Positions 1-64,000 of a DNA stretch of 64,000 nt are shown piece by piece. The stretch covers positions 111,639 to 175,638 of the forward strand of contig NW_024882864.1 of assembly GCF_019059575.1 (NCBI RefSeq), in the 5' to 3' direction. Position 1 is the stretch's first letter; every line of letters starts with the position of its first letter. The position numbers and the translations under genes were made by a program. Source of the stretch: Amphibalanus amphitrite. Taxonomy: Eukaryota > Arthropoda > Thecostraca > Balanomorpha > Balanidae. The notes beneath the pieces were generated by a model. The model was not told the DNA's origin, made no database searches, and was given only the letters and a program-made list of their open reading frames with translations.

Positions 1-2
1 CT

Positions 3-365
3 TACCACATCTCCTGCGGCTACCTGAGGGTTTCAGTCAACCCATGGATCCCGGCGCCGACTCTTTGCAGCCATTGCTGGGAGGTCGGCTCCCACACCGC
101 GCGCTCATGTCGCCGCCGTTCACCCAAGTGTGGCCGCTGTGGCCGGTCTAACCATGTGGCGGGCGACTGTCCGGCAGAGACCCCCTCCTGCCGTCAGGCC
201 CATCCGGCGTGGGACTCGAATTGTCCGGCACGAGTAGACGCTAGGGACTGGCACCGATCCGTGCAAAAAGAGCGTCGCGATGCCCACCGCGCCGCGAGTC
301 GCCAAGCACCTTCCGTCCAATGGCCGTTGAACCCAGCCGAGTTGCTGCTAGTTGCTACCCTCTGA
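3..365 (+). pseudogene. LINE ORF1 C-terminal fragment (zinc-knuckle Gag-like protein)
   Basis: An open frame runs in from the left edge (frame starting at base 3) and stops at 363-365. It encodes a cysteine-rich stretch with the spacing of the triple CCHC zinc knuckles in ORF1 of Jockey/I-type non-LTR retrotransposons: C-x2-C-x5-H-x4-C near bases 66-110, then C-x2-C-x4-H-x4-C near 129-170, then a shortened third knuckle ending in the CP motif usual for these proteins. The first knuckle has one extra residue and the third lacks a cysteine pair, so this is probably a decayed copy. An arginine-rich basic tail follows. The protein would bind the element RNA. No reverse transcriptase follows downstream; the sequence changes to unrelated repeats after 365. 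The family is inferred from cysteine spacing only. Confidence 0.55.
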
Positions 366-997
366 AGCAGCGTGACCACTCCTTGGGATTTATCCCAAGA
401 TCTTGGGAATTCAGCCTCCGTCTTGGGATCTTGGGAAATGACACCAAAGCTTGGGATATGGAGCTCACCGAGCATTTCCGGCTTTTTCAACGAAAACATT
501 TCGAAAAATGCAAATCCTCAAAAAATGTCAAAGTTAAATTCATACTTATATGTAATCAGAAATCATAGCAATTAGGTATTTGAAATGCTGATGGCCTCAT
601 AGCACTTGCACATATCATCTAGTTTTTCAAAAGATATTCATCCCGAGTCCTGAAGTCCTTGGCCTTGGCATGGAATAAAAACAAAAGCGTTTGCGGCGGG
701 AACGCGGGAGCTGGGAGCGCGTCAGGGGTGTTGGCGACGGTAATCCGCCTGAACTTCTAACGTGAATGTGTTTATTACGTTATCTAATCATTATTATTAA
801 CCATGTATTTAGAATATTGTTTCAATAACGTACGACGTACTATCAAGGCTTACAAAATGTTCGCTCCGGTGAATACCTAGCGACATTTTGATCTTCACTT
901 TCCTTCGTGCATGGAGAAGCAGTGCTCTGATTGATTGCTACCTAATTATTGTCCCTCTAACTGGTATGCTGAAAGATAAAAAATGAAGGAATACCGA
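366..997. other. intergenic, no gene seen
   Basis: Bases 380-460 hold several imperfect copies of the 8-mer CTTGGGAT. The rest is AT-rich sequence without a reading frame or a repeat boundary I can place. Confidence 0.5.
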
Positions 998-2242
998 ATA
1001 ACCCTCGCCCGTATTGATTGGTGTTTTGCCAGCCGCGAACCTATAAGGGGGATCCGTTGGACCCCCTTGCCGTTTGGCCCCTGATCGAACTAGAGCTTCG
1101 TAGAAAAAAAAACGAGCGTGCTGCCCGTGACGAGATGAAGCCGATGATCAGTGGCGCGGGAACTATTTTCTGGCTGGGGGGGGGGGGGGCCGCCTGATAT
1201 TTTTCGGTCTCGGTCAAAATAGAGATCAACCTAGGGTACCCCTAAATCTAGTTTTCTCACCGTTTTTAGGCCACTTATTTTTCACCTTTTGCAGTGGCGC
1301 GGGAACTATTTTTTACGGGGGGGAGACTCATCTCACATTTTGTGGAACAGCGTTTATATCCCTAGCATGTGTGCGGCGTTTGCCAGCTTCTAATGTGTAG
1401 GGGGGGGGTCGGTTGGACCCCCCCCCTTGCCGTTTGGCCCCTGATCGAGCTAGAGCTTCGCGGAAAAAACGAGCGTGTTGCCCGTGACGAGAGGAAGCCG
1501 ATGATACCCAATTTTAAGGTCCTAGGTCATTGGTTGACCTTCCAGGTCAGGTCAATGACCCAAAGTCGGGAAAATCGGGACCTGTTAGAAAGTCGTAAAG
1601 TGTGGCTGCTAAGGGGTTTTTCGGGGTGCTGATCACGAATATCGTGTTATTTTTTATCACAGATGATGTCTTGAGGCATTTAGACCAGGTCGGGTCAGGT
1701 CAGGTCAGGTCAACCAGTAGGCGTCGTAACGGGTATTCGTAGTACGTGTCAACCGCCTCTGACAGCTTCGTAACATGTTACGAAGTCACCAAAACTACTT
1801 CGTAAATGTTCAAATGGTTGCTAAATTCGAATCCAGCTCCAAAAACTAGCCTAGAAACATGTAAAACTCGAAAAAGTGACCCGAGGTCACCCGAGGTCAC
1901 CAAAGGTCAATGACCTGACCTGACCTTCAGGTGACCTTGACACACACGGGAATAACATCAAATCACATGTTTGAACGTTTGAAACCACGAAAAGCTTGCA
2001 AACACGCGGCTAGTGCGAGCCGACATACGCGAAATCGCGATTCCGGCCAAACATGGTCTCGGAAAAGAGGTCACAGGTCAAAGGTCATTTGGGTCAGGGT
2101 CATGAAATTTTCAGGGTAGGTGTCAAATTGATCAATGCGAGGGTACTGAAAGTTTCGTCGCGATCGGCCGCTTTTTACGCGAGTTATTCGCGAAAAACCA
2201 TGGGGGGGGTCCATTCGACCCCCCTACACATGCGAGGGATAT
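998..2242. mobile_element. decayed TTAA-family MITE, copy 1
   Basis: The left end reads ATAACCCTCGCCC, close to the TTAACCCTCGCCC end of intact copies. The right end near 2231 reads GCGAGGGATA. Near both ends a G run faces a C run over a few bases (about 1046-1069 and 2202-2226), the hallmark of this family. The interior has repeated GGTCA units (for example 1688-1711 and 1870-1945). Bases 1046-1150 are repeated at about 1400-1505, so the left arm is internally duplicated. No transposase is present. Both outer target sites have drifted from TTAA. Confidence 0.55.
1046..1505. repeat. direct duplication of about 105 bp inside MITE copy 1
   Basis: The block at 1046-1150 (G run, GTTGGACC, C run, then TTGCCGTTTGGCCCCTGATC) recurs at about 1400-1505 with few changes. 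Between them lies sequence shared with a hAT element at about 52580-52640 (shared core CCTAGGGTACCCC). Confidence 0.7.
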
Positions 2243-2631
2243 ACCTACCTATATAGCTGCATCAGCGTCCGGTTAACGCCCAGAAAACGAAGTTATTTAT
2301 TCTAGTCCTAGCCATAATTGCACGCGTCCCTTGTAATGTATAACGAAAAACAAATAGATACTACATATAAGCCCTAGCGTCCAGTCTAGAACATCACTGA
2401 GCCAAAAAAAAAAAAAAAAAAACGCGAGGACCCGAACAAGTAAGTGGTTTCTACGGTCAGCTGTTTATTAAAAACTAAATGGCATGAGATTAAGGTCAAT
2501 CAAGAGTGCCACCGCGAGATGGATGAAGCCGAGGAACACGTCTTCGCAGATGACATAGTCGCCCAGCACATACAAGGCGACAAACGTAGCACTGAGTACA
2601 CTCCGACGCCTTACGCCGCCCAAGTGACTGC
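2243..2631. other. non-coding stretch with A20 tract
   Basis: A run of about 20 A lies at 2403-2422. On the minus strand an AATAAA-like signal lies at about 2464-2470, just downstream of the hAT transposase fragment, and could have served as its polyadenylation signal. Nothing else is recognised. Confidence 0.4.
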
Positions 2632-3259
2632 TCACGTCGCTCCGAAGACTGTCATGCGCTCCTGACTGCGCCTCACGAATTCGGCTGCCATCTTTTCGAG
2701 ACTGATAGCGCCTGTTCGCTCGGAGTGGACGTGAGGCAGCGCTAGATGGGTGAGCCTGGCCTGGCTGATAGTGCCGCGCGTCCACGTCTTCAGCCGCCGC
2801 AGGTACGAGAAGCTCTGTTCTGCCGAAGCGACGGTGGAAGGCTGACTGAGCAGCAGACTCAGAAACTTCCGTACCTCGCTCAGCATCTTTCTCGAAGCGC
2901 CGTCAAGGCACGCCAGCTTCCTGGCAGCGGCATGCAAAGTCAACGGCTGTTTGTCGTCGTCAAAGGCGCCTGAGAAGACCGTCAGCTGGGCTTTGAGCTT
3001 ATCCACTGCTATTGATGGTGGCAAGTGCAGCGAGGTTTGGTCCGCCAGGGCACTGTCGGAGCTCAATGCGCTTAAAAACGCCACCTCGCGCTGAGAAGCG
3101 ATTTTGAGACCATCACTTGCGAAGCGCTCATCGAGGGCCCTGAGCATAACGTCGAGGGCCTCCACTGTAGGGTGTGTCACTAATCGCAATGCAAGGTGCT
3201 CCATCGATTTTATTGTGCTCCACTCATGTGGAAAGGGCGTGGCATTGTTAATTTCCCGC
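2632..3259 (-). pseudogene. hAT transposase C-terminal fragment (dimerisation domain)
   Basis: A minus-strand frame ends at 2632 and runs back to 3259, where a hAT element interrupts it. The predicted protein has the hAT C-terminal dimerisation region at about residues 150-200 of the 228-residue frame: a leucine-rich stretch, the S-x-A-E motif with glutamate at 167 (the third acidic catalytic residue of hAT transposases lies in this motif), then S-F-S. It resembles the ZMYM1-like/hAT group common in arthropods. The first 20 or so residues of the open frame come from the inserted element, not the transposase. The DNA beyond 5868 does not continue the domain in frame, so the upstream part is lost or was spliced. 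It is a relic with no preserved N-terminus. Confidence 0.7.
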
Positions 3260-3489
3260 CAGTGGCGCAGCCAGGGGGGGGGGGGTGAAAGGGGTGAGAT
3301 CTCACCCCCGTCTCTCATCCTAGGGGCCCACCGTCGATTCGAACTGTAACGTTATGCAGCCTGACAATTTTTTATCACTAATGTCAAGGTCCGTCATAGG
3401 ACTGAAAAACAGTCTTCAGGCATGATAGCCCCCCCCCCCCTTTAGGATTTTTAGTCCCATTTTATTATTTAAGGGGGTACATCCAAGGC

Positions 3490-4270
3490 CCGATTGAACT
3501 AATCCAAGGCCTAGGAGGGCCCGTTCCATGGCATGAGAGGGCCATTTCAGGCCTGAGTGGGCCCATTTCAGGTCTGTGAGGGCCCATTTCAGGCCTGAAG
3601 GGGCCCAGTTGAAGCTTGAGAGGGCCCATTTCAGGCCCTAGAGGGCCTGTTTGAGGCTTGAGAGGGGCCCATTTCAGGTCTAAGAGGGCCCATTTGATGC
3701 CTGTGAGGGCCCATTTCAGGCTTGAGGGGGTCCATTTCAGGCCCTAGAGGGCATGTTTGAGGCCTGATAGGGCCCATTTCAGGTCTCAGAGGGGCCATTT
3801 CAGGCCTGAGGGGGCCCATTTCAAGCTTGAGAGGGCATGCCCTAGAGGGCCTGTTTGAGGCCAGAGAGGGCCCGTTTGAGGCCAGAGAGGGTCCGTTTGA
3901 GGCCTGAGAGGGGCCCATTTCAGGCATAAGAGGCACCATTTCAGACCTGAGAGGGCCCAGTTACGGTATGAGGGAGCCCTTTTTCGACATGATAGGGACC
4001 ATTTCCGGGCTGAGGGGGCCCATTTCAGGTCAGAGAGGGCTAATGTCAGGCCTGAGAGGACCCATTTCAGGTCCTTGAGGTCCTATTTGAGGCCTGAGAG
4101 CCTGAGAGGGGCCCACTTCAGGTCTGAGAGGGCTAATGTTAGGCCTGAGAGGGCCCATTTCAGGCCCTAGAGGACCTAGTTGAGGTCTGAGAGGGTCCAC
4201 TTCAGGCCTGAGAGGGGCCCATTTCAGGTCTGAGAGGGCCCAGTTCAGGCCTGAGAAGACTCATCCCAGG
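3490..4270. repeat. 21-bp minisatellite inside hAT element (a)
   Basis: Tandem units of about 21 bp, consensus GGGCCCATTTCAGGCCTGAGA, run for roughly 36 copies with substitutions. As 21 is a multiple of three, the minus strand reads as a 7-residue repeat (open frame 3631-3939), which is a by-product and not a gene. Confidence 0.85.
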
Positions 4271-4559
4271 AATGAAAGGATCATCCTATCCTATGTGTGG
4301 GAGGGTCCACACCGGTCCACACCGGTCCGTGATGGCTCCAAACTGACACCTGTGACCTGAGGCTCCTGCACCGGCTTTTGAGGGGCCCACCGACCTCTGA
4401 TAGCCACCACGCAGGTCTCAAAAGACCATGTCGATTGTTGATATCTAAACCTCCAAGTCTTGGAAGGTCTGTGCTCTATGCAGATTCTTGATGGCTTTAC
4501 GTGGGCTTGTAAACATCCCGAACTGGCTCTAGACTAGCTCGACAGCGCCCCGCAGAGCA

Positions 4560-5600
4560 GCGCCCCAGGTTTTCCAGTTTTACGCCCCTGAGGGGTGTTT
4601 GAATATTCCCTTCTAACCTGACTCCAGGGTCACGTAGCGACAAGTGCGGCGGTAGGCGGCTTTCTAAAGAGCGTCGAAAATCATGGAGAAATTACTTCAG
4701 TCATGTTGCAGTTCACACCAAAGCCCACGTCATCATGTTCATCGAAGGAGAAGTTTCGCCTATTTCGACACTCGAGGACATATATAAGCTAAAGCGCTGA
4801 AAGTGGGTTCGATAGCTCTCTAACGCGTGCAATCAGCCATGGGGGGGGGGGGCGTATCGGCCAAACCCGATCATAATTTAAGAAGGCTAGAAAGACGAGA
4901 AAAGCAACAGATAGCTGTAGGATGTTTCAGAATCGTAGAGCCAGAGGTCATTTTTCGATTATGTCATCGCTGAGGTCATTAAAGATGAAATTATGATGAA
5001 ATTATGATAAACACAAAGACAAGATTGCGACGAAAAAATTCATGTTTTTATATTTTCACAAATAATCGTATAACTCGTGAACCAAAGAGCTAAGAGCTTC
5101 GCGAAACAACTCATTCGATAGGCCTTTCAAAACGCTTTCGCTTTTAAGATTTGACCTCAATGCCTCATGCCAATGGTTTGGCAACAGAGCAGAGGGCAAA
5201 ACCATCTAAATAGTCGCATTTTACCAAAATAGTTTTGCTAAGAATTTTTGCAAGAACTTTGGTAAGAAAAAATATGAGACATTTACTTTGTCATCATTCT
5301 CTTGTTAACATGCATCGAATGTTAACCTATAATTTCACATAAAAAGTTCAACTTCTAAATGTGACCGCAGATCGTTAGGTTAGGTTAGGTTAGGTTAGGT
5401 TAGGTTAGGTTAGGTTAGGTTAGGTTAGGTTATTGACAAGTTCATGATGGTCATCAACTGATCCGTATAGATGATTAACACCTTCAAGACAATTTCATTA
5501 CTCTACCTCGTCTCCTATATCAAAAGTAATAGTCGAAAAACTGATGTTGAGCTCTTTTAAAAGCTTTTTGACCTAGCCCGACCATTTGAGTGGCCGCTGG
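4560..5600. mobile_element. strongly decayed TTAA-family MITE inside hAT element (a)
   Basis: Bases 4570-4720 match the left arm of the intact copy at 62721-63854 (shared tract TTCTAAC, then GGGTCACGTAGCGACA or a close variant). Further in lie GAGGTCATTTTT-type half sites near 4945-4980. The ends are too worn to place, and the (TTAGG)n tract lies within it. Confidence 0.45.
5375..5429 (+). repeat. (TTAGG)11 telomere-type repeat
   Basis: Eleven uninterrupted TTAGG units. TTAGG is the ancestral arthropod telomere repeat. The tract is internal, within the hAT element, so it is an interstitial copy and not a chromosome end. Confidence 0.95.
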
Positions 5601-5868
5601 CCATCAATTGCACGCTGTCCATCAAATATGAGCAGAATGGTCGTGTTTCTGTAAATATGCTGTTGTTTTTTACGTGCCTCTTCAGATCAAGAGATATTTG
5701 TCCTTTTCCCCGATTTGGCTGGTATGGTAATGATCAGGACAATGATCTGACCTTTCGTTGTTGGTAAGGGGCCCCATTAGGTTGAGGGGGGCCCACTTTG
5801 CTGGGGGGCCCATCACGAACGTCTCTCACCCCCGTCGCCAGAGTTCTGGCTGCGCCACTGTTTCCCGC

Positions 5869-7439
5869 AAATTTTAACCCCCAGGCGGCGCCGAGCGAGA
5901 GAAGTTTGCCCTATCTCACAACATAGGCGACCCTAGCGCCCCTGGCGGCTGTTTGCGAAACTTACAGGCCGTTGACTGTATGGGCTTATCCCTGCTCTCT
6001 GTAAGCGCGTCTAGGGACAAATAATAGTATGGGCAGATTGCAGAGAGTGCAAGCTAAGTGACGAATGCCTATAATGAATACAATATATTGTCACAGGGGC
6101 CCAGGAACATTCTTCAAGTTGGGGTGCAAGCCCAAAATACCTGACATGACGCATATGAAATAGTAGCGTAGTCAGGGGGTCCCAGGAGGCACGTGCCATC
6201 TAGTCCCCCCCTATCGCATTCAGAGGACCCCTCGGGTCGGAGGGGCTCTGTGGCACCAGTTTACCGCTCAGGGTCTATGCTGGCCATATTTCGATTCAGA
6301 AAGAATAGGGCTCGTAACAGCACCTCGTGAGTCCAAAGAAGCCTCACTAAATTGTCCATGAGGGTTACACGCCGGCTTCTGAAGGCTACTGGCGGCCTCT
6401 GAGGGCCCTTTACCGGCCTCTTATGGCCGCTAGCGTGCCTCTGAGAGTCCTTGCCGGCCCAAGAGGGGCCATATCTAGGGCCTTACGCCAACCTGTAATC
6501 AGTAATGGCCTCACACCAATGTCTCTGACGGCCCCATTACGACGACTGTGAGACTGAGGGCCTTCACTGGTGCTTCTGAGAGCCCACCCGGCCATAAAGA
6601 CCCCTGCGGTACCAACTGACCTCTGAGGGTCCACGCTGACTATATTTCAGCTGAGAAAGACCTCACAGGTCTCGTAAGAGCACCTCATGAGCCCCTAAGT
6701 AGCCACACTAAGATCTCCGTCAGGGTCTACGCCGGCTTCTGAGGATCCCATGACGGAGACCGTGAGGGCCCTCAGCAGGGCCTCTGAGGGTTCACAACCA
6801 GCACCTCTGAGAGACCCACACCAGTGCACGATAGGACCGCGGCCGGAATTAGCGCGACATTGGTGGATTTGGCGACCTTTCCCAAATTGAGTTAAACTGT
6901 GTCGCGTAGTTCAGAAATGTCCATGGACCACGAATCTGCAAATATTTTTCGTCCATAGTGCACAGCGTCCGCGCCACATCAGCCCAAACACAAAGTTTTG
7001 TGCCAAGCATCGTAGACCCGTTTTCGTACGGAGAAAAATAGCATCTAAAAAATATATCTATTAGACGGTTTTATCAATATTTTCGACGTCTAACCTGATA
7101 GTTTAGACCATGGGCTACACGATGGAAGAAAAAACTCAAAGCGGAATCTATAAATACGCTTCAAATGTTAAGTTTTTTGGTGCTTTAAAAATTGTGAGTT
7201 AATTTTACTGTTATAGATATTCTGGAATGCCGATATAAAAAGTCCCGCAAGGTCCCGCTGTTCTTTTATCAATATGGTGTTTACCAATCAATTGCCTTTC
7301 AGAAAATGTATAATTTAGCTGCGTCAGCCTGCGGCAGCGAAAATGAGGGGCATTTTTTACTCCAGGTCGCCGCGGCCGGGAGCCGCGAGTAACAGAACCT
7401 CAGGAACCGAACAAGGTTGCCAAGTAGGTACCAACTATA
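5869..7439. repeat. no gene; degenerate minisatellite-like block at about 6230-6840
   Basis: From about 6230 to 6840 a loose repeat of roughly 30 bp recurs, built around CTCTGAGGGCCC and CACCAG or CCGGC. The same family returns at about 9050-9640. Bases 5869-6230 and 6840-7439 contain nothing I can name. Confidence 0.5.
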
Positions 7440-8638
7440 TTAACCTTCGCCCTGGTGGGGGGGGGGGCCATTTTGGCCCCCCCCCTGTGGTTTTTCAGCG
7501 ATAACTCAGAAACCACTTGAGTTAGCGCCCTGAAACTTTGTATAGCTGTTTATTCAACATTTTTACATCATGTCCTGTTTTGGGGGGTTCGGGTCAGGTC
7601 AGGTCAGGTCACAAGGTCACCAAAACTGACACCACCTCTAAAAAAGTTCAAAGCTCTCTCAAAGGCACAGCTTTTATCCGATCGATGTAAAATTTACAGT
7701 ACTTGAAGATGTCACCCAGCTCTACAAAATGGCTATCTCGGATTTTTTATAAATGTGACCTAAGGTCAGGTCAGGTCATCGCTGCTCCCCATTATAAGTC
7801 AATGGGAGAATCGAAAAGTAGTTGTTTTTCAGCTAAATCGGGCGTGATTGATCCTATATTTCGTTATTGAAGTGTCTTGGGTCAGCAAATCACAGCCCAT
7901 GTGAAACCATTTGCTTGTGACCTCGCTGAGGTCACGCTAGGTCATCTCCCTGGTCACCAGAGGTCACCAGCGGTTTTTCTGCACTTACTTGTTATTGAAT
8001 AGAGATAGAGACTCCGTTCGACGTTTATCGTGTTTGTCTCGTCAATGCGGATCGAATGATATGCAGCATGACCTATTTCGGTAAGGTCATGACCTTGACC
8101 TGAGGTCAAATTTTCAAAATGACCTTTCGAGGTCAAGCTATATATCATTCGACGCGTCTCGACGAGCCAAGCACGATGGTGCATGAATCGTTTCTCTATT
8201 TTCTCGTGAATGCATGCTATAGTTAAAAACATTTTCAACAAAATTTGCCAAGTTGACCTTGCATGACCTCTGTAGGCCAAACCGTTGAGCTGAGGTCAAA
8301 TCTGACGAACCTTGGCGAAAGAGCTTGAAAAGAGCTATCGATTGCTTTTTTCCGCGGCTCTCTAGCTCTTCTAGTTTCCGAGCTACAGCGGAATATGTCC
8401 GGCAACACCGAAAACACTGAAATTTGACCTATGATGACCTCTAGCGACCTCAATATTGACCTTAGCGAAAAAATGACCGAAATACTTTCGAACGTACTTG
8501 TTATGGGCTTTCGTTTGCTTTTTTCCGCGTCTTCCTAGCCCTCTTCGTTTTCGAGTTAGACGGGGGGGGGTCATTTTGGCCCCCCCCCCCCCCCACCAGG
8601 GCGAAGGTGGCTCAGACCCACACCAGGGCGCGGGTTAA
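7440..8638. mobile_element. TTAA-family MITE, copy 2
   Basis: It begins TTAACCTTCGCCCTGGTGG at 7440 and ends CACCAGGGCGCGGGTTAA at 8638. TTAA is the likely target duplication. Subterminal G run/C run hairpins lie at about 7455-7491 and 8562-8594. The right end carries the inner motif CCAGGGCGAAGGTGG as well as the outer one, so the two ends are unequal. The interior holds many GGTCA units and a perfect AGGTCATGACCT palindrome at 8084-8095. No transposase. TTAA target and C-rich ends fit piggyBac-type mobilisation. Confidence 0.85.
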
Positions 8639-9657
8639 AGTTTTGTCCGGACATATCCATACCTTCTATCGGAGTTTCTGATACACTTTTCTGACCCGTA
8701 ATAAATTTGTTATATAGTCATGTAGGCCATCAGATTCCCATCTTCACGGTTTTGGTGGCTACATTATTTGCTTATCGGAATTTCCGGTGCCGTCATGACC
8801 TGGCCTGACAGGTGCTGCCGTCTTATCACGTGACCGAGCGGAGTCGAGGTCAGGGCAGGTCAACCGATTAATTAATCAATTAATTAATGAATCAATTAAT
8901 GATTAATTAATTAAATTAATCAGAAATTGCTTAGAAAGTACACCGATTACCATTTTTAGGATTCTACCATCCTTTTCATGTGAAAAGCGGGCACGAAATA
9001 CGAAAAAGTACCGATGTCGCGCTAATTTTCGCTCCGGTCCCATTGTGCAGTGGTTCTAAGGGCCCATAAGGACACCACTGAGGGTCCCCCAAGCCAGTGC
9101 CACACCATTTATGCAACCCTATATTGGTGGCTCTGAGGTACCCACACCTGCGCCTGTGAGGGTTCGGCAAAAGCATATCTGACGGCCACCTACCTGCAAC
9201 TCTGAGGGCCCTACACCAGAGACTGAGGGCCGCACTGGCGTCTCAGAGTACCTTGTCGGTATCTAAGGACCCCACAGGGCTTCTGAAAATGCCGCCGGCC
9301 TCTGTGGGCCCCTTGCCGGTCTGAGGTCCCCCTCCCCGGTCATTGAGGGCCCCCTGCCGACTTTTAAAGGGTTCGCACCAGCAGTTCTAAGGGCCACACA
9401 CCCACATGTAACGGACCCACACCAGTGTCTCTGAGGGTCCACAACGGCGTCTGTATTCTGTGAGGACCCTCACCGGCGCTTATGAGGGATTCACACTAGC
9501 ACCTCTGAGGGGTCACACGGGCGTCTGTGAGGACCCCACACCAGTGCCTCTAAAGGCCCCTAATTGGAGGCTCTGAAGGCCCTGCATCGGTGATACTGAG
9601 GGTCCTACCAAAGGCACAACACAAGCCATTAGTCTCCTTCTGAGTCCCACACGCCGT
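8639..9657. repeat. AT repeat and degenerate CTCTGAGGG minisatellite; no gene
   Basis: Bases 8863-8930 are a TTAAT/AATTAATT simple repeat. Bases 9050-9640 are imperfect units of about 30 bp with CTCTGAGGGCCC and CACACCAG, related to the block at 6230-6840. The two blocks flank MITE copy 2 and may be halves of one array split by it. Confidence 0.5.
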
Positions 9658-9832
9658 CCTCCCACCATAGGCGGCGGAACGGGGAGGGCACCGGGGCGCC
9701 GTGCCCCCTCTGATTTGGGCATTTTAACATTAGCCCTATGGGCGTTGCATGGAAAGCATGGGACCAAAAGTCGGCAGTGTCCCCCCCCCCCCTCCACTTA
9801 ATTGAAGGTGTTCCGCCGCTACTGCCTCCCAC
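9658..9832. mobile_element. hAT MITE (b), 9666-9824, with 8-bp TSD
   Basis: The 159-bp element starts CATAGGCGGCGGAAC and ends GTTCCGCCGCTACTG. CCTCCCAC flanks it at 9658-9665 and 9825-9832. Size and ends resemble the 156-bp MITE at 40160-40315. It contains a 13-base C run and no coding capacity. Confidence 0.92.
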
Positions 9833-10116
9833 CGGAGCGAGTAAACCTGTATCAATCAACGACTTTACCACCGTTGTACGTCATAATGTTCTCATCACGC
9901 CAAATCAAATACCATCCTGAACCAAAATGGTCCAGTATAAAATCTGACCTACCAAAGTTATGATCAAGTTCAGATAAAATCAAAGTGGGATGACAATAGC
10001 AGGTGTTCTTAAATGGATGCCGAATCAGCAGAAACCATTCACATGCAAGAGAAATACCTTGTGCTGATGTTTATATAAAAACAGACATGTAGGTCCATAA
10101 AAGGGAGCAGAGATCC
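9833..10116. other. flank of BEL/Pao element 1, nothing recognised
   Basis: Unique-looking sequence between hAT MITE (b) and the target site of the BEL/Pao element. No gene or repeat recognised. Confidence 0.4.
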
Positions 10117-10737
10117 TTCATTGTAGGCGCCGCCGGGAATTAATGTTTTTTTTTTTTTTTTTTGTTCGCTGGGTGGTTCGTTCAGTTGGTGTTTCCGGGA
10201 GTTGAGTTGGAATTGAATGGAAGTAGAACGTCATCAGTGGATCCTCCTTAGTAACAGTCAGCTGGGCGCTGCGTCGCTCCGGTCATGTCCGCGGTGAAAG
10301 TTTGCAGCTTTACTGCTGGAAGGCTCGTATTCTGTCATCTCTAGTGGTGAGTTTGTAGTAATTATTGGTTAAAGGCCCATGTGCGAAAGAGATTGGCCGT
10401 GTATTTACCACAGTATTTTGCGTATGATATTTTGAGTGATGTTGTGTTTTACATAAATTGCGTATTTGTTGGCGTTCTCGTTCCTGAATATTAAAGTGAT
10501 GATGGTGCTGCGCCGCCATGTTTGGTTCATTCCTCGGTTCGAGTGGCGCAGAGGCGCATGCTGTTCGCTGTGGTTTTCGGTGGCCTAGATTTCGCTGTGA
10601 AGTTGGAGCAGCTTAGTCTGAGTTCAGGGGCGGATCCAGGAATTTTCGGGAGGGGGGGGCGGCAAGTCGAAATAGGGGCGACCTGGCAATCCGGGGGCGC
10701 TCCATACAAAGGGGGCGCCAAACCGTCAAAATCGGGA

Positions 10738-11960
10738 GCTAATAGCCCGCGCCGTGCTAGGGGGCGTTATCGCGCTCCCCCTCAGGTTTTTCGCAAATAT
10801 CTGAAAAACGGCTGCGCGCAGCGCCGCCATTTTCAACATACCTTATCATGCATCTTGTTTGCACATGTAAAAATGTCTGACGCGGGTGATGAAAGGTCAG
10901 GTCACCAGGTTATGCCAAGTGACCTAGCCTAAGAAAAAGTTCAAATGCTTACCATTGCTATACCGACTGAACGATTGCTTTGAACCTTTCAGCGATTGAT
11001 GAAAGCAACACTATTCATGAAATGTATATCTCGGAATTTCGATATCTGTGACCTGTCAGGTCAGTTGTGCGACGTCTCTATTAGGTAGGTAGGTATAATT
11101 AAGTCTTTGGGAGAAAACTGAAAGGCATCTCTTTTGGACAAGCGCCATTCTAGACAATATCAAGCATTGGGATACATATAAAATTAACACACTGAATAAG
11201 AACATTGCACCTAGTGTGACCACTCATTATGTCCCAGAGGTCATCCCATGTCATGAAAGGTCCGCAGCAGTTTTTTTTAAATAACTTTTAATAGATTCAA
11301 GCTAGAGCGATAAAAACACCTCAGCTGTGTTCAGCTCGACGATACGCATCGACTGCTATGCAGCATGACCTTTCCCGGTCAGGTCATGACCTTGACCTGA
11401 GGTCAAATTCTCAAAATTACCTTTCATAAGGTCAACCTTTAGTTTGTTCGACGTGTCTCGACGACAGAAACGCAATGCTGGCAAGCGTAGGTAATGTCGA
11501 GACTCTCTTGAGTCAAAAGTTATTGCAGGAAAACATTGTTCGCAAAAAGGCTATTTTTAGAGTCTTTTGCCCTCTGAAGGCTAAGCCGTTGACCTGAGGT
11601 AAAATCTGAGCGCAGCTTGTACAAACACCTTTAAAAGGGCTATCGAATGCGCTTTTCTGCGGCGCTATAGCTCTATTGGTTTCCGAGTTATGTGCCGCTG
11701 CTTCGAAAACGGAAAAATGTTGAAACAGGCAACATTTTACCTTTGATGACCTCTGGTGACCTGACATTCGACCTGACCTAAACAATGACCGTTTTGTTTT
11801 CGTCCTGTTTTTTTTTTACGATCTTTCGAATGCCGCTTATCGCGTGTCACTACGCGGCCCAGGAGCCGAGTTAGACGAGGGAGTGTGCCCCCCCCCCTCC
11901 CCAGCAGGACACGGAAAACTCACGGAACAGGACACGGACCACCAGCACGGCACGGGTTAA
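10738..11960. mobile_element. TTAA-family MITE, copy 3, inside hAT element (c)
   Basis: The right end is GGCACGGGTTAA at 11949-11960. The left end near 10740 is worn (CCCGCGCCGTGC without an intact TTAA). The interior aligns, in the same orientation as copy 2, with GGTCA clusters and the palindrome AGGTCATGACCT at 11381-11392. A block resembling GCGCTATAGCTCTATTGG is shared with copies at 8350 and 62955 (reverse). Confidence 0.75.
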
Positions 11961-12019
11961 AAGTCGTAGATGGGCACCGCTACCCTAGCAAAAGATATAA
12001 GCAAAAAGGTGGCCTCCAT

Positions 12020-13330
12020 TTACTGATGCAGTCCTTCTTCTCCCGGTGATGCCCCCTCCTTTTTCTGGAAGCGTCTCACTCATGCTGGTATGCCTCACTT
12101 CCCGGGGGCACCCAACCTCTGCTTGGATCGCCTAATCCATTATGGAGAGACCCACTTTGCTTAAGTCGCCTCACTAAGAACGACCAATTTGCTGTAGGCG
12201 GCCCACATATCTGGGACGCCCATCTTCTGCTAGAAGTGCCCCTCTTCTTCCTGATGCGTCCCACTTCTACTATGAATGCACCTTTTCTGTTAGGGCGCCC
12301 CTTTGCTGCTGAGGAGCCTTTTTTCTACTGTGAATAGGGCGGCCCTCTCCTGTTGGGCGACCCCAAATTCTGCTGGAGGCGCCCCACTTCTGCCCAACTT
12401 TTGGTGGGGTGCCCCTCTCTTGCAGGGGGCACTTCTCTTTTGCTGGAGACGCCACTCTTGTGGGGGCGCCCTTCCACTGCGGGGAACGTCTCTCTTCTGC
12501 CAGAGGCACCCCTTTTCTTCTTATGGGGCTCCTGTTTTTGTTTCTGGGGCGAGGCGACCCTCTGCTGCTCGGAACGGGGCACACCTCTCCTTTTACTGGG
12601 GCATCTGCTGGGGTTGCCCTTCCACTGTCGTCAGGGGCGCCCCTCTTGGTAGAATATACTCCTTTTCTTTTTGTAATGGGGCGCCCCTCTTCTACCGGGG
12701 GCGCCCATCTGCTGCTGGGGCGTCTGTCTTCTGCCGGATATTGTCAATGGGGCGCCCATATACTGTTTGGCGGGCACAACCTCTGCTGGAGGCTCCCTAT
12801 TTCTGATTAACTTTTGCTGTGGCGCCTCTCTTCTGCTGGGGCGCCCCTCTTCTGCTTGGGGCGCCCGTCTCCTGCTGGAGACCCCTCTCTTCTGCTGGGG
12901 CGCCCCTCTTCTGCCAGTGGCACCCATTTTCTTATTATGGGGCTCCTGTTTTGCTGGGGCGCCCAGGTGCTGTCAGGGCGCCCCTCTTCTCGGAATGGGG
13001 GCGCCTCTCTCCTTTTGCTGGGGCGTCGCTCCTCTTCAGGGGGACACGTCTCCTGCTAAGGGCGCCCTTTCGCTGCCAGGGGCGCCCCTCTTGAACAGAA
13101 GGTATTTTATATTCTTATAACGAGAAGCCCTCTTCTGCTGGGGGCGCCCATCTGCTGCTGGGGCGACTCTCATCTGCTGGGAATAGGCAATTGGGCGTCA
13201 CTCTCCTGCTTGGTGAGCCCAACTTCTGCTGGAGGCGCCCTATTTCTGCTGAACCTTTGCTGTGTCGCCGCTCTTCTGCTCGGGGCGCCCTCTCTGCCGC
13301 GGGATATGGGCGCCTTTTTCGGATGGCGGG
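12020..13330. repeat. GC-rich minisatellite of about 19-21 bp
   Basis: Degenerate units such as TTCTGCTGGGGCGCCCCTC repeat through this interval. They leave open frames on both strands at once, rich in Gly, Ala, Pro, Leu and Ser; these are artefacts of composition and period. The array forms the right half of hAT element (c). Confidence 0.85.
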
Positions 13331-13915
13331 GGGGGGGGGGGCGGCCGCCCCCGTCGCCCCCCCCTGAATTCGCGCCTGTCTGAGTTTGACTGATTTGGTG
13401 TCAAATAAGGCCTAACCATTGTGGTCGCTAATTTGGAGCGGCTGGACGTGCGCTTGATCTTGTTGGGCGCCGTTATAGTCTCCCACCTTTGGGGTGGTCA
13501 AGTTTGTGGGGTCGACGCAGCCAACGGTCGGTATGTATCTGAATATAGCATGTCGTGGCGAACATTTGTATGCGTGAATTCGGTTTATGCTTCGTTTCGT
13601 AAACTGGAACCGGTCCAGATTGACTTGGTAAATGTAACTCGTTGGTGCGACGCTGTGCAAAGGCTGTGCTGTGGCTAAGTGTTGTGCCAAATTTATTCAC
13701 TTTAGTCGAATATGTTCATTGCATACTTGTGACGGAGGTGATCTTTGCCTCAGAGATAACCAGTGGCTAATTTGTTTGTTACTGCTTTCACAGTAACGGG
13801 ATTTACCATGGAGATGTGGCCACTTGGGGTCACAAATCTGGAATAAAGCTACCCAGTGAACGACAGCTGCGTCTTATTGATCCCGCTGGGGAGGCGATTG
13901 GAGGTGGCGGCTACA

Positions 13916-14582
13916 GTTACGACCGACTCATCATCCAGGAGGTCCTGGATTGGTCTCCACCTTCTAGTCTGCCTCGTCTGGATAACAACCATCCTGCATT
14001 GGAGCGGTGAGATCGCTCCGAGTGGTGGTTAAACATTGAGTCAATCACGTGCTGTTGCAGTGGAGATCCCAATCAGTGACGAGATCCCAATCAGTGACGA
14101 GATCCCCTCAGTAATATCAGTGCTCTGCCTATGGTCTGTTGAGGCACCAGCTTACATGCAGTGTGACTCATCCGTGGTAGCCTGAGTTACAAGGTGTTCA
14201 GTTCAAGTTGGACATATTGGGTTAGTTGGTGCTTGACCAGTTGCAGAGCTAGTGACTGAGCTCGGACAGTTGTGGCAGCTGACCTGAGTCGCGGCAGTGG
14301 TGTTGGGGAGTTAAGGTGGGCTGTGGAAGTTTCTTTAGTGAGGTTGGCTCCGTCGTGGGGTTGGAAGGGGACCTTTTTCAGTTGGGAAAACAGGGTCAGT
14401 GTTCCTGTTGTATAATGTTTGTGTATGTTGTGTAATAACTGTTGTCACTGTCATTCTTTGCTCAAGCTTGGGCATTAGACTGTACTTGAATGATCTTCAC
14501 TCTTATGTTACTATTTCTTGAGCTGATAAGTTTGTTCATTTAAATGAATGTTATTCGAAGCGTGTTAATTTTAGTGCTGATA
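13916..14582 (+). other. untranslated leader of BEL/Pao element 1
   Basis: This lies between the 5' LTR and the gag start. It has a tandem of GAGATCCCAATCAGTGAC at about 14062-14100. No coding frame is seen. RNA packaging and primer sites are expected here from the family but are not identified. Confidence 0.5.
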
Positions 14583-15605
14583 ATGGCTACTAAGGAGGAT
14601 CCTCAGTTGGGAAGTCAGGACCCAGCCCTGGTTAGTCTATCAGGGAGGGGGAGGGAGGACTTATTCAAGCTGAGGGTCTCAGAGTTGCAAGGTCAGCTAG
14701 AGGCAAGAGGTTTGGACAGTACAGGGAAGAAGGCTGAGCTGGTAGATCGCCTTTGTGTTGCCTTGGATCCAGTGAGTTCTCTAACGGGGGTCGTTGCCCC
14801 CGAGGGCGCTGATGGTGGGGATGGGGCCCTTGGGGAGGAACTAAGGGATGGTAGGTCTCAGGGAGGTGTCACTGAGTCTGTTCAGGTTATTGTAGAGAGG
14901 TTAAGACTGATCAGAGAGAAACAGATGATGGATGAAGCACAGTCTAGGATGAGAGCACGTTCAGAACAGATAGACTTGGAGTTAAAACTCATGGAAATCA
15001 CTGGTCGTCAGATAGATGAGTCAGTTTTGAGCTCAGTCAAAGTCACAGTTGGGAGGCAGGAGAGGGCAGATAGTCTCACAGAGGCTGTTGTGTCCCAGAC
15101 ACAACGCGCTCTCCTTCCGCCCTCTGAATTGAAACCATTCTCTGGTGACATATGCGAGTTCAGGTTATTCGTCAGAGCTTTTAAGGCCAGGGTAGAATGT
15201 AGGACTGAGGATGAGAACGAGCGGTTACATTACTTGGACCAATATACTGTGGGGACCCCAAACAAGATAGTGAGGGGGTGCATGTTCTTGGATACAGGTG
15301 GGTACACACGAGCTTTGGCAACGCTCGAGGAGCGGTACGGTAGCCGCCACAGACTTGTTCATGAGTACACTAGGAAGATGAGAGAGTGGCCAAAGGTTCA
15401 GTCTGATGATGTGAAGGGTCTGGATAGGTTTGTGCTATTTCTGAAGGAAGTCGATAGCGCTGTGGCAGACTTGGGCCGCGAGTTTGATCATCCGCAGTTC
15501 ATCAGGGCGATCTTGGGAAAGATGCCTCCTGCTATCCATGATAGGATCTTGCGCCGGTGTGACACGTTCATGGAGCTCGGTGGGAAGACAGCTCGACTGT
15601 CTGAC
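14583..15605 (+). CDS. BEL/Pao 1 Gag with SAP-like and DUF1759 regions (5' part of split gag-pol)
   Basis: I prefer the ATG at 14583 (start MATKED) to the one at 14544, since the 13 extra residues are hydrophobic and unlike known Gag starts; this is a judgement. A SAP-like DNA-binding motif follows early (L-R-V-S-E-L then G-L-D-S-T-G-K-K-A-E-L-V-D-R-L). A charged helical stretch follows, then the region typical of Pao Gag (DUF1759): K-P-F-S-G-D, an aromatic-rich helix and L-E-E-R-Y-G. Gag builds the virus-like particle. At 15605 the coding frame is interrupted by a 1352-bp insertion; the frame runs 29 codons into it and stops at 15692. After the insertion, from 16962, the same frame resumes as Pol, so the ancestor had one fused gag-pol of about 1824 codons. 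An N-terminal SAP motif in a BEL/Pao Gag is a notable variant. Confidence 0.85.
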
Positions 15606-16961
15606 CACGGTTCGTCGGAAGGTCATCTCAGGCTCAAAAGAAACGCTATATACCATTCGAAAGCTGACGGTGAGCTGAATCCAAAAATGTAATTTTTATC
15701 AAAATCGATCGATGGCCTTTTTTCAAAATTGCGTTTTTGTAAAAACTTGATAATTTTTCATTCAACGGGCTGTCCCGGACATTCTTGAAAACATAAACAT
15801 GTATTTTTATGTTCCAGTGAAAGCTGAACACCAAAAGAACAATATTTAGCGAAGCAATATTTCCAAACATTAATATGCGTCTCCCACAGCCGACAATAAG
15901 GCGCAATTACACAGCTCAGTGTCACGATGGACCAAAGTCGGCCTTACAGAAGCGTGAAATGACACTTATCGACTCGCAGACCCGGCGCTCTCGGCCCGCC
16001 TGACCGGCCACGGCAAGGAGGTTCGGCTGTCGTTCTACTAAACGGGCGTCATATTTGTTAGTTTAACGATTCAAGTCGGTACTTGAGTTACTCAGGATAC
16101 ATGAGCAGAAGATTCATTGCTCTGTCATCTTCACATCATGCATTAATTTGCATTTGTTTCTGTCTACTTTGCTCAATTGAGCTTGGTATCATGCCCATAT
16201 AAGGAAAATTGGCCGCGCTGAAATGTCAGAGGTTGCACCGGCCTCAGCTCGGGTGGAATGGGGGTAGCGCCCGGTGGGGCAGGGTAACCTTTGACCGGTC
16301 GCACGGCCGAGCAGCTGTCAACAGTACAGCCTCTGACAGTGAAACCCCGCTCACTTTCCCTGCGCGGGCACTGAGCGCAGCTGGATGGAACAAAACATGT
16401 ATAAGAAAAATGTAAATTAAAGCATGTTTCAAATCAAGCAGAACAATGAATTTTCTTCACAGGTATCCTGAATAACTTTAATAGTGATGTAGACAGTTAA
16501 ACTGACAAATATGACATTTGTTAAGTAGAACGAGAGCCAAACGTTCTTTCCGTGGCTGGTCAGGCGGGCCGAGAGCGCCGGGTCTGCGAGTCGATAAGGG
16601 TCATTTCACGCTTCTGTGTGGCTGACTTTGGTCCATCGTGACACTGAGCTGTGTGATTGCGCCTTATTATCGGCTGTGGGAGACGCATATTAATGTTAGG
16701 AAATATTGCTTCGCTAAATATTGTTCTTTTGGCGTTCAGCTTTCACAGGAACTCGAAAAAACATACTTATTTTTTCCAGAATGCCCGGGACCTATCGTTG
16801 ATTAAAAAATTATAGAGTTTTTACAAAAACGCAATTTTCAAAAAAGGCCATCGATCGATTTGGATAAAAAATACATTTTTAGATTCAGCTCACCGTCAGC
16901 TTTCGAATGGTATATACCGTTTCTTTTGAGCCCGAGATGACCTTCCGACGAACCGTGTGAC
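15602..16961. mobile_element. 1352-bp long-TIR element (15606-16957), 4-bp TSD, unclassified family 'CACGG'
   Basis: The ends are CACGGTTCGTCGGAAGGTCA and its complement. TGAC is duplicated at 15602-15605 and 16958-16961. The inverted repeats extend roughly 450-480 bp inward, so the element can fold into a hairpin with a loop of about 400 bp that is GC-rich at 16205-16390. No transposase frame. A full second copy (40971-42320, opposite middle orientation) and a half copy (35249-35627) exist. CAC-starting ends plus 4-bp duplications occur in Chapaev-type CMC elements; Sola also makes 4-bp duplications. I cannot decide between these. Confidence 0.9.
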
Positions 16962-19900
16962 GTAATTGACGTGCTGGCGACTGAGGTTCGCATGAAATGC
17001 AATCCGCTGTATGGTGACGTAAGGGTGGATGATGTGACGCGCGGCCGTGAGTCCGGTCAGGGTGTGGTTCGGACCCACCGGGTCAGTGCCGCTGCAGCGG
17101 TGAGGCCGGGTCCGCGGCCGTGCCCATTTTGTCGTGGGCCGCATTCCGTCGACAAGTGTGAGCAGTTGCGTCGTCGGTCTGAGCGTGAGCGGTTTCTCTT
17201 CGTGCGCGATGCGGGACTTTGTTTCGGTTGTTTGAGGGGAGGACATTCCGCTCGTTTCTGCCAGCGCCGCCTGTCGTGCGATTCGTGTGGTAGGAATCAT
17301 CCCACCCTGCTGCACCGCAGTCCCAATGACGTGCAGGATGCCTGCATGGTGGCGCCACCTGCGAGGCCGGTGGCAGCGCCGCCCAGCGGCCAAGCTCAGC
17401 CGGCTGGAGGTTCGCGGTCTTCCGTCGTCACTGCTAATGCAAGGGTGGTGACGCGGGAGGGCCGGGCGCGGGTGTTCATGCCGATAGTGGCCGTCAAGGT
17501 ACGTGGTTCAGGTGGCAGAACGGTGCTGTGTAATGCGTTCCTGGATGGGGGGAGCAGTGGCTGCTTTGCTACTGAGGAGCTCGCGGGTAAGTTAAGATTA
17601 CAGCCAGAGCAGACGACCATCTCTGTCGACACCGTGTGTGGTGAGGGGCAGGTTATCAGCTCGTCGGTTTTGGAGGGACTCGAAGTTTCCGCGATCGAGG
17701 GACGTGACTGGCGCTCGCTACCGGTGGTGTTCACGCTGCCCAGATTGCCAGTGAGCGGACAGGACATGTTCTTGGAAGGTGACTTACCTGATTGGCCTCA
17801 TCTGAATGACATCTTTCTCCCGCAGGTCTCTACTTCTGTAGATCTTCTGATAGGGATTAACGCTCCGCACCTGCATGTGGCGGAGGAGGTGAGGGTCCCT
17901 GAGAGCGGTAGCGGACCGCACGCTGTGCGCAGCCCGCTGGGGTGGTACGTCATCGGAGCAGAGTTTCATGAGAGAATTCGCCGATCGCATTCGGTGAATT
18001 TCATTAGAACGAGCAGGAAGGCACAGAGTGATGACACAGGCAACCTGTTCGAGCAGCTGTACGAGCAAGACTTTTCTGGTCTGGACGACGATAGCGTAGG
18101 CTTATCTGTAGAGGACAGGCTGTGGCTGGACCGTGTGAGGGCTACCGTCCGTAAGGACGAGGAGGGACACTTTGAGATAGGTCTCCCTAGGTCTACCGTC
18201 ACGAGTGTCCCGGACAGTCGCCCGGTCGCTGAGAAGCGACTGATGTCGCTGAGGAGGAAGTTGATGGGGGATCCGAGTCTGTTTCAGTCTTACAGGGCCG
18301 TGATGCAATCTTTGGTGACGGATGGCTACGCTGTGAGAGTGCCGCAGAGCGAGCTGACCGTTCCATCAGGTGATGTATGGTACCTGCCGCATCACGCGGT
18401 GGTGACTCCTAGCAAAGTCAGGGTAGTGTTCGATTGTGCAGCGCGTGCGGGTGGAGTTTGTCTGAACGACATTCTTCAGGGTGGTCCCCACCTGGGACAG
18501 CCTCTGAACGCTGTGATCGCCCGGTTCAGGGAAGGTCGCATAGCGTTTACCTGTGACATAGAAGCGATGTATCATAGGGTCCATGTGCCGGCTGGGGACT
18601 GTGACTTGTTCCGTTTTCTGTGGTTTAAGGATGACGATCTGTCCGGTGACGTCGAAGTATGGCGTATGAGGTCACACGTTTTTGGGGCGGTGACGAGCAG
18701 CAGCGTGGCATGCTTGGCAGTGCAGCTTTGTGCCGAGGAGGGGAAAGGTCAGTTCCCTGCTGCTGCTGACGCGTTGCAGCGCAGGACGTACGTTGATGAT
18801 ACGCTGGTGGCTGTAGAGTCTGTCGAGGATGCCGTCTCCCTCGCGCGGGATCTCACAGAACTCTGCCAGACCGGGGCGTTCCATCTAAAGAAGTTTGCTA
18901 GTAACAGTGCTGAGTTCCTGCAGCACATTCCCGAAGATGAGAGGGGAAAGAGTGTCAAGGATCTGAACCTGGCTGAGGGTGCGCTCGGTTCCAATCGTGT
19001 TTTAGGTGTAGAGTGGGATATGGGAGAAGACGTTTTTCGTTTCCATTTTCAGGATAAGGAGACTCCGGTTACCAGGCGCGGAATACTGTCCGCCGTGAGC
19101 GCCATATTCGACCCTTTGGGTTTCTGGGCTCCTGTGACTCTTTCAGCTAAGATGCTCGTGCAGAAGCTCTGCGCGGCATCGCTGGGCTGGGATGAAGCCA
19201 TCCCGCCGGCTCTGGCAGGTGAGTGGGAAAGCTGGATTCGACAAGCTAAGGGACTAGACGGGATGCAACTGCCCCGAGCAGTTTGTGGTCCGAAAGGTAA
19301 GGTGATTTCTACGGAGCTGCACATATTTGTGGACGCCAGTGAGTCCGCGTACTCCGCTGTGGCCTATGTACGCAAGGAGGTCATGACTGGGCCGAGTGAG
19401 GTGGAGGTGTACATTGGTTTCCTGATGGGAAAGTGTCGTTTGGCGCCGCTGCGCTTTGTGACTATCCCGAGGTTGGAGTTGGCGGGTGGTGTCCTGGGCT
19501 GTCAATTGCGTCAGTTCTTGGTTCGTGAGCTGGACACTAAGTTTGACAGGATCCGCATGTGGAGTGACAGCATGGTGGTGCTGTCATGCATCTGCAACAG
19601 GAAGACGAGGTTCAAAACCTACGTGGCGAACCGCCTATCGTACATTCATGGAGCCACTAACGTATCTGACTGGTCTTACGTTCCTTCACGGGATAATCCT
19701 GCTGACGTCGGATCCCGGGGTGCAGAGCCGCATGGTCTTCAGGTGTGGCTACAGGGGCCTCTGTTCCTGCGTCAGGATGAGTCTGGCTGGCCAGAAGAGC
19801 CAGCTGTGCAGTCTGATCTCCCAGTGGCAGAGCTGAAGAAGCCCGTTCCTGTTGCAGCTGTGGTTATCGGTGCGGCGGATTCAAACAGCACCGATGTGCT

Positions 19901-21413
19901 TATCGGGCATTACTCGAGCCTTTTTCGCCTGAAGAAGGCGGTCGCGTGGTTTAGGAAGTTCTTCGATTGTGTCAGATCTGGGGCTTTCAGGCAGGCCGTG
20001 GTGGCCAGGAGGCGAGGACTCCGACCGAGGTCTGTTGGAATCGACTCGCGTCTCACTGTGTTTGATTTGGACGCGGCTGAAGTCGCTATTTTCCGGTTCG
20101 TGCAGACATCGAGCTTCCCTGAGCTGTATCATGACGGTAAAGGGATGGTGACCGTTCCCAAAGGCAGCCCACTGAGTCGTCTGAACGTGGTGGCTCGGGG
20201 GAATGGTTTGTTAGCCGTGGGAGGGCGCCTGAGTAGGTGTCCGGTGAGTCACGACTTCAAGCATCCCGTGCTGCTCCCACGGGATCATCATGTTTCTCAG
20301 TTGGTGATCCGTCAGGCCCACGAGAAAGTGGGACACCAGGGACGGGAGCATACCCTCTGGAAGGTGCGAGAGCGTTTCTGGATCTTGGGAGGAGGATCTG
20401 CAGTTCGAAGTCTGCTGCGTTCTTGTGTGACGTGTAGAAAGTCTAATTCTGCTCCGCAGGTTCAGATGATGGCCGACTTGCCGGAGGACAGGGTTACTCC
20501 GGAGACCCCCGCCTTTTCCTCCATCGGTCTGGACGTGTTCGGGCCAATTATAGTGAAGAGGGGGCGCCTGGAGGTGAAGCGTTACGGGCTGATATGTACG
20601 TGTTTGGTGTCGAGGGCCATCCACTTGGAAGTTCTCCACTCACTGCGGACTGACTCGCTGATAAACGCGCTTCGTCGTGTTGTCGCTCGTAGAGGTCCGA
20701 TTAAAAGAGTCAGAAGCGATATGGGCACTAACATGGTGGGAGCGGACAATGATTTGAAGGCAGAGATATCTCGACTTGATCGAAGGAAGTTGCAACAGGT
20801 AGGACTCGCTGAGGGGATTGAATGGGTGTTTAATCCTCCTTCAGCGTCGCACTTCGGTGGCTGCTGGGAGCGCCATATTAGGACTGTTCGGAAGGTGTGG
20901 AGGTCAATGCCTGTCCAGAGATTAGACGACGAGAGTTTACATACTCTTTTCTGTGAGATAGAGTCTGTGCTGAATAGTCGTCCATTGACGTATGTTTCGA
21001 CCAGCCAGGGTGATGTTGAACCACTCACCCCCAATCATCTCCTGCTCCTGCGGGGATGTGGAGAGGGTGTCGTGGGCCAGTTCACGGCTGACGACTTGTT
21101 GTCCGTCAAAAGATGGAAACAGGTGCAGTACCTGGCAGAGCAGTTTTGGCTGAGGTGGAGGAGAGACTATCTGCCGACTCTCCAGCGGCGACAGCGATGG
21201 GTCCACCGATCCAGGAATGTGGAGCCCGGGGATGTGGTCCTGATTGCAGACGAGGAGGTGCCGAGAGGCCACTGGGCTCTCGGTAGAGTTCTGGAAACCT
21301 ATCCGAGCAGAGACGGATTGGTGAGAAAGGTCCGGCTCAGGACGGGGGGCACGGTACTAACGAGGCCAGTACATAAACTGATAGTTCTGTTATCTGACAG
21401 TGCTCTCCCCTAG
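16962..21413 (+). CDS. BEL/Pao 1 Pol polyprotein (nucleocapsid, protease, RT, RNase H, integrase)
   Basis: This is the continuation of gag-pol after the insertion; it has no ATG of its own at the boundary. Residues are counted from codon 16971. CCHC-like zinc knuckles lie at 51-120. The aspartic protease motif L-D-G-G-S-S at 191-196 departs from the usual D-S/T-G. Reverse transcriptase covers about 465-640 with catalytic D529 and the YVDD box at 607-610. RNase H has F-V-D-A-S near 786, E836, W-S-D-S at 864-867 and N-P-A-D at 909-912. Integrase has the zinc site H1117/H1122/C1152/C1155 and catalytic D1188, D1250 and E1300. The C-terminal DUF5641-like domain covers about 1360-1470. All catalytic residues appear present apart from the odd protease motif. 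The product copies element RNA to DNA and inserts it. The frame is uninterrupted to the stop, consistent with a recent insertion. Confidence 0.95.
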   Translation, partial: VIDVLATEVRMKCNPLYGDVRVDDVTRGRESGQGVVRTHRVSAAAAVRPGPRPCPFCRGPHSVDKCEQLRRRSERERFLFVRDAGLCFGCLRGGHSARFCQRRLSCDSCGRNHPTLLHRSPNDVQDACMVAPPARPVAAPPSGQAQPAGGSRSSVVTANARVVTREGRARVFMPIVAVKVRGSGGRTVLCNAFLDGGSSGCFATEELAGKLRLQPEQTTISVDTVCGEGQVISSSVLEGLEVSAIEGRDWRSLPVVFTLPRLPVSGQDMFLEGDLPDWPHLNDIFLPQVSTSVDLLIGINAPHLHVAEEVRVPESGSGPHAVRSPLGWYVIGAEFHERIRRSHSVNFIRTSRKAQSDDTGNLFEQLYEQDFSGLDDDSVGLSVEDRLWLDRVRATVRKDEEGHFEIGLPRSTVTSVPDSRPVAEKRLMSLRRKLMGDPSLFQSYRAVMQSLVTDGYAVRVPQSELTVPSGDVWYLPHHAVVTPSKVRVVFDCAARAGGVCLNDILQGGPHLGQPLNAVIARFREGRIAFTCDIEAMYHRVHVPAGDCDLFRFLWFKDDDLSGDVEVWRMRSHVFGAVTSSSVACLAVQLCAEEGKGQFPAAADALQRRTYVDDTLVAVESVEDAVSLARDLTELCQTGAFHLKKFASNSAEFLQHIPEDERGKSVKDLNLAEGALGSNRVLGVEWDMGEDVFRFHFQDKETPVTRRGILSAVSAIFDPLGFWAPVTLSAKMLVQKLCAASLGWDEAIPPALAGEWESWIRQAKGLDGMQLPRAVCGPKGKVISTELHIFVDASESAYSAVAYVRKEVMTGPSEVEVYIGFLMGKCRLAPLRFVTIPRLELAGGVLGCQLRQFLVRELDTKFDRIRMWSDSMVVLSCICNRKTRFKTYVANRLSYIHGATNVSDWSYVPSRDNPADVGSRGAEPHGLQVWLQGPLFLRQDESGWPEEPAVQSDLPVAELKKPVPVAAVVIGAADSNSTDVLIGHYSSLFRLKKAVAWFRKFFDCVRSGAFRQAVVARRRGLRPRSVGIDSRLTVFDLDAAEVAIFRFVQTSSFPELYHDGKGMVTVPKGSPLSRLNVVARGNGLLAVGGRLSRCPVSHDFKHPVLLPRDHHVSQLVIRQAHEKVGHQGREHTLWKVRERFWILGGGSAVRSLLRSCVTCRKSNSAPQVQMMADLPEDRVTPETPAFSSIGLDVFGPIIVKRGRLEVKRYGLICTCLVSRAIHLEVLHSLRTDSLINALRRVVARRGPIKRVRSDMGTNMVGADNDLKAEISRLDRRKLQQVGLAEGIEWVFNPPSASHFGGCWERHIRTVRKVWRSMPVQRLDDESLHTLFCEIESVLNSRPLTYVSTSQGDVEPLTPNHLLLLRGCGEGVVGQFTADDLLSVKRWKQVQYLAEQFWLRWRRDYLPTLQRRQRWVHRSRNVEPGDVVLIADEEVPRGHWALGRVLETYPSRDGLVRKVRLRTGGTVLTRPVHKLIVLLSDSALP

Positions 21414-21599
21414 ATTGTAGATGCGTGCATTCAACGTACAGTTACATGAGTGCTGCAACGTAGAGTAGCTTTAGAGTAAGTATTAAGTGTAAGTGCCAGT
21501 TAGCGTAAGTAAAGACCTGACACCTCCCTGATCTTTGATCAAGTAGTGATCTGCCATGGCGGTTGTGAGCGGCGCTGTACTAGTTGTCCACGGGGTGGG

Positions 21600-21616
21600 G
21601 GGTGGCCAAGGGGGAG
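21600..21616 (+). other. polypurine tract of BEL/Pao element 1
   Basis: AAGGGGGAG abuts the 3' LTR start at 21617, preceded by a G-rich stretch. This is where plus-strand DNA synthesis would begin. Confidence 0.8.
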
Positions 21617-22639
21617 TGTAGGCGCCGCCGGGAATTAATGTTTTTTTTTGTTCGCTGGGTGGTTCGTTCAGTTGGTGTTTCCGGGAGTTGAGTTGGAATT
21701 GAATGGAAGTAGAACGTCATCAGTGGATCCTCCTTAGTAACAGTCAGCTGGGCGCTGCGTCGCTCCGGTCATGTCCGCGGTGAAAGTTTGCAGCTTTACT
21801 GCTGGAAGGCTCGTATTCTGTCATCTCTAGTGGTGAGTTTGTAGTAATTATTGGTTAAAGGCCCATGTGCGAAAGAGATTGGCCGTGTATTTACCACAGT
21901 ATTTTGCGTATGATATTTTGAGTGATGTTGTGTTTTACATAAATTGCGTATTTGTTGGCGTTCTCGTTCCTGAATATTAAAGTGATGATGGTGCTGCGCC
22001 GCCATGTTTGGTTCATTCCTCGGTTCGAGTGGCGCAGAGGCGCATGCTGTTCGCTGTGGTTTTCGGTGGCCTAGATTTCGCTGTGAAGTTGGAGCAGCTT
22101 AGTCTGAGTTTGACTGATTTGGTGTCAAATAAGGCCTAACCATTGTGGTCGCTAATTTGGAGCGGCTGGACGTGCGCTTGATCTTGTTGGGCGCCGTTAT
22201 AGTCTCCCACCTTTGGGGTGGTCAAGTTTGTGGGGTCGACGCAGCCAACGGTCGGTATGTATCTGAATATAGCATGTCGTGGCGAACATTTGTATGCGTG
22301 AATTCGGTTTATGCTTCGTTTCGTAAACTGGAACCGGTCCAGATTGACTTGGTAAATGTAACTCGTTGGTGCGACGCTGTGCAAAGGCTGTGCTGTGGCT
22401 AAGTGTTGTGCCAAATTTATTCACTTTAGTCGAATATGTTCATTGCATACTTGTGACGGAGGTGATCTTTGCCTCAGAGATAACCAGTGGCTAATTTGTT
22501 TGTTACTGCTTTCACAGTAACGGGATTTACCATGGAGATGTGGCCACTTGGGGTCACAAATCTGGAATAAAGCTACCCAGTGAACGACAGCTGCGTCTTA
22601 TTGATCCCGCTGGGGAGGCGATTGGAGGTGGCGGCTACA
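21617..22639 (+). repeat. 3' LTR of BEL/Pao element 1 (1023 bp)
   Basis: Starts TGTAGGCGCC, ends GGCTACA. It is an uninterrupted version of the 5' LTR and so gives the empty site for hAT element (c) at about 22105-22112. Short open frames inside (22145-22402 and others) are identical in both LTRs but have no recognisable domain; I treat them as chance frames. Confidence 0.95.
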
Positions 22640-22644
22640 TTCAT

Positions 22645-22889
22645 CGTTGCATCAATGTTGAGGGGGCGGCGCCCACTCGGCTCTCAAGTTGGGGGGGGGG
22701 GGGGGTAAGCGCCCCCACTGCCCCCCCTGTTCCCCGGGGTCTATGCAGTGAACGACGCTACAAGAAAAAACATGTGACACCTAATAGCAGGCACTATAAA
22801 CATGCGCTCGTACGTATCCCGTCAGACCAGGACGGGGATCGGGGGTATAGTACTATGCAATATACATTAACACAGAACTATTTCGTGCT
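22645..22889. other. spacer with G run
   Basis: Contains a G15 run at about 22692-22706 followed by C runs to 22735, like the subterminal hairpins of the neighbouring elements, but no boundary could be set. Confidence 0.35.
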
Positions 22890-23839
22890 TTAACCCTCGC
22901 CCATGTAGGGGGGGGTTGGTGCAACCCCCCCCCCCCTGAGGTTTTTCGGAAATAGTGCAAAAACGGCGGCGCGCAGCGCCGCCAAATTTTGGGTACCTTA
23001 TGGGGCAAACCTTGCGCATCTTTTGATAAAAAAAAATTTGACCGGGTCATGTCAGGTCACGGAGTTATGACGTCACAAAGGGAACAGCCTCCGGCCGGAT
23101 TTTCACAAACTGAGTGCCAACGCCCGAGGTTTCCTGCCGGTGGTACGGACATCGGTTGATGGATCGTGATGAAACTTCCCATGCATGTTGGGGCAAGTAT
23201 TGGCTATCATATGGTATAAGAAACTTGACCGGGTCAGGTCAGGTCACGGAGCTATGACGTCACAAGAGGAACAGCGTCCGGTACTATTTTTGAAAAGCGC
23301 CCGAACCACTATTTTGCTAATTCTTGTCACCTCAATGGGAATATGCAGCAATATTAGCTTCTATAGGGAGCAAATGGACATCCCAAATCCAAAAACACAA
23401 TCAGATTTCAAAAATTTAAATTTTGATTTTTCGAATTTCTGCCGCCGACTGTGACCTTGCCGACTTCCGGCGCTCCCAACGCGCCATTTTTAGAGCCAGG
23501 GAAACGAAATACATACCAAACGATAGAAAATTGATCAAGGAACACGATAGTGAAGGTTTCAAGTCGATATCTCCCACCGTTTTGCCGCAATCGCCGCGGA
23601 AAATTTGAAAAAGTCTATTTTTCCGAAAATTTGACCTTTGACCGGTCAAAAGTAGGTCAAATGTTGACCTAGGACCAAAAAATATACCACCAATCGCGAG
23701 ATCTCGTTGAGAGCAATCCGTTGGTCTTTTCCGCTAAGCTCTACGACGCTCCGTTTTCAAACGCCAAGGGGGGGGTCGCACCACCCCCCCCCCCTGCATG
23801 GGCGAAGGTGGCAGATCGCCGTTTACGGGCGAGGGTTAA
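22890..23839. mobile_element. TTAA-family MITE, copy 4
   Basis: Starts TTAACCCTCGCCCATG at 22890 and ends CGGGCGAGGGTTAA at 23839. G/C-run hairpins lie at 22908-22937 and 23766-23794. The right end has the second inner motif GGGCGAAGGTGGCAGATC, giving the same unequal ends as copies 2 and 8. GGTCA clusters are at 23044-23060, 23228-23247 and 23630-23670. No coding capacity. Confidence 0.9.
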
Positions 23840-24109
23840 GATGCATAACATTACATTTTCACCAACATTCTGAGTGCCAGACAAGCCAACAGCAAAGCGT
23901 CATTTCGGTAAAATGCATTTAATGATGATCGTAAGCTCACAAAGCATAGCGAGCGTGTTAGTTCAAAACATTGCCGCTAGGGGCGCTGAGGTCGCTAATG
24001 CTGAGAGATGGGCCAAAGTGTCGGCGGTCGGCGCCGCATGGGTGTTAATATTTGGGGGAAATAAAAAATGTCACACGGTTTCTACGTGTCTGGGGCACGA
24101 TAAAATCAG
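23840..24109. other. nothing recognised
   Basis: Sequence between MITE copy 4 and the broken end of the hAT transposase gene. No gene or repeat boundary seen. Confidence 0.35.
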
Positions 24110-24416
24110 TGGAGCACTATGTTTTGCGAAAAAAGTGCCCAAAATGACACACCCTAGCCTCCAGCATGGCTTGTCGCACTTTTGCAAGCGGTGTCAAGAC
24201 CGTGTCTGGGGATGCTACACCATCGTTCCGGATTCTGCCAGGTGTGGTTGTGCTTCTCGGCTCTCGTTGTTTGAGACCGAGCCTCTCACCTCGCTGTGCT
24301 GCCGTGTTGAGCTGCCTGCTGAGGCCATCTGCTCGCATCTTGGTCAGTGCGGCTCGGAGGAGGTTGACTGACTCCAGGGCACCTCGTGATGTGCACGAGG
24401 CCGCCTGCAGGGAGGT
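24110..24416 (-). pseudogene. hAT transposase, downstream part (separated by BEL/Pao 2)
   Basis: On the minus strand this continues the reading frame of the transposase at 31219-32681 once the BEL/Pao element and one GAGGT copy are ignored. It reads about 100 residues, with an amphipathic leucine-rich helix then a basic, proline-rich stretch, and stops near 24110 without reaching the hAT dimerisation domain. The gene is thus truncated as well as interrupted. The link to the upstream part is an inference from frame and from the target duplication. Confidence 0.6.
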
Positions 24417-24858
24417 TGTCTGGGAATCAAAGCTCTCCCATCTTCATCACTGATCACAACCGGGAAACATTCGAAATTCAAATTGGGTTTATTGCGCCCT
24501 TGAACTTTGACGCATCAATCACCCAAAGGTCTCCCATCACAGGCACGGGAGCCATCAAACCAACAACTGACCGCCACGCAGTCACAACAAATCCAACTCA
24601 ACATTGCCACGTCATCGCCGCACTCGTCTCAGCTGCGCCGTTCACGTGTCAAAACCCGCCACGCCGACCACACCCAAGCTATGCTACGCAGTACGCACGT
24701 CCTGTCCTCTGTCTCAGCTACCTGTAATTTGTGGCGAAGAGTTGTGCCACCAGGCGGCAGCACCCGTCGGCCTATCGGCCTATAGCTGTCGCCACTGCTG
24801 CACCGAGCGATGAGCGTACTCATCTCGGCCACACTACCTATACCTATATTTCTCAACA
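24417..24858 (-). repeat. 3' LTR of BEL/Pao element 2
   Basis: 442 bp, with TG..CA ends on the coding strand. Two substitutions from the 5' LTR. Confidence 0.95.
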
Positions 24859-24870
24859 CGCTCCCCCCTT
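24859..24870 (-). other. polypurine tract of BEL/Pao element 2
   Basis: On the minus strand AAGGGGGGAGCG directly precedes the 3' LTR. Confidence 0.8.
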
Positions 24871-25016
24871 GGTGAATAGCGTTACATTGAGCGCGACATC
24901 ATTCACCAACACATACGATACACACACGATATATGTACAATAAAAAATGTCATAACATCGCGCCGCGGCAGGCAGGACAGGCGGACCGGGGCCAGGGGGA
25001 GGATGAGGCGGCCGGT

Positions 25017-28000
25017 CTAGGACGACTCTGGATCAGAGACCTCCAAGTCATGGAGCCGCTGCACTGCTCTCGTCTTTCTGCCCCTGCTAGTTTTAACTTC
25101 TGCGGACCTGGAGACACCATCCCTCCCTGGGAACAATTTGGTCACCACGCCCAGGTCCCACTTCATGCGAGGCTGCTTCTCATCTTGTAGAAGCACAACA
25201 GAGCCCTCCGCCAACTTACCTTGCGGTCGAAATTTGCGTACTGAGAGCGGCAAATTTCTGACATATTCCTGACTCCACACGGACCAGAACTTTCGCAGTC
25301 GCTTTTCTCTTACCTGTGACTGAGCTCTCAGCTCATCAGGTCTGACCTCAGACGGGTCCTCCGCCTCTTTGGCCAAAAAGCCTACGCTGTGACCCGTCAG
25401 GAAGTGGTTGGGGGTTAATGGTACTGGATCGTCTGGTGAATCACCAACAAAGGTGAGTGGCCGCGAGTTGACACACCCTTCAATCTCCGTCAGGGCAGTC
25501 TCTAACTCGGCCCTACTGAGGTGTCGCTGGCCCAGGGATTTTTTAAGAGCACTTTTCACGCTACGCACCATGCGCTCGTACTGCCCACCCCACCACGGAG
25601 CGAGGGGGGCAGAAAACTTGAACCTGGGAGCGAGACGCCCGAAATATCGCTGCATCAGCTTCTCAGCAGCCTGGAATGTACGGGCGTTGTCGAGATACAC
25701 AACTGAAGGCACGCCTCTCCTGGCGGCAAATCTGCGAAAAGCCAACATAAAATCATCCAGAGAGAGTGAGTCTACCAACTCTAGGTGTACAGCACGCACC
25801 TGCGAGCAACAAAACAAACAAATGTAAAGCTTCTTGTCAGGACAATCCACAGCAAAGATTGGCCCTGCGAAATCGCACCCACAGACCTGAAACGGCCTGC
25901 TCTGAGTAACTCTGTCTCGAGGGAGAGGGGCGGCGGGCTCACAGCACGGCTGAGAATCCTGCCTGCGGCACGCGTCACATCCCCTCACGACCCGCCGTGC
26001 GATGGTGCGCAGACCCACGATCCAGAACTCTGATCTCACTGCAGTTATCAGAGTTGACACACCAGCATGCTTCATACACAGGTGCTGCTCACGAACAATC
26101 AGGACGGCCAGGTGACCTTTTGGCAAAATCACCGGGTGCTTTTCCTCGTAGGAAAACTCTGACAACTGCAAACGGCCGCGCACACGTAGCAGCCCGTCAT
26201 CGCCGAGAAACGGCGTCAGTCTGTAAATCTGGGAACTTCGGTGCACCGGACTGCCCTGCCTGAGCAGTTTCAGTTCTTCAGGGTAACTGTCCGCCTGCAC
26301 CAAGCGTAACAGCTCCACGCGAGCCGTCGAGAACTCCTCGGCTGAGAGATCTCCCTGACGGCGCTGCGAACTTTGTCTCACGTTGTGAACAAATCTCAAG
26401 ATCCAGCCCATGACACGGGTTGCTCGGCTGAGCGTACTGTAGCGTTCCACCTGCAGAAAATCGGATGTGTTACCCGCTGCTACACTCGCCGCCGTGAAAA
26501 CGCCAACATTGTCACAAACAATTGACTCTGGTAGGGAATCCAGAGAATCAGCCTCTTTCTGACCATCAGTGTCAAGGTCCTGTCCCTGGTCCGGAGTCGA
26601 ACCCGGCTCTGCGTCTGGTCTCTGCGGGACAGAAGTGCTCTCGGTCATATCCAGACCAACCTCCGGCTCTCGCATCACACTCGGATCACCATCAGCCTCC
26701 CTCAACCAGTCGGGTCCGCTGATCCACACAGGGGATGCCACCAGATCCTCTGCTAACAGGCCGCGTGTCATGAGATCCGCCGGATTTTCGGCTGACCTGC
26801 AGTGCAACCAGTTCTTTGTGTCAGTAAGCCGTTGGATCTCGCTGACCCGGTTGGACACAAACTGCTTCCACCTGCTCGGGTTACCACGTAGCCATCCCAG
26901 AGCAATCATGGAGTCACTCCAGCACCTGTACGGTGTGTCATCAGGCAAGTGCAGTGCCGTACGAACAAACTGCACCAGTTGAGCCGCCAGCACACAGGCC
27001 GAGAGCTCCAAGCGCGGCATCGTGAGCCGCTGACGCAGGGGGGCCACCCTCCCCTTCGACATGACGAAGGAGACGCTGTACGAGTCATCAGGCTGTTTGA
27101 TACGGATGTACACACATGCACCATACGCCTTTGGGGATGCATCAGCAAATACACACAGCTCGAGAGACGGTGCAGCTGACCAGTCTGAAACAGAGTGCAC
27201 TGTGAAACATCGTGGAACCTTCAGATTCTTCAAAATCTGACAACCGTCCAACCACCTGGTGAACACCTCTGCATATTCAGGCGGCAGCTCATCGTCCCAC
27301 TCCAGCTGGAGCTCCCACAGCTCCTGAAACAGGCATTTAGCGACCACACTAAATGGCGTCAAAAATCCCACTGGATCGAAGATCCGCGCCATCATGCTGA
27401 GGACCACACGCTTCGTTGGCACTATGCCAGCAGGCAGCTCGTCTCCTGTGAAAGAGAAAACATCCTCCTCCTTACACCAGGTCACCCCAAGAACTTTCAT
27501 CACACCTTCTGTCGTCACATGTCCCTTTTGACACTTTTCGGCCAGCACAGATGAGTTGCTGTTGCACTTGGACAACTCCATCCCAGCCGCTCTCATAATC
27601 TCACGAGCCTCCTGGAACATCTCCACAGCACCCTGTTCTGTATCCGAGCCTGACAGCAGGTCATCAACATACAGCGACTCTTTCAGTTCGGTGACGACCG
27701 GACTCTCTGGGTACAGCGACAGGTGGTACTTGATGGTGGCGTTCATTAAGAACGGGCTGCAGGCGACACCCATCGTCACCCGCTCGAACCGCATGGTCCG
27801 AATCTGGCCCCCTTGTCTCCATAGGAAGCGATGGGCATCTCGGTCATGTGACGTCAGACGAACCTGATGAAATGCTTTCACAATGTCAGCCGAATACCCG
27901 AACCTCCATCGTCTGAAACGAAGTAACACCTCCAGCAGGTTCGGCATCAGAGAGGGTCCCACATGGACTACATCATTCAAAGAGATACCGTTGGGTCCCT

Positions 28001-30320
28001 TTGCACTAGCGTCAAAGACAGGTCGAACCTTTGTTGTGCTACTGGTTTCCTTAACCACTGGTCTGTGCGGGAGATAGAACATGACGTCACTGGTCGTCAT
28101 CTGATCAGGTGGCACCTCACTGATGACACCATCACTTACCATCTGACTGAGAGCTGAATCATAGTCAGCTCGCAGCTGGGGGTTCCTGTCCAGTTTGCGC
28201 TCTAGACTCATCAGCCGCTTTTGTGCGGAATCACGATTCTCCATCAACTGACTTTTGTTGTCCCTCCAGGGCACACTAACAACGTACCTGCTGCCATCAT
28301 ACTGGATGGACTTGTTGAACGCCTTCAACACGGCATCATCATCATCAGACTCCATCTCAGTACCAGGATCAAACCCATCCCGAGACCACATCTCACTAGC
28401 ACTGGGAGTTGGGGCGGTCATCAGAAGCAGTTGACATCCCATACCTGAGTCAACATCAGCAGGGCCCCCCTCCACTGAACCAGAGAGGACCCACCCAAAT
28501 GGTGTCTCCATAGCAGCCAGCCCGTCAGGGCCTCTGACAAGTCCAGATCTTACCAGTGACCAGTACTGGTCTTGTCCAACAACAATGTCAATGTGCAGTG
28601 GGCAGTCCGACATGCAGTCTGCTGCGAGCTGGAGATGGCTGAAGGGCTGGAGGAGCTGGGCAGGGACTCGAGGCCGCATCAGTGGCGCGCATATCACTGG
28701 CACCTCCACCACTCGAACTTTAGTAGCTGTCGGCACACAAGCAGCATTTGCGGCAGAAACATTGAGCTCATACACATTACACACATTTGAGGTTCTACCC
28801 CCACCAAACGATGCACATGTTATGTCCACTGACCCCTGATACTCCCCTTTCACTTGTTTCATCAGCCTCTCGGTCACAAAACTCTTGTCAGCCCCACTGT
28901 CATAAATCAGGGTAGCAGGTACAGGGCCATCTTTGCCCTCAACAAGTACATGAGCGATGGGAAGCAGTGACACACTACCCGTAGTACAAGACAGAGACAC
29001 TCTAGCTTGTGGCTCCTGACATGACTGAGTCGTTCCCCCATCAGACCGCTGAGGTCTGAAGGAGGTGGACTGAGGAGGTCTACCTGCACCCTCACCACCC
29101 CTGGATCCCACCGGGCCATCAGTTCCCCTACACCAGCACAGTAGAGGGTGGTGTCTGCCACCACAGTCACATCTCTTAGCACACTGTTTCGCATGATGTC
29201 CAGTCTGCAGACAGGACATACACACATTTTTAGCCCTTACTTCTTGGTACCTTGCCTTTGGATCAATCGACAAAAAGTGAGCACACTTAGCTGGCACATG
29301 CTGTCCTCCGCAGAAGGAGCAGACTGTAGAGACAGCCTGGAGAGCCGCAGCAGCTGCAGGGGCTCGTTGGTGCACGGCTCTCTGTGGTCGGGTCACACGT
29401 TGGCTGCGCCTCGACTCCGAGGCAGCAGGAGCAGCCAGGTGCTGAGAGTAGGCACCTGATCTCTCGCGTCGCCCGATCTCTGAGTCAAGGAACTCCAGCA
29501 ACCAACTCAGGTCACTCTCATGTCCAACGCCATCCCGTGCCCACTCCATCCTAATGGCAGATGGCAGTCTTTGTAAAATCACAGGTACTAGCATCACACC
29601 ATATGCATCACCCTTCACACCTAACGCCTCCAAAGCCCTCACATGAGTCAACAGCTTATCCTGTAAGCCCCTCAGAACATGCACGTCAGGTACAGAGGGG
29701 GCAGGGATGGAGAGCAGCTGTTGAATATGGTTAAATATGATCCGTTCAGTTCTACCAAAGCGGTCAGCCAGCAGTTTACATGCAGCAGCATAGTTATCTG
29801 CACTCAGTGGTAACCCTGCAATGCACATGGCTGCCTCCCCATCCAGCAAGGATCTCAAATATGAAAACTTAGTCACATCAGGTAGGTCTGAGTCGTGTAC
29901 AGCAGCTTTAAACATCTCCCAGAAAGACTGCCACTCTAGCACATCACCCTTGAACCTTGGTAAGTTCAGCTTTGGCAGCTTCACATTCTGACTGCCAGAG
30001 ACACCAGTCTCAGACCCAGTCTCCCCCCGAGCCACCACCTTGTTCACACTCGAGATAACACCAACCACAGAGTCACGGAAGCATCCAGCTTTCTCTATAT
30101 CATCCAACATTTCTGACTCAGATTCAATCATCATCTCCAGATCACCCTGGATCTCGTCCAGTGTGTTGAGGCGCATCTCCAGTTCTCTCTTAATGTCTTT
30201 CAACACATCACGATCAGGCTTATCTTCCTTCATGGCGTCGTTCGCACGACTGATAGTCCGTGTTAGCCACCCTTTGGCAGCCACTCTCCTCTTGATAAGT
30301 GTTGTTAGATCCTGCGCCAT
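25017..30320 (-). CDS. BEL/Pao 2 Gag-Pol polyprotein, intact
   Basis: A single frame; the open frame begins at 30341 (1774 residues), but the second ATG at 30320 has G at -3 and G at +4 and gives a typical start, so I choose it. Residues are counted from 30341. An N-terminal helical region precedes DUF1759 Gag at about 123-290. CCHC knuckles lie at 341-402. The protease has D-S-G-A-D-K-S from D481. Reverse transcriptase covers about 755-900 with D819 and YVDD at 891-894. RNase H has D1066, E1112, D1143 and D1189. Integrase has H1420, H1425, C1455, C1458 and catalytic D1490, D1551, E1589. A DUF5641-like domain ends the protein. Every catalytic residue is present and there is no stop or frameshift. 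Unlike BEL/Pao 1 it has no SAP motif at the N-terminus. It carries out particle formation, reverse transcription and integration. Confidence 0.97.
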   Translation of the reverse strand: MAQDLTTLIKRRVAAKGWLTRTISRANDAMKEDKPDRDVLKDIKRELEMRLNTLDEIQGDLEMMIESESEMLDDIEKAGCFRDSVVGVISSVNKVVARGETGSETGVSGSQNVKLPKLNLPRFKGDVLEWQSFWEMFKAAVHDSDLPDVTKFSYLRSLLDGEAAMCIAGLPLSADNYAAACKLLADRFGRTERIIFNHIQQLLSIPAPSVPDVHVLRGLQDKLLTHVRALEALGVKGDAYGVMLVPVILQRLPSAIRMEWARDGVGHESDLSWLLEFLDSEIGRRERSGAYSQHLAAPAASESRRSQRVTRPQRAVHQRAPAAAAALQAVSTVCSFCGGQHVPAKCAHFLSIDPKARYQEVRAKNVCMSCLQTGHHAKQCAKRCDCGGRHHPLLCWCRGTDGPVGSRGGEGAGRPPQSTSFRPQRSDGGTTQSCQEPQARVSLSCTTGSVSLLPIAHVLVEGKDGPVPATLIYDSGADKSFVTERLMKQVKGEYQGSVDITCASFGGGRTSNVCNVYELNVSAANAACVPTATKVRVVEVPVICAPLMRPRVPAQLLQPFSHLQLAADCMSDCPLHIDIVVGQDQYWSLVRSGLVRGPDGLAAMETPFGWVLSGSVEGGPADVDSGMGCQLLLMTAPTPSASEMWSRDGFDPGTEMESDDDDAVLKAFNKSIQYDGSRYVVSVPWRDNKSQLMENRDSAQKRLMSLERKLDRNPQLRADYDSALSQMVSDGVISEVPPDQMTTSDVMFYLPHRPVVKETSSTTKVRPVFDASAKGPNGISLNDVVHVGPSLMPNLLEVLLRFRRWRFGYSADIVKAFHQVRLTSHDRDAHRFLWRQGGQIRTMRFERVTMGVACSPFLMNATIKYHLSLYPESPVVTELKESLYVDDLLSGSDTEQGAVEMFQEAREIMRAAGMELSKCNSNSSVLAEKCQKGHVTTEGVMKVLGVTWCKEEDVFSFTGDELPAGIVPTKRVVLSMMARIFDPVGFLTPFSVVAKCLFQELWELQLEWDDELPPEYAEVFTRWLDGCQILKNLKVPRCFTVHSVSDWSAAPSLELCVFADASPKAYGACVYIRIKQPDDSYSVSFVMSKGRVAPLRQRLTMPRLELSACVLAAQLVQFVRTALHLPDDTPYRCWSDSMIALGWLRGNPSRWKQFVSNRVSEIQRLTDTKNWLHCRSAENPADLMTRGLLAEDLVASPVWISGPDWLREADGDPSVMREPEVGLDMTESTSVPQRPDAEPGSTPDQGQDLDTDGQKEADSLDSLPESIVCDNVGVFTAASVAAGNTSDFLQVERYSTLSRATRVMGWILRFVHNVRQSSQRRQGDLSAEEFSTARVELLRLVQADSYPEELKLLRQGSPVHRSSQIYRLTPFLGDDGLLRVRGRLQLSEFSYEEKHPVILPKGHLAVLIVREQHLCMKHAGVSTLITAVRSEFWIVGLRTIARRVVRGCDACRRQDSQPCCEPAAPLPRDRVTQSRPFQVCGCDFAGPIFAVDCPDKKLYICLFCCSQVRAVHLELVDSLSLDDFMLAFRRFAARRGVPSVVYLDNARTFQAAEKLMQRYFGRLAPRFKFSAPLAPWWGGQYERMVRSVKSALKKSLGQRHLSRAELETALTEIEGCVNSRPLTFVGDSPDDPVPLTPNHFLTGHSVGFLAKEAEDPSEVRPDELRAQSQVREKRLRKFWSVWSQEYVRNLPLSVRKFRPQGKLAEGSVVLLQDEKQPRMKWDLGVVTKLFPGRDGVSRSAEVKTSRGRKTRAVQRLHDLEVSDPESS

Positions 30321-30762
30321 TGCCACAACTATCAGAAACACAAGTTATGGTCTTCACACATCAAATTAATGGCTCAAAGAAACAAACAAAAGTCCAAGAA
30401 AACAATCATGAAGCTTCAGCAGGTTTAGGATCACTTCTGCTCTCAACGAGGCTTCACCACAGTCACGTGGTCTCAAAACACCAGCCAGAGCAACTGGTCA
30501 ACACGTCCAAAGTTCCGCCAAGGCCAAAACAACTCAAAATGGCCTATCCTTCGAAAGTCGGAACTCGGAACACCAGGCCAGGGCTTCAGAACCTGGGTCA
30601 AGGTCTATCCTCACCAATTACCAGGCTTGACTGATCAACTTTTATCACTCAAACTCTTCAGGGTGACAAAGTCAGCCATCAAATCAGTAGGCTAATAACA
30701 AACAAATGTCACCACCCTTTCAGCTCACAAACACAGCTGAAATCTTCTGGTCACCTCCCGGC

Positions 30763-30775
30763 GGTTTCGGCACCA
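30763..30775 (-). other. tRNA primer-binding site of BEL/Pao element 2
   Basis: One base inside the 5' LTR the minus strand reads TGGTGCCGAAACC, complementary to a tRNA 3' end GGTTTCGGCACCA. The tRNA species is not assigned. Confidence 0.8.
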
Positions 30776-30776
30776 A

Positions 30777-31218
30777 TGTCTGGGAATCAAAGCTCTCCCA
30801 TCTTCATCACTGATCACAACCGGGAAACATTCGAAATTCAAATTGGGTTTATTGCGCCCTTGAACTTTGACGCATCAATCACCCAAAGGTCTCCCATCAC
30901 AGGCACGGGAGCCATCAAACCAACAACTGACCGCCACGCAGTCACAACAAATCCAACTCAACATTGCCACGTCATCGCCGCACTCGTCTCAGCTGCGCCG
31001 TTCACGTGTCAAAACCCGCCACGCCGACCACACCCAAGCTATGCTACGCAGTACGCACGTCCTGTCCTCTGTCTCAGCTACCTGTAATTTGTGGCTAAGA
31101 GTTGTGCCACCAGGCGGCAGCACCCGTCGGCCTATCGGCCTATAGCTGTCGCCACTGCTGCACCGAGCGATGAGTGTACTCATCTCGGCCACACTACCTA
31201 TACCTATATTTCTCAACA
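30777..31218 (-). repeat. 5' LTR of BEL/Pao element 2
   Basis: 442 bp, expected to carry the promoter. The last residues of the hAT frame now read into this LTR. Confidence 0.95.
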
Positions 31219-32681
31219 GAGGTAGCCACCTCTTCGCAGATGGAGAAGATATCATACAGCACACAAAGAGCCACGAACGTGCTGTTCTCCGACGCTTTAT
31301 GCTCTAGACCGTTTACTTTAGCGCGAATGCTGCCCTTCACGGAGCTGTCGGCTTTGATCGTTTGCAGCGTGCTTCGCAGCTGATCGTAATTGTCGATAAT
31401 GCGCTTGAGGGCTTTGGCTTGTATGCACCATCGAGTCGGGCACATAGCGACTAGCTTTTGCGGGTTCGTTTCCTCAGAGATCGCCTTGTAGATAGCCAGC
31501 CTTTTTGCTGACTCATTTACGACATTCACTGCGTCGCGAGCAAACTGAATGGCACTTGCCACAATCGCGATGTCTCGACTGGCTTCTTGCAGCACAAGAT
31601 CGAGAGTGTGATTTGAGCAAGGTACATACAGAGCGTGTGGACACTCCTGCCTTATTCGTGCTTGCACACCTTGATGTTTCCCACTCATATTGGTGGCTGT
31701 ATCGAAGGAGAATCCCGATAGTGAGTCCGTGCTCACTTGCATTCGAAGAAGAACGTCGCGAATCACCGTCGTCAACGTCTCGCCGGTCGAGTCTGGTGAG
31801 TTATATAGGCCCACAAACTCATTCACAGATTCCATGTTGCTGTTTGTGTACTGTAGGCACACCGTGAATTGTTCCATCCCGCTCACATCCGTGGTTCCAT
31901 CGGTTACAAATCCGACAAAATCGCTTCGCTTTACCTCCTCCATGACTTCTCTCCACACCTCAAGAGCCATCATCTCAATCATTTCGTTCTGGATAGTGTC
32001 CGACATCCAATTGTCACGCCTTTTCAACCAGTTGAGGACTTCGGGGGCGTCTACTTTAGCTCGTTCCTTCATTAGGTTGTAGAATGGTCCATCTCGATGG
32101 TAGTGTCCGCGGATCGGGAATCCCTGCCGAGCAAGATAGCGTACTGATGAAAACATCATGATAAGGGCCTTTCGGGCAATGACCCGCTCTTCAGCCGCAG
32201 CATTCACCAGCATCCCATCAACGCCAGGTTTGTTCTGGGCGCGCAGACCCTGGACGGCGATGCTATGGGATCCGCTTTTATCGTGCTTTGACATCTTATC
32301 CAACGCCCTTTTCCAATTGCGAAACCCTTTGGAGATAAATGCGTCATCAACTCGAGCCGAGCCGTGCAGGAGACCTGCGGCTTTTGCGGACTTGCACGGA
32401 CGGCAGACAATTGCGTCCTGCTCACATGAATATTCGATCCAAGGATATTTTTCTTTCCATGCCTCTTGGAAGGATCGACCTTTTCCTCGCTTAGCAGGCG
32501 GTGGTTGTGATGATGAGGGGCCCAGGGATGGCTCGGACGTAACAGGCCGATGCTCAGACGTCAAAGGCTGCACCAGAGTTTCGGATGTTGGAAGCCTTGA
32601 GATGGATGATGATGTCGCAATGTCTTTGGAAGGAGGTTCAGAGAAGCTTGGCGCTTGACTGGGAGTGGTGGGAACCAGGCT
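31219..32681 (-). pseudogene. hAT transposase (ZMYM1/DUF4371-like), upstream part
   Basis: The minus-strand frame extends to 32909, but TTTCCCACAG at about 32682-32691 (minus strand) looks like a splice acceptor, so residues before about 76 are probably intron. Residues are counted from 32909. A serine/proline-rich linker is followed by a TTF-type zinc finger at about 145-216 (W-I-E-Y then C-R-P-C, ending in H-S-I-A). The catalytic core has V-T-D-G-T-T-D (D337) and S-F-D-T-A-T-N-M-S-G (D403), then C-S-N-H at 431-434. These two aspartates are the first two acidic residues of the hAT RNase H-like fold. The BEL/Pao element interrupts the frame at 31223; the rest lies at 24110-24416. The final dimerisation domain is missing. 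The enzyme would have cut and pasted hAT elements such as those in this window, but its terminal repeats are not identified. Confidence 0.82.
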
Positions 32682-32949
32682 GTGGGAAAATGCATTATTT
32701 ATTAATTTCTCGTAGTGATGCCCTGGCAATTTACTTACTATAAATAACCGAAAAATCGTCGACGCTTTCACGCCCAATTGCAGTGTTCTTGCCAATGGAA
32801 AACGATAGAAAGGGCTCCTATGGCCTGCCCAAATTAGCCCATAGCGAGCTAGCGCGAACTTCAGTGGTCTTAGAAAGCTTTTGAATACTGTTGCCACTGC
32901 AATGGTCAATTTTTCACACAGGTCAATTCGTCGCCCACTTATGCGATTT
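32682..32949. other. probable intron or 5' flank of the hAT transposase
   Basis: Open on the minus strand to 32909 but of different composition from the transposase and lacking family motifs. A splice acceptor-like tract marks its border. Confidence 0.4.
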
Positions 32950-33525
32950 CATCATTCTAAAACGAACACGGGGGGTTGTTACTTGCCACCCCCGCGCCAT
33001 TTCTTTCCTGGTGGAGATAGAGCTTTGCGACCAAGACCAGCAAGTATTTCTTAAGAGACAAATACAACGGTAGCCCTATTTTACCTTCTTAATTCAATCA
33101 TTGATCAGGTGAAACTAAAAACGTAGCTATTTTTGCTGCGGTCGGGACATGTGAAATACTGCTTGCGATGTGGCTGCGCTACGGCAAGATTATGGTGTCA
33201 AAGATAGAAGAGCTTCCCGTCTCTCCTATAAGCTATGTTGCTACCGTTTGTCCATCTCCATAAAAAATGCGCATTCAGGAGGATAAGGTTTTGCCACTTT
33301 TTAACCGAAACTGGCGTGTAGTGCCGTCACTAAATTGGCCATAACTCAAAACTTCTTGAACGAAATTCGAACAAATCCTCACCAACGGCGTAAAATTGAT
33401 GTAGGGGAAGGTATCCCATGTTTCATGTCGATGTCTCAATTCGTTTTTGAGTTATCGCAAATATTCGGCAGGGGGGGGGGGCGTTTTCCATCCCCCTCAC
33501 TCCGTCAAAGGCGGGTTAAGAACAG
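32950..33525. mobile_element. decayed TTAA-family MITE fragment, copy 5
   Basis: A G-run/C-run hairpin (GGGGGGTTGT, then CCACCCCCGCGCC) lies at about 32970-32998. A second lies at 33470-33504, followed by AAAGGCGGGTTAA ending at 33525. The right end fits the family; the left TTAA is not found. Confidence 0.5.
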
Positions 33526-34300
33526 TCTGAAAATTTAATGCGTTGATCTCAATTCTTTCTGGAGATATGCGCGAAAAACTTAGGTAGGGCGTAAACCCTC
33601 CTGCCACTAAAAAGGGTTAAGTATGAAGTAGGAATTCACCACTGTTATTAGATCACGGGACGGTTCTGGAGACTTACCTTCGACGCAGGAAAAACGAATC
33701 GATTTTCTGTTGCTCCATGACGCTCCCAAATCATGCGATTCAATGCACCTGCACCTTCACCCGCTGGCTTCCCTGCCCACAGGTCTGACCCGCCACGTCC
33801 ACCAGCCGTCGCGTCAAAACTTGCACGCAAACCCGAGCCGGCAGCATTGGCTTCAGACACAGGAATGCGGCTGATTCACGCGCGATTGTGAGTGAGGTAC
33901 CGTCAGTTTGAAGATTCGGCTGAAGAATATGTAGTTTTAAATACGTAGTTTGACGTACACTCACCTACTAAGTGATGTTCGCCCCCCGACGGCCCAGCGT
34001 TTGACTGGAGCGGTAGACTGCGCCGCCTCACACCCAGGTTCAGCGGTACAGTATATCCCTCTGGCCTCACGCTCGGCACAGACGCGTTGGGCTGGGTCAG
34101 GGACGCGCCGCGCTGCGCTGGCCGCCTTACCACTCATTATACGGAGCGAGCGAAGCGAGCGAAGTCTTACGTAGAATAACGGACATGACGGACACCAGGA
34201 CACAGTGATCACAGTGAAAACTCTCGGAGCCCGGGCGTCCAGTCTCAGTCGGAGCGCTGTTTCTCCAGCAGATGCTCCCTCAGTCCCCGTCATATGTGCC
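33526..34300. other. no gene seen
   Basis: Contains the short tract GAGCGAGCGAAGCGAGCGAAG at about 34143-34163, split here as a 4- to 9-bp imperfect repeat, and a GGGTTAA at about 33612-33618 that may be another worn end. The open frames on both strands have no recognisable domain. Confidence 0.35.
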
Positions 34301-34806
34301 TCAGTGTGCCCGTTAGTGCACCATACCATAGCATTCCCTAACCACTTCTGAGTCACACCGTGAAAGAATTAAGGCGCTAGCACAGGGCAGACCGACGCTA
34401 TTGAAGTTTTTGTCCGTTGCGGTCGGGTGTCGCAGTCGGGGCGGATTGCTTTCACCGCGGATTGCAATTTCGACAGACGTTTAACTTTGACCTGCTATAA
34501 GTAGGTCAAATATTGACCTTAACTCAAAAGTAAGATGCTCATTCGCGAGATCTTGTTAAGAGCAATCCGTTGGTTTTGTCGCAAGACGCTAGGACACTTC
34601 GTTTAGGAACAGCAGAGGGATGCACCGACGAAACCCCGCCGTGGCCGCCCGGGCCGACCACCGCGCCGCGGCACCCGACCGCAACGGACGAAAAATTTAG
34701 TAGCGCCGGTCAGCCCTGTGCTAGCGCCTTCATTCTTTCACAGTACGGCTCAGAAATGATTAGGGAATGCTATGGTATGAGCACTAACTACCGGGCTCAC
34801 ACTGTG
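34301..34806. mobile_element. short inverted-repeat element with TTAA-family interior
   Basis: The left arm at about 34301-34440 (CAGTGTGCCCG, then ATACCATAGCATTCCCTAA and CCGTTGCGGTCGGGTG) is matched in reverse by 34650-34806. The middle (34488-34600) resembles bases 23630-23755 of MITE copy 4, including GTAGGTCAAAT and ATCCGTTGGT. No clear target duplication was found. Confidence 0.6.
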
Positions 34807-35248
34807 TAAACTGCTGTAGGTGAGATGAAAGCAAATATTTTTAAATAAAAAACTGCGATTGCAATATGATGACAAATAGTTAGATCAACGCCACACCAAA
34901 AGAGATACGGCTTTTTGTGACCCTGCATTAAAAACAGCAGACTTTGTGGATCATTGCCATGTATATTTTTGCCATTTGTATGAAATGAACGCACGCTAGC
35001 GGCGTTTGAAGTTGCGAGTATCTTACAGTCATTTTACGACATAGAAAATGCCACGAATTCTGACAATCATACACGAGGCCGGTTTTGACAAAAACATGAA
35101 AACCATGTTTTTTCAGACACTCCAAACATTTGCCTGACTGGCCATATTACGATTTATTCGATAAGGTGAACTTGAAATTTGGGCCTTTTCGGTATTTATG
35201 GCCACTCGTGAGTCGTGAACCCCATTTGCATCATTGTGTAGCGGTGGG
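34807..35248. other. nothing recognised
   Basis: AT-rich sequence without a frame or repeat that I recognise. Confidence 0.35.
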
Positions 35249-35627
35249 TCGGCGAGTCGATAAGGGTCATTTCACGCTTCTGTGTGGATGACTTTGATCC
35301 ATCGTGACGCTCAGTTGTGTGATTGCGCCCTGTTGCCGGCTGTGAGAAGCGCATATTAATATTTGAGGATATTTTATTGCTGCATATTGTTTCTTTGGCA
35401 TTCAGCTTTCACTGGAAAACGAAACAAACATGCATATGCTTTTAAGAATGTCCTGGACAGCTGGTTGAATAAAGAATTATTACATTTTTACAAAAACGCA
35501 ATTTTTTAAAAAGGCCATCAAGCGATTTCGATAAAAACACATTTATGGCATCAGCCCACCGTCAGCTTTCGAATGGTAGGTATATGTCGTTTCTTTTGTG
35601 AATGATTTGACTTTCCGACGAACCGTG
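35249..35627. mobile_element. half copy of the 1.35-kb CACGG family
   Basis: Matches the right arm of 15606-16957 from GAGTCGATAAGGGTCATTTC to the terminal CGACGAACCGTG. The other arm and middle are missing, so this is a solo arm left by deletion or abortive transposition. Confidence 0.8.
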
Positions 35628-36094
35628 CCAGAGCGATGTCATGCCGTTCATCTCATCCGGATAGGCTACAAAACTGCCGGTGCAGCTTCAAAACACGGCA
35701 TCCTTCTGCCTTGCCCTCAGAATCTCTGAACATCTGAACCACTCTCATGCTTATTCGAAATTTCCTTCCTAATTTTCCTTCTCCCTTTCTTATAGTATGC
35801 CTAATACGAGGCTCATTATAACTGTGTTATAACTTTGTTTATTGTAACTATGTTATGAAGAATATGGAATACCTTGACGGCTAGATTGGGCTGTGGTCCA
35901 TGTCGGCACTTTGCAGCCCATTCATGGCAATATTTCACATTAATTATCAGAATATTATCTCTATATTCTCAAAAGCGCTCCGTGGTGGTCCGTTGGCGAA
36001 CACTACCTGTGGCCTTGACACAATGGTCGAAATATCTGGCCGTTGACATTGGTCTAGAGAGAGAGTGAGAGAAACGGTCACGAACAGCTCCTAG
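35628..36094. other. nothing recognised
   Basis: No gene-like frame. A short GA-repeat lies near 36056-36072. Confidence 0.35.
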
Positions 36095-36240
36095 TTGGTT
36101 CTGTCAGATGCTGGGATTCCCTGACCACCGGCGCCACGCAACCACTGCACTCAGCTGTTTTCTCCGAAGCGCCAGTGAACGACCTCGCGACCTTCGTTCT
36201 CCCCTGCCCGTAGCCAAGCTGTGGCTGAACAAATCCGTCA
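36095..36240 (-). repeat. paralogous empty site of the element at 40971-42320
   Basis: In reverse orientation this block matches 40871-40970 joined directly to 42321-42345. At 36120-36140 the GGTG target appears once, uninterrupted, within GCGTGGCGCCGGTGGTCAG. Confidence 0.85.
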
Positions 36241-37019
36241 GCGCTTGAAAGAACTGCGCGGCAATGGAAAACAACCCCTATCCCGCTAAAAAAGAGTGAG
36301 AAAAGCAGCAAACCCAAAGTCTGCTCTCACTTCTGTGTTGGCCCGTCTCTTGTGTCCTGATCATTTATTTAATTGCTTATAAAACGCATCAATCATACAT
36401 CGATATAAGAATAACCAGTAACCTCATAATATAAATCTGAAATAGGAGCCAAAAAGTTATATTTAAGATAATCGAATATTTCGCTCCTGGAGCTTCGTCA
36501 GCGATAATTACAGAAAAACATATACGTTTTAAACATGGAACAACAAAGAACACTGCAGAATAAATAGCAAACTCATGCTACACTTCGCAAGGGACCGACA
36601 TTTTTGGCGAAGTTCGAATAGGTACAATATGAATGCATGTATATAGTGTACGTATTTACAATATACACGTATATAGGTACAATAAACAATAGCTTTACAT
36701 ATAGACATAATCGACTACATGTGCATACATTACACATAATATCATCAATTATTCAATTATTCACATGTGATTGTTATTATGTACACTTCACACTATATGT
36801 ACCCAGAAAAGTTTGTGACGCATTTACATATTGAATGATGTTCTCTTTATGATTATACAATATATACATATATATAATATACTACACATATACAGAGGAA
36901 GTATTATACAGATATATACAGATGTTGCAATGTACAATGCTTACATATATTTACATATATCTAGAGTCATATATCATCTATGTACAAGTGTCACGTACAG
37001 TATACATATATATGTATGT

Positions 37020-37712
37020 CTAAGGCTGCAGCCGTGTCAGCGGCCACGAGGTAGTCTGGGTGTTAAGTGTAGGTCTCTGGTCTCTGATGTACATGGACTC
37101 TTTTATTTTTCTGTCGGGACCATCCTTGGCGCGAGCCAGAATGCTCAGTTTAAGGTTGTTGCATGTCAGAGGGGTGTGTAGGTGTTGGTTTTGATGAGAG
37201 CCAAACGGTGTGTCTATGCGTTTGTTGCGTGCGTCTCCAAGGTGTTCATTGAATCGTTTCCTTATCGAGCGTCTGCTTTCTCCGATGTAAAAGGACTGGC
37301 CCTCGGGGCACAAAGAACAATCAATCCTGTAGATGGTGTTTTTGAAGTGGCACTTCCCTGCAAGCCCTGCACAGCATGTGTTGCAGCGCCTGCCTCCACT
37401 TGGGCAGGCAGGAGGACTGAAGGCTGATTTAATCAGCTTCTGGCCGACAGTCTCGCCGCCTTTCCAGGCCACCTGAAAGGCAATTTCACTGCGCCTCACG
37501 ATGCCTTGCACTATGTGGCACAATTGATCGTCAACGAATGGCAGAACGAGAGGGGTTTTGTAGGCTCTTACCTGATCATGCTGACCTCGTGTGCCTGTGT
37601 CTGTCCTGTTATGTGTTTTGGTGGCCTCCTGCCGTGCTCTGTGAAGTGTGGCCCGTGGGTAGCCGTTTGCTTGGAACAGGTCATCTACCTTATGGAGGTA
37701 GATGACCTGTTC
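37020..37712 (-). pseudogene. Penelope GIY-YIG endonuclease domain (C-terminal fragment)
   Basis: The minus-strand open frame begins at 37859, but its first 50 or so residues are the inverted right copy read backwards; the Penelope part starts near the junction at 37712. It shows a cysteine-rich zinc site (C-N-T-C-C), then the GIY-YIG core as I-Y-R-I near residue 176 and Y-I-G-E near 191, arginines R197 and R201, H206, and an R-D-Q-R-P-T-L-N tail typical of Penelope endonucleases. This domain nicks the target for insertion. Reverse transcriptase is absent. The element runs on through AT-rich 3' sequence to 36402. Confidence 0.88.
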
Positions 37713-37739
37713 ACCTACACACCTACACATAGAACACCT

Positions 37740-38568
37740 ACACACCCCTCTGACATGCAACAACCTTAAACTGAGCATTCTGGCTCGCGCCAAGGATGGT
37801 CCCGACAGAAAAATAAAAGAGTCCATGTACATCAGAGACCAGAGACCTACACTTAACACCCAGACTACCTCGTGGCCGCTGACACGGCTGCAGCCTTAGA
37901 CATACATATATATGTATACTGTACGTGACACTTGTACATAGATGATATATGACTCTAGATATATGTAAATATATGTAAGCATTGTACATTGCAACATCTG
38001 TATATATCTGTATAATACTTCCTCTGTATATATGTGTAGTATATTATATATATGTATATATTGTATAATCATAAAGAGAACATCATTCAATATGTAAATG
38101 CGTCACAAACTTTTCTGGGTACATATAGTGTGAAGTGTACATAATAACAATCACATGTGAATAATTGAATAATTGATGATATTATGTGTAATGTATGCAC
38201 ATGTAGTCGATTATGTCTATATGTAAAGCTATTGTTTATTGTACCTATATACGTGTATATTGTAAATACGTACACTATATACATGCATTCATATTGTACC
38301 TATTCGAACTTCGCCAAAAATGTCGGTCCCTTGCGAAGTGTAGCATGAGTTTGCTATTTATTCTGCAGTGTTCTTTGTTGTTCCATGTTTAAAACGTATA
38401 TGTTTTTCTGTGATTATCGCTGACGAAGCTCCAGGAGCGAAATATTCGATTATCTTAAATATAACTTTTTGGCTCCTATTTCAGATTTATATTATGAGGT
38501 TACTGGTTATTCTTATATCAATTTTATTCATCATGAGCCTCAAGCAGAGTTTCAGCTTTCTAAGAAGT
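37740..38568 (+). pseudogene. second, shorter Penelope copy (C-terminal tail and 3' end)
   Basis: The plus strand encodes only the last 50 or so residues of the same endonuclease (to the stop at 37899), followed by the same AT-rich 3' sequence. Its 3' end is more complete than that of the left copy. Confidence 0.8.
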
Positions 38569-38582
38569 ATCAATCATACATC

Positions 38583-38816
38583 ATCACAAGACCCACTACC
38601 GCCAGCAGCCACTCGCCCACAAACAAGTGCAGCTTTGTAGGATAACTATATAAACTTTATAGGTAGGTAATATAGACTATAAGAAACTTTATTTATATTG
38701 TCCGCGTATAAACTTCGGCCCTCGGGACCCTGCTAGTGGTTCAAATCCCTAACTACAGGCACGTGGTTATGCCCCGGGGCTCCGTATCTCACTCACTACT
38801 GTATTCTGTGTGGGTT
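38583..38816. other. spacer, nothing recognised
   Basis: AT-rich sequence, then GTGGTTCAAATCCCTAACT near 38733, which resembles a pol III B box, but no tRNA fold was found around it. Confidence 0.3.
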
Positions 38817-40870
38817 CCCTCACTTCGAACCGGTCACATGATTTACCTCGCCCGAGGCTTGGTCAAGTGACCCAAGCGCAGACTGGTCGCTGCGGTGCCA
38901 TGGGGTCGCGACCTATCGACACTGCAGCCGGCCGGGCCAGGTCAGCCCGCGGATCCGTGGCGCTGTGGTATGGCGTCGGGCTGGTCTTTGAATTGTCGTG
39001 TGTTCGGATCGCGCGGGAGTCGTTGCTTTTCTACAGAAAGGAGATCTGTGCTATTGTAACTTGACAGCTGATTGGTTGTCATGTGATAGCCCGGGGCTGC
39101 CCGCGGGGATGCGGTAGACCGCGCCCAAAGCTGCGGCCCCGGCTTGGGTCAGCGCACGCTGCCCCGACTCGGCTACCTCACGTTACCGGGGCCCTGGCTT
39201 TGGGCGCGGCTTCTGCTCATACTTTGTGGTGCGGTGGTGGTGCGTCGGGCCGCGCGCTCTGACTTCGGCCAAGAAAAATGCGTCAGCTGATCATTGTCAT
39301 TTCTGCCACTTGCGTGTGGTGAAATGGGGTCATAACTTAAGAGACGGCTTTTTCATATCAATTATTTTACATAAAATCATGTTTCAAACCATAAATAATG
39401 TTCGACAGCCAAATAAAAGAAACAATACCAATACAGGCTTACAGTTTAAGGCTCGACATTGTGTTGTCTACGATTAGACAGCTGATAACTCATTCCCGTA
39501 CGTCGTAACTCTATAATGACCTTTGCTTATTGTCACATGTGCGCCGCATTCGCGATTGTTGCCGACGCCTGTTTGCAGCTCAGCCCACTACAGTTGTTAT
39601 ACATATCGAAAAACCGATAAACTTTTAGGCGAAAAAGGCACTATTCCAGGCCCATTTTTGATTTTTTTTTTGCGATATTATGTAAAAACAGAAGCTTCTT
39701 ATCCTAGGAAAAATAAAATGGGAAATCTTTCAAAGGTGGCACACTACCTTTAAATTAATTCTTGTCTTCCTCGGGACGAAGTCATCATGCTCCTCACGTT
39801 TCCCTTTCCAGACGGCGGTCACCCCCACCACACGACCGGTGCAGGTGACGGAAACTCTTCATTCGATTACACCATTTCCGGGGTGACCGTTTGAGCGGCA
39901 GGACGGGCTGTCCTATCGGGACGTTCCCATCCCACTATCGGTACGATCTTTGCCGCTGCGGCACACCCTCGTAGGTCCGCGCAGCCCAGCGTTTTACGCC
40001 CGTGGAGGTGCATCGAAGTCAGCGAAACGATCAGTCAGCACGCGGCCCGCATTTCTGTCACCCGGCCAAGCCTCGGGCTAGGTTAGTCACGTGACCGACT
40101 GACCAGTGGTAAATGACTTAACACGTAAACACAAGGCGGAGCCAGGTCCGGGGCCCACGCAGAGGCGGATCCAGCTCAGAGTTTTTTTTGGGGGGGGGGG
40201 GCAAACCATAACAATTTATCGATTCTTTCCATGCATCGTCCATAGGCGTAATGTTAAAATTATGCCGTTTTGGGGCAAATGCCCATTTTGCCCCCCCCCC
40301 CTGGATCCGCCACTGGGCCCACGACCTAACTAACGGCTGTGGGATGACAGCGTAGGTATCAATTACAGTTTGCAATTGCAGGTCAAAGCCTGTGTAAATG
40401 GTGGAACGTGTGGAGGTGTTGGCGGCATGCCTTGACACCACTCAACATCCTTGATGACATCTCTCTGCAGACATAAGTAACTGGGCTTTATCTAATGAAG
40501 TCGCTGCAATATGCTTCCTTTCTATACCCACTAGTAGATAATTTTAAGTAATGCTACGCGTTAACAGGTAAGGCATGCAACGACATACAGGAAACTATGA
40601 GTTCATACAGCCAGCTATGAGTTCAATGGCGCGGATCTCCTTTCTGTAGAAAAGTTACGACGTCCGCAGGATCCGAACGCACCGCCTCTCAATTACAAGC
40701 CCACCTTCTAACCACAGCGCCACGGACCTGCGGTGGTTTTCGAGTGTTATCGCAGTGAAACTGTTGTTCTGATAGGTGGCGACCCCATGGCACCGCGGCG
40801 CCCAGTCTGCGCTTTGGTCACTTGGCGAGCCTCGGGCGAGGTCAGTCATGTGATCAGTTCGAGGTGAGGG
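38817..40870. mobile_element. 2.05-kb element with 240-bp inverted repeats carrying tRNA-like sequences
   Basis: The outer ends read CCCTCACTTCGAACCGGTCA at 38817 and, in complement, CCCTCACCTCGAACTGATCA at 40870. Inverted similarity extends about 240 bp inward on each side. In the right arm the minus strand at 40658-40732 folds as a tRNA-like unit: TGGCGCTGTGGTTAG (A box), GTTCGGATCC (B box), acceptor-like GTCCG/CGGAC. The left arm has a worn copy at 38951-39020. A GC-rich hairpin lies at 39121-39210 (GCGCCCAAAGC and complement). No transposase and no matched target duplication found. Confidence 0.6.
40152..40323. mobile_element. hAT MITE (d), 40160-40315, with 8-bp TSD
   Basis: A 156-bp element with ends CAGAGGCGGATCCAG and CTGGATCCGCCACTG. 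GGCCCACG is duplicated at 40152-40159 and 40316-40323. The ends match hAT element (c) (CAGGGGCGGATCCAGG). It is nested within the 2.05-kb element. Confidence 0.93.
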
Positions 40871-40966
40871 CTCAGCCACAGCTTGTCTGCGAGGCAGGGG
40901 AGAACGTGGGTCGCGAGGTTGTTCACTGGCGCTTCGGAGAAAACGGTCGAGTGGTTGCGTGGCGCC

Positions 40967-42324
40967 GGTGCACGGTTCGTCGGAAGGTCATCTCAGGCTC
41001 AAAAGAAACGGTATATACCATTCGAAAGCAGATGATGCGCTGAATCCGAAAATGTAATTTTTATCAAAATCGATCGATGGCCTTTTTTGAAAATTGCGCT
41101 TTTGTAAAAACTTAATATTTTTTTATTCAACGGGCTGTCCCAGACATTCTTGGAAATATAAACATGTATTTTTGAGTTCCAGTGAAAGCTGAATGCCAAA
41201 AGAACAATATTTAGCGAAGCAATATTTCCAAACATTAATATGCGTCTCCCACAGCCGACAATAAGGCGCAATTACACAGCTCAATGTCACGATGGACCAG
41301 TCAGCCACACAGAAGCGAGAACTGACCCTTATCGACTCGCAGACCCGGTGCTCTCGGCCCGCCTGACCGGCCACGGAAAGAACGTTCGGCTCTCGTTCTA
41401 CTAAACAAACGTCATATTTGTCAGTTAAACTGTCCACATCGCTATTAAAGTTATTCAGGATACTTGTGAAGAAAATTCATTGTTCTACTTGATTTACAAC
41501 ATGCTTTAATTTACATTTTTCTTATACATGTTTTGTTCCATCCAGCTGCGCTCAGTCCCCGCGCAAGGGAAGTGAGCGGGGTTTCACTGTCAGAGGCTGT
41601 ACTGGTGACAGCTGCTCGGCCGTGCGACCGGTCAAAGGTTACCCTGCCCCACCGGGCGCTACCCCCACTCCACCGGAGCTGAGGCCGGTACAACCTCTGA
41701 CATTTCAGCGCGGCCAATTTTCCTTATATGGGCATGATACCAAGCACAATTGAGCAAAGTAGACATGAACAAATGTAAATTAATGCATGATGTGAAGATG
41801 ACAGAGCAATGAATTTTCTTCGCAGGTATCCTGAATACATTTAATAGCGATGTGGACAGTTACACTGACAAATATGACATTTGTTTAGTAGAACGAGAGC
41901 CGAACGTTCATTCCGTGGCCGGTCAGGCGGGCCGAGAGCGCCGGGTCTGCGAGTCGATAAGAGTCATTTCACGCTTCAGTGTGGCTGACTTTGGTCCATC
42001 GTGACACTGAGCTGTGTAATTGCGCCTTATTGTCGGCTGTGGGAGACGCATATTAATGTTTGGAAATATTGCTCCGCTAGATATTGTTCTTTTGGCATTC
42101 AGCTTTCACTGGAACTCAAAAATGCATGTTTATATTTTCAAGAATGTCTGGGACAGCCCGTTGAATAAAAAATTATTAAGTTTTTACAAAAACGCAATTT
42201 TCAAAAAAGGCCATCGATCGATTTTGATAAAAATTACATTTTCGGATTCAGCGCACCGTCAGCTTTCGAATGGTGTATATCGTTTCTTTTGAGCCTGAGA
42301 TGACCTTCCGACGAACCGTGGGTG
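40967..42324. mobile_element. second full copy of the CACGG family (40971-42320)
   Basis: 1350 bp, the same ends as the copy at 15606. GGTG is duplicated at 40967-40970 and 42321-42324, and the empty site is present at 36120-36140. The GC-rich middle (41555-41715) is inverted relative to the first copy, as expected for insertion in the other orientation. No coding frame. Confidence 0.93.
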
Positions 42325-42399
42325 GTCAGTGAATCCCGAGCTGACAGGTGGGCCTCTCAGCCAACGTTACCATGTGGGGGGTGAGGGAGGGGGCCACAC

Positions 42400-43104
42400 A
42401 AGTATTTGACGACGCATGGTTATCTCGGAATGTAAGAAAGCAAAAAAGATAAAGACGCAGTAAAAAGCAATCTATAGCCCACTGTTGGATTTTTCATGGG
42501 TTATTATTCCATCAGATTATCGCTAAGGTCACAGCAGGTCACCAGCATTAAAATTATCACGAATTCTGGTTCCCCATTTTGACAACTTCTCACAAGCGGC
42601 GCATAAGTCAAGTCGGGAACTATTAGAGCTACAGCGCCGTAGAAGAGCGCATTGAATAGCTCTTTGAGTTTTTTTTTTGTGTGTATTTTCTCAAATTGGA
42701 CCTAGAGTAAATGGTTTATACTCCAGAGGGCAAAAACTTTCAAAATTTGACGTTTTGCGGATAGTTTTTCTGTAATAACCTATGGCGTCATGCTTTTATT
42801 ACGTTAATTTAATCGGAATCGCGTTTCTTTCGTGAAGACGCGTCAAATGAACCATACGTTGAAATTTAAATTACAAAAATGATCTCAGGTCAAGCTCATA
42901 GAAAAGATCATGTTGTGCCTATCAGTCGATCAGTCGATTCCTATCATTGAGCTGAACGCATCGGTGTTTTTCAGCGTTCTATCATGTTCTATCTAGTCAT
43001 TGTCAAAAACTGTTAACCCTCGCCGGCACAGGCCATTTTGCGTCCTTCGACGGCACAAGGGGGGGGGGCACAACCCCCCTCGCGTTTCGCCCCTGATCAA
43101 GCCA
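42400..43104. mobile_element. TTAA-family MITE fragments, copy 6
   Basis: Bases 42535-43012 align with the middle of copy 9 (shared GAGCTACAGCGCCG, CTCCAGAGGGCAAAAACT and ATCAGTCGATC). At 43014 an outer end TTAACCCTCGCCGGC starts, with a G-run/C-run hairpin to about 43080. Two broken copies, or one rearranged copy, lie side by side. Confidence 0.65.
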
Positions 43105-43568
43105 GGAAATTTGTAAACCTCATTACAAATGTTCTTGCAATAGTCTGCAAACGTATTCTACATAGATTTATGCATAAAATTATTTAGTCTTATTACAAGA
43201 TTTATTTAGAAAAATCATTAAATTCAATTAATTAAGGCCTTGAAGTATTATATCACACCTCACTGTCTCACTTTTGCCAGCAAAAAAAAAAAAAAAAAAG
43301 AGCCGAGAGATGCTTAAAATTGAAGCACGCTCTTAGTTTTATAATAATGAGAAAAGCAGCCGGATGCTTTATTCGGCTCGATTTTTATTTGCAGCCGGTG
43401 TCTCGATTTTATTTTTTAATAATGGCCTCTGGCCCCCAAAATCGTCACTGGTTTATCAGCCAATGAGCATCGAGAATTGCCATACGCTGATTGGTGGGAT
43501 TACTGCAGTTGTTGTTTAGAATGCTTACGGTGCTGACAGCGCTAGCGAAGGTGTCTCCACTTTTCGTA
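43105..43568. repeat. segment P, inverted copy of 60772-61234
   Basis: About 460 bp match 60772-61234 on the opposite strand, including GGTGTCTCCACTTTTCGTA at the inner edge. No coding frame recognised. Confidence 0.85.
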
Positions 43569-43767
43569 ATGTTGAGAGCCCGGAGCGTAGGCCCCGTGGC
43601 TCCTGCTATGATTTCAGACCATCGCTAACATAAAGTTTAAAGCATGCAAACTAAGACTGGATAGACAATTTGAAGCTTTCTTGCAAGATGATGAGCTGAG
43701 ATGCTACGCACATTCTGGCGTCCTAACCGGGAGGTTCGGGCCACCCACCCCCGGTGATCCTAAATCA

Positions 43768-44659
43768 ATAAACTGATGCTTTGAAGAAATAGTATGTAGT
43801 GCTCTAGCGAGGAACATCTTGATATATGTAGTTAGGATTTCAAATGACCTTTTCCTCGATAATTAATTGGAAATTCAATAAAAAGTAAATATTATATTGT
43901 TTGGCAAATTTTCGAACAACAGTTCATTCTCAAGCCACATGAAACAATTGACAACGAAGTTTTATAACTGCCGCCAAGCTACATTTTTTGAATTCTCACA
44001 CGTGATGTACAAGGTGGTCTTCTTAAAATCAGAAATCTGAACTTAATCGATCATATCCCAAGCTGTTCCGAATCCACCTATTCACATATACATACATACA
44101 TGACCATCAAAAGTAATATGCGAGCACAATCACATAAATATATACATGGTTCGTTTTGGTCGTGGTCGTGATGAATAGATCGCGTAGCATTAAAAAAAGG
44201 TGACAACAATGACAATATAAACACTTTGGAAGCTACGAGACTTCCAAAGTGTTTATATTGTCATTGTTGTCACTTTTTTTAATGCTACGCGATCTATTCA
44301 TTACGACCACGACCAAAACGAACCATGTATATATTTATGTGATTGTGCTCGCATATTACTTTTGATGGTCATGTATGTATGTATATGTGAATAGGTGGAT
44401 TCGGAACAGCTTGGGATATGATCGATTAAGTTCAGATTTCTGATTTTAAGAAGACCACCTTGTACATCACGTGTGAGAATTCAAAAAATGTAGCTTGGCG
44501 GCAGTTATAAAACTTCGTTGTCAATTGTTTCATGTGGCTTGAGAATGAACTGTTGTTCGAAAATTTGCCAAACAATATAATATTTACTTTTTATTGAATT
44601 TCCAATTAATTATCGAGGAAAAGGTCATTTGAAATCCTAACTACATAAACTGATGCTTT
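43768..44659. mobile_element. near-perfect hairpin insertion (43783-44644) with 15-bp direct repeats
   Basis: Arms 43826-44232 and 44241-44646 are inverted copies around an 8-base centre CTACGAGA. ATAAACTGATGCTTT occurs at 43768-43782 and 44645-44659. A 43-bp extension precedes the left arm. The layout matches the Penelope dimer at 36402-38568 (extension on one side, 14- to 15-bp duplication), so it may be an inverted dimer of the 3' end of another Penelope-like element, though no protein is encoded. Confidence 0.75.
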
Positions 44660-44748
44660 CATTGAAAGTCCTCTTCAATAAGTTTTAGTTTTGTCGCGCA
44701 AGGTCGACAATTCAACTACAAATTCCAGTCGAACAGAAAATATTATTT

Positions 44749-47700
44749 ATGGTCTTTTCACGTCAGTTCCGTGCAAAATACATTAACGCTTGGCGTTAGA
44801 GGTGCAACCGGCCCCCCGTTTCCTGGAGGTGCCCGGCATATGAGGGAGCCGGCCACAGAGGGTGCGGGCGCCAATTGGAGGCTAGATAAGCGCCAGCGGT
44901 CGGGTAAGCAAACACAGCCCGCCCGGCCTGGCGAGGACACTGCGCCGGCCGCCGGGCGCCTCCAGTGCGTGAGTGGCACGTCAGACGGCGGCCGCTCATG
45001 TTTTTCGTGCGTGCGCGCTCCAGCCGCTGCGATCATCTCCCGGAGATGGGACGCTCCACACGCGAAAGGGCATCCGGTAAGTCACGCCTTTGCTTGCTGG
45101 CGTCTCCCCATTGTGTCCAGGCTGTCACGAGCGACCCCACTACCAGCAATCTTAGGCCCGCGGGCGCTCCGTGCCGGCGTACCTACCGCCCCCTCGTATT
45201 GTTGTGTTGAACATTTCAGAGTGGTCCACGTTCCACTTGTGTGTCGATTACTGCCGTGGCGATCACGTGGCGATTACTGCTCCTTTGCTTGTCTTACCGC
45301 CGACACATCCCGCGCCGTCACGCCGCAGCTGACATCCCATGCTTATGTCATGAGAGTTTCTCGGACGGCCAGTCCGCCCTGCCCTACTATACGCCCATCT
45401 CACCCGTCGCCGGTGAGATTTCCCGTCGGCTATTAGGCCGTCACGCCGCCGCTAGCATGGCTTCTATCGTCAGTCGCCTGGACTGTGCCGTCTTATACGC
45501 TGTCACGCCGCCGCTGACAATCAACTATCTCGCCCGTTGCACGGCCTGTCCCGCCTGTCATACGTGGTCAAGCCGCTGCTGACTACCTCTCCTGTCACAC
45601 GGACTGTTCGTCTGTCATTTACACCGTCACGCCGCCGCCAGACCTCGGCCTTGCCGCCGCCGCCCCTGCCTCGCCCGTCACCCAACATGTCACGCCGCCG
45701 CTGACACACCCAACCGTCACGCCCGCTACGTTCGTCGTCACCGCTGTCATGCCGCCGCCGACAGCCCACCGTCACACCTGACGCTTCCGCTGGCTGTCCT
45801 GCCGTTTGCCACGACCCGCCCGCCGCCTGGCCGCCCCGCCGGCCGCCGCCCGGCTACCCCTCCCCCCCCTCGCCGGCCGCCGCCCGGCCGACCGCCGCCG
45901 CGGCAACCCCTCCACCCCGCCGGCCGCCGCCCGGCCGCCCGGCCGCCCGCCGCCCAGCCGCCCCGCCGACCGCCGCTCGGCCACCCCGCCGGCCGCCGCG
46001 CTGTCTCTCCGAGCCGGACTGTCACCTGCCACCGCCTGAGGCCGCCGGCCGTGCCTTTGTCGTCTCCCGGCGGCACCTCCCTCCCGCCAGCCCCGCCCCG
46101 CCGCGCGCACCCCGGCCTGGCCACCCTCCCATCCCGGGCCGCCGCCCGCGGCCCCTAGCCGCCCGTCTGTTTGCTTAGCGCTGCCTTTCCCACCGGTGCC
46201 CATTCTATCGCGCTCGCCCTGCTCATATACTCGCGTCCCTCTCTTACACTGACGACAAAACAACTCGCCATAACAACAACACTAACTAGCTATGACCTTT
46301 CCGAGATCAGCTGATCTTTCATGTCATACCAAACTGTCATGCCCGCCGCGCTCTTCACCACCGCTATCACCGCCGGCCGTCTCTCCCGTTTGCCATTTTC
46401 CACCTAAGCCTGAGGGCTGTTCACGGGCCCTGTGTGCGGTCGGACCGCACACAGCCTCCCAGCTCCGCCCACTGCGTCCCCACGTCAGCCTTCCGTCACC
46501 GCACAGCAGCGACCGCTGTGGCCGGTCGGACTGGCCACAGCGGACCGTCCACCATGACGTCATGACGCAGCCATGACGTCAGAGCCGTCTACCCATCCCC
46601 CTGGTCACCCTGCCAGTCACTGCGGCGCCTCTCTGGACCGGGACCGGGCTGTCTCCGGCCACCGCCGCGCCAGCCGCACGTTTGTTTGCTGGCGTCCCCC
46701 CTTAGCTGGTGCACTTGTCTCGCCGCGCTCACCGCCGCGACCGGCCCCTGGCCACCCTATCAGTATCGGGCCGGTGGCCCCCAGCCGTAAGTCTGTTTGC
46801 TTAGCGCCGCCCTCCTCACCAGCGCTTGTTGTTTTGCGCTCATCTGTCGCAGAACGCTGCGTCCATAGTTGTGTGGTGGTTAGCGTGACGGATCCGTTTG
46901 TGTGCCGTTAGGACTATCGTCAGGGTGCCCCGGTTCGATCCTAGGTGGCGCCGGACTCTTGCGCCGCGTTAGGCAATGTATCTTCAGCACAGGGGGCTGC
47001 GCGCCTGCGCATCGCGCCTTTGTTGCCACCTACGCCGCTACGTCACGAGCCGTCACGCTGCTGCCGGTCATGCCCGTTACACGGTCACCGCGTCTGTCAT
47101 ATGCTGCTGTCAAGCCACCACCACCGGCCGACCTGTCAGGTTCATCGCACGAGCTGCCTATCCGTCACATACCGCTACCACGCCGATGCCGTCACGCCGC
47201 TGCCGACAACCTGGCACTGTCACGCCGCTGCGGACAATCATCTATCATCCCCGCCGCACAGGCTGTCCGCCTGTCACGAACCACTGCCACGCCGCCGCTG
47301 ACACTTCTGTCATGTCTAACGCACTGAGTGTCCGTCCGCCATATATGTAGGTACTGCTATCACGCTGCTTCCGACCGTTCACGATCATGTCTAGCCCAAG
47401 CGCCCGGACCGACACGTCTCCCACATACCGCCGCCATGCTGACACTCCAGTTCTACCCATCCCGGCCGCCGCCCGGACCACCCCGTACGTCTTAAACGCT
47501 GCCGCGCCGCCGCGCCGCCAACGGCACCGGGCACACCTACCACGGTAATCGCCAGGCCCACCCCCTCTGTCACATACCACCATCCCGCCGTTACCACAAG
47601 CACTCCTATCATCTACCCAGCCACCCCGGCTGTCATGCCGCCGCCGACAGACCCTTCGTCATGCCAGCGCTCTAGCCGCAGGCCTGTCACACGTCAACGT

Positions 47701-49457
47701 CACTCCGCCGCTGACAGAGCAACGGTCATGTCCGACGCCGACGGCGGCCCGTGTACCACGCCGTCCCCCACCCGCCGCCTAGACCGCCCGCCGACAGCAC
47801 TCGTTCTGCCGCGCCCGCCGCCGCGGCCGGCCTGATAACCCTCTCGTCTCGGGCCGTTGCTCGTAGGCGCCTGTTTGCTCAGCGCCCTCCCCCCCCCCTC
47901 CACCTCAGCGCTCTTGTACCGCGTTCGCTCGCCGCGGACAAGCGCAGCCTCGTGTTGTGTTGATTAGAGTGCGGGAAACCGCCGGTGTGACAATTCGGGC
48001 CAAATCGCCCGGTGACCAGCTTGATTCCAGGAATCGGCGGACTTGTACGCATCGTTGTGAGGTATCCGTCCCTACCAGGAATAATTTTGTCTACCTGAAT
48101 GTTAGGAGACAATAAAGATAAACAAGACCCCTCCCGACACATGATTTGTGAGACAGTCACAAGCTACCTAGGTGGCGCATCCTATCCACCGTTGCACATC
48201 TGTTGCATCTGTATTTCAGTTATATTCTATTATCATTTACATTAACAGCGCTTCTCGCCGGATCACTTCAAAGACGACGGTTCTCACTTGACTTTGCCCC
48301 ATAACTGTGCCAAACTGACTAGGCGTCCCTCCCATCTCACGTCAGTCCAACAACTCCACTTACACTGTCGATTGTCGAACACGCCTCAACAATGTCCCAC
48401 CGCTGCTGTCATGCCTCTCCGGACAACCCGTGCCGTGCCCGACACGGGCGTCTTACCCGTTGCCTATACTACTGTCATGTCCTGCCGACAGCCCTCAGCC
48501 CTGAGCCCAGCGCAGCGGTATACGCACGCCGCGGCTAACAGCCGCACCGTAACGTTTCGCAATTACCGTACGACCGTCACGTATGTACTGACACCATGCC
48601 CTGCGCTGTCACTGACCGGCTCACCGCACATAGTCCTATAGCGACAGCCGCCATGCCGCCGCTAGAAAACGCACCGACTCACGCCGCCTTGCCATCTAAC
48701 ACATCAGTCGTGCCGCCGCTGACCGCACCCGCCCCGCCCCCGCCCCGCCCGTTCGCCATGTCGTTCCCACCGCCGCCTAACCCGCTGTCGGAGGCCGCGC
48801 CGTCCCTCGGGCTCGGACTGCGGCCAGCCACCGCCGGCGATCGCCAACCGCGCGCTTGTTTGCTAGGCGCCCACTCTCCTCCCTGCCCGCACTCGTATGG
48901 GCGACGCCGTTATCCGCCGGCCTCCCACCCGCTCTTGGCAGCCCTCGCGGCTCAGTGGTTTGCCCGGGCGGCATGTGCGCCGTGTGTCTCTGGGATCCCA
49001 GTGACCAGGCTCAGTCCCAGAGAGCTATGGAAGTTTGTACAGCGATACCGGGCGCGAATTCCAGCGCTGCGCCCCTGCTACGCCCCGTTTCCACTCACTT
49101 TCTACCCAGCGTGGCCGGTTGATGACGCATTAAACGTTTGCTAATGCTATCCCGTGACCTCACAGCGGCCGTCACCGAGCTCGCTTATTCCACCCCAAAC
49201 GTCCCGGGGTACTTATGATCCCCCCGCGCCCGCATGGCATACCTCATGCCGCCCCTTGCCGGCATCGTGCCCATACATTTGGGCAAATTTTGGCGTCTTT
49301 CAGCTAGGGAGAGCTGGAACACACGCAATAGGAGCTGGCGGAGGTCGAGGCCGCACTACGCCAAATCCTCCCGGATACCGAGGTAAGAGACGGATAGGTC
49401 CGGCCCCTCAGTTCAGGCTCATCACACCACGCAGGCACCGGCGACGCCAACGTTAAT
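44749..49457. mobile_element. long element with GC-rich cargo (unit 1 of a tandem pair)
   Basis: The left block A (44749-45008) and right block B (49292-49457) recur as A' and B' in unit 2 at 49456-49926. The cargo, 45009-49291, is very GC-rich and holds many degenerate copies of GTCACGCCGCCGCTGACA. A recurring TGTTTGCT(T/C)AGCGCC motif marks larger sub-blocks (about 45090, 46165, 46680, 46790, 47867, 48857). TTAACGCTTGGCGT near the left end and GACGCCAACGTTAA at the right end form a short inverted pair. Reading frames across it are compositional. Class unknown. Confidence 0.55.
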
Positions 49458-49926
49458 GGTCTTTTCACGTCAGTTCCGTGCAAAATACATTAACGCTTGG
49501 CGTTAGAGGTGCAACCGGCCCCCCGTTTCCTGGAGGTGCCCGGCATATGAGGGAGCCGGCCACAGAGGGTGCGGGCGCCAATTGGAGGCTAGATAAGCGC
49601 CAGCGGTCGGGTAAGCAAACACAGCCCGCCCGGCCTGGCGAGGACACTGCGCCGGCCGCCGGGCGCCTCCAGTGCGTGAGTGGCACGTCAGACGGCGGCC
49701 GCTCATGTTTTTCGTTTTTTTTTCTTTCTTATTTTTCCTTTGTCTCCTTCCGTCAACTCCGGCGTCTTTCAGCTAGGGAGAGCTGGAACACACGCAATAG
49801 GAGCTGGCGGAGGTCGAGGCCGCACTACGCCAAATCCTCCCGGATACCGAGGTAAGAGACGGATAGGTCCGGCCCCTCAGTTCAGGCTCATCACACCACG
49901 CAGGCACCGGCGACGCCAACGTTAAT
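49456..49926. mobile_element. short element without cargo (unit 2 of the tandem pair)
   Basis: Block A' (49456-49715) is joined to B' (49761-49926) by a 45-bp T-rich linker in place of the 4.3-kb cargo. A' looks identical to A and B' to B. The units abut, sharing the bases at 49456-49457. Confidence 0.8.
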
Positions 49927-50027
49927 CTTATTTCATGGAGCACGATTGAGCTTACCAAAATACATATGCGCCCAAGTGACCTCCATGAAGTAAGCTCTCA
50001 TTGGCCGCTTATGCGGTTCCTGGGCTC

Positions 50028-51882
50028 TGAAAGATCAAGGTAGATACCAGCTGCGAGTATTGTTTTCATTGTCGAAAAAAGAATATGAATAATGGCACCG
50101 GCCCATAACTCCCGGTGCATTTTGATGGACCGAAAAAGCGCATGATTTATTGAAAGTTATATCGAGACAAAATAGTTCAGCGCAGATGTCTAATATCAGG
50201 CACACTTTGCAGGCGAAAGGCAATTTCACGTACACAGAGTGAACACTGGGGTCTAGCCACTGTCCACTGGAAGAGAATTGCCTTTTCACAAAACCGGCCC
50301 ATACCTCCCGGGTCTCCCCTATGTAGACGAAGCTCATGAAACACGTTGCAGATTTTTTTATCCGTCACTTCAACAAAAGGAAGTACATTTAAATGGGAAG
50401 TGTAACATTTAACCCGGCAGGCGGTGGGCCTACCAGCCACCTTCCACGCGGTGGGGGGGGGGGCACTTTTTTGCCCCCCCCCGTATCTCCGAAACTACTG
50501 AACGGATCCCGAAAATTCAAACAGCGTTCGATAGCCCTGTCAAATTTGTCGAAGGAAACCAAATTTCATTGACCTCGGGGTCACCGATGACGTCACAGGT
50601 CAGGTCAAAGATAAAATGTTTCACCGTTCACGGGGCTTCTAGGGAAAGCGCTATAACACCGAGTAAAACGCATTTTGTCGAAAATCAGCGATAAGGCGTC
50701 AGTTGTATAGTACATATGTTGCTATTAGAGGTCACTGGTAATACCAGGTCAGGTCACAGGTCAGGTCACCAAAGGTCACCAAGGGTCACCACATGAGCCC
50801 AACTTTACTAAGGTTATGCGATGCATGTTTTATGGCCAGTTTTTCATTTCCAACTCAATGGTGTTGGTTATAAGACCATCAGGTACGGTTTAGGTCACTT
50901 TCTGGTGGAGGTCAGGTCAAGGTCAGGTCAAAAAAGGTCAAATTTCAAAGTTGATATTTTTGCATAAAATGGGTATCGATTCGATGCAGCTCGTCACGGG
51001 GAGTCTAATGGTGGTCTTTGTTTTGCGCTACGAGGTCTAGAATTGCTAAAAATTGAGTTTGAAAATTTGACGTCATCAATTTTGAACAGTTTTTTTCGCT
51101 ATAACTTGGCCAAAAAAGAGGTATCGATCTCAAATTTGGTATGTAGATAGAAGGCGGTAGGGACTATCACATATATTCCGGTTTTTTCGAAATTCAAAAA
51201 AACTTTTTGGATTTTTTGGCTATTATATTTAAAAAATCTATTTTTTGATTGTTGGGGGTCAAAATAAAAAAAAAATGAAAAACCGAAATTGCAGTTTTGT
51301 AGCCCTTTTAATTCCACACCTTTTATGTCTGAAACATTTTTCTGTATCTCTAAAGCTGTAGGCCTGACAGCTCTTCCCGCGAAACCTTTTTTTGGGTCGA
51401 AAATGGCAAAAATGACGTCACTCTGACGTCATTAGCGGCCAACCTATCATAGCCTTTGGAAAAATTTTTGGTCACCATGTGCGCTAGCTGCTCCCGGGAG
51501 GGTACTGAAAGTTTGGTGACGATCGGCGCAGCGGTTCTCGAGATATATCGAAAAAACTAAAGGGGGGGGGGCAAAAAATTGCCCCCCCCCACCGCCTGGA
51601 AGGTTAAGTCATCTTAAAAGGGGCAGATTAATAAATGTGTAAGCGCGTCAAAATTACCAAAACTTAGCACGAGAATTGCTTTTTTCTGCTTATATGTATT
51701 TGGACATCTTTGCCAAGCTCCATATTTGCATATTGCATATATGTTCATGTAGCCTTGGTTTGCACTTTTACGAACTTCATTGCACATTGATATTTATTGC
51801 GCAAAACATTTCAAGTCATTCCATGAATCGAGGCTTACCTACCGCAGCTGAGTTTGTATTTCAAACTATGGCATCTCCAGAC
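50028..51882. repeat. segment Q (interrupted), inverted copy of 60096-60770
   Basis: Bases 50028-50412 and 51604-51882 match 60096-60770 on the opposite strand. The right-hand copy is continuous, giving the empty site of MITE copy 8. Confidence 0.88.
50409..51607. mobile_element. TTAA-family MITE, copy 8 (50413-51603), with verified empty site
   Basis: It starts CCCGGCAGGCGGTGGG after TTAA 50409-50412 and ends CCCACCGCCTGGAAGG before TTAA 51604-51607. The inverted duplicate near 60360-60372 has one TTAA in the same context (ACATTTAAGTCATC), so TTAA is a genuine duplication. G/C-run hairpins lie at 50452-50482 and 51561-51590. GGTCA clusters occur at 50597-50606, 50745-50790 and 50910-50940. 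The left end is bipartite, with a second inner CCACCTTCCACGCGG. Confidence 0.95.
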
Positions 51883-52056
51883 ATGTTCAACGACGACCAA
51901 GATGACCCCACGATCGAAGAAGAGAGCGCAAGTAACACCGAGTTTGTTGAAGTCCCGACGAGGCGTGGTGTTAAGCCTGGCACCACCTTGGCACCAAGCG
52001 GGGCAAATACAACCGTGTGTCGGCTGATGAAGATAATATTTTTTTATTCCTACTAA
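51835..52056 (+). other. possible exon of unknown protein
   Basis: After a splice-acceptor-like CTACCGCAG the frame continues with an acidic stretch (D-D-Q-D-D-P-T-I-E-E-E-S) and stops at 52056. The duplicate at 60096 diverges just where the acidic part begins. No domain recognised; it may be a chance frame. Confidence 0.2.
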
Positions 52057-52082
52057 GCCGGCGGTGATTGGAAGCCAACTGC

Positions 52083-52514
52083 CAACACTAATGGTGTCAC
52101 CGTTAAAACAGCCTACGGGTACAGCCCACCGCTAAAGTAATGTGTGGTTTTACCAATCTCAACGGATGGCTTTGACCGACGATTTTTAAATGCGGACAGA
52201 TTGAAAAGAAGACGTCAATAGATAAAGTTGTAGCCAAGGCCATCTACAGAAGGTACAGACACTCCCCCGCCGACCAATCAGAGACAGATCCTGAGTGACG
52301 TCACCCCTGATGCTCGCAAGGGGTACTCCATTCCTTAACAACGTTAAAATGACTAACTTCATTTGAAGATTGTTGGTGACACTCTACACATATCGCTCAA
52401 CCGTTGTTGTCATTGGAAAGTTAAACTAATTTTCTAGCGATAAAAAAGAGCAGCAATATGCTAAGAAACAGCCGGTTTTGAAGATATGGACGATTTAAAA
52501 ATCTTCTGCAGTTG
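52083..52514. other. no gene; short segment shared with 59460-59560
   Basis: Bases 52245-52335 (GACCAATCAGAGACAGATCC and flanks) match 59461-59560 in the same orientation. Nothing else recognised. Confidence 0.45.
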
Positions 52515-54135
52515 CAGGAAAGCAGGGCCTCCTCTAAGGAATTTTCACTGGGGGGGGGGGGGGGGCAGAGGCTCAGAAGTCAAACCTAGGGTACCCCCAA
52601 ATCCGGTTTTCTCATCGGATTTAGGCCACTTACTTTTTCGTCACATCCCTGATGCCATGATCTTTATTATTTTGAGAAAACAAAAAACGAAATAGTAGGC
52701 CACCTGACCCTATACCGGTGGATACAGACCGGCACGGGTAGGGTGACATTTGGTGCAAATATCCCCCGCAACGTCCGAAATCGACGAAAAATTCCGGCTT
52801 TTCGAAAATGAAACAAAATGCCTATATTAAACAAGTATTTATTATACAAGTATTATAAAGTATTAAACAAGTATTAAACAAGTATTATAACAAGCGGCCC
52901 TGGTGGCGCAGTCGGTTAAGGCGTCGACCCGCGGTGCGGGCGGTGCCGGATTCGGGTTCGATTCCCGGTTCCGCCCGTTCCGCGGGCGTCGTCCCCGGCT
53001 GTGTCACCAGGTGTGGGGTAGGCTCCCACTTCAGCCGTAGCCTGGGGGGTGGGGGTACAAGGGTCAGGAGGAGGAGGAGCCCTCCTGTAAATGGGCCATA
53101 AGTGCCCGTTGGAGGGAGGCCTGAATAAAAAAAAAAATTAACGGCTTAGCAGTGCGTAATGAATCTAACCGACCGCAGAAAGTGTGAGGGCTTAGGTATC
53201 GACTTCCCAAACGCTGGAAACCAACAGCTAACTGCCTGAAAACAGCTCACCATCCTAAAAAGCTACTTGCCTGAGAATGACTTCAGAAACAGGCCACAGG
53301 TGAATGAGAATGAGGGTCAGGTAACAGGGTAATTATATTTTCCACCAGAATACCTACTAAAAGTGTTGCCACGCTGGGCCACTTTTTACGCGAGTTATTC
53401 GCGAAAAACCTAGGGGTGGGGTCTATCTCACCCCTCAATAAGTGAGAGGGCTTATCGCTGCTAGTCCCAAACACTCGAAAAAAAAAACTTATATCGTGCT
53501 ATAAAGCTCAGCCGCACTCTTATTTGACCGTAGAAAAATTTTATCTTCAAGAATAAGCCCGTCTACCGAAAAAAAAAACAAAAACATAATACTTCTCCGT
53601 GTTGAACTGTTACCGGGGTTACATGAGCAAGTAAATGCGTATCAGGAACGGATTTTCCTATTCGCTCACCATTGTAGTCCGCTTGTAAATTGTAATGCGT
53701 ATTAACTCTGCTCATGTAACCCCGAGCTGTGAGCGGTTGACTGATTGAGACAATAGAGCGCGACCGTTCGGGCTGTTTTCTTTCTCAAAATGATGCCCCG
53801 TTCGGGCTTCAGTCGGCGTTCGATTATAAAATCTGCAGTGTCTGACCTCATTCCGCGACTCATCCTGGGCGGATCTGTAAACAAAAAACTGTAGATAAGA
53901 AACCAACGATATAAGGAAACTAAAATTAGTAGCGTGGTGATCGTGGAGATAGTCTGGATTGTTTGTTTGGTAACCTTTTAGTGAAATTTCCTCGTTTTTC
54001 GACGTGATTTGCTTAACTGCGTGCCCCCCCCCCCCCAGTGATGCGATTTCAGCTCCACTGGGGGGGCCAGCGGCATCACTGGGGGGGGGCCGCGGCCCCC
54101 CCAGTTAACATGTTAGAGGAGGCCCTGCAGGAAAG
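52515..54135. mobile_element. non-autonomous hAT element (e), 52523-54127, with 8-bp TSD
   Basis: The ends are CAGGGCCTCCTCTAA and TTAGAGGAGGCCCTG, a perfect 15-bp inverted repeat. CAGGAAAG is duplicated at 52515-52522 and 54128-54135. It carries a tRNA-derived SINE and a fragment (53384-53450) matching the right end of TTAA-family copy 1. No transposase. Confidence 0.94.
52894..53137 (+). repeat. tRNA-derived SINE
   Basis: The head has a pol III A box TGGCGCAGTCGG and B box GGTTCGATTCC spaced as in a tRNA. A body of unrelated GC-rich sequence follows, then an A-rich tail (A11) at 53127-53137. The upstream ACAAGTATTA repeat prevents a clear target duplication call. It is a SINE and not a working tRNA gene, because the acceptor ends do not pair cleanly and the body runs on. 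Confidence 0.85.
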
Positions 54136-54570
54136 CAACGTAAAAACGCATCGAGCTTATATTTTTACTACGAATAAATCATTTTTCATTAAGTTTTTAG
54201 ATATGGTATCCATTTAATCAACAACTTTATGGCAATATTTTTATTACTTGTAACTTTATTTCAAAATAATATTTTCAAAAATGGCAACTGTTGGCAAGTA
54301 GCTTTGAAGCAATTGTGGCGCACCGCGTCATTATTGTCCTGAGGCCCCTTATGATGTCATCAAATGTGAAGTGACATGGGCCTGGTTGTAGCTTCAAGGG
54401 TGAAGATACATGTACGCTATATTTAAAGTCTCGTTGCAGTCTGGCTAATCGTTCCTAGGCTTCAGAAGCAGAACATACCCATGACTGAAACCACATATTA
54501 CTTCCGCTGTGGACTGTACCTACGCCGAGGAGTTGTGGACAAAGACGGCGATGGGGCTCCTCAGATAAGA
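54136..54570. other. no gene recognised
   Basis: AT-rich sequence upstream of the transposase-like fragment. An ATG frame from 54481 overlaps the fragment in another frame and is not favoured. Confidence 0.35.
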
Positions 54571-54574
54571 GCCT

Positions 54575-54878
54575 GTGCAGGAAGTAACCTCAGCGGCAGT
54601 GGCAAGATTGTCGGTTATGAGGAAGCCAACTCAAATTTCTCTGAAAGAAGTATCCGAAAAGCTAAGGGAGAAAGCTGGTGTAACCCCATCCTTGACCCCA
54701 TCTACAAACACGATCCACAGACATCTGCACGGCCAGCTGTATACCATCAAGAATGCTCTGCCACAACCGGCTCCGATGAAAACCAGGGAAAATAAGGAAA
54801 GAAGAGCATAGTCTGTAGTCTATACAGAAAATGATGGATGCAAGCGGCAGGGGAAAGGAAGGCAATCTACATATAGAA
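54575..54878 (+). pseudogene. Tc1/mariner-like transposase N-terminal fragment (tentative)
   Basis: Frame 54575-54811 encodes a helix-turn-helix-like stretch (S-L-K-E-V-S-E-K-L-R, then T-I-H-R-H-L), a layout seen in Tc1/DDE-type transposases. After a frameshift near 54812-54826, a second frame continues (K-M-M-D-A-S-G-R-G-K-E-G-N-L-H-I-E) to 54878, where the Foldback-like element inserted. The catalytic domain is not seen on the far side. The family is an impression from the motif layout only. Confidence 0.4.
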
Positions 54879-55110
54879 ATGTAACGGAAGTTAGCCCACA
54901 TTCAGCCCACATTCGGCAATCGGCCCAGCCCAGATTGGGGCTGCCAAATCTAGGGAAAAATCTAGAAATAAAGGGAAAAATCTAAAAACCGTTTTACGCC
55001 TAAACGGCTTAACGAAACTGACAAATAAGACCACCATTTGAAAGATCTTTTCACCCCGGACCTAATGATATGGTTAAATACCGGATCAATTTAACCAAAA
55101 GCATGATTTA

Positions 55111-56839
55111 ACCAGGATGAAAATTTTCGGTCAATGGGGCGGCCCCTACGATTTTCTTCAAAATCGGCATGGTGATACTACAGGCCGAGATGACCAATCT
55201 GGCTGAAGAAACCCCTATGGGCATTGAAATCTATGGGGTAAAAACGCCCTTGGAAAGTTTTACCCACGCATTTCTGGCAAGACTATCGCACGCATCCCCC
55301 CAATATGGGTATCATATGAAAGCCCATGAAAACCCAAACAAAATGGTGAAGTAAAATTTACCCATTACCCCATCCAGGGTAAAGTTTACCCAAGATGAAA
55401 ATTTTCGGTCAATGGGGCGGCCCCTACGATTTTCTTCAAAATCGGCATGGTGATACTACAGGCCCAGATGACCAATCTGGCTGAAGAAACCCCTATGGGC
55501 ATTGAAATCTATGGGGTAAAAACGCCCTTGGAAAGTTTTACCCACGCATTTCTGGCAAGACTATCGCACGCATCCCCCCAATACGGGTATCATATGAAAG
55601 CCCATGAAAACCCAAGCAAAATGGTGGGGTAAAATTTACCCATTACCCCATCCAGGGTAAAGTTTACCCCAGATGAAAATTTTCGGTCAATGGGGCGGCC
55701 CCTACGATTTTCTTCAAAATCGGCATGGTGATACTACAGGCCGAGATGATCAATCTGGCTGAAGAAACCCCTATGGGCATTGAAATCTATGGGGTAAAAA
55801 CGCCCTTGGAAAGATTTACCCACGCATTTCTGGCAAGACTATCGCACGCATCCCCCCAATATGGGTATCATATGAAAGCCCATGAAAACCCAAACAAAAT
55901 GGTGGGGTAAAATTTACCCATTACCCCATCCAGGGTAAAGTTTACCCAAGATGAAAATTTTCGGTCAATGGGGCGGCCCCTACGATTTTCTTCAAAATCG
56001 GCATGGTGATACTACAGGCCGAGATGATCAATCTGGCTGAAGAAACCCCTATGGGCATTGAAATATATGGGGTAAAAACGCCCTTGGAAAGTTTTACCCA
56101 CGCATTTCTGGCAAGTGTATCGCACGCATCCCCCCAATATGGGTATCATATGAAAGCCCATGAAAACCCAAACAAAATGGTGGGGTAAAATTTACCCACT
56201 ACCCCATCCAGGGTAAAGTTTACCCAAGATGAAAATTTTCGGTCAATGGGGCGGCCCCTACGATTTTCTTCAAAATCGGCATGGTGATGCTACAGGCCCA
56301 GATGACCAATCTGGCTGAAGAAACCCCTATGGGCATTGAAATCTATGGGGTAAAAACGCCCTTGGAATGTTTTACCCACGCATTTCTGGCAAGACTATCG
56401 CACGCATCCCCCAATATGGGTATCATATGAAAGCCCATGAAAACCCAAACAAAATGGTGGGGTAAAATTTACCCATTACCCCATCCAGGGTAAAGTTTAC
56501 CCAAGATGAAAATTTTCGGTCAATGGGGCGGCCCTACGATTTTCTTCAAAATCGGCATGGTGATACTACAGGCCCAAATGACCAATCTGGCTGAAGAAAC
56601 CCTTATGGGCATTGAAATCTATGGGGTAAAAACGCCCTTGGAAAGTTTTACCCACGCATTTCTGGCAAGACTATCGCACGCATCCCCCCAATATGGGTAT
56701 CATATGAAAGTCCATGAAAACCCAAACAAAATGGTGGGGTAAAATTTACCCATTACCCCATCCAGGGTAAAGTTTACCCAAGATGAAAATTTTCGGTCAA
56801 TAGGGCGGCCCCTACGATTTTCTTCAAAATCGGCATGGT
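55111..56839 (+). repeat. 278-bp tandem array, left arm (about six units)
   Basis: The marker GAAAATTTTCGGTCAATGGG recurs at 55119, 55397, 55675, 55953, 56231, 56509 and 56787, a spacing of 278 with one or two small indels. Each unit holds palindromic GGGTAAAATTTACCC-type motifs and a 61-codon frame. Confidence 0.95.
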
Positions 56840-59227
56840 GCCAGAAATGCGTGGGTAAAACTTTCCAAGGGCGTTTTTACCCCATAGATTTCAATGCCCA
56901 TAGGGGTTTCTTCAGCCAGATTGATCATCTCGGCCTGTAGTATCACCATGCCGATTTTGAAGAAAATCGTAGGGGCCGCCCCATTGACCGAAAATTTTCA
57001 TCTTGGGTAAACTTTACCCTGGATGGGGTAATGGGTAAATTTTACCCCACCATTTTGTTTGGGTTTTCATGGGCGTTCATATGATACCCAAATTGGGGGG
57101 ATGCGTGCGATACACTTGCCAGAAATGCGTGGGTAAAACTTTCCAAGGGCGTTTTTACCCCATAGATTTCAATGCCCATAGGGATTTTTTCAGCCAGATT
57201 GATCATCTCGGCCTGTAGTATCACCATGCCGATTTTGAAGAAAATCGTAGGGGCCGCCCCATTGACCGAAAATTTTCATCTTGGGTAAACTTTACCCTGG
57301 ATGGGGTAATGGGTAAATTTAACCCCACCATTTTGTTTGGGTTTTCATGGGCTTTCATATGATACCCATATTGGGGGGATGCGTGCGATACACTTGCCAG
57401 AAATGCGTGGGTAAAACTTTTCAAGGGCGTTTTTACCCCATAGATTTCAATGCCCATAGGGGTTTCTTCAGCCAGATTGATCATCTAGGGCTGTAGTATC
57501 ACCATGCCGATTTTGAAGAAAATCGTAGGGGCCGCCCCATTGACCGAAAATTTTCATCTTGGGTAAACTTTACCCTGGATGGGGTAATGGGTAAATTTTA
57601 CCCCACCATTTTGTTTGGGTTTTCATGGGCTTTCATATGATACCCATATTAGGGGGATGCGTGCGATAGTCTTGCCAGAAATGCATGGGTAAAACTTTCC
57701 AAGGGCGTTTTTACCCCATAGATTTCAATGCCCATAGGGGTTTCTTCAGCCAGATTGGTCATCTGGGCCTGTAGTATCACCATGCCGATTTTGAAGAAAA
57801 TCGTAGGGGCCGCCCCATTGACCGAAAATTTTCATCTTGGGTAAACTTTACCCTGGATGGGGTAATGGGTAAATTCTACTTCACCATTTTGTTTGGGTTT
57901 TCATGGGCTTTCATATGATACCCATATTGGGGGGATGCGTGCGATAGTCTTGCCAGAAATGCGTGGGTAAAACTTTCCAAGGGCGTTTTTACCCCATAGA
58001 TTTCAATGCCCATAGGGGTTTCTTTAGCCAGATTGGTCATCTGGGCCTGTAGTATCACCATGCCGATTTTGAAGAAAATCGTAGGGGCCGCCCCATTGAC
58101 CGAAAATTTTCATCTTGGGTAAACTTTACCTTGGATAGGGTAATGGGTAAATTTTACCCCACCATTTTGTTTGGGTTTTCATGGGGTTTCATATGATACC
58201 CATATTGGGGGGATGCGTGCGATACACTTGCCAGAAATGCGTGGGTGAAACTTTCCAAGGGCGTTTTTACCCCATAGATTTCAATGCCCATAGGGGTTTC
58301 TTCAGCCAGATTGATCATCTCGGCCTGTAGTATCACCATGCCGATTTTGAAGAAAATCGTAGGGGCCGCCCCATTGACCGAAAATTTTCATCTTGGGTAA
58401 ACTTTACCCTGGATGGGGTAATGGGTAAATTTTACCCCACCATTTTGTTTGGGTTTTCATGGGCTTTCATATGATACCCATATTGGGGGGATGCGTGCGA
58501 TACACTTGCCAGAAATGCGTGGGTAAAACTTTCCAAGGGCGTTTTTACCCCATATATTTCAATGCCCATAGGGGTTTCTTCAGCCAGATTGATCATCTCG
58601 GCCTGTAGTATCACCATGCCGATTTTGAAGAAAATCGTAGGGGCCGCCCCATTGACCGAAGATTTTCATCTTGGGTAAACTTTACCCTGGATGGGGTTGT
58701 GGGTAAATTTTACCCCACCATTTTGTTTGGGTTTTCATGAGCTTTCATATGATACCCATATTGGGGGGATGCGTGCGATACACTTTCCAGAAATGCGTGG
58801 GTAAAACTTTCCAAGGGCGTTTTTACCCCATAGATTTCAATGCCCATAGGGGTTTCTTCAGCCAGATTGATCATCTCGGCCTGTAGTATCACCATGCCGA
58901 TTTTGAAGAAAATCGTAGGGGCCGCCCCATTGACCGAAAATTTTCATCTTGGGAAAACTTTACCATGGATGGGGTAATGGGTAAATTTAACCCCACCATT
59001 TTGTTTGGGTTTTCATGGGCTTTCATATGATACCCATATTGGGGGGATGCGTGCGATACACTTGCCAGAAATGCGTGGGTAAAACTTTCCAAGGGCGTTT
59101 TTACCCCATAGATTTCAATGCCCATAGGGGTTTCTTCAGCCAGATTGATCATCTCGGGCTGTAGTATCATCATGCCGATTTTGAAGAAAATCGTAGGGGC
59201 CGCCCCATTGACCGAAAATTTTCATCC
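56840..59227 (-). repeat. 278-bp tandem array, right arm (about eight units)
   Basis: The same unit on the minus strand, with CATTGACCGAAAATTTTCAT recurring about every 278 bp from 56982 to 59207. The turn at 56840 joins the two orientations abruptly: the left arm stops partway through a unit. Confidence 0.95.
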
Positions 59228-59465
59228 TGGCTAAATCATGCTTTTGGTTAAATTGATCCGGTATTTAACCATATCATTAGGTCCGGAGTGAAGAGATCTT
59301 TCAAATGGTGGTCTTATTTTTCAGTTTCGTCCAGCCGTTTAGGCGTAAAACGGTTTTTAGATTTTTCCCTAGATTTCTAGATTTTTCCCTAGATTTGGCA
59401 GCCCCAATCTGGGCTGGGCCGAATGTGGGCTGAATGTGGGCTAACTTCCGTTACATCATATAGAA

Positions 59466-60095
59466 GGTGCAGTCACTCCCTCGCCGACCAGAGACAGATC
59501 CTGAGTGAAGTCATTTCATGCCCCTGATGCTCGCAAGGGATACTCTATTCTTGATAAGTTCTGTAAGTTTCATCTACCTGTGATAGATCTCCTTGCATTG
59601 ATGGAGCTGCGATGTTACGACGTTTTCGTGACCGTGCAGAGGTTCACTTATGACGCCATAGGTCTGTGACCTGACCTGACCTGAAAATGAGGTTGGTGCC
59701 ACAAAATCTGGCTTGAATCAAAGGTCAGGTATGCCAAGTTACAACTCTCCATCACCAGCGTGCTCACCCCTACTTTGCAGCCATGGTTTGCCGCATATTA
59801 ACGGTAAAAGTTTTGGTCTGGCCGAGATTAGAACACAGGACCTTCCGATGTATCAAAAACATGGGGTCATATATGGACGAATATCTCGAAAACGGTTGGA
59901 TGGGCTTGAACTTTTCATCCAAAAAATGGAAATAAAAATGTTGTAGCTATCTTTTAACATATTTTGTATGTGGATGCCCACACTACGAGATCTTGAAAAC
60001 CGAGTGCGAAAAGTCGCATTTTAACACGCATGACGCAACCCTATGGGCTAGTAGGAAAAGTCACGCCCATGCTGCCATATGACTTTGGAGGGGGC
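59466..60095. other. no gene; includes duplicate of 52245-52335
   Basis: Bases 59461-59560 duplicate 52245-52335. A GACCTGACCTGACCTG cluster lies at about 59667-59682. Otherwise nothing recognised. Confidence 0.4.
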
Positions 60096-61234
60096 TGGAG
60101 ATGCCATAGTTTGAAATACAAACTCAGCTGCTGTAGGTAAGCCTCGAATTCATGGAATGACTTGCAATGTTTTGCGCAATAAATATCAATGTGCAATGAA
60201 GTCGTAAAAGTGCAAACCAAGGCTACATGAACATATATGCAATATGCAAATATGGAGCTTGGCAAAGATGTCCAAATCATATAAGCAGAAAAAGCAATTC
60301 TCGTGCTAAGTTTTGGTAATTTTGACGCGCTTACACATTTATTAATCTGCCCCTTTTAAGATGACTTAAATGTTACACTTTCCATTTAAATGTACTTCCT
60401 TTTGTTGAAGTGACGGATAAAAAACCTGCAACGTGTTTCATGAGCTTCGTCTACATAGGAGAGACCCGGGAGGTATGGGCCGGTTTTGTGAAAAGGCAAT
60501 TCTCTTCCAGTGGACAGTGGCTAGACCCTATAGTGTTCACTCTGTGTACGTGAAATTGCCTTTCGCCTGCAAAGTGTGCCTGGTATTAGACATCTGCGCT
60601 GAACTATTTTGTCTCGATATAACTTTCAATAAATCATGCGCTTTTTCGGTCCATCAAAATGCACCGGGAGTTATGGGCCGGTGCCATGATTCATATATTC
60701 TTTTCAACAATGAAAACAATACTCGCAGCTGGTATCACCTTGATCTCTCTTAGAGCTCACGAAAGCTCTACGAAAAGTGGAGACACCTTCGCTAGCGCTG
60801 TCAGCACCGTAAGCATTCTAAACAACAACTGCAGTAATCCCACCAATCAGCGTATGGCAATTCTCGACGCTCATTGGCTGATAAACCAGTAACGATTTTG
60901 GGGGCCAGAGGCCATTATTATAAAATAAAATCGGGACACCGGCTGCAAATAAAAATCGAGCTGAATAAAGCATCCGGCTGCTTTTCTCATTATTATAAAA
61001 CTAAAAGCGTGCTTCAATTTTAGGCATCTCCCGGCTCTTTTTTTTTGGTTGGAAAAAGTGATACAGTGAGGTGTGATATCATACTTCAAGGCCTTAATTA
61101 ATTGTAATTTAATGATTTTTTTTCTAAATAAATCTTGTAATAAGAATAAATAATCAATAATTTTATGCATAAAACTTTGTAGAATACGTTTGCAGACTAT
61201 TGCAAGAACATTTGTAATGAGGTTTACAAATTTC
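60096..61234. repeat. continuous inverted duplicate of segments Q and P
   Basis: 60096-60770 is the reverse of Q and 60772-61234 the reverse of P. Here the two are adjacent, while on the left they are 6.46 kb apart (43568 to 50028). This copy therefore shows the arrangement before the hairpin insertion and the A/B elements arrived. Confidence 0.85.
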
Positions 61235-61376
61235 TCCAAAAACAAAATGTGTCCAGACTCGAGTTATCAGCTGTTGAAAGTTAACAACATTATGTGGGCC
61301 AATCTGGGCTATTGGTCATGTTTGGTTTTAATTGATAAACGGTTTTAAACGGTACGTGTTGATCAACTTCGCAAGA

Positions 61377-61440
61377 ATGAAGCACGTAGAGTCAGCATCG
61401 AAGAAAAAAGCTGTTTATCCTGAGAAGATAATTGAAAGAT
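61377..61440 (+). other. possible short coding exon with splice donor
   Basis: An ATG at 61377 opens a lysine-rich frame ending in a consensus donor GTAAGT at 61441. TTTCATTTTCCAG ends at 61799 and could be its acceptor, but the joined frame would stop after about 31 codons. No family recognised. Confidence 0.2.
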
Positions 61441-61899
61441 GTAAGTACCTTTCATTTCCTGTTACCATTTTCACCTCAATGTTGAATTCAACTTCGCCAA
61501 TTCATGCATTGTTTGGCTTAGCATTGGTGCATTACTTCGCACTATGATTCTAAATATCCGCACCCAGTTATGCTTCAAGTCTTGATATGCTATTCATTTG
61601 TTGTTCTCTCATTTTTGTTCATTTTTATTTTCAATTTCAACGAAAGATTAACTGCATTTTAAATAGTAAATACGTAAGCCACTTTTGTTTTGTATGTAAC
61701 ATATCGAATGGTTACCGAATTCATTTCAGCAGCTGCGCATTGCTTTAGTATGCTCTTATGTCAAAGGTGACAAAGCTGCATTTTTGTTTCATTTTCCAGG
61801 GCATTTGAAAGGAGGCTTACTAAAATGAGGTGCCTACCCATTTTGTAGCTACGTTCTCAAAGATTTTATTTTTATTGAGTAGGCTGTGAAGCGTGCATT

Positions 61900-62130
61900 A
61901 TGGGTACCACGAAATATTGCAATAATTCCAACCATCGCTTGATCCATTTACAGAAGTTATTTGGAGAGTTCAAAACTGTGAACGGTCAGCACATCCGGCA
62001 ACAAGCCTGGCAGGAAGTAAAGAAAAAGGGTGTGGATCTTGGGCTTTGCAAGCCCGATGGATGCATCGTTCAGTTCAAGAAAAACTGCTTCAATAAAACA
62101 GCGTGCAGTGAACCCGGGGTGAGTAACTAA
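61900..62130 (+). other. possible exon, Myb/SANT-like (weak)
   Basis: The frame reads a helical segment (L-I-H-L-Q-K-L-F-G-E-F) then Q-A-W-Q-E-V and K-P-D-G-C-I-V-Q-F-K-K, an order loosely like Myb/SANT-type domains in transposon-linked proteins. A GTGAGT donor-like site at about 62118 lies just before the frame runs out. It could be an exon of a host gene or of a DNA transposon. Confidence is low. Confidence 0.25.
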
Positions 62131-62249
62131 CCAACTCATCCAACTGGTACTACGGTATCGGCTGCACATTCTGACACTCACGCCCATGACGTGTCTGGCG
62201 GCACAGCATCCCTGTCTTGCGGTGCAGTATCTCTCTGCGCAGGCTACTG

Positions 62250-62724
62250 TTAAAGGGACCCTCCCACCTTAACATTAGTTTTGAGTTGAGATAGCCAAGT
62301 TTGCGGCCAGGCTCAGAAACCACCATTTATCCTGGTCGCAACCCCCGCAGCTTTATGGTGTTCAAGAAATTTCTTCCCTTTACTTGCAGGGTGGGACCAG
62401 CGTGGTCCCTATCTCTTAACCATTACGGGAGTCTGATGACGTCATCAGGCTTTCAAACGTCCGTTAAATGTTTGACTAAAACGTTTTGTAGCACACTGTG
62501 GTATATGCTGCTTTGCGCGCAACAAATGCCGCACTTTCAAATAAAGTCGCTAGGAACAGCGGAAATCCCAAAAAGTAAACAAAAGTAAAAGGCTAATATC
62601 TTGAAAACCGGTGAATATTTTTCGATGAAATTTGGTAGATATTCGTTTCTGCTCTCTCTGAACCGAGCGACATCACTTTCATGCCAATTCATTAACTTTT
62701 TTGAAGGTGGGAGGGTCCCTTTAA
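62250..62724. mobile_element. T2/Kolobok-like MITE (62254-62720), TTAA target
   Basis: The ends are AGGGACCCTCCCACCTT and AAGGTGGGAGGGTCCCT, each bounded by TTAA (62250-62253 and 62721-62724). The TTAAAGG start matches the T2/Kolobok MITE pattern. It differs from the CCC-starting TTAA family next to it. 467 bp, no coding. Confidence 0.85.
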
Positions 62725-63854
62725 CCCGCGCCGGGCCGGGGGGGGTGTCTGTCTGAACACCCCCCCCCCTTCTAACTCGGCTCCTGGGCCACGTAGCGAC
62801 ACGCAGTAAGCGGCAATCGAAATAACGTCCAAAATAAGGACGAAAGCACTTCGGTCATTTTTTGGGTCAGGTCACCAGAGGTCACCAAAAGTAAAATGTT
62901 CACTATTTCAACATTTTGGAAACTGCCAACGGCTATCTCGGGAACCGATAGAGCTACAGCGCCGCGGAAAAGCGCCTTCGATAGCTCTTTCACAGGTCTT
63001 TCTGAGTAATGATCTCAGATTTGATCTCAGGTCAACAGTTTAGCCTCCAGAGGGCAAAAACTCCAAAAATAGCCTTTTTTACGAAAAACGTTTTTTCGGC
63101 AATAACTTTTGACTCAAAAGAGCCAAGACATTACTTTTGCCAGCATCGTGTTCCTCTCGTCGAGACGCGTCGAATGAACTATGATTTGACCTTGAAAGGT
63201 CAACTTGAAAATTTGACCTCAGGTCAAGGTCATGACCTGACGGGAAAAGGTCATGTTGCATATCAGTCGATCCGCAACGTCGAGCCAACACGTCTAAGGC
63301 GTTTTCAGCGCTCTAGCACGCCTCTATCAGAAGTTATTAGCGAAAAACTGTTAGATTCTGTTCGTGACCTGAGATGACCTCGGGGGCATAACGAGGGGTC
63401 ACAGTTGCCATTTTCCGGTTCAGTGTGTCGATGTTATCTACATCTCGATGTTTGAGAGTGTCTAGAATAGCGTTCGTGTAAAACAGACGCTTTTCAATTT
63501 TCTCCCATTGCCTTATGATGGAGAGGCCGCAAATTTGACCTGACCTCAGGTCACCGATATCAAAATTCCGAGATATACATTTGATAGACAATCTTGCTCT
63601 TATCAATCGCTGAAAGTTTCAAGGCAATCGATCATCAGTGTAGCTATGACGAGCATTCTTATTTTTTTCTGAGGTGAGCCGTGAGGTCACTTGGCGTGAC
63701 CTGGTGACCTGACCTAAGGCGACCTGGGTCTGAAATTTTCACATGTGCGGAAAGATGCACGAACAGGTGTGGCGCCGTTTTGAGATATCTGCGAAAAAAA
63801 CCGCAGGGGAGGGTGTTCAAACACCCCCCCCCCCCCTGGCCCGGCGCGGGTTAA
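62721..63854. mobile_element. TTAA-family MITE, copy 9
   Basis: TTAACCCGCGCCGGGCC at 62721 and GGCCCGGCGCGGGTTAA ending at 63854. G/C-run hairpins lie at 62736-62769 and 63807-63836. Palindrome AGGTCATGACCT at 63227-63238, with GGTCA clusters at 62867-62885, 63185-63250, 63536-63553 and 63690-63725. It shares its left TTAA with the neighbouring MITE. Its ends are the best-preserved pair in the window. Confidence 0.93.
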
Positions 63855-64000
63855 TTTCTTTGTAAGGGTGGGAATCAGCCCCACGTCGTAGCTTAGCTGG
63901 TGGCTTAGCCCCCATCTAAATTGATTTCTGTCGCCTGAACTTCAAAACTGCACTGTTGAGAAAATATATTAAGTTCATTAACATGTTGATTGTTGATACC
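63855..64000. other. window edge, nothing recognised
   Basis: Short unique sequence after the last MITE. Confidence 0.3.

Follow-up and report, generated by a model that had tools for sequence, protein, structure and literature searches.

AGGTCA arrays at nucleosome-like steps in non-autonomous piggyBac-superfamily transposons of the barnacle Amphibalanus amphitrite

The window analyzed here is a stretch of 64,000 nucleotides from the barnacle Amphibalanus amphitrite (NCBI RefSeq assembly GCF_019059575.1, contig NW_024882864.1, positions 111,639 to 175,638 of the forward strand). Six elements can be delimited in it, and three of them hold the same 12-bp palindrome. They are given below in window coordinates together with their main AGGTCA clusters; features listed without a strand carry no strand assignment.

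1356..2242: copy 1, of a ~0.9-kb subfamily, with ATAT flanks, not TTAA, and 17 AGGTCA (counted over 1354-2254)
7440..8638, plus strand: copy 2, a non-autonomous TTAA element of 1199 bp, tips TTAACCTTCGCC / GGCGCGGGTTAA, 25 AGGTCA
7596..7619: first AGGTCA cluster of copy 2, an AGGTC run whose first base is 156 bp in from the left tip
8069..8135: central AGGTCA cluster of copy 2, within the part of the element that is conserved best
8084..8095: AGGTCATGACCT palindrome (IR0), central core of copy 2
10739..11960 (start approximate), plus strand: copy 3, ~1.2 kb, degenerate left tip TAATAGCCCGCGCC, right tip CGGGTTAA, 16 AGGTCA
11381..11392: AGGTCATGACCT palindrome in copy 3
22890..23839, plus strand: element of 950 bp, from the subfamily that has its right end in common with the transposase-bearing element, 7 AGGTCA
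23632..23670: terminal AGGTCA cluster of 22890-23839, 41/42 aligned bp the same as in the cluster of the transposase-bearing element
50409..51607: element of 1199 bp, left tip TTAACCCGGCAGG, right tip CCTGGAAGGTTAA, 15 AGGTCA
62721..63854, minus strand: copy 9, 1134 bp, both tips TTAACCCGCGCC, opposite in orientation to copy 2, 19 AGGTCA
63227..63238: AGGTCATGACCT palindrome in copy 9

None of the listed open frames of at least 150 codons falls in the six elements. TTAA is at both ends of 4 of the 6, with ATAT at both ends of copy 1 and a degenerate left end on copy 3. The ends of copy 1, ATATCCC...GGGATAT, may represent a non-canonical piggyBac target site or a parallel mutation. Beside the tips, G-runs face C-runs around a short loop (L005, window 7440-7490), making a potential hairpin or G-quadruplex. 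The central cluster of copy 2 is at the center (~8102) of an imperfect inverted repeat (~150 bp, 68%), and three smaller AGGTCA clusters lie outside the six elements, near 34500, 42530 and 59680. An earlier note on this DNA had described all copies as rich in AGGTCA, which holds for the six delimited elements (7-25 each) but is slightly too strong as worded, because a terminal fragment at 33300-33519 was found to have 0. A TTAA element of a second type (62250-62724, tip AGGGACCCTCCCAC) uses as its right TTAA the TTAA of the left tip of copy 9, and contains no AGGTCA. Elsewhere the window has a 278-bp satellite (55107-59235) in two opposed arrays, ~97% identical, that form a large inverted repeat; an inverted repeat whose 375-bp arms match perfectly and are 73 bp apart (43825-44647); and long open frames in opposite orientation at 14544-21413 and 25017-30341, which resemble BEL/Pao-type retroelement polyproteins.

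The elements are 0.9-1.2 kb long, their ends read TTAACCC[G/T]CGCC or nearly so, and most of them have TTAA on either side. Members of the piggyBac superfamily have a TTAA target duplication at both tips and terminal inverted repeats that start with CCC, and both the TTAACCCKCGCC tips and the paired terminal repeats start in that way. The elements are non-autonomous piggyBac-superfamily transposons with TTAACCCKCGCC tips. Searching the genome (807.55 Mb in 2,644 contigs) found 69,752 exact TTAACCCKCGCC tips, with 117 for the reversed control, and from exact tips alone there would be ~35,000 elements, which, if each is taken as ~1 kb, would make up ~4-5% of the genome. When AGGTCA and G-runs are masked, the elements split into about five sequence groups, mostly linked by short blocks only, and AGGTCA clusters are present in each group.

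The earlier note had found a perfect 12-bp palindrome in copies 2, 3 and 9, and all three are exact. With up to one mismatch allowed, AGGTCATGACCT has 3 matches in the window against 0.18 expected, and at least 3 were reached in 0 of 100 dinucleotide shuffles. The palindrome is a feature of one subfamily group, being present in 4 of 17 AGGTCA-type elements, 3 of which are the ones already noted. With up to 3 mismatches allowed, its 27-mer context is found at 13,363 places in the genome and the reversed control at none; the 27-mer has 0 exact matches in viral_contigs. Two control 27-mers, one upstream and one downstream, were intended to test whether the palindrome is better conserved than its flanks, and the outcome is mixed: among the matches listed, exact copies on contig C1 favor the palindrome, with 68 against 37 for the upstream and 30 for the downstream flank, but at up to 3 mismatches genome-wide the palindrome 27-mer is intermediate between the upstream (9,651) and downstream (15,255) ones. 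The palindrome falls within the best conserved ~110 bp of the element, in loci that were selected by the 27-mer and hence are biased toward that core.

The window contains 152 AGGTCA against 29.6 expected (~5-fold), with 40 in the highest shuffle, and AGGTCA is second in its hexamer ranking, behind CCCCCC. A 200-kb sample of contig C1, consisting of twenty evenly spaced 10-kb stretches of that single contig and so not random genome-wide, has 513 AGGTCA where first-order composition predicts 88, and none of the 2,080 hexamer pairs has a higher ratio. Across the genome, AGGTCAGGTCA occurs exactly 258,952 times, with 1,178 for the reversed control. Within the C1 sample, 24.6 of the 200 kb are within 600 bp inside a tip (up to 2 mismatches), where AGGTCA density is 11.3 per kb versus 1.34 elsewhere; the remaining excess outside the tip zones suggests inner parts of elements together with further degraded copies.

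Counting the hexamer in the elements themselves against shuffled sequence, as the earlier note had proposed, gives 253 AGGTCA in 17 elements (17,878 bp) compared with 8.7 over 60 rounds of dinucleotide shuffling, a 29-fold excess. That set was hand-picked from 48 rows of a list of paired terminal repeats, 5 elements from the window and 12 from L032-L050; it excludes copy 1, fragments with no clear tips and one overlapping row, and includes W10760 and L044b, which have degenerate left ends, with approximate starts. Eight TTAA elements of different kinds in the same genome, whose tips are AGGGACYNTCCCAC or like it, were hand-picked from the same 48 rows as an internal control and have 2 AGGTCA in 7,002 bp. 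Of the 18 single-base variants, the only ones raised in the 17 elements are ACGTCA at 5.8-fold, GGGTCA at 4.2-fold, CGGTCA at 2.8-fold and, weakly, AGGTCG at 2.1-fold. ACGTCA, or TGACGT on the other strand, is a CRE-like word, and can be seen for example in the element at window 50409-51607.

The half sites are positioned in the elements by a regular scheme. Measured from 45 tips taken at up to one mismatch, AGGTCA per kb is 1.2 at 12-140 bp, 34.9 at 140-210 bp, 2.5 at 210-300 bp and 31.1 at 300-380 bp, with at least one AGGTCA in the first cluster zone for 38 of the 45 tips and in the second for 31. Distances between pairs, in fixed bins, peak at means of 172, 344, 514 and 705 bp (medians 171, 346, 511 and 697 bp), and clusters recur every ~172 bp along the elements, a step that suggests nucleosome linkers. 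Start-to-start distances within clusters favor multiples of ~5.5 bp, a half-turn. As to how two half sites are arranged, a 264-kb sample has the overlapping DR(-1), that is, the 5-bp step of (AGGTC)n, as the commonest form with 101 pairs, and DR4 as the commonest non-overlapping form with 64, followed by 26 for DR5; of the inverted arrangements IR11 has 23 pairs, and IR1 with 10 and IR0 with 4 are rare. The DR4 spacer is GGTC in 22 of the 64 pairs, these being parts of AGGTC runs, and something else in 42, including 23 that are unlike GGTC at all four bases. A telomere-repeat interpretation of the runs, in which (AGGTC)n is read as (TCAGG)n, was dropped since the sites are inside TTAA elements at fixed offsets from the tip; it is also countered by a separate (TTAGG)n tract at window 5374-5432, where about twelve telomere-type repeats lie within the contig.

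Conservation was measured on 21 two-tipped elements, namely two window copies and the 19 of 30 perfect-27-mer loci that have both TTAA tips by the tip rule used, the other 11 loci having failed that rule. They fall into four groups, with 13, 5 and 2 members and a single copy, and the 27-mer and the tips were excluded from the comparison of columns. Motif columns agree at 91-92% for groups 0 to 1, 1 to 0, 0 to 3 and 1 to 3, and at 79-80% for groups 3 to 0 and 3 to 1, compared with 57-61% for non-motif columns in these diverged pairs; in the closer pair of groups 0 and 2, the values are 98-99% for motif columns and 83% for others. Counted as whole motifs, 12-13 of 17-21 are intact in diverged pairs versus 10-14% of control hexamers. 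The earlier note had named half sites no more conserved than their flanks as the finding that would count against it, and what is found is 79-92% in the motif versus 57-61% elsewhere. Its picture of a conserved and enriched AGGTCA in a spreading TTAA family is upheld. Inside the two larger groups, motif columns also depart less often from the majority, with 12/1,287 differences versus 246/12,170 in other columns, and 6/530 versus 163/4,613; this lower rate may reflect hidden sub-lineages and cannot tell selection on transposition from selection in the host.

These figures bear on two explanations that need no transposase. By one, the arrays are passive, the result of (AGGTC)n slippage and expansion of an old ~172-bp tandem repeat, and have no function. 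Among tandem pentamers of the 264-kb sample AGGTC does lead by a wide margin, but half sites kept between subfamilies that are 57-61% identical, and the 23 of 64 DR4 spacers that differ from GGTC at all four bases, and hence are not simple decayed runs, make this explanation very improbable. By the other, the arrays position nucleosomes or act as chromatin elements through a different host factor, perhaps a zinc-finger protein, and the 172-bp phase itself has been selected. The pair distances with medians of 171 and 346 bp and motif-poor gaps between them, the half-turn spacing within clusters, and an element length kept at 1,134-1,202 bp in the 21 elements despite diverged spacer sequence are all in keeping with it. 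The phase may, however, be inherited from one ancestor, and phase alone leaves the exactness of the hexamer unexplained, and we consider this explanation quite unlikely.

The Pfam transposase family DDE_Tnp_1_7 has 116 matches in the genome, many in stop-free open frames, and 12 downstream flanks of 701 bp each, picked to span the score groups, were read. In 2 of the 12, L057 and L058, which are of one lineage, the cysteine-rich tail of the transposase is followed by sequence that matches the right ends of small elements (window 23539-23736, L039 and L044) at 85-90% identity, and this matching sequence contains an AGGTCA cluster, with 5 and 4 GGTCA within 60 bp. The next 120 bp of this lineage (L063) bring the tip GCGAGGGTTAA. 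The C527 and C1173 transposases both have the 3' region common to small elements, the tip being read in C527 only. Compared at its right end, the transposase-bearing element is identical to L044b (which ends at L044:3378) at 210/211 bp from cluster to tip, and at 103/143 inward of the cluster. Against the window element 22890-23839 the values are 41/42 in the cluster, 134/168 outward and 99/143 inward, and against L039 they are 40/42, 131/169 and 102/143, so that in both comparisons conservation is highest in the cluster. The AGGTCA cluster marks the inner edge of the end that small and transposase-bearing elements have in common. No second cluster at ~345 bp is present in the stretch of the transposase-bearing end that was read, and with a single cluster there, the link to the transposase leaves the inner arrays unexplained.

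The tail of this lineage has the pattern CxxC-CxxC-CxxH-CxxC, read directly in L057 and L062, and PMC8086355 gives this as the arrangement in Trichoplusia ni piggyBac. The L057-lineage tail has 15 genome matches, including eight near-identical copies (98-100%) of the cysteine-rich domain (CRD); the L057 CRD/tail fragment had no match in a PDB sequence search and none in Pfam, and in Pfam the L062 tail drew only zf-C5HC2 at E = 0.047, below the cut-off. In the other ten flanks, GGTCA per any 60 bp is at most 1 in eight, and a pair is found in L056 and L062. Four of these flanks (L054, L055, L056 and L060) show a likely ...GGGTTAA tip; in the remaining flanks the tip is out of view and a cluster may lie beyond, so that absence there is weak evidence, and the specificity of the link between transposase and cluster is weak. 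L056 (G000:C221:180310-181010) belongs to a different piggyBac lineage with another tip, ...CACTAATGGGTTAA, and its GGTCA pairs, at ~150 and ~320-350 bp from that tip, faintly echo the same phase. The L062 tail is related to that of L057 (42% identity over 53 residues), and the last part of the flank is a unit similar to the 1.2-kb elements, after which comes AGGTCActgatGGTCA; these are weak matches, the best with E = 1e-4, but possibly implicate L062 as a second partner lineage. Among the transposase flanks read, no partner was found for the palindrome-carrying 1.2-kb subfamily, whose only tie to the transposase-linked subfamily in masked sequence is 67 bp at 81%.

The earlier note had looked to nuclear receptors and had called the inverted repeat with no spacer a known receptor arrangement. 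That is borne out by PMC5494300, in which AGGTCATGACCT is the IR0 element of EcR-USP: in a yeast assay Drosophila EcR-USP was strongly active via ER6, IR0, IR4, DR1, DR4 and DR5, and IR0, in five copies, was the most responsive. Host receptors, either EcR-RXR/USP or an orphan such as FTZ-F1, HR3 or ERR, might bind the arrays, which would act as enhancer or timing elements of the transposon and spread receptor sites as they move. In favor are this response to IR0, DR4 and DR5, the place of DR4 as commonest non-overlapping arrangement with 42 of its 64 pairs outside AGGTC runs, and the precedent of the primate Alu elements, which have dispersed over 100,000 DR2 sites (PMC1785376). TCA directly precedes AGGTCA in 45 of 563 cases with no overlapping upstream copy (DR0 pairs included), which can be counted on the same side, but as an upstream extension it is weak. 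PMC1785376 also writes the nuclear receptor half site as RGKTCA; of its variants AGGTCA is enriched 29-fold in the 17 elements and GGGTCA 4.2-fold, but the receptor-tolerated AGTTCA shows no enrichment (8 versus 9.8 expected, 0.8-fold). Also against receptors, the pair found most often is the overlapping (AGGTC)n, few pairs are IR0 or IR1, and the cluster is common to the transposase-bearing end and bounds it. That the overlap dominates and that AGTTCA is not enriched both speak against receptors having shaped the arrays, and we regard receptor binding as their basis as doubtful. Because IR0 and DR4 are active in the EcR-USP yeast assay, receptor sites in these transposons may well be functional, even if selection never favored this.

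Recognition by the transposase, an alternative that the earlier note had not named, has direct support in the terminal cluster held in common with a transposase-encoding element, and is better supported than receptor function. The mechanism we consider most likely, at somewhat better than even odds, is that each AGGTCA cluster is a docking site for the piggyBac-type transposase that moves these elements, read by the CRD. We infer the binding protein, its AGGTCA-reading domain and the role of the 172-bp spacing as follows. The C-terminal cysteine-rich zinc domain of the transposase would read AGGTCA half sites, and the terminal cluster, ~170 bp from the tip, would be part of the end that the transposase needs. 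Several clusters at ~172-bp steps, near the nucleosome repeat, would keep docking sites in linker DNA, and by their number might raise the local transposase concentration or else titrate the transposase. According to PMC7351741, the piggyBac CRD dimer binds an internal repeat, with CRD sites TGACGCATG and TGACGTACG named; the site spans bp 17-33 counted from the tip, and the dimer binds it as a palindrome. To judge from the letters, TGACGCATG and TGACGTACG resemble TGACCT, and after AGGTCA itself the variant with the highest enrichment in these elements is ACGTCA (= TGACGT). The clusters here differ in being ~170 bp from the tip with direct repeats dominant. Avidity is the usual explanation for subterminal arrays, but one additional site is inhibitory in piggyBat (PMC11707139), so that the inner arrays could either help or titrate. 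An extended version, that the transposase reads the same half site as the host ecdysone or orphan receptors and that hundreds of thousands of receptor-grade sites have thereby been put in linker phase, we think unlikely; if true, it would place transposition, chromatin and moulting-hormone signaling on one DNA code.

It is unusual that a group of related transposons has made one hexamer the most over-represented word where an animal genome was sampled. Should the transposase read AGGTCA, these elements would amount to a natural experiment on arrays of transposase sites at nucleosome-like spacing; should receptors bind as well, hormone-response elements would have been dispersed on a very large scale, which bears on the rewiring of arthropod endocrine control by transposons. 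Literature on AGGTCA with transposable elements and nuclear receptors, on ecdysone receptor with MITEs, and on piggyBac or other DNA transposons in barnacles, offered no prior description in the portions available. What is described here is a set of piggyBac non-autonomous elements with nucleosome-spaced AGGTCA arrays.

The elements are like piggyBac MITEs in having TTAA tips, inverted tips that start with CCC, and a relative with DDE_Tnp_1_7 and a T. ni-type tail that has one end in common with small elements. Their own are the several AGGTCA clusters at ~172-bp steps, the first ~170 bp from the tip, and the G-run/C-run hairpins beside the tips. In alpha satellite, CENP-B boxes set a site read by a transposase-derived protein at ~171-bp spacing; the elements here are dispersed transposons, not a centromeric satellite, and the likeness is an analogy only. 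The subterminal arrays of piggyBat, Tol2, Ac and Tag1 likewise repeat a short motif inside the ends, taken as transposase sites (PMC11707139), but here the motif runs through the whole element at nucleosome-scale spacing and the sites are putative. With the EcR-USP elements of PMC5494300 there is in common the identical 12-bp IR0 and the DR4 arrangement, but the overlapping (AGGTC)n dominates here and the receptor sites are putative. In the Alu DR2 elements too, a mobile element has carried more than 100,000 AGGTCA-type sites through a genome (PMC1785376), there arisen largely via deamination of methylated CpG; the sites here, in contrast, are conserved between subfamilies and set in arrays.
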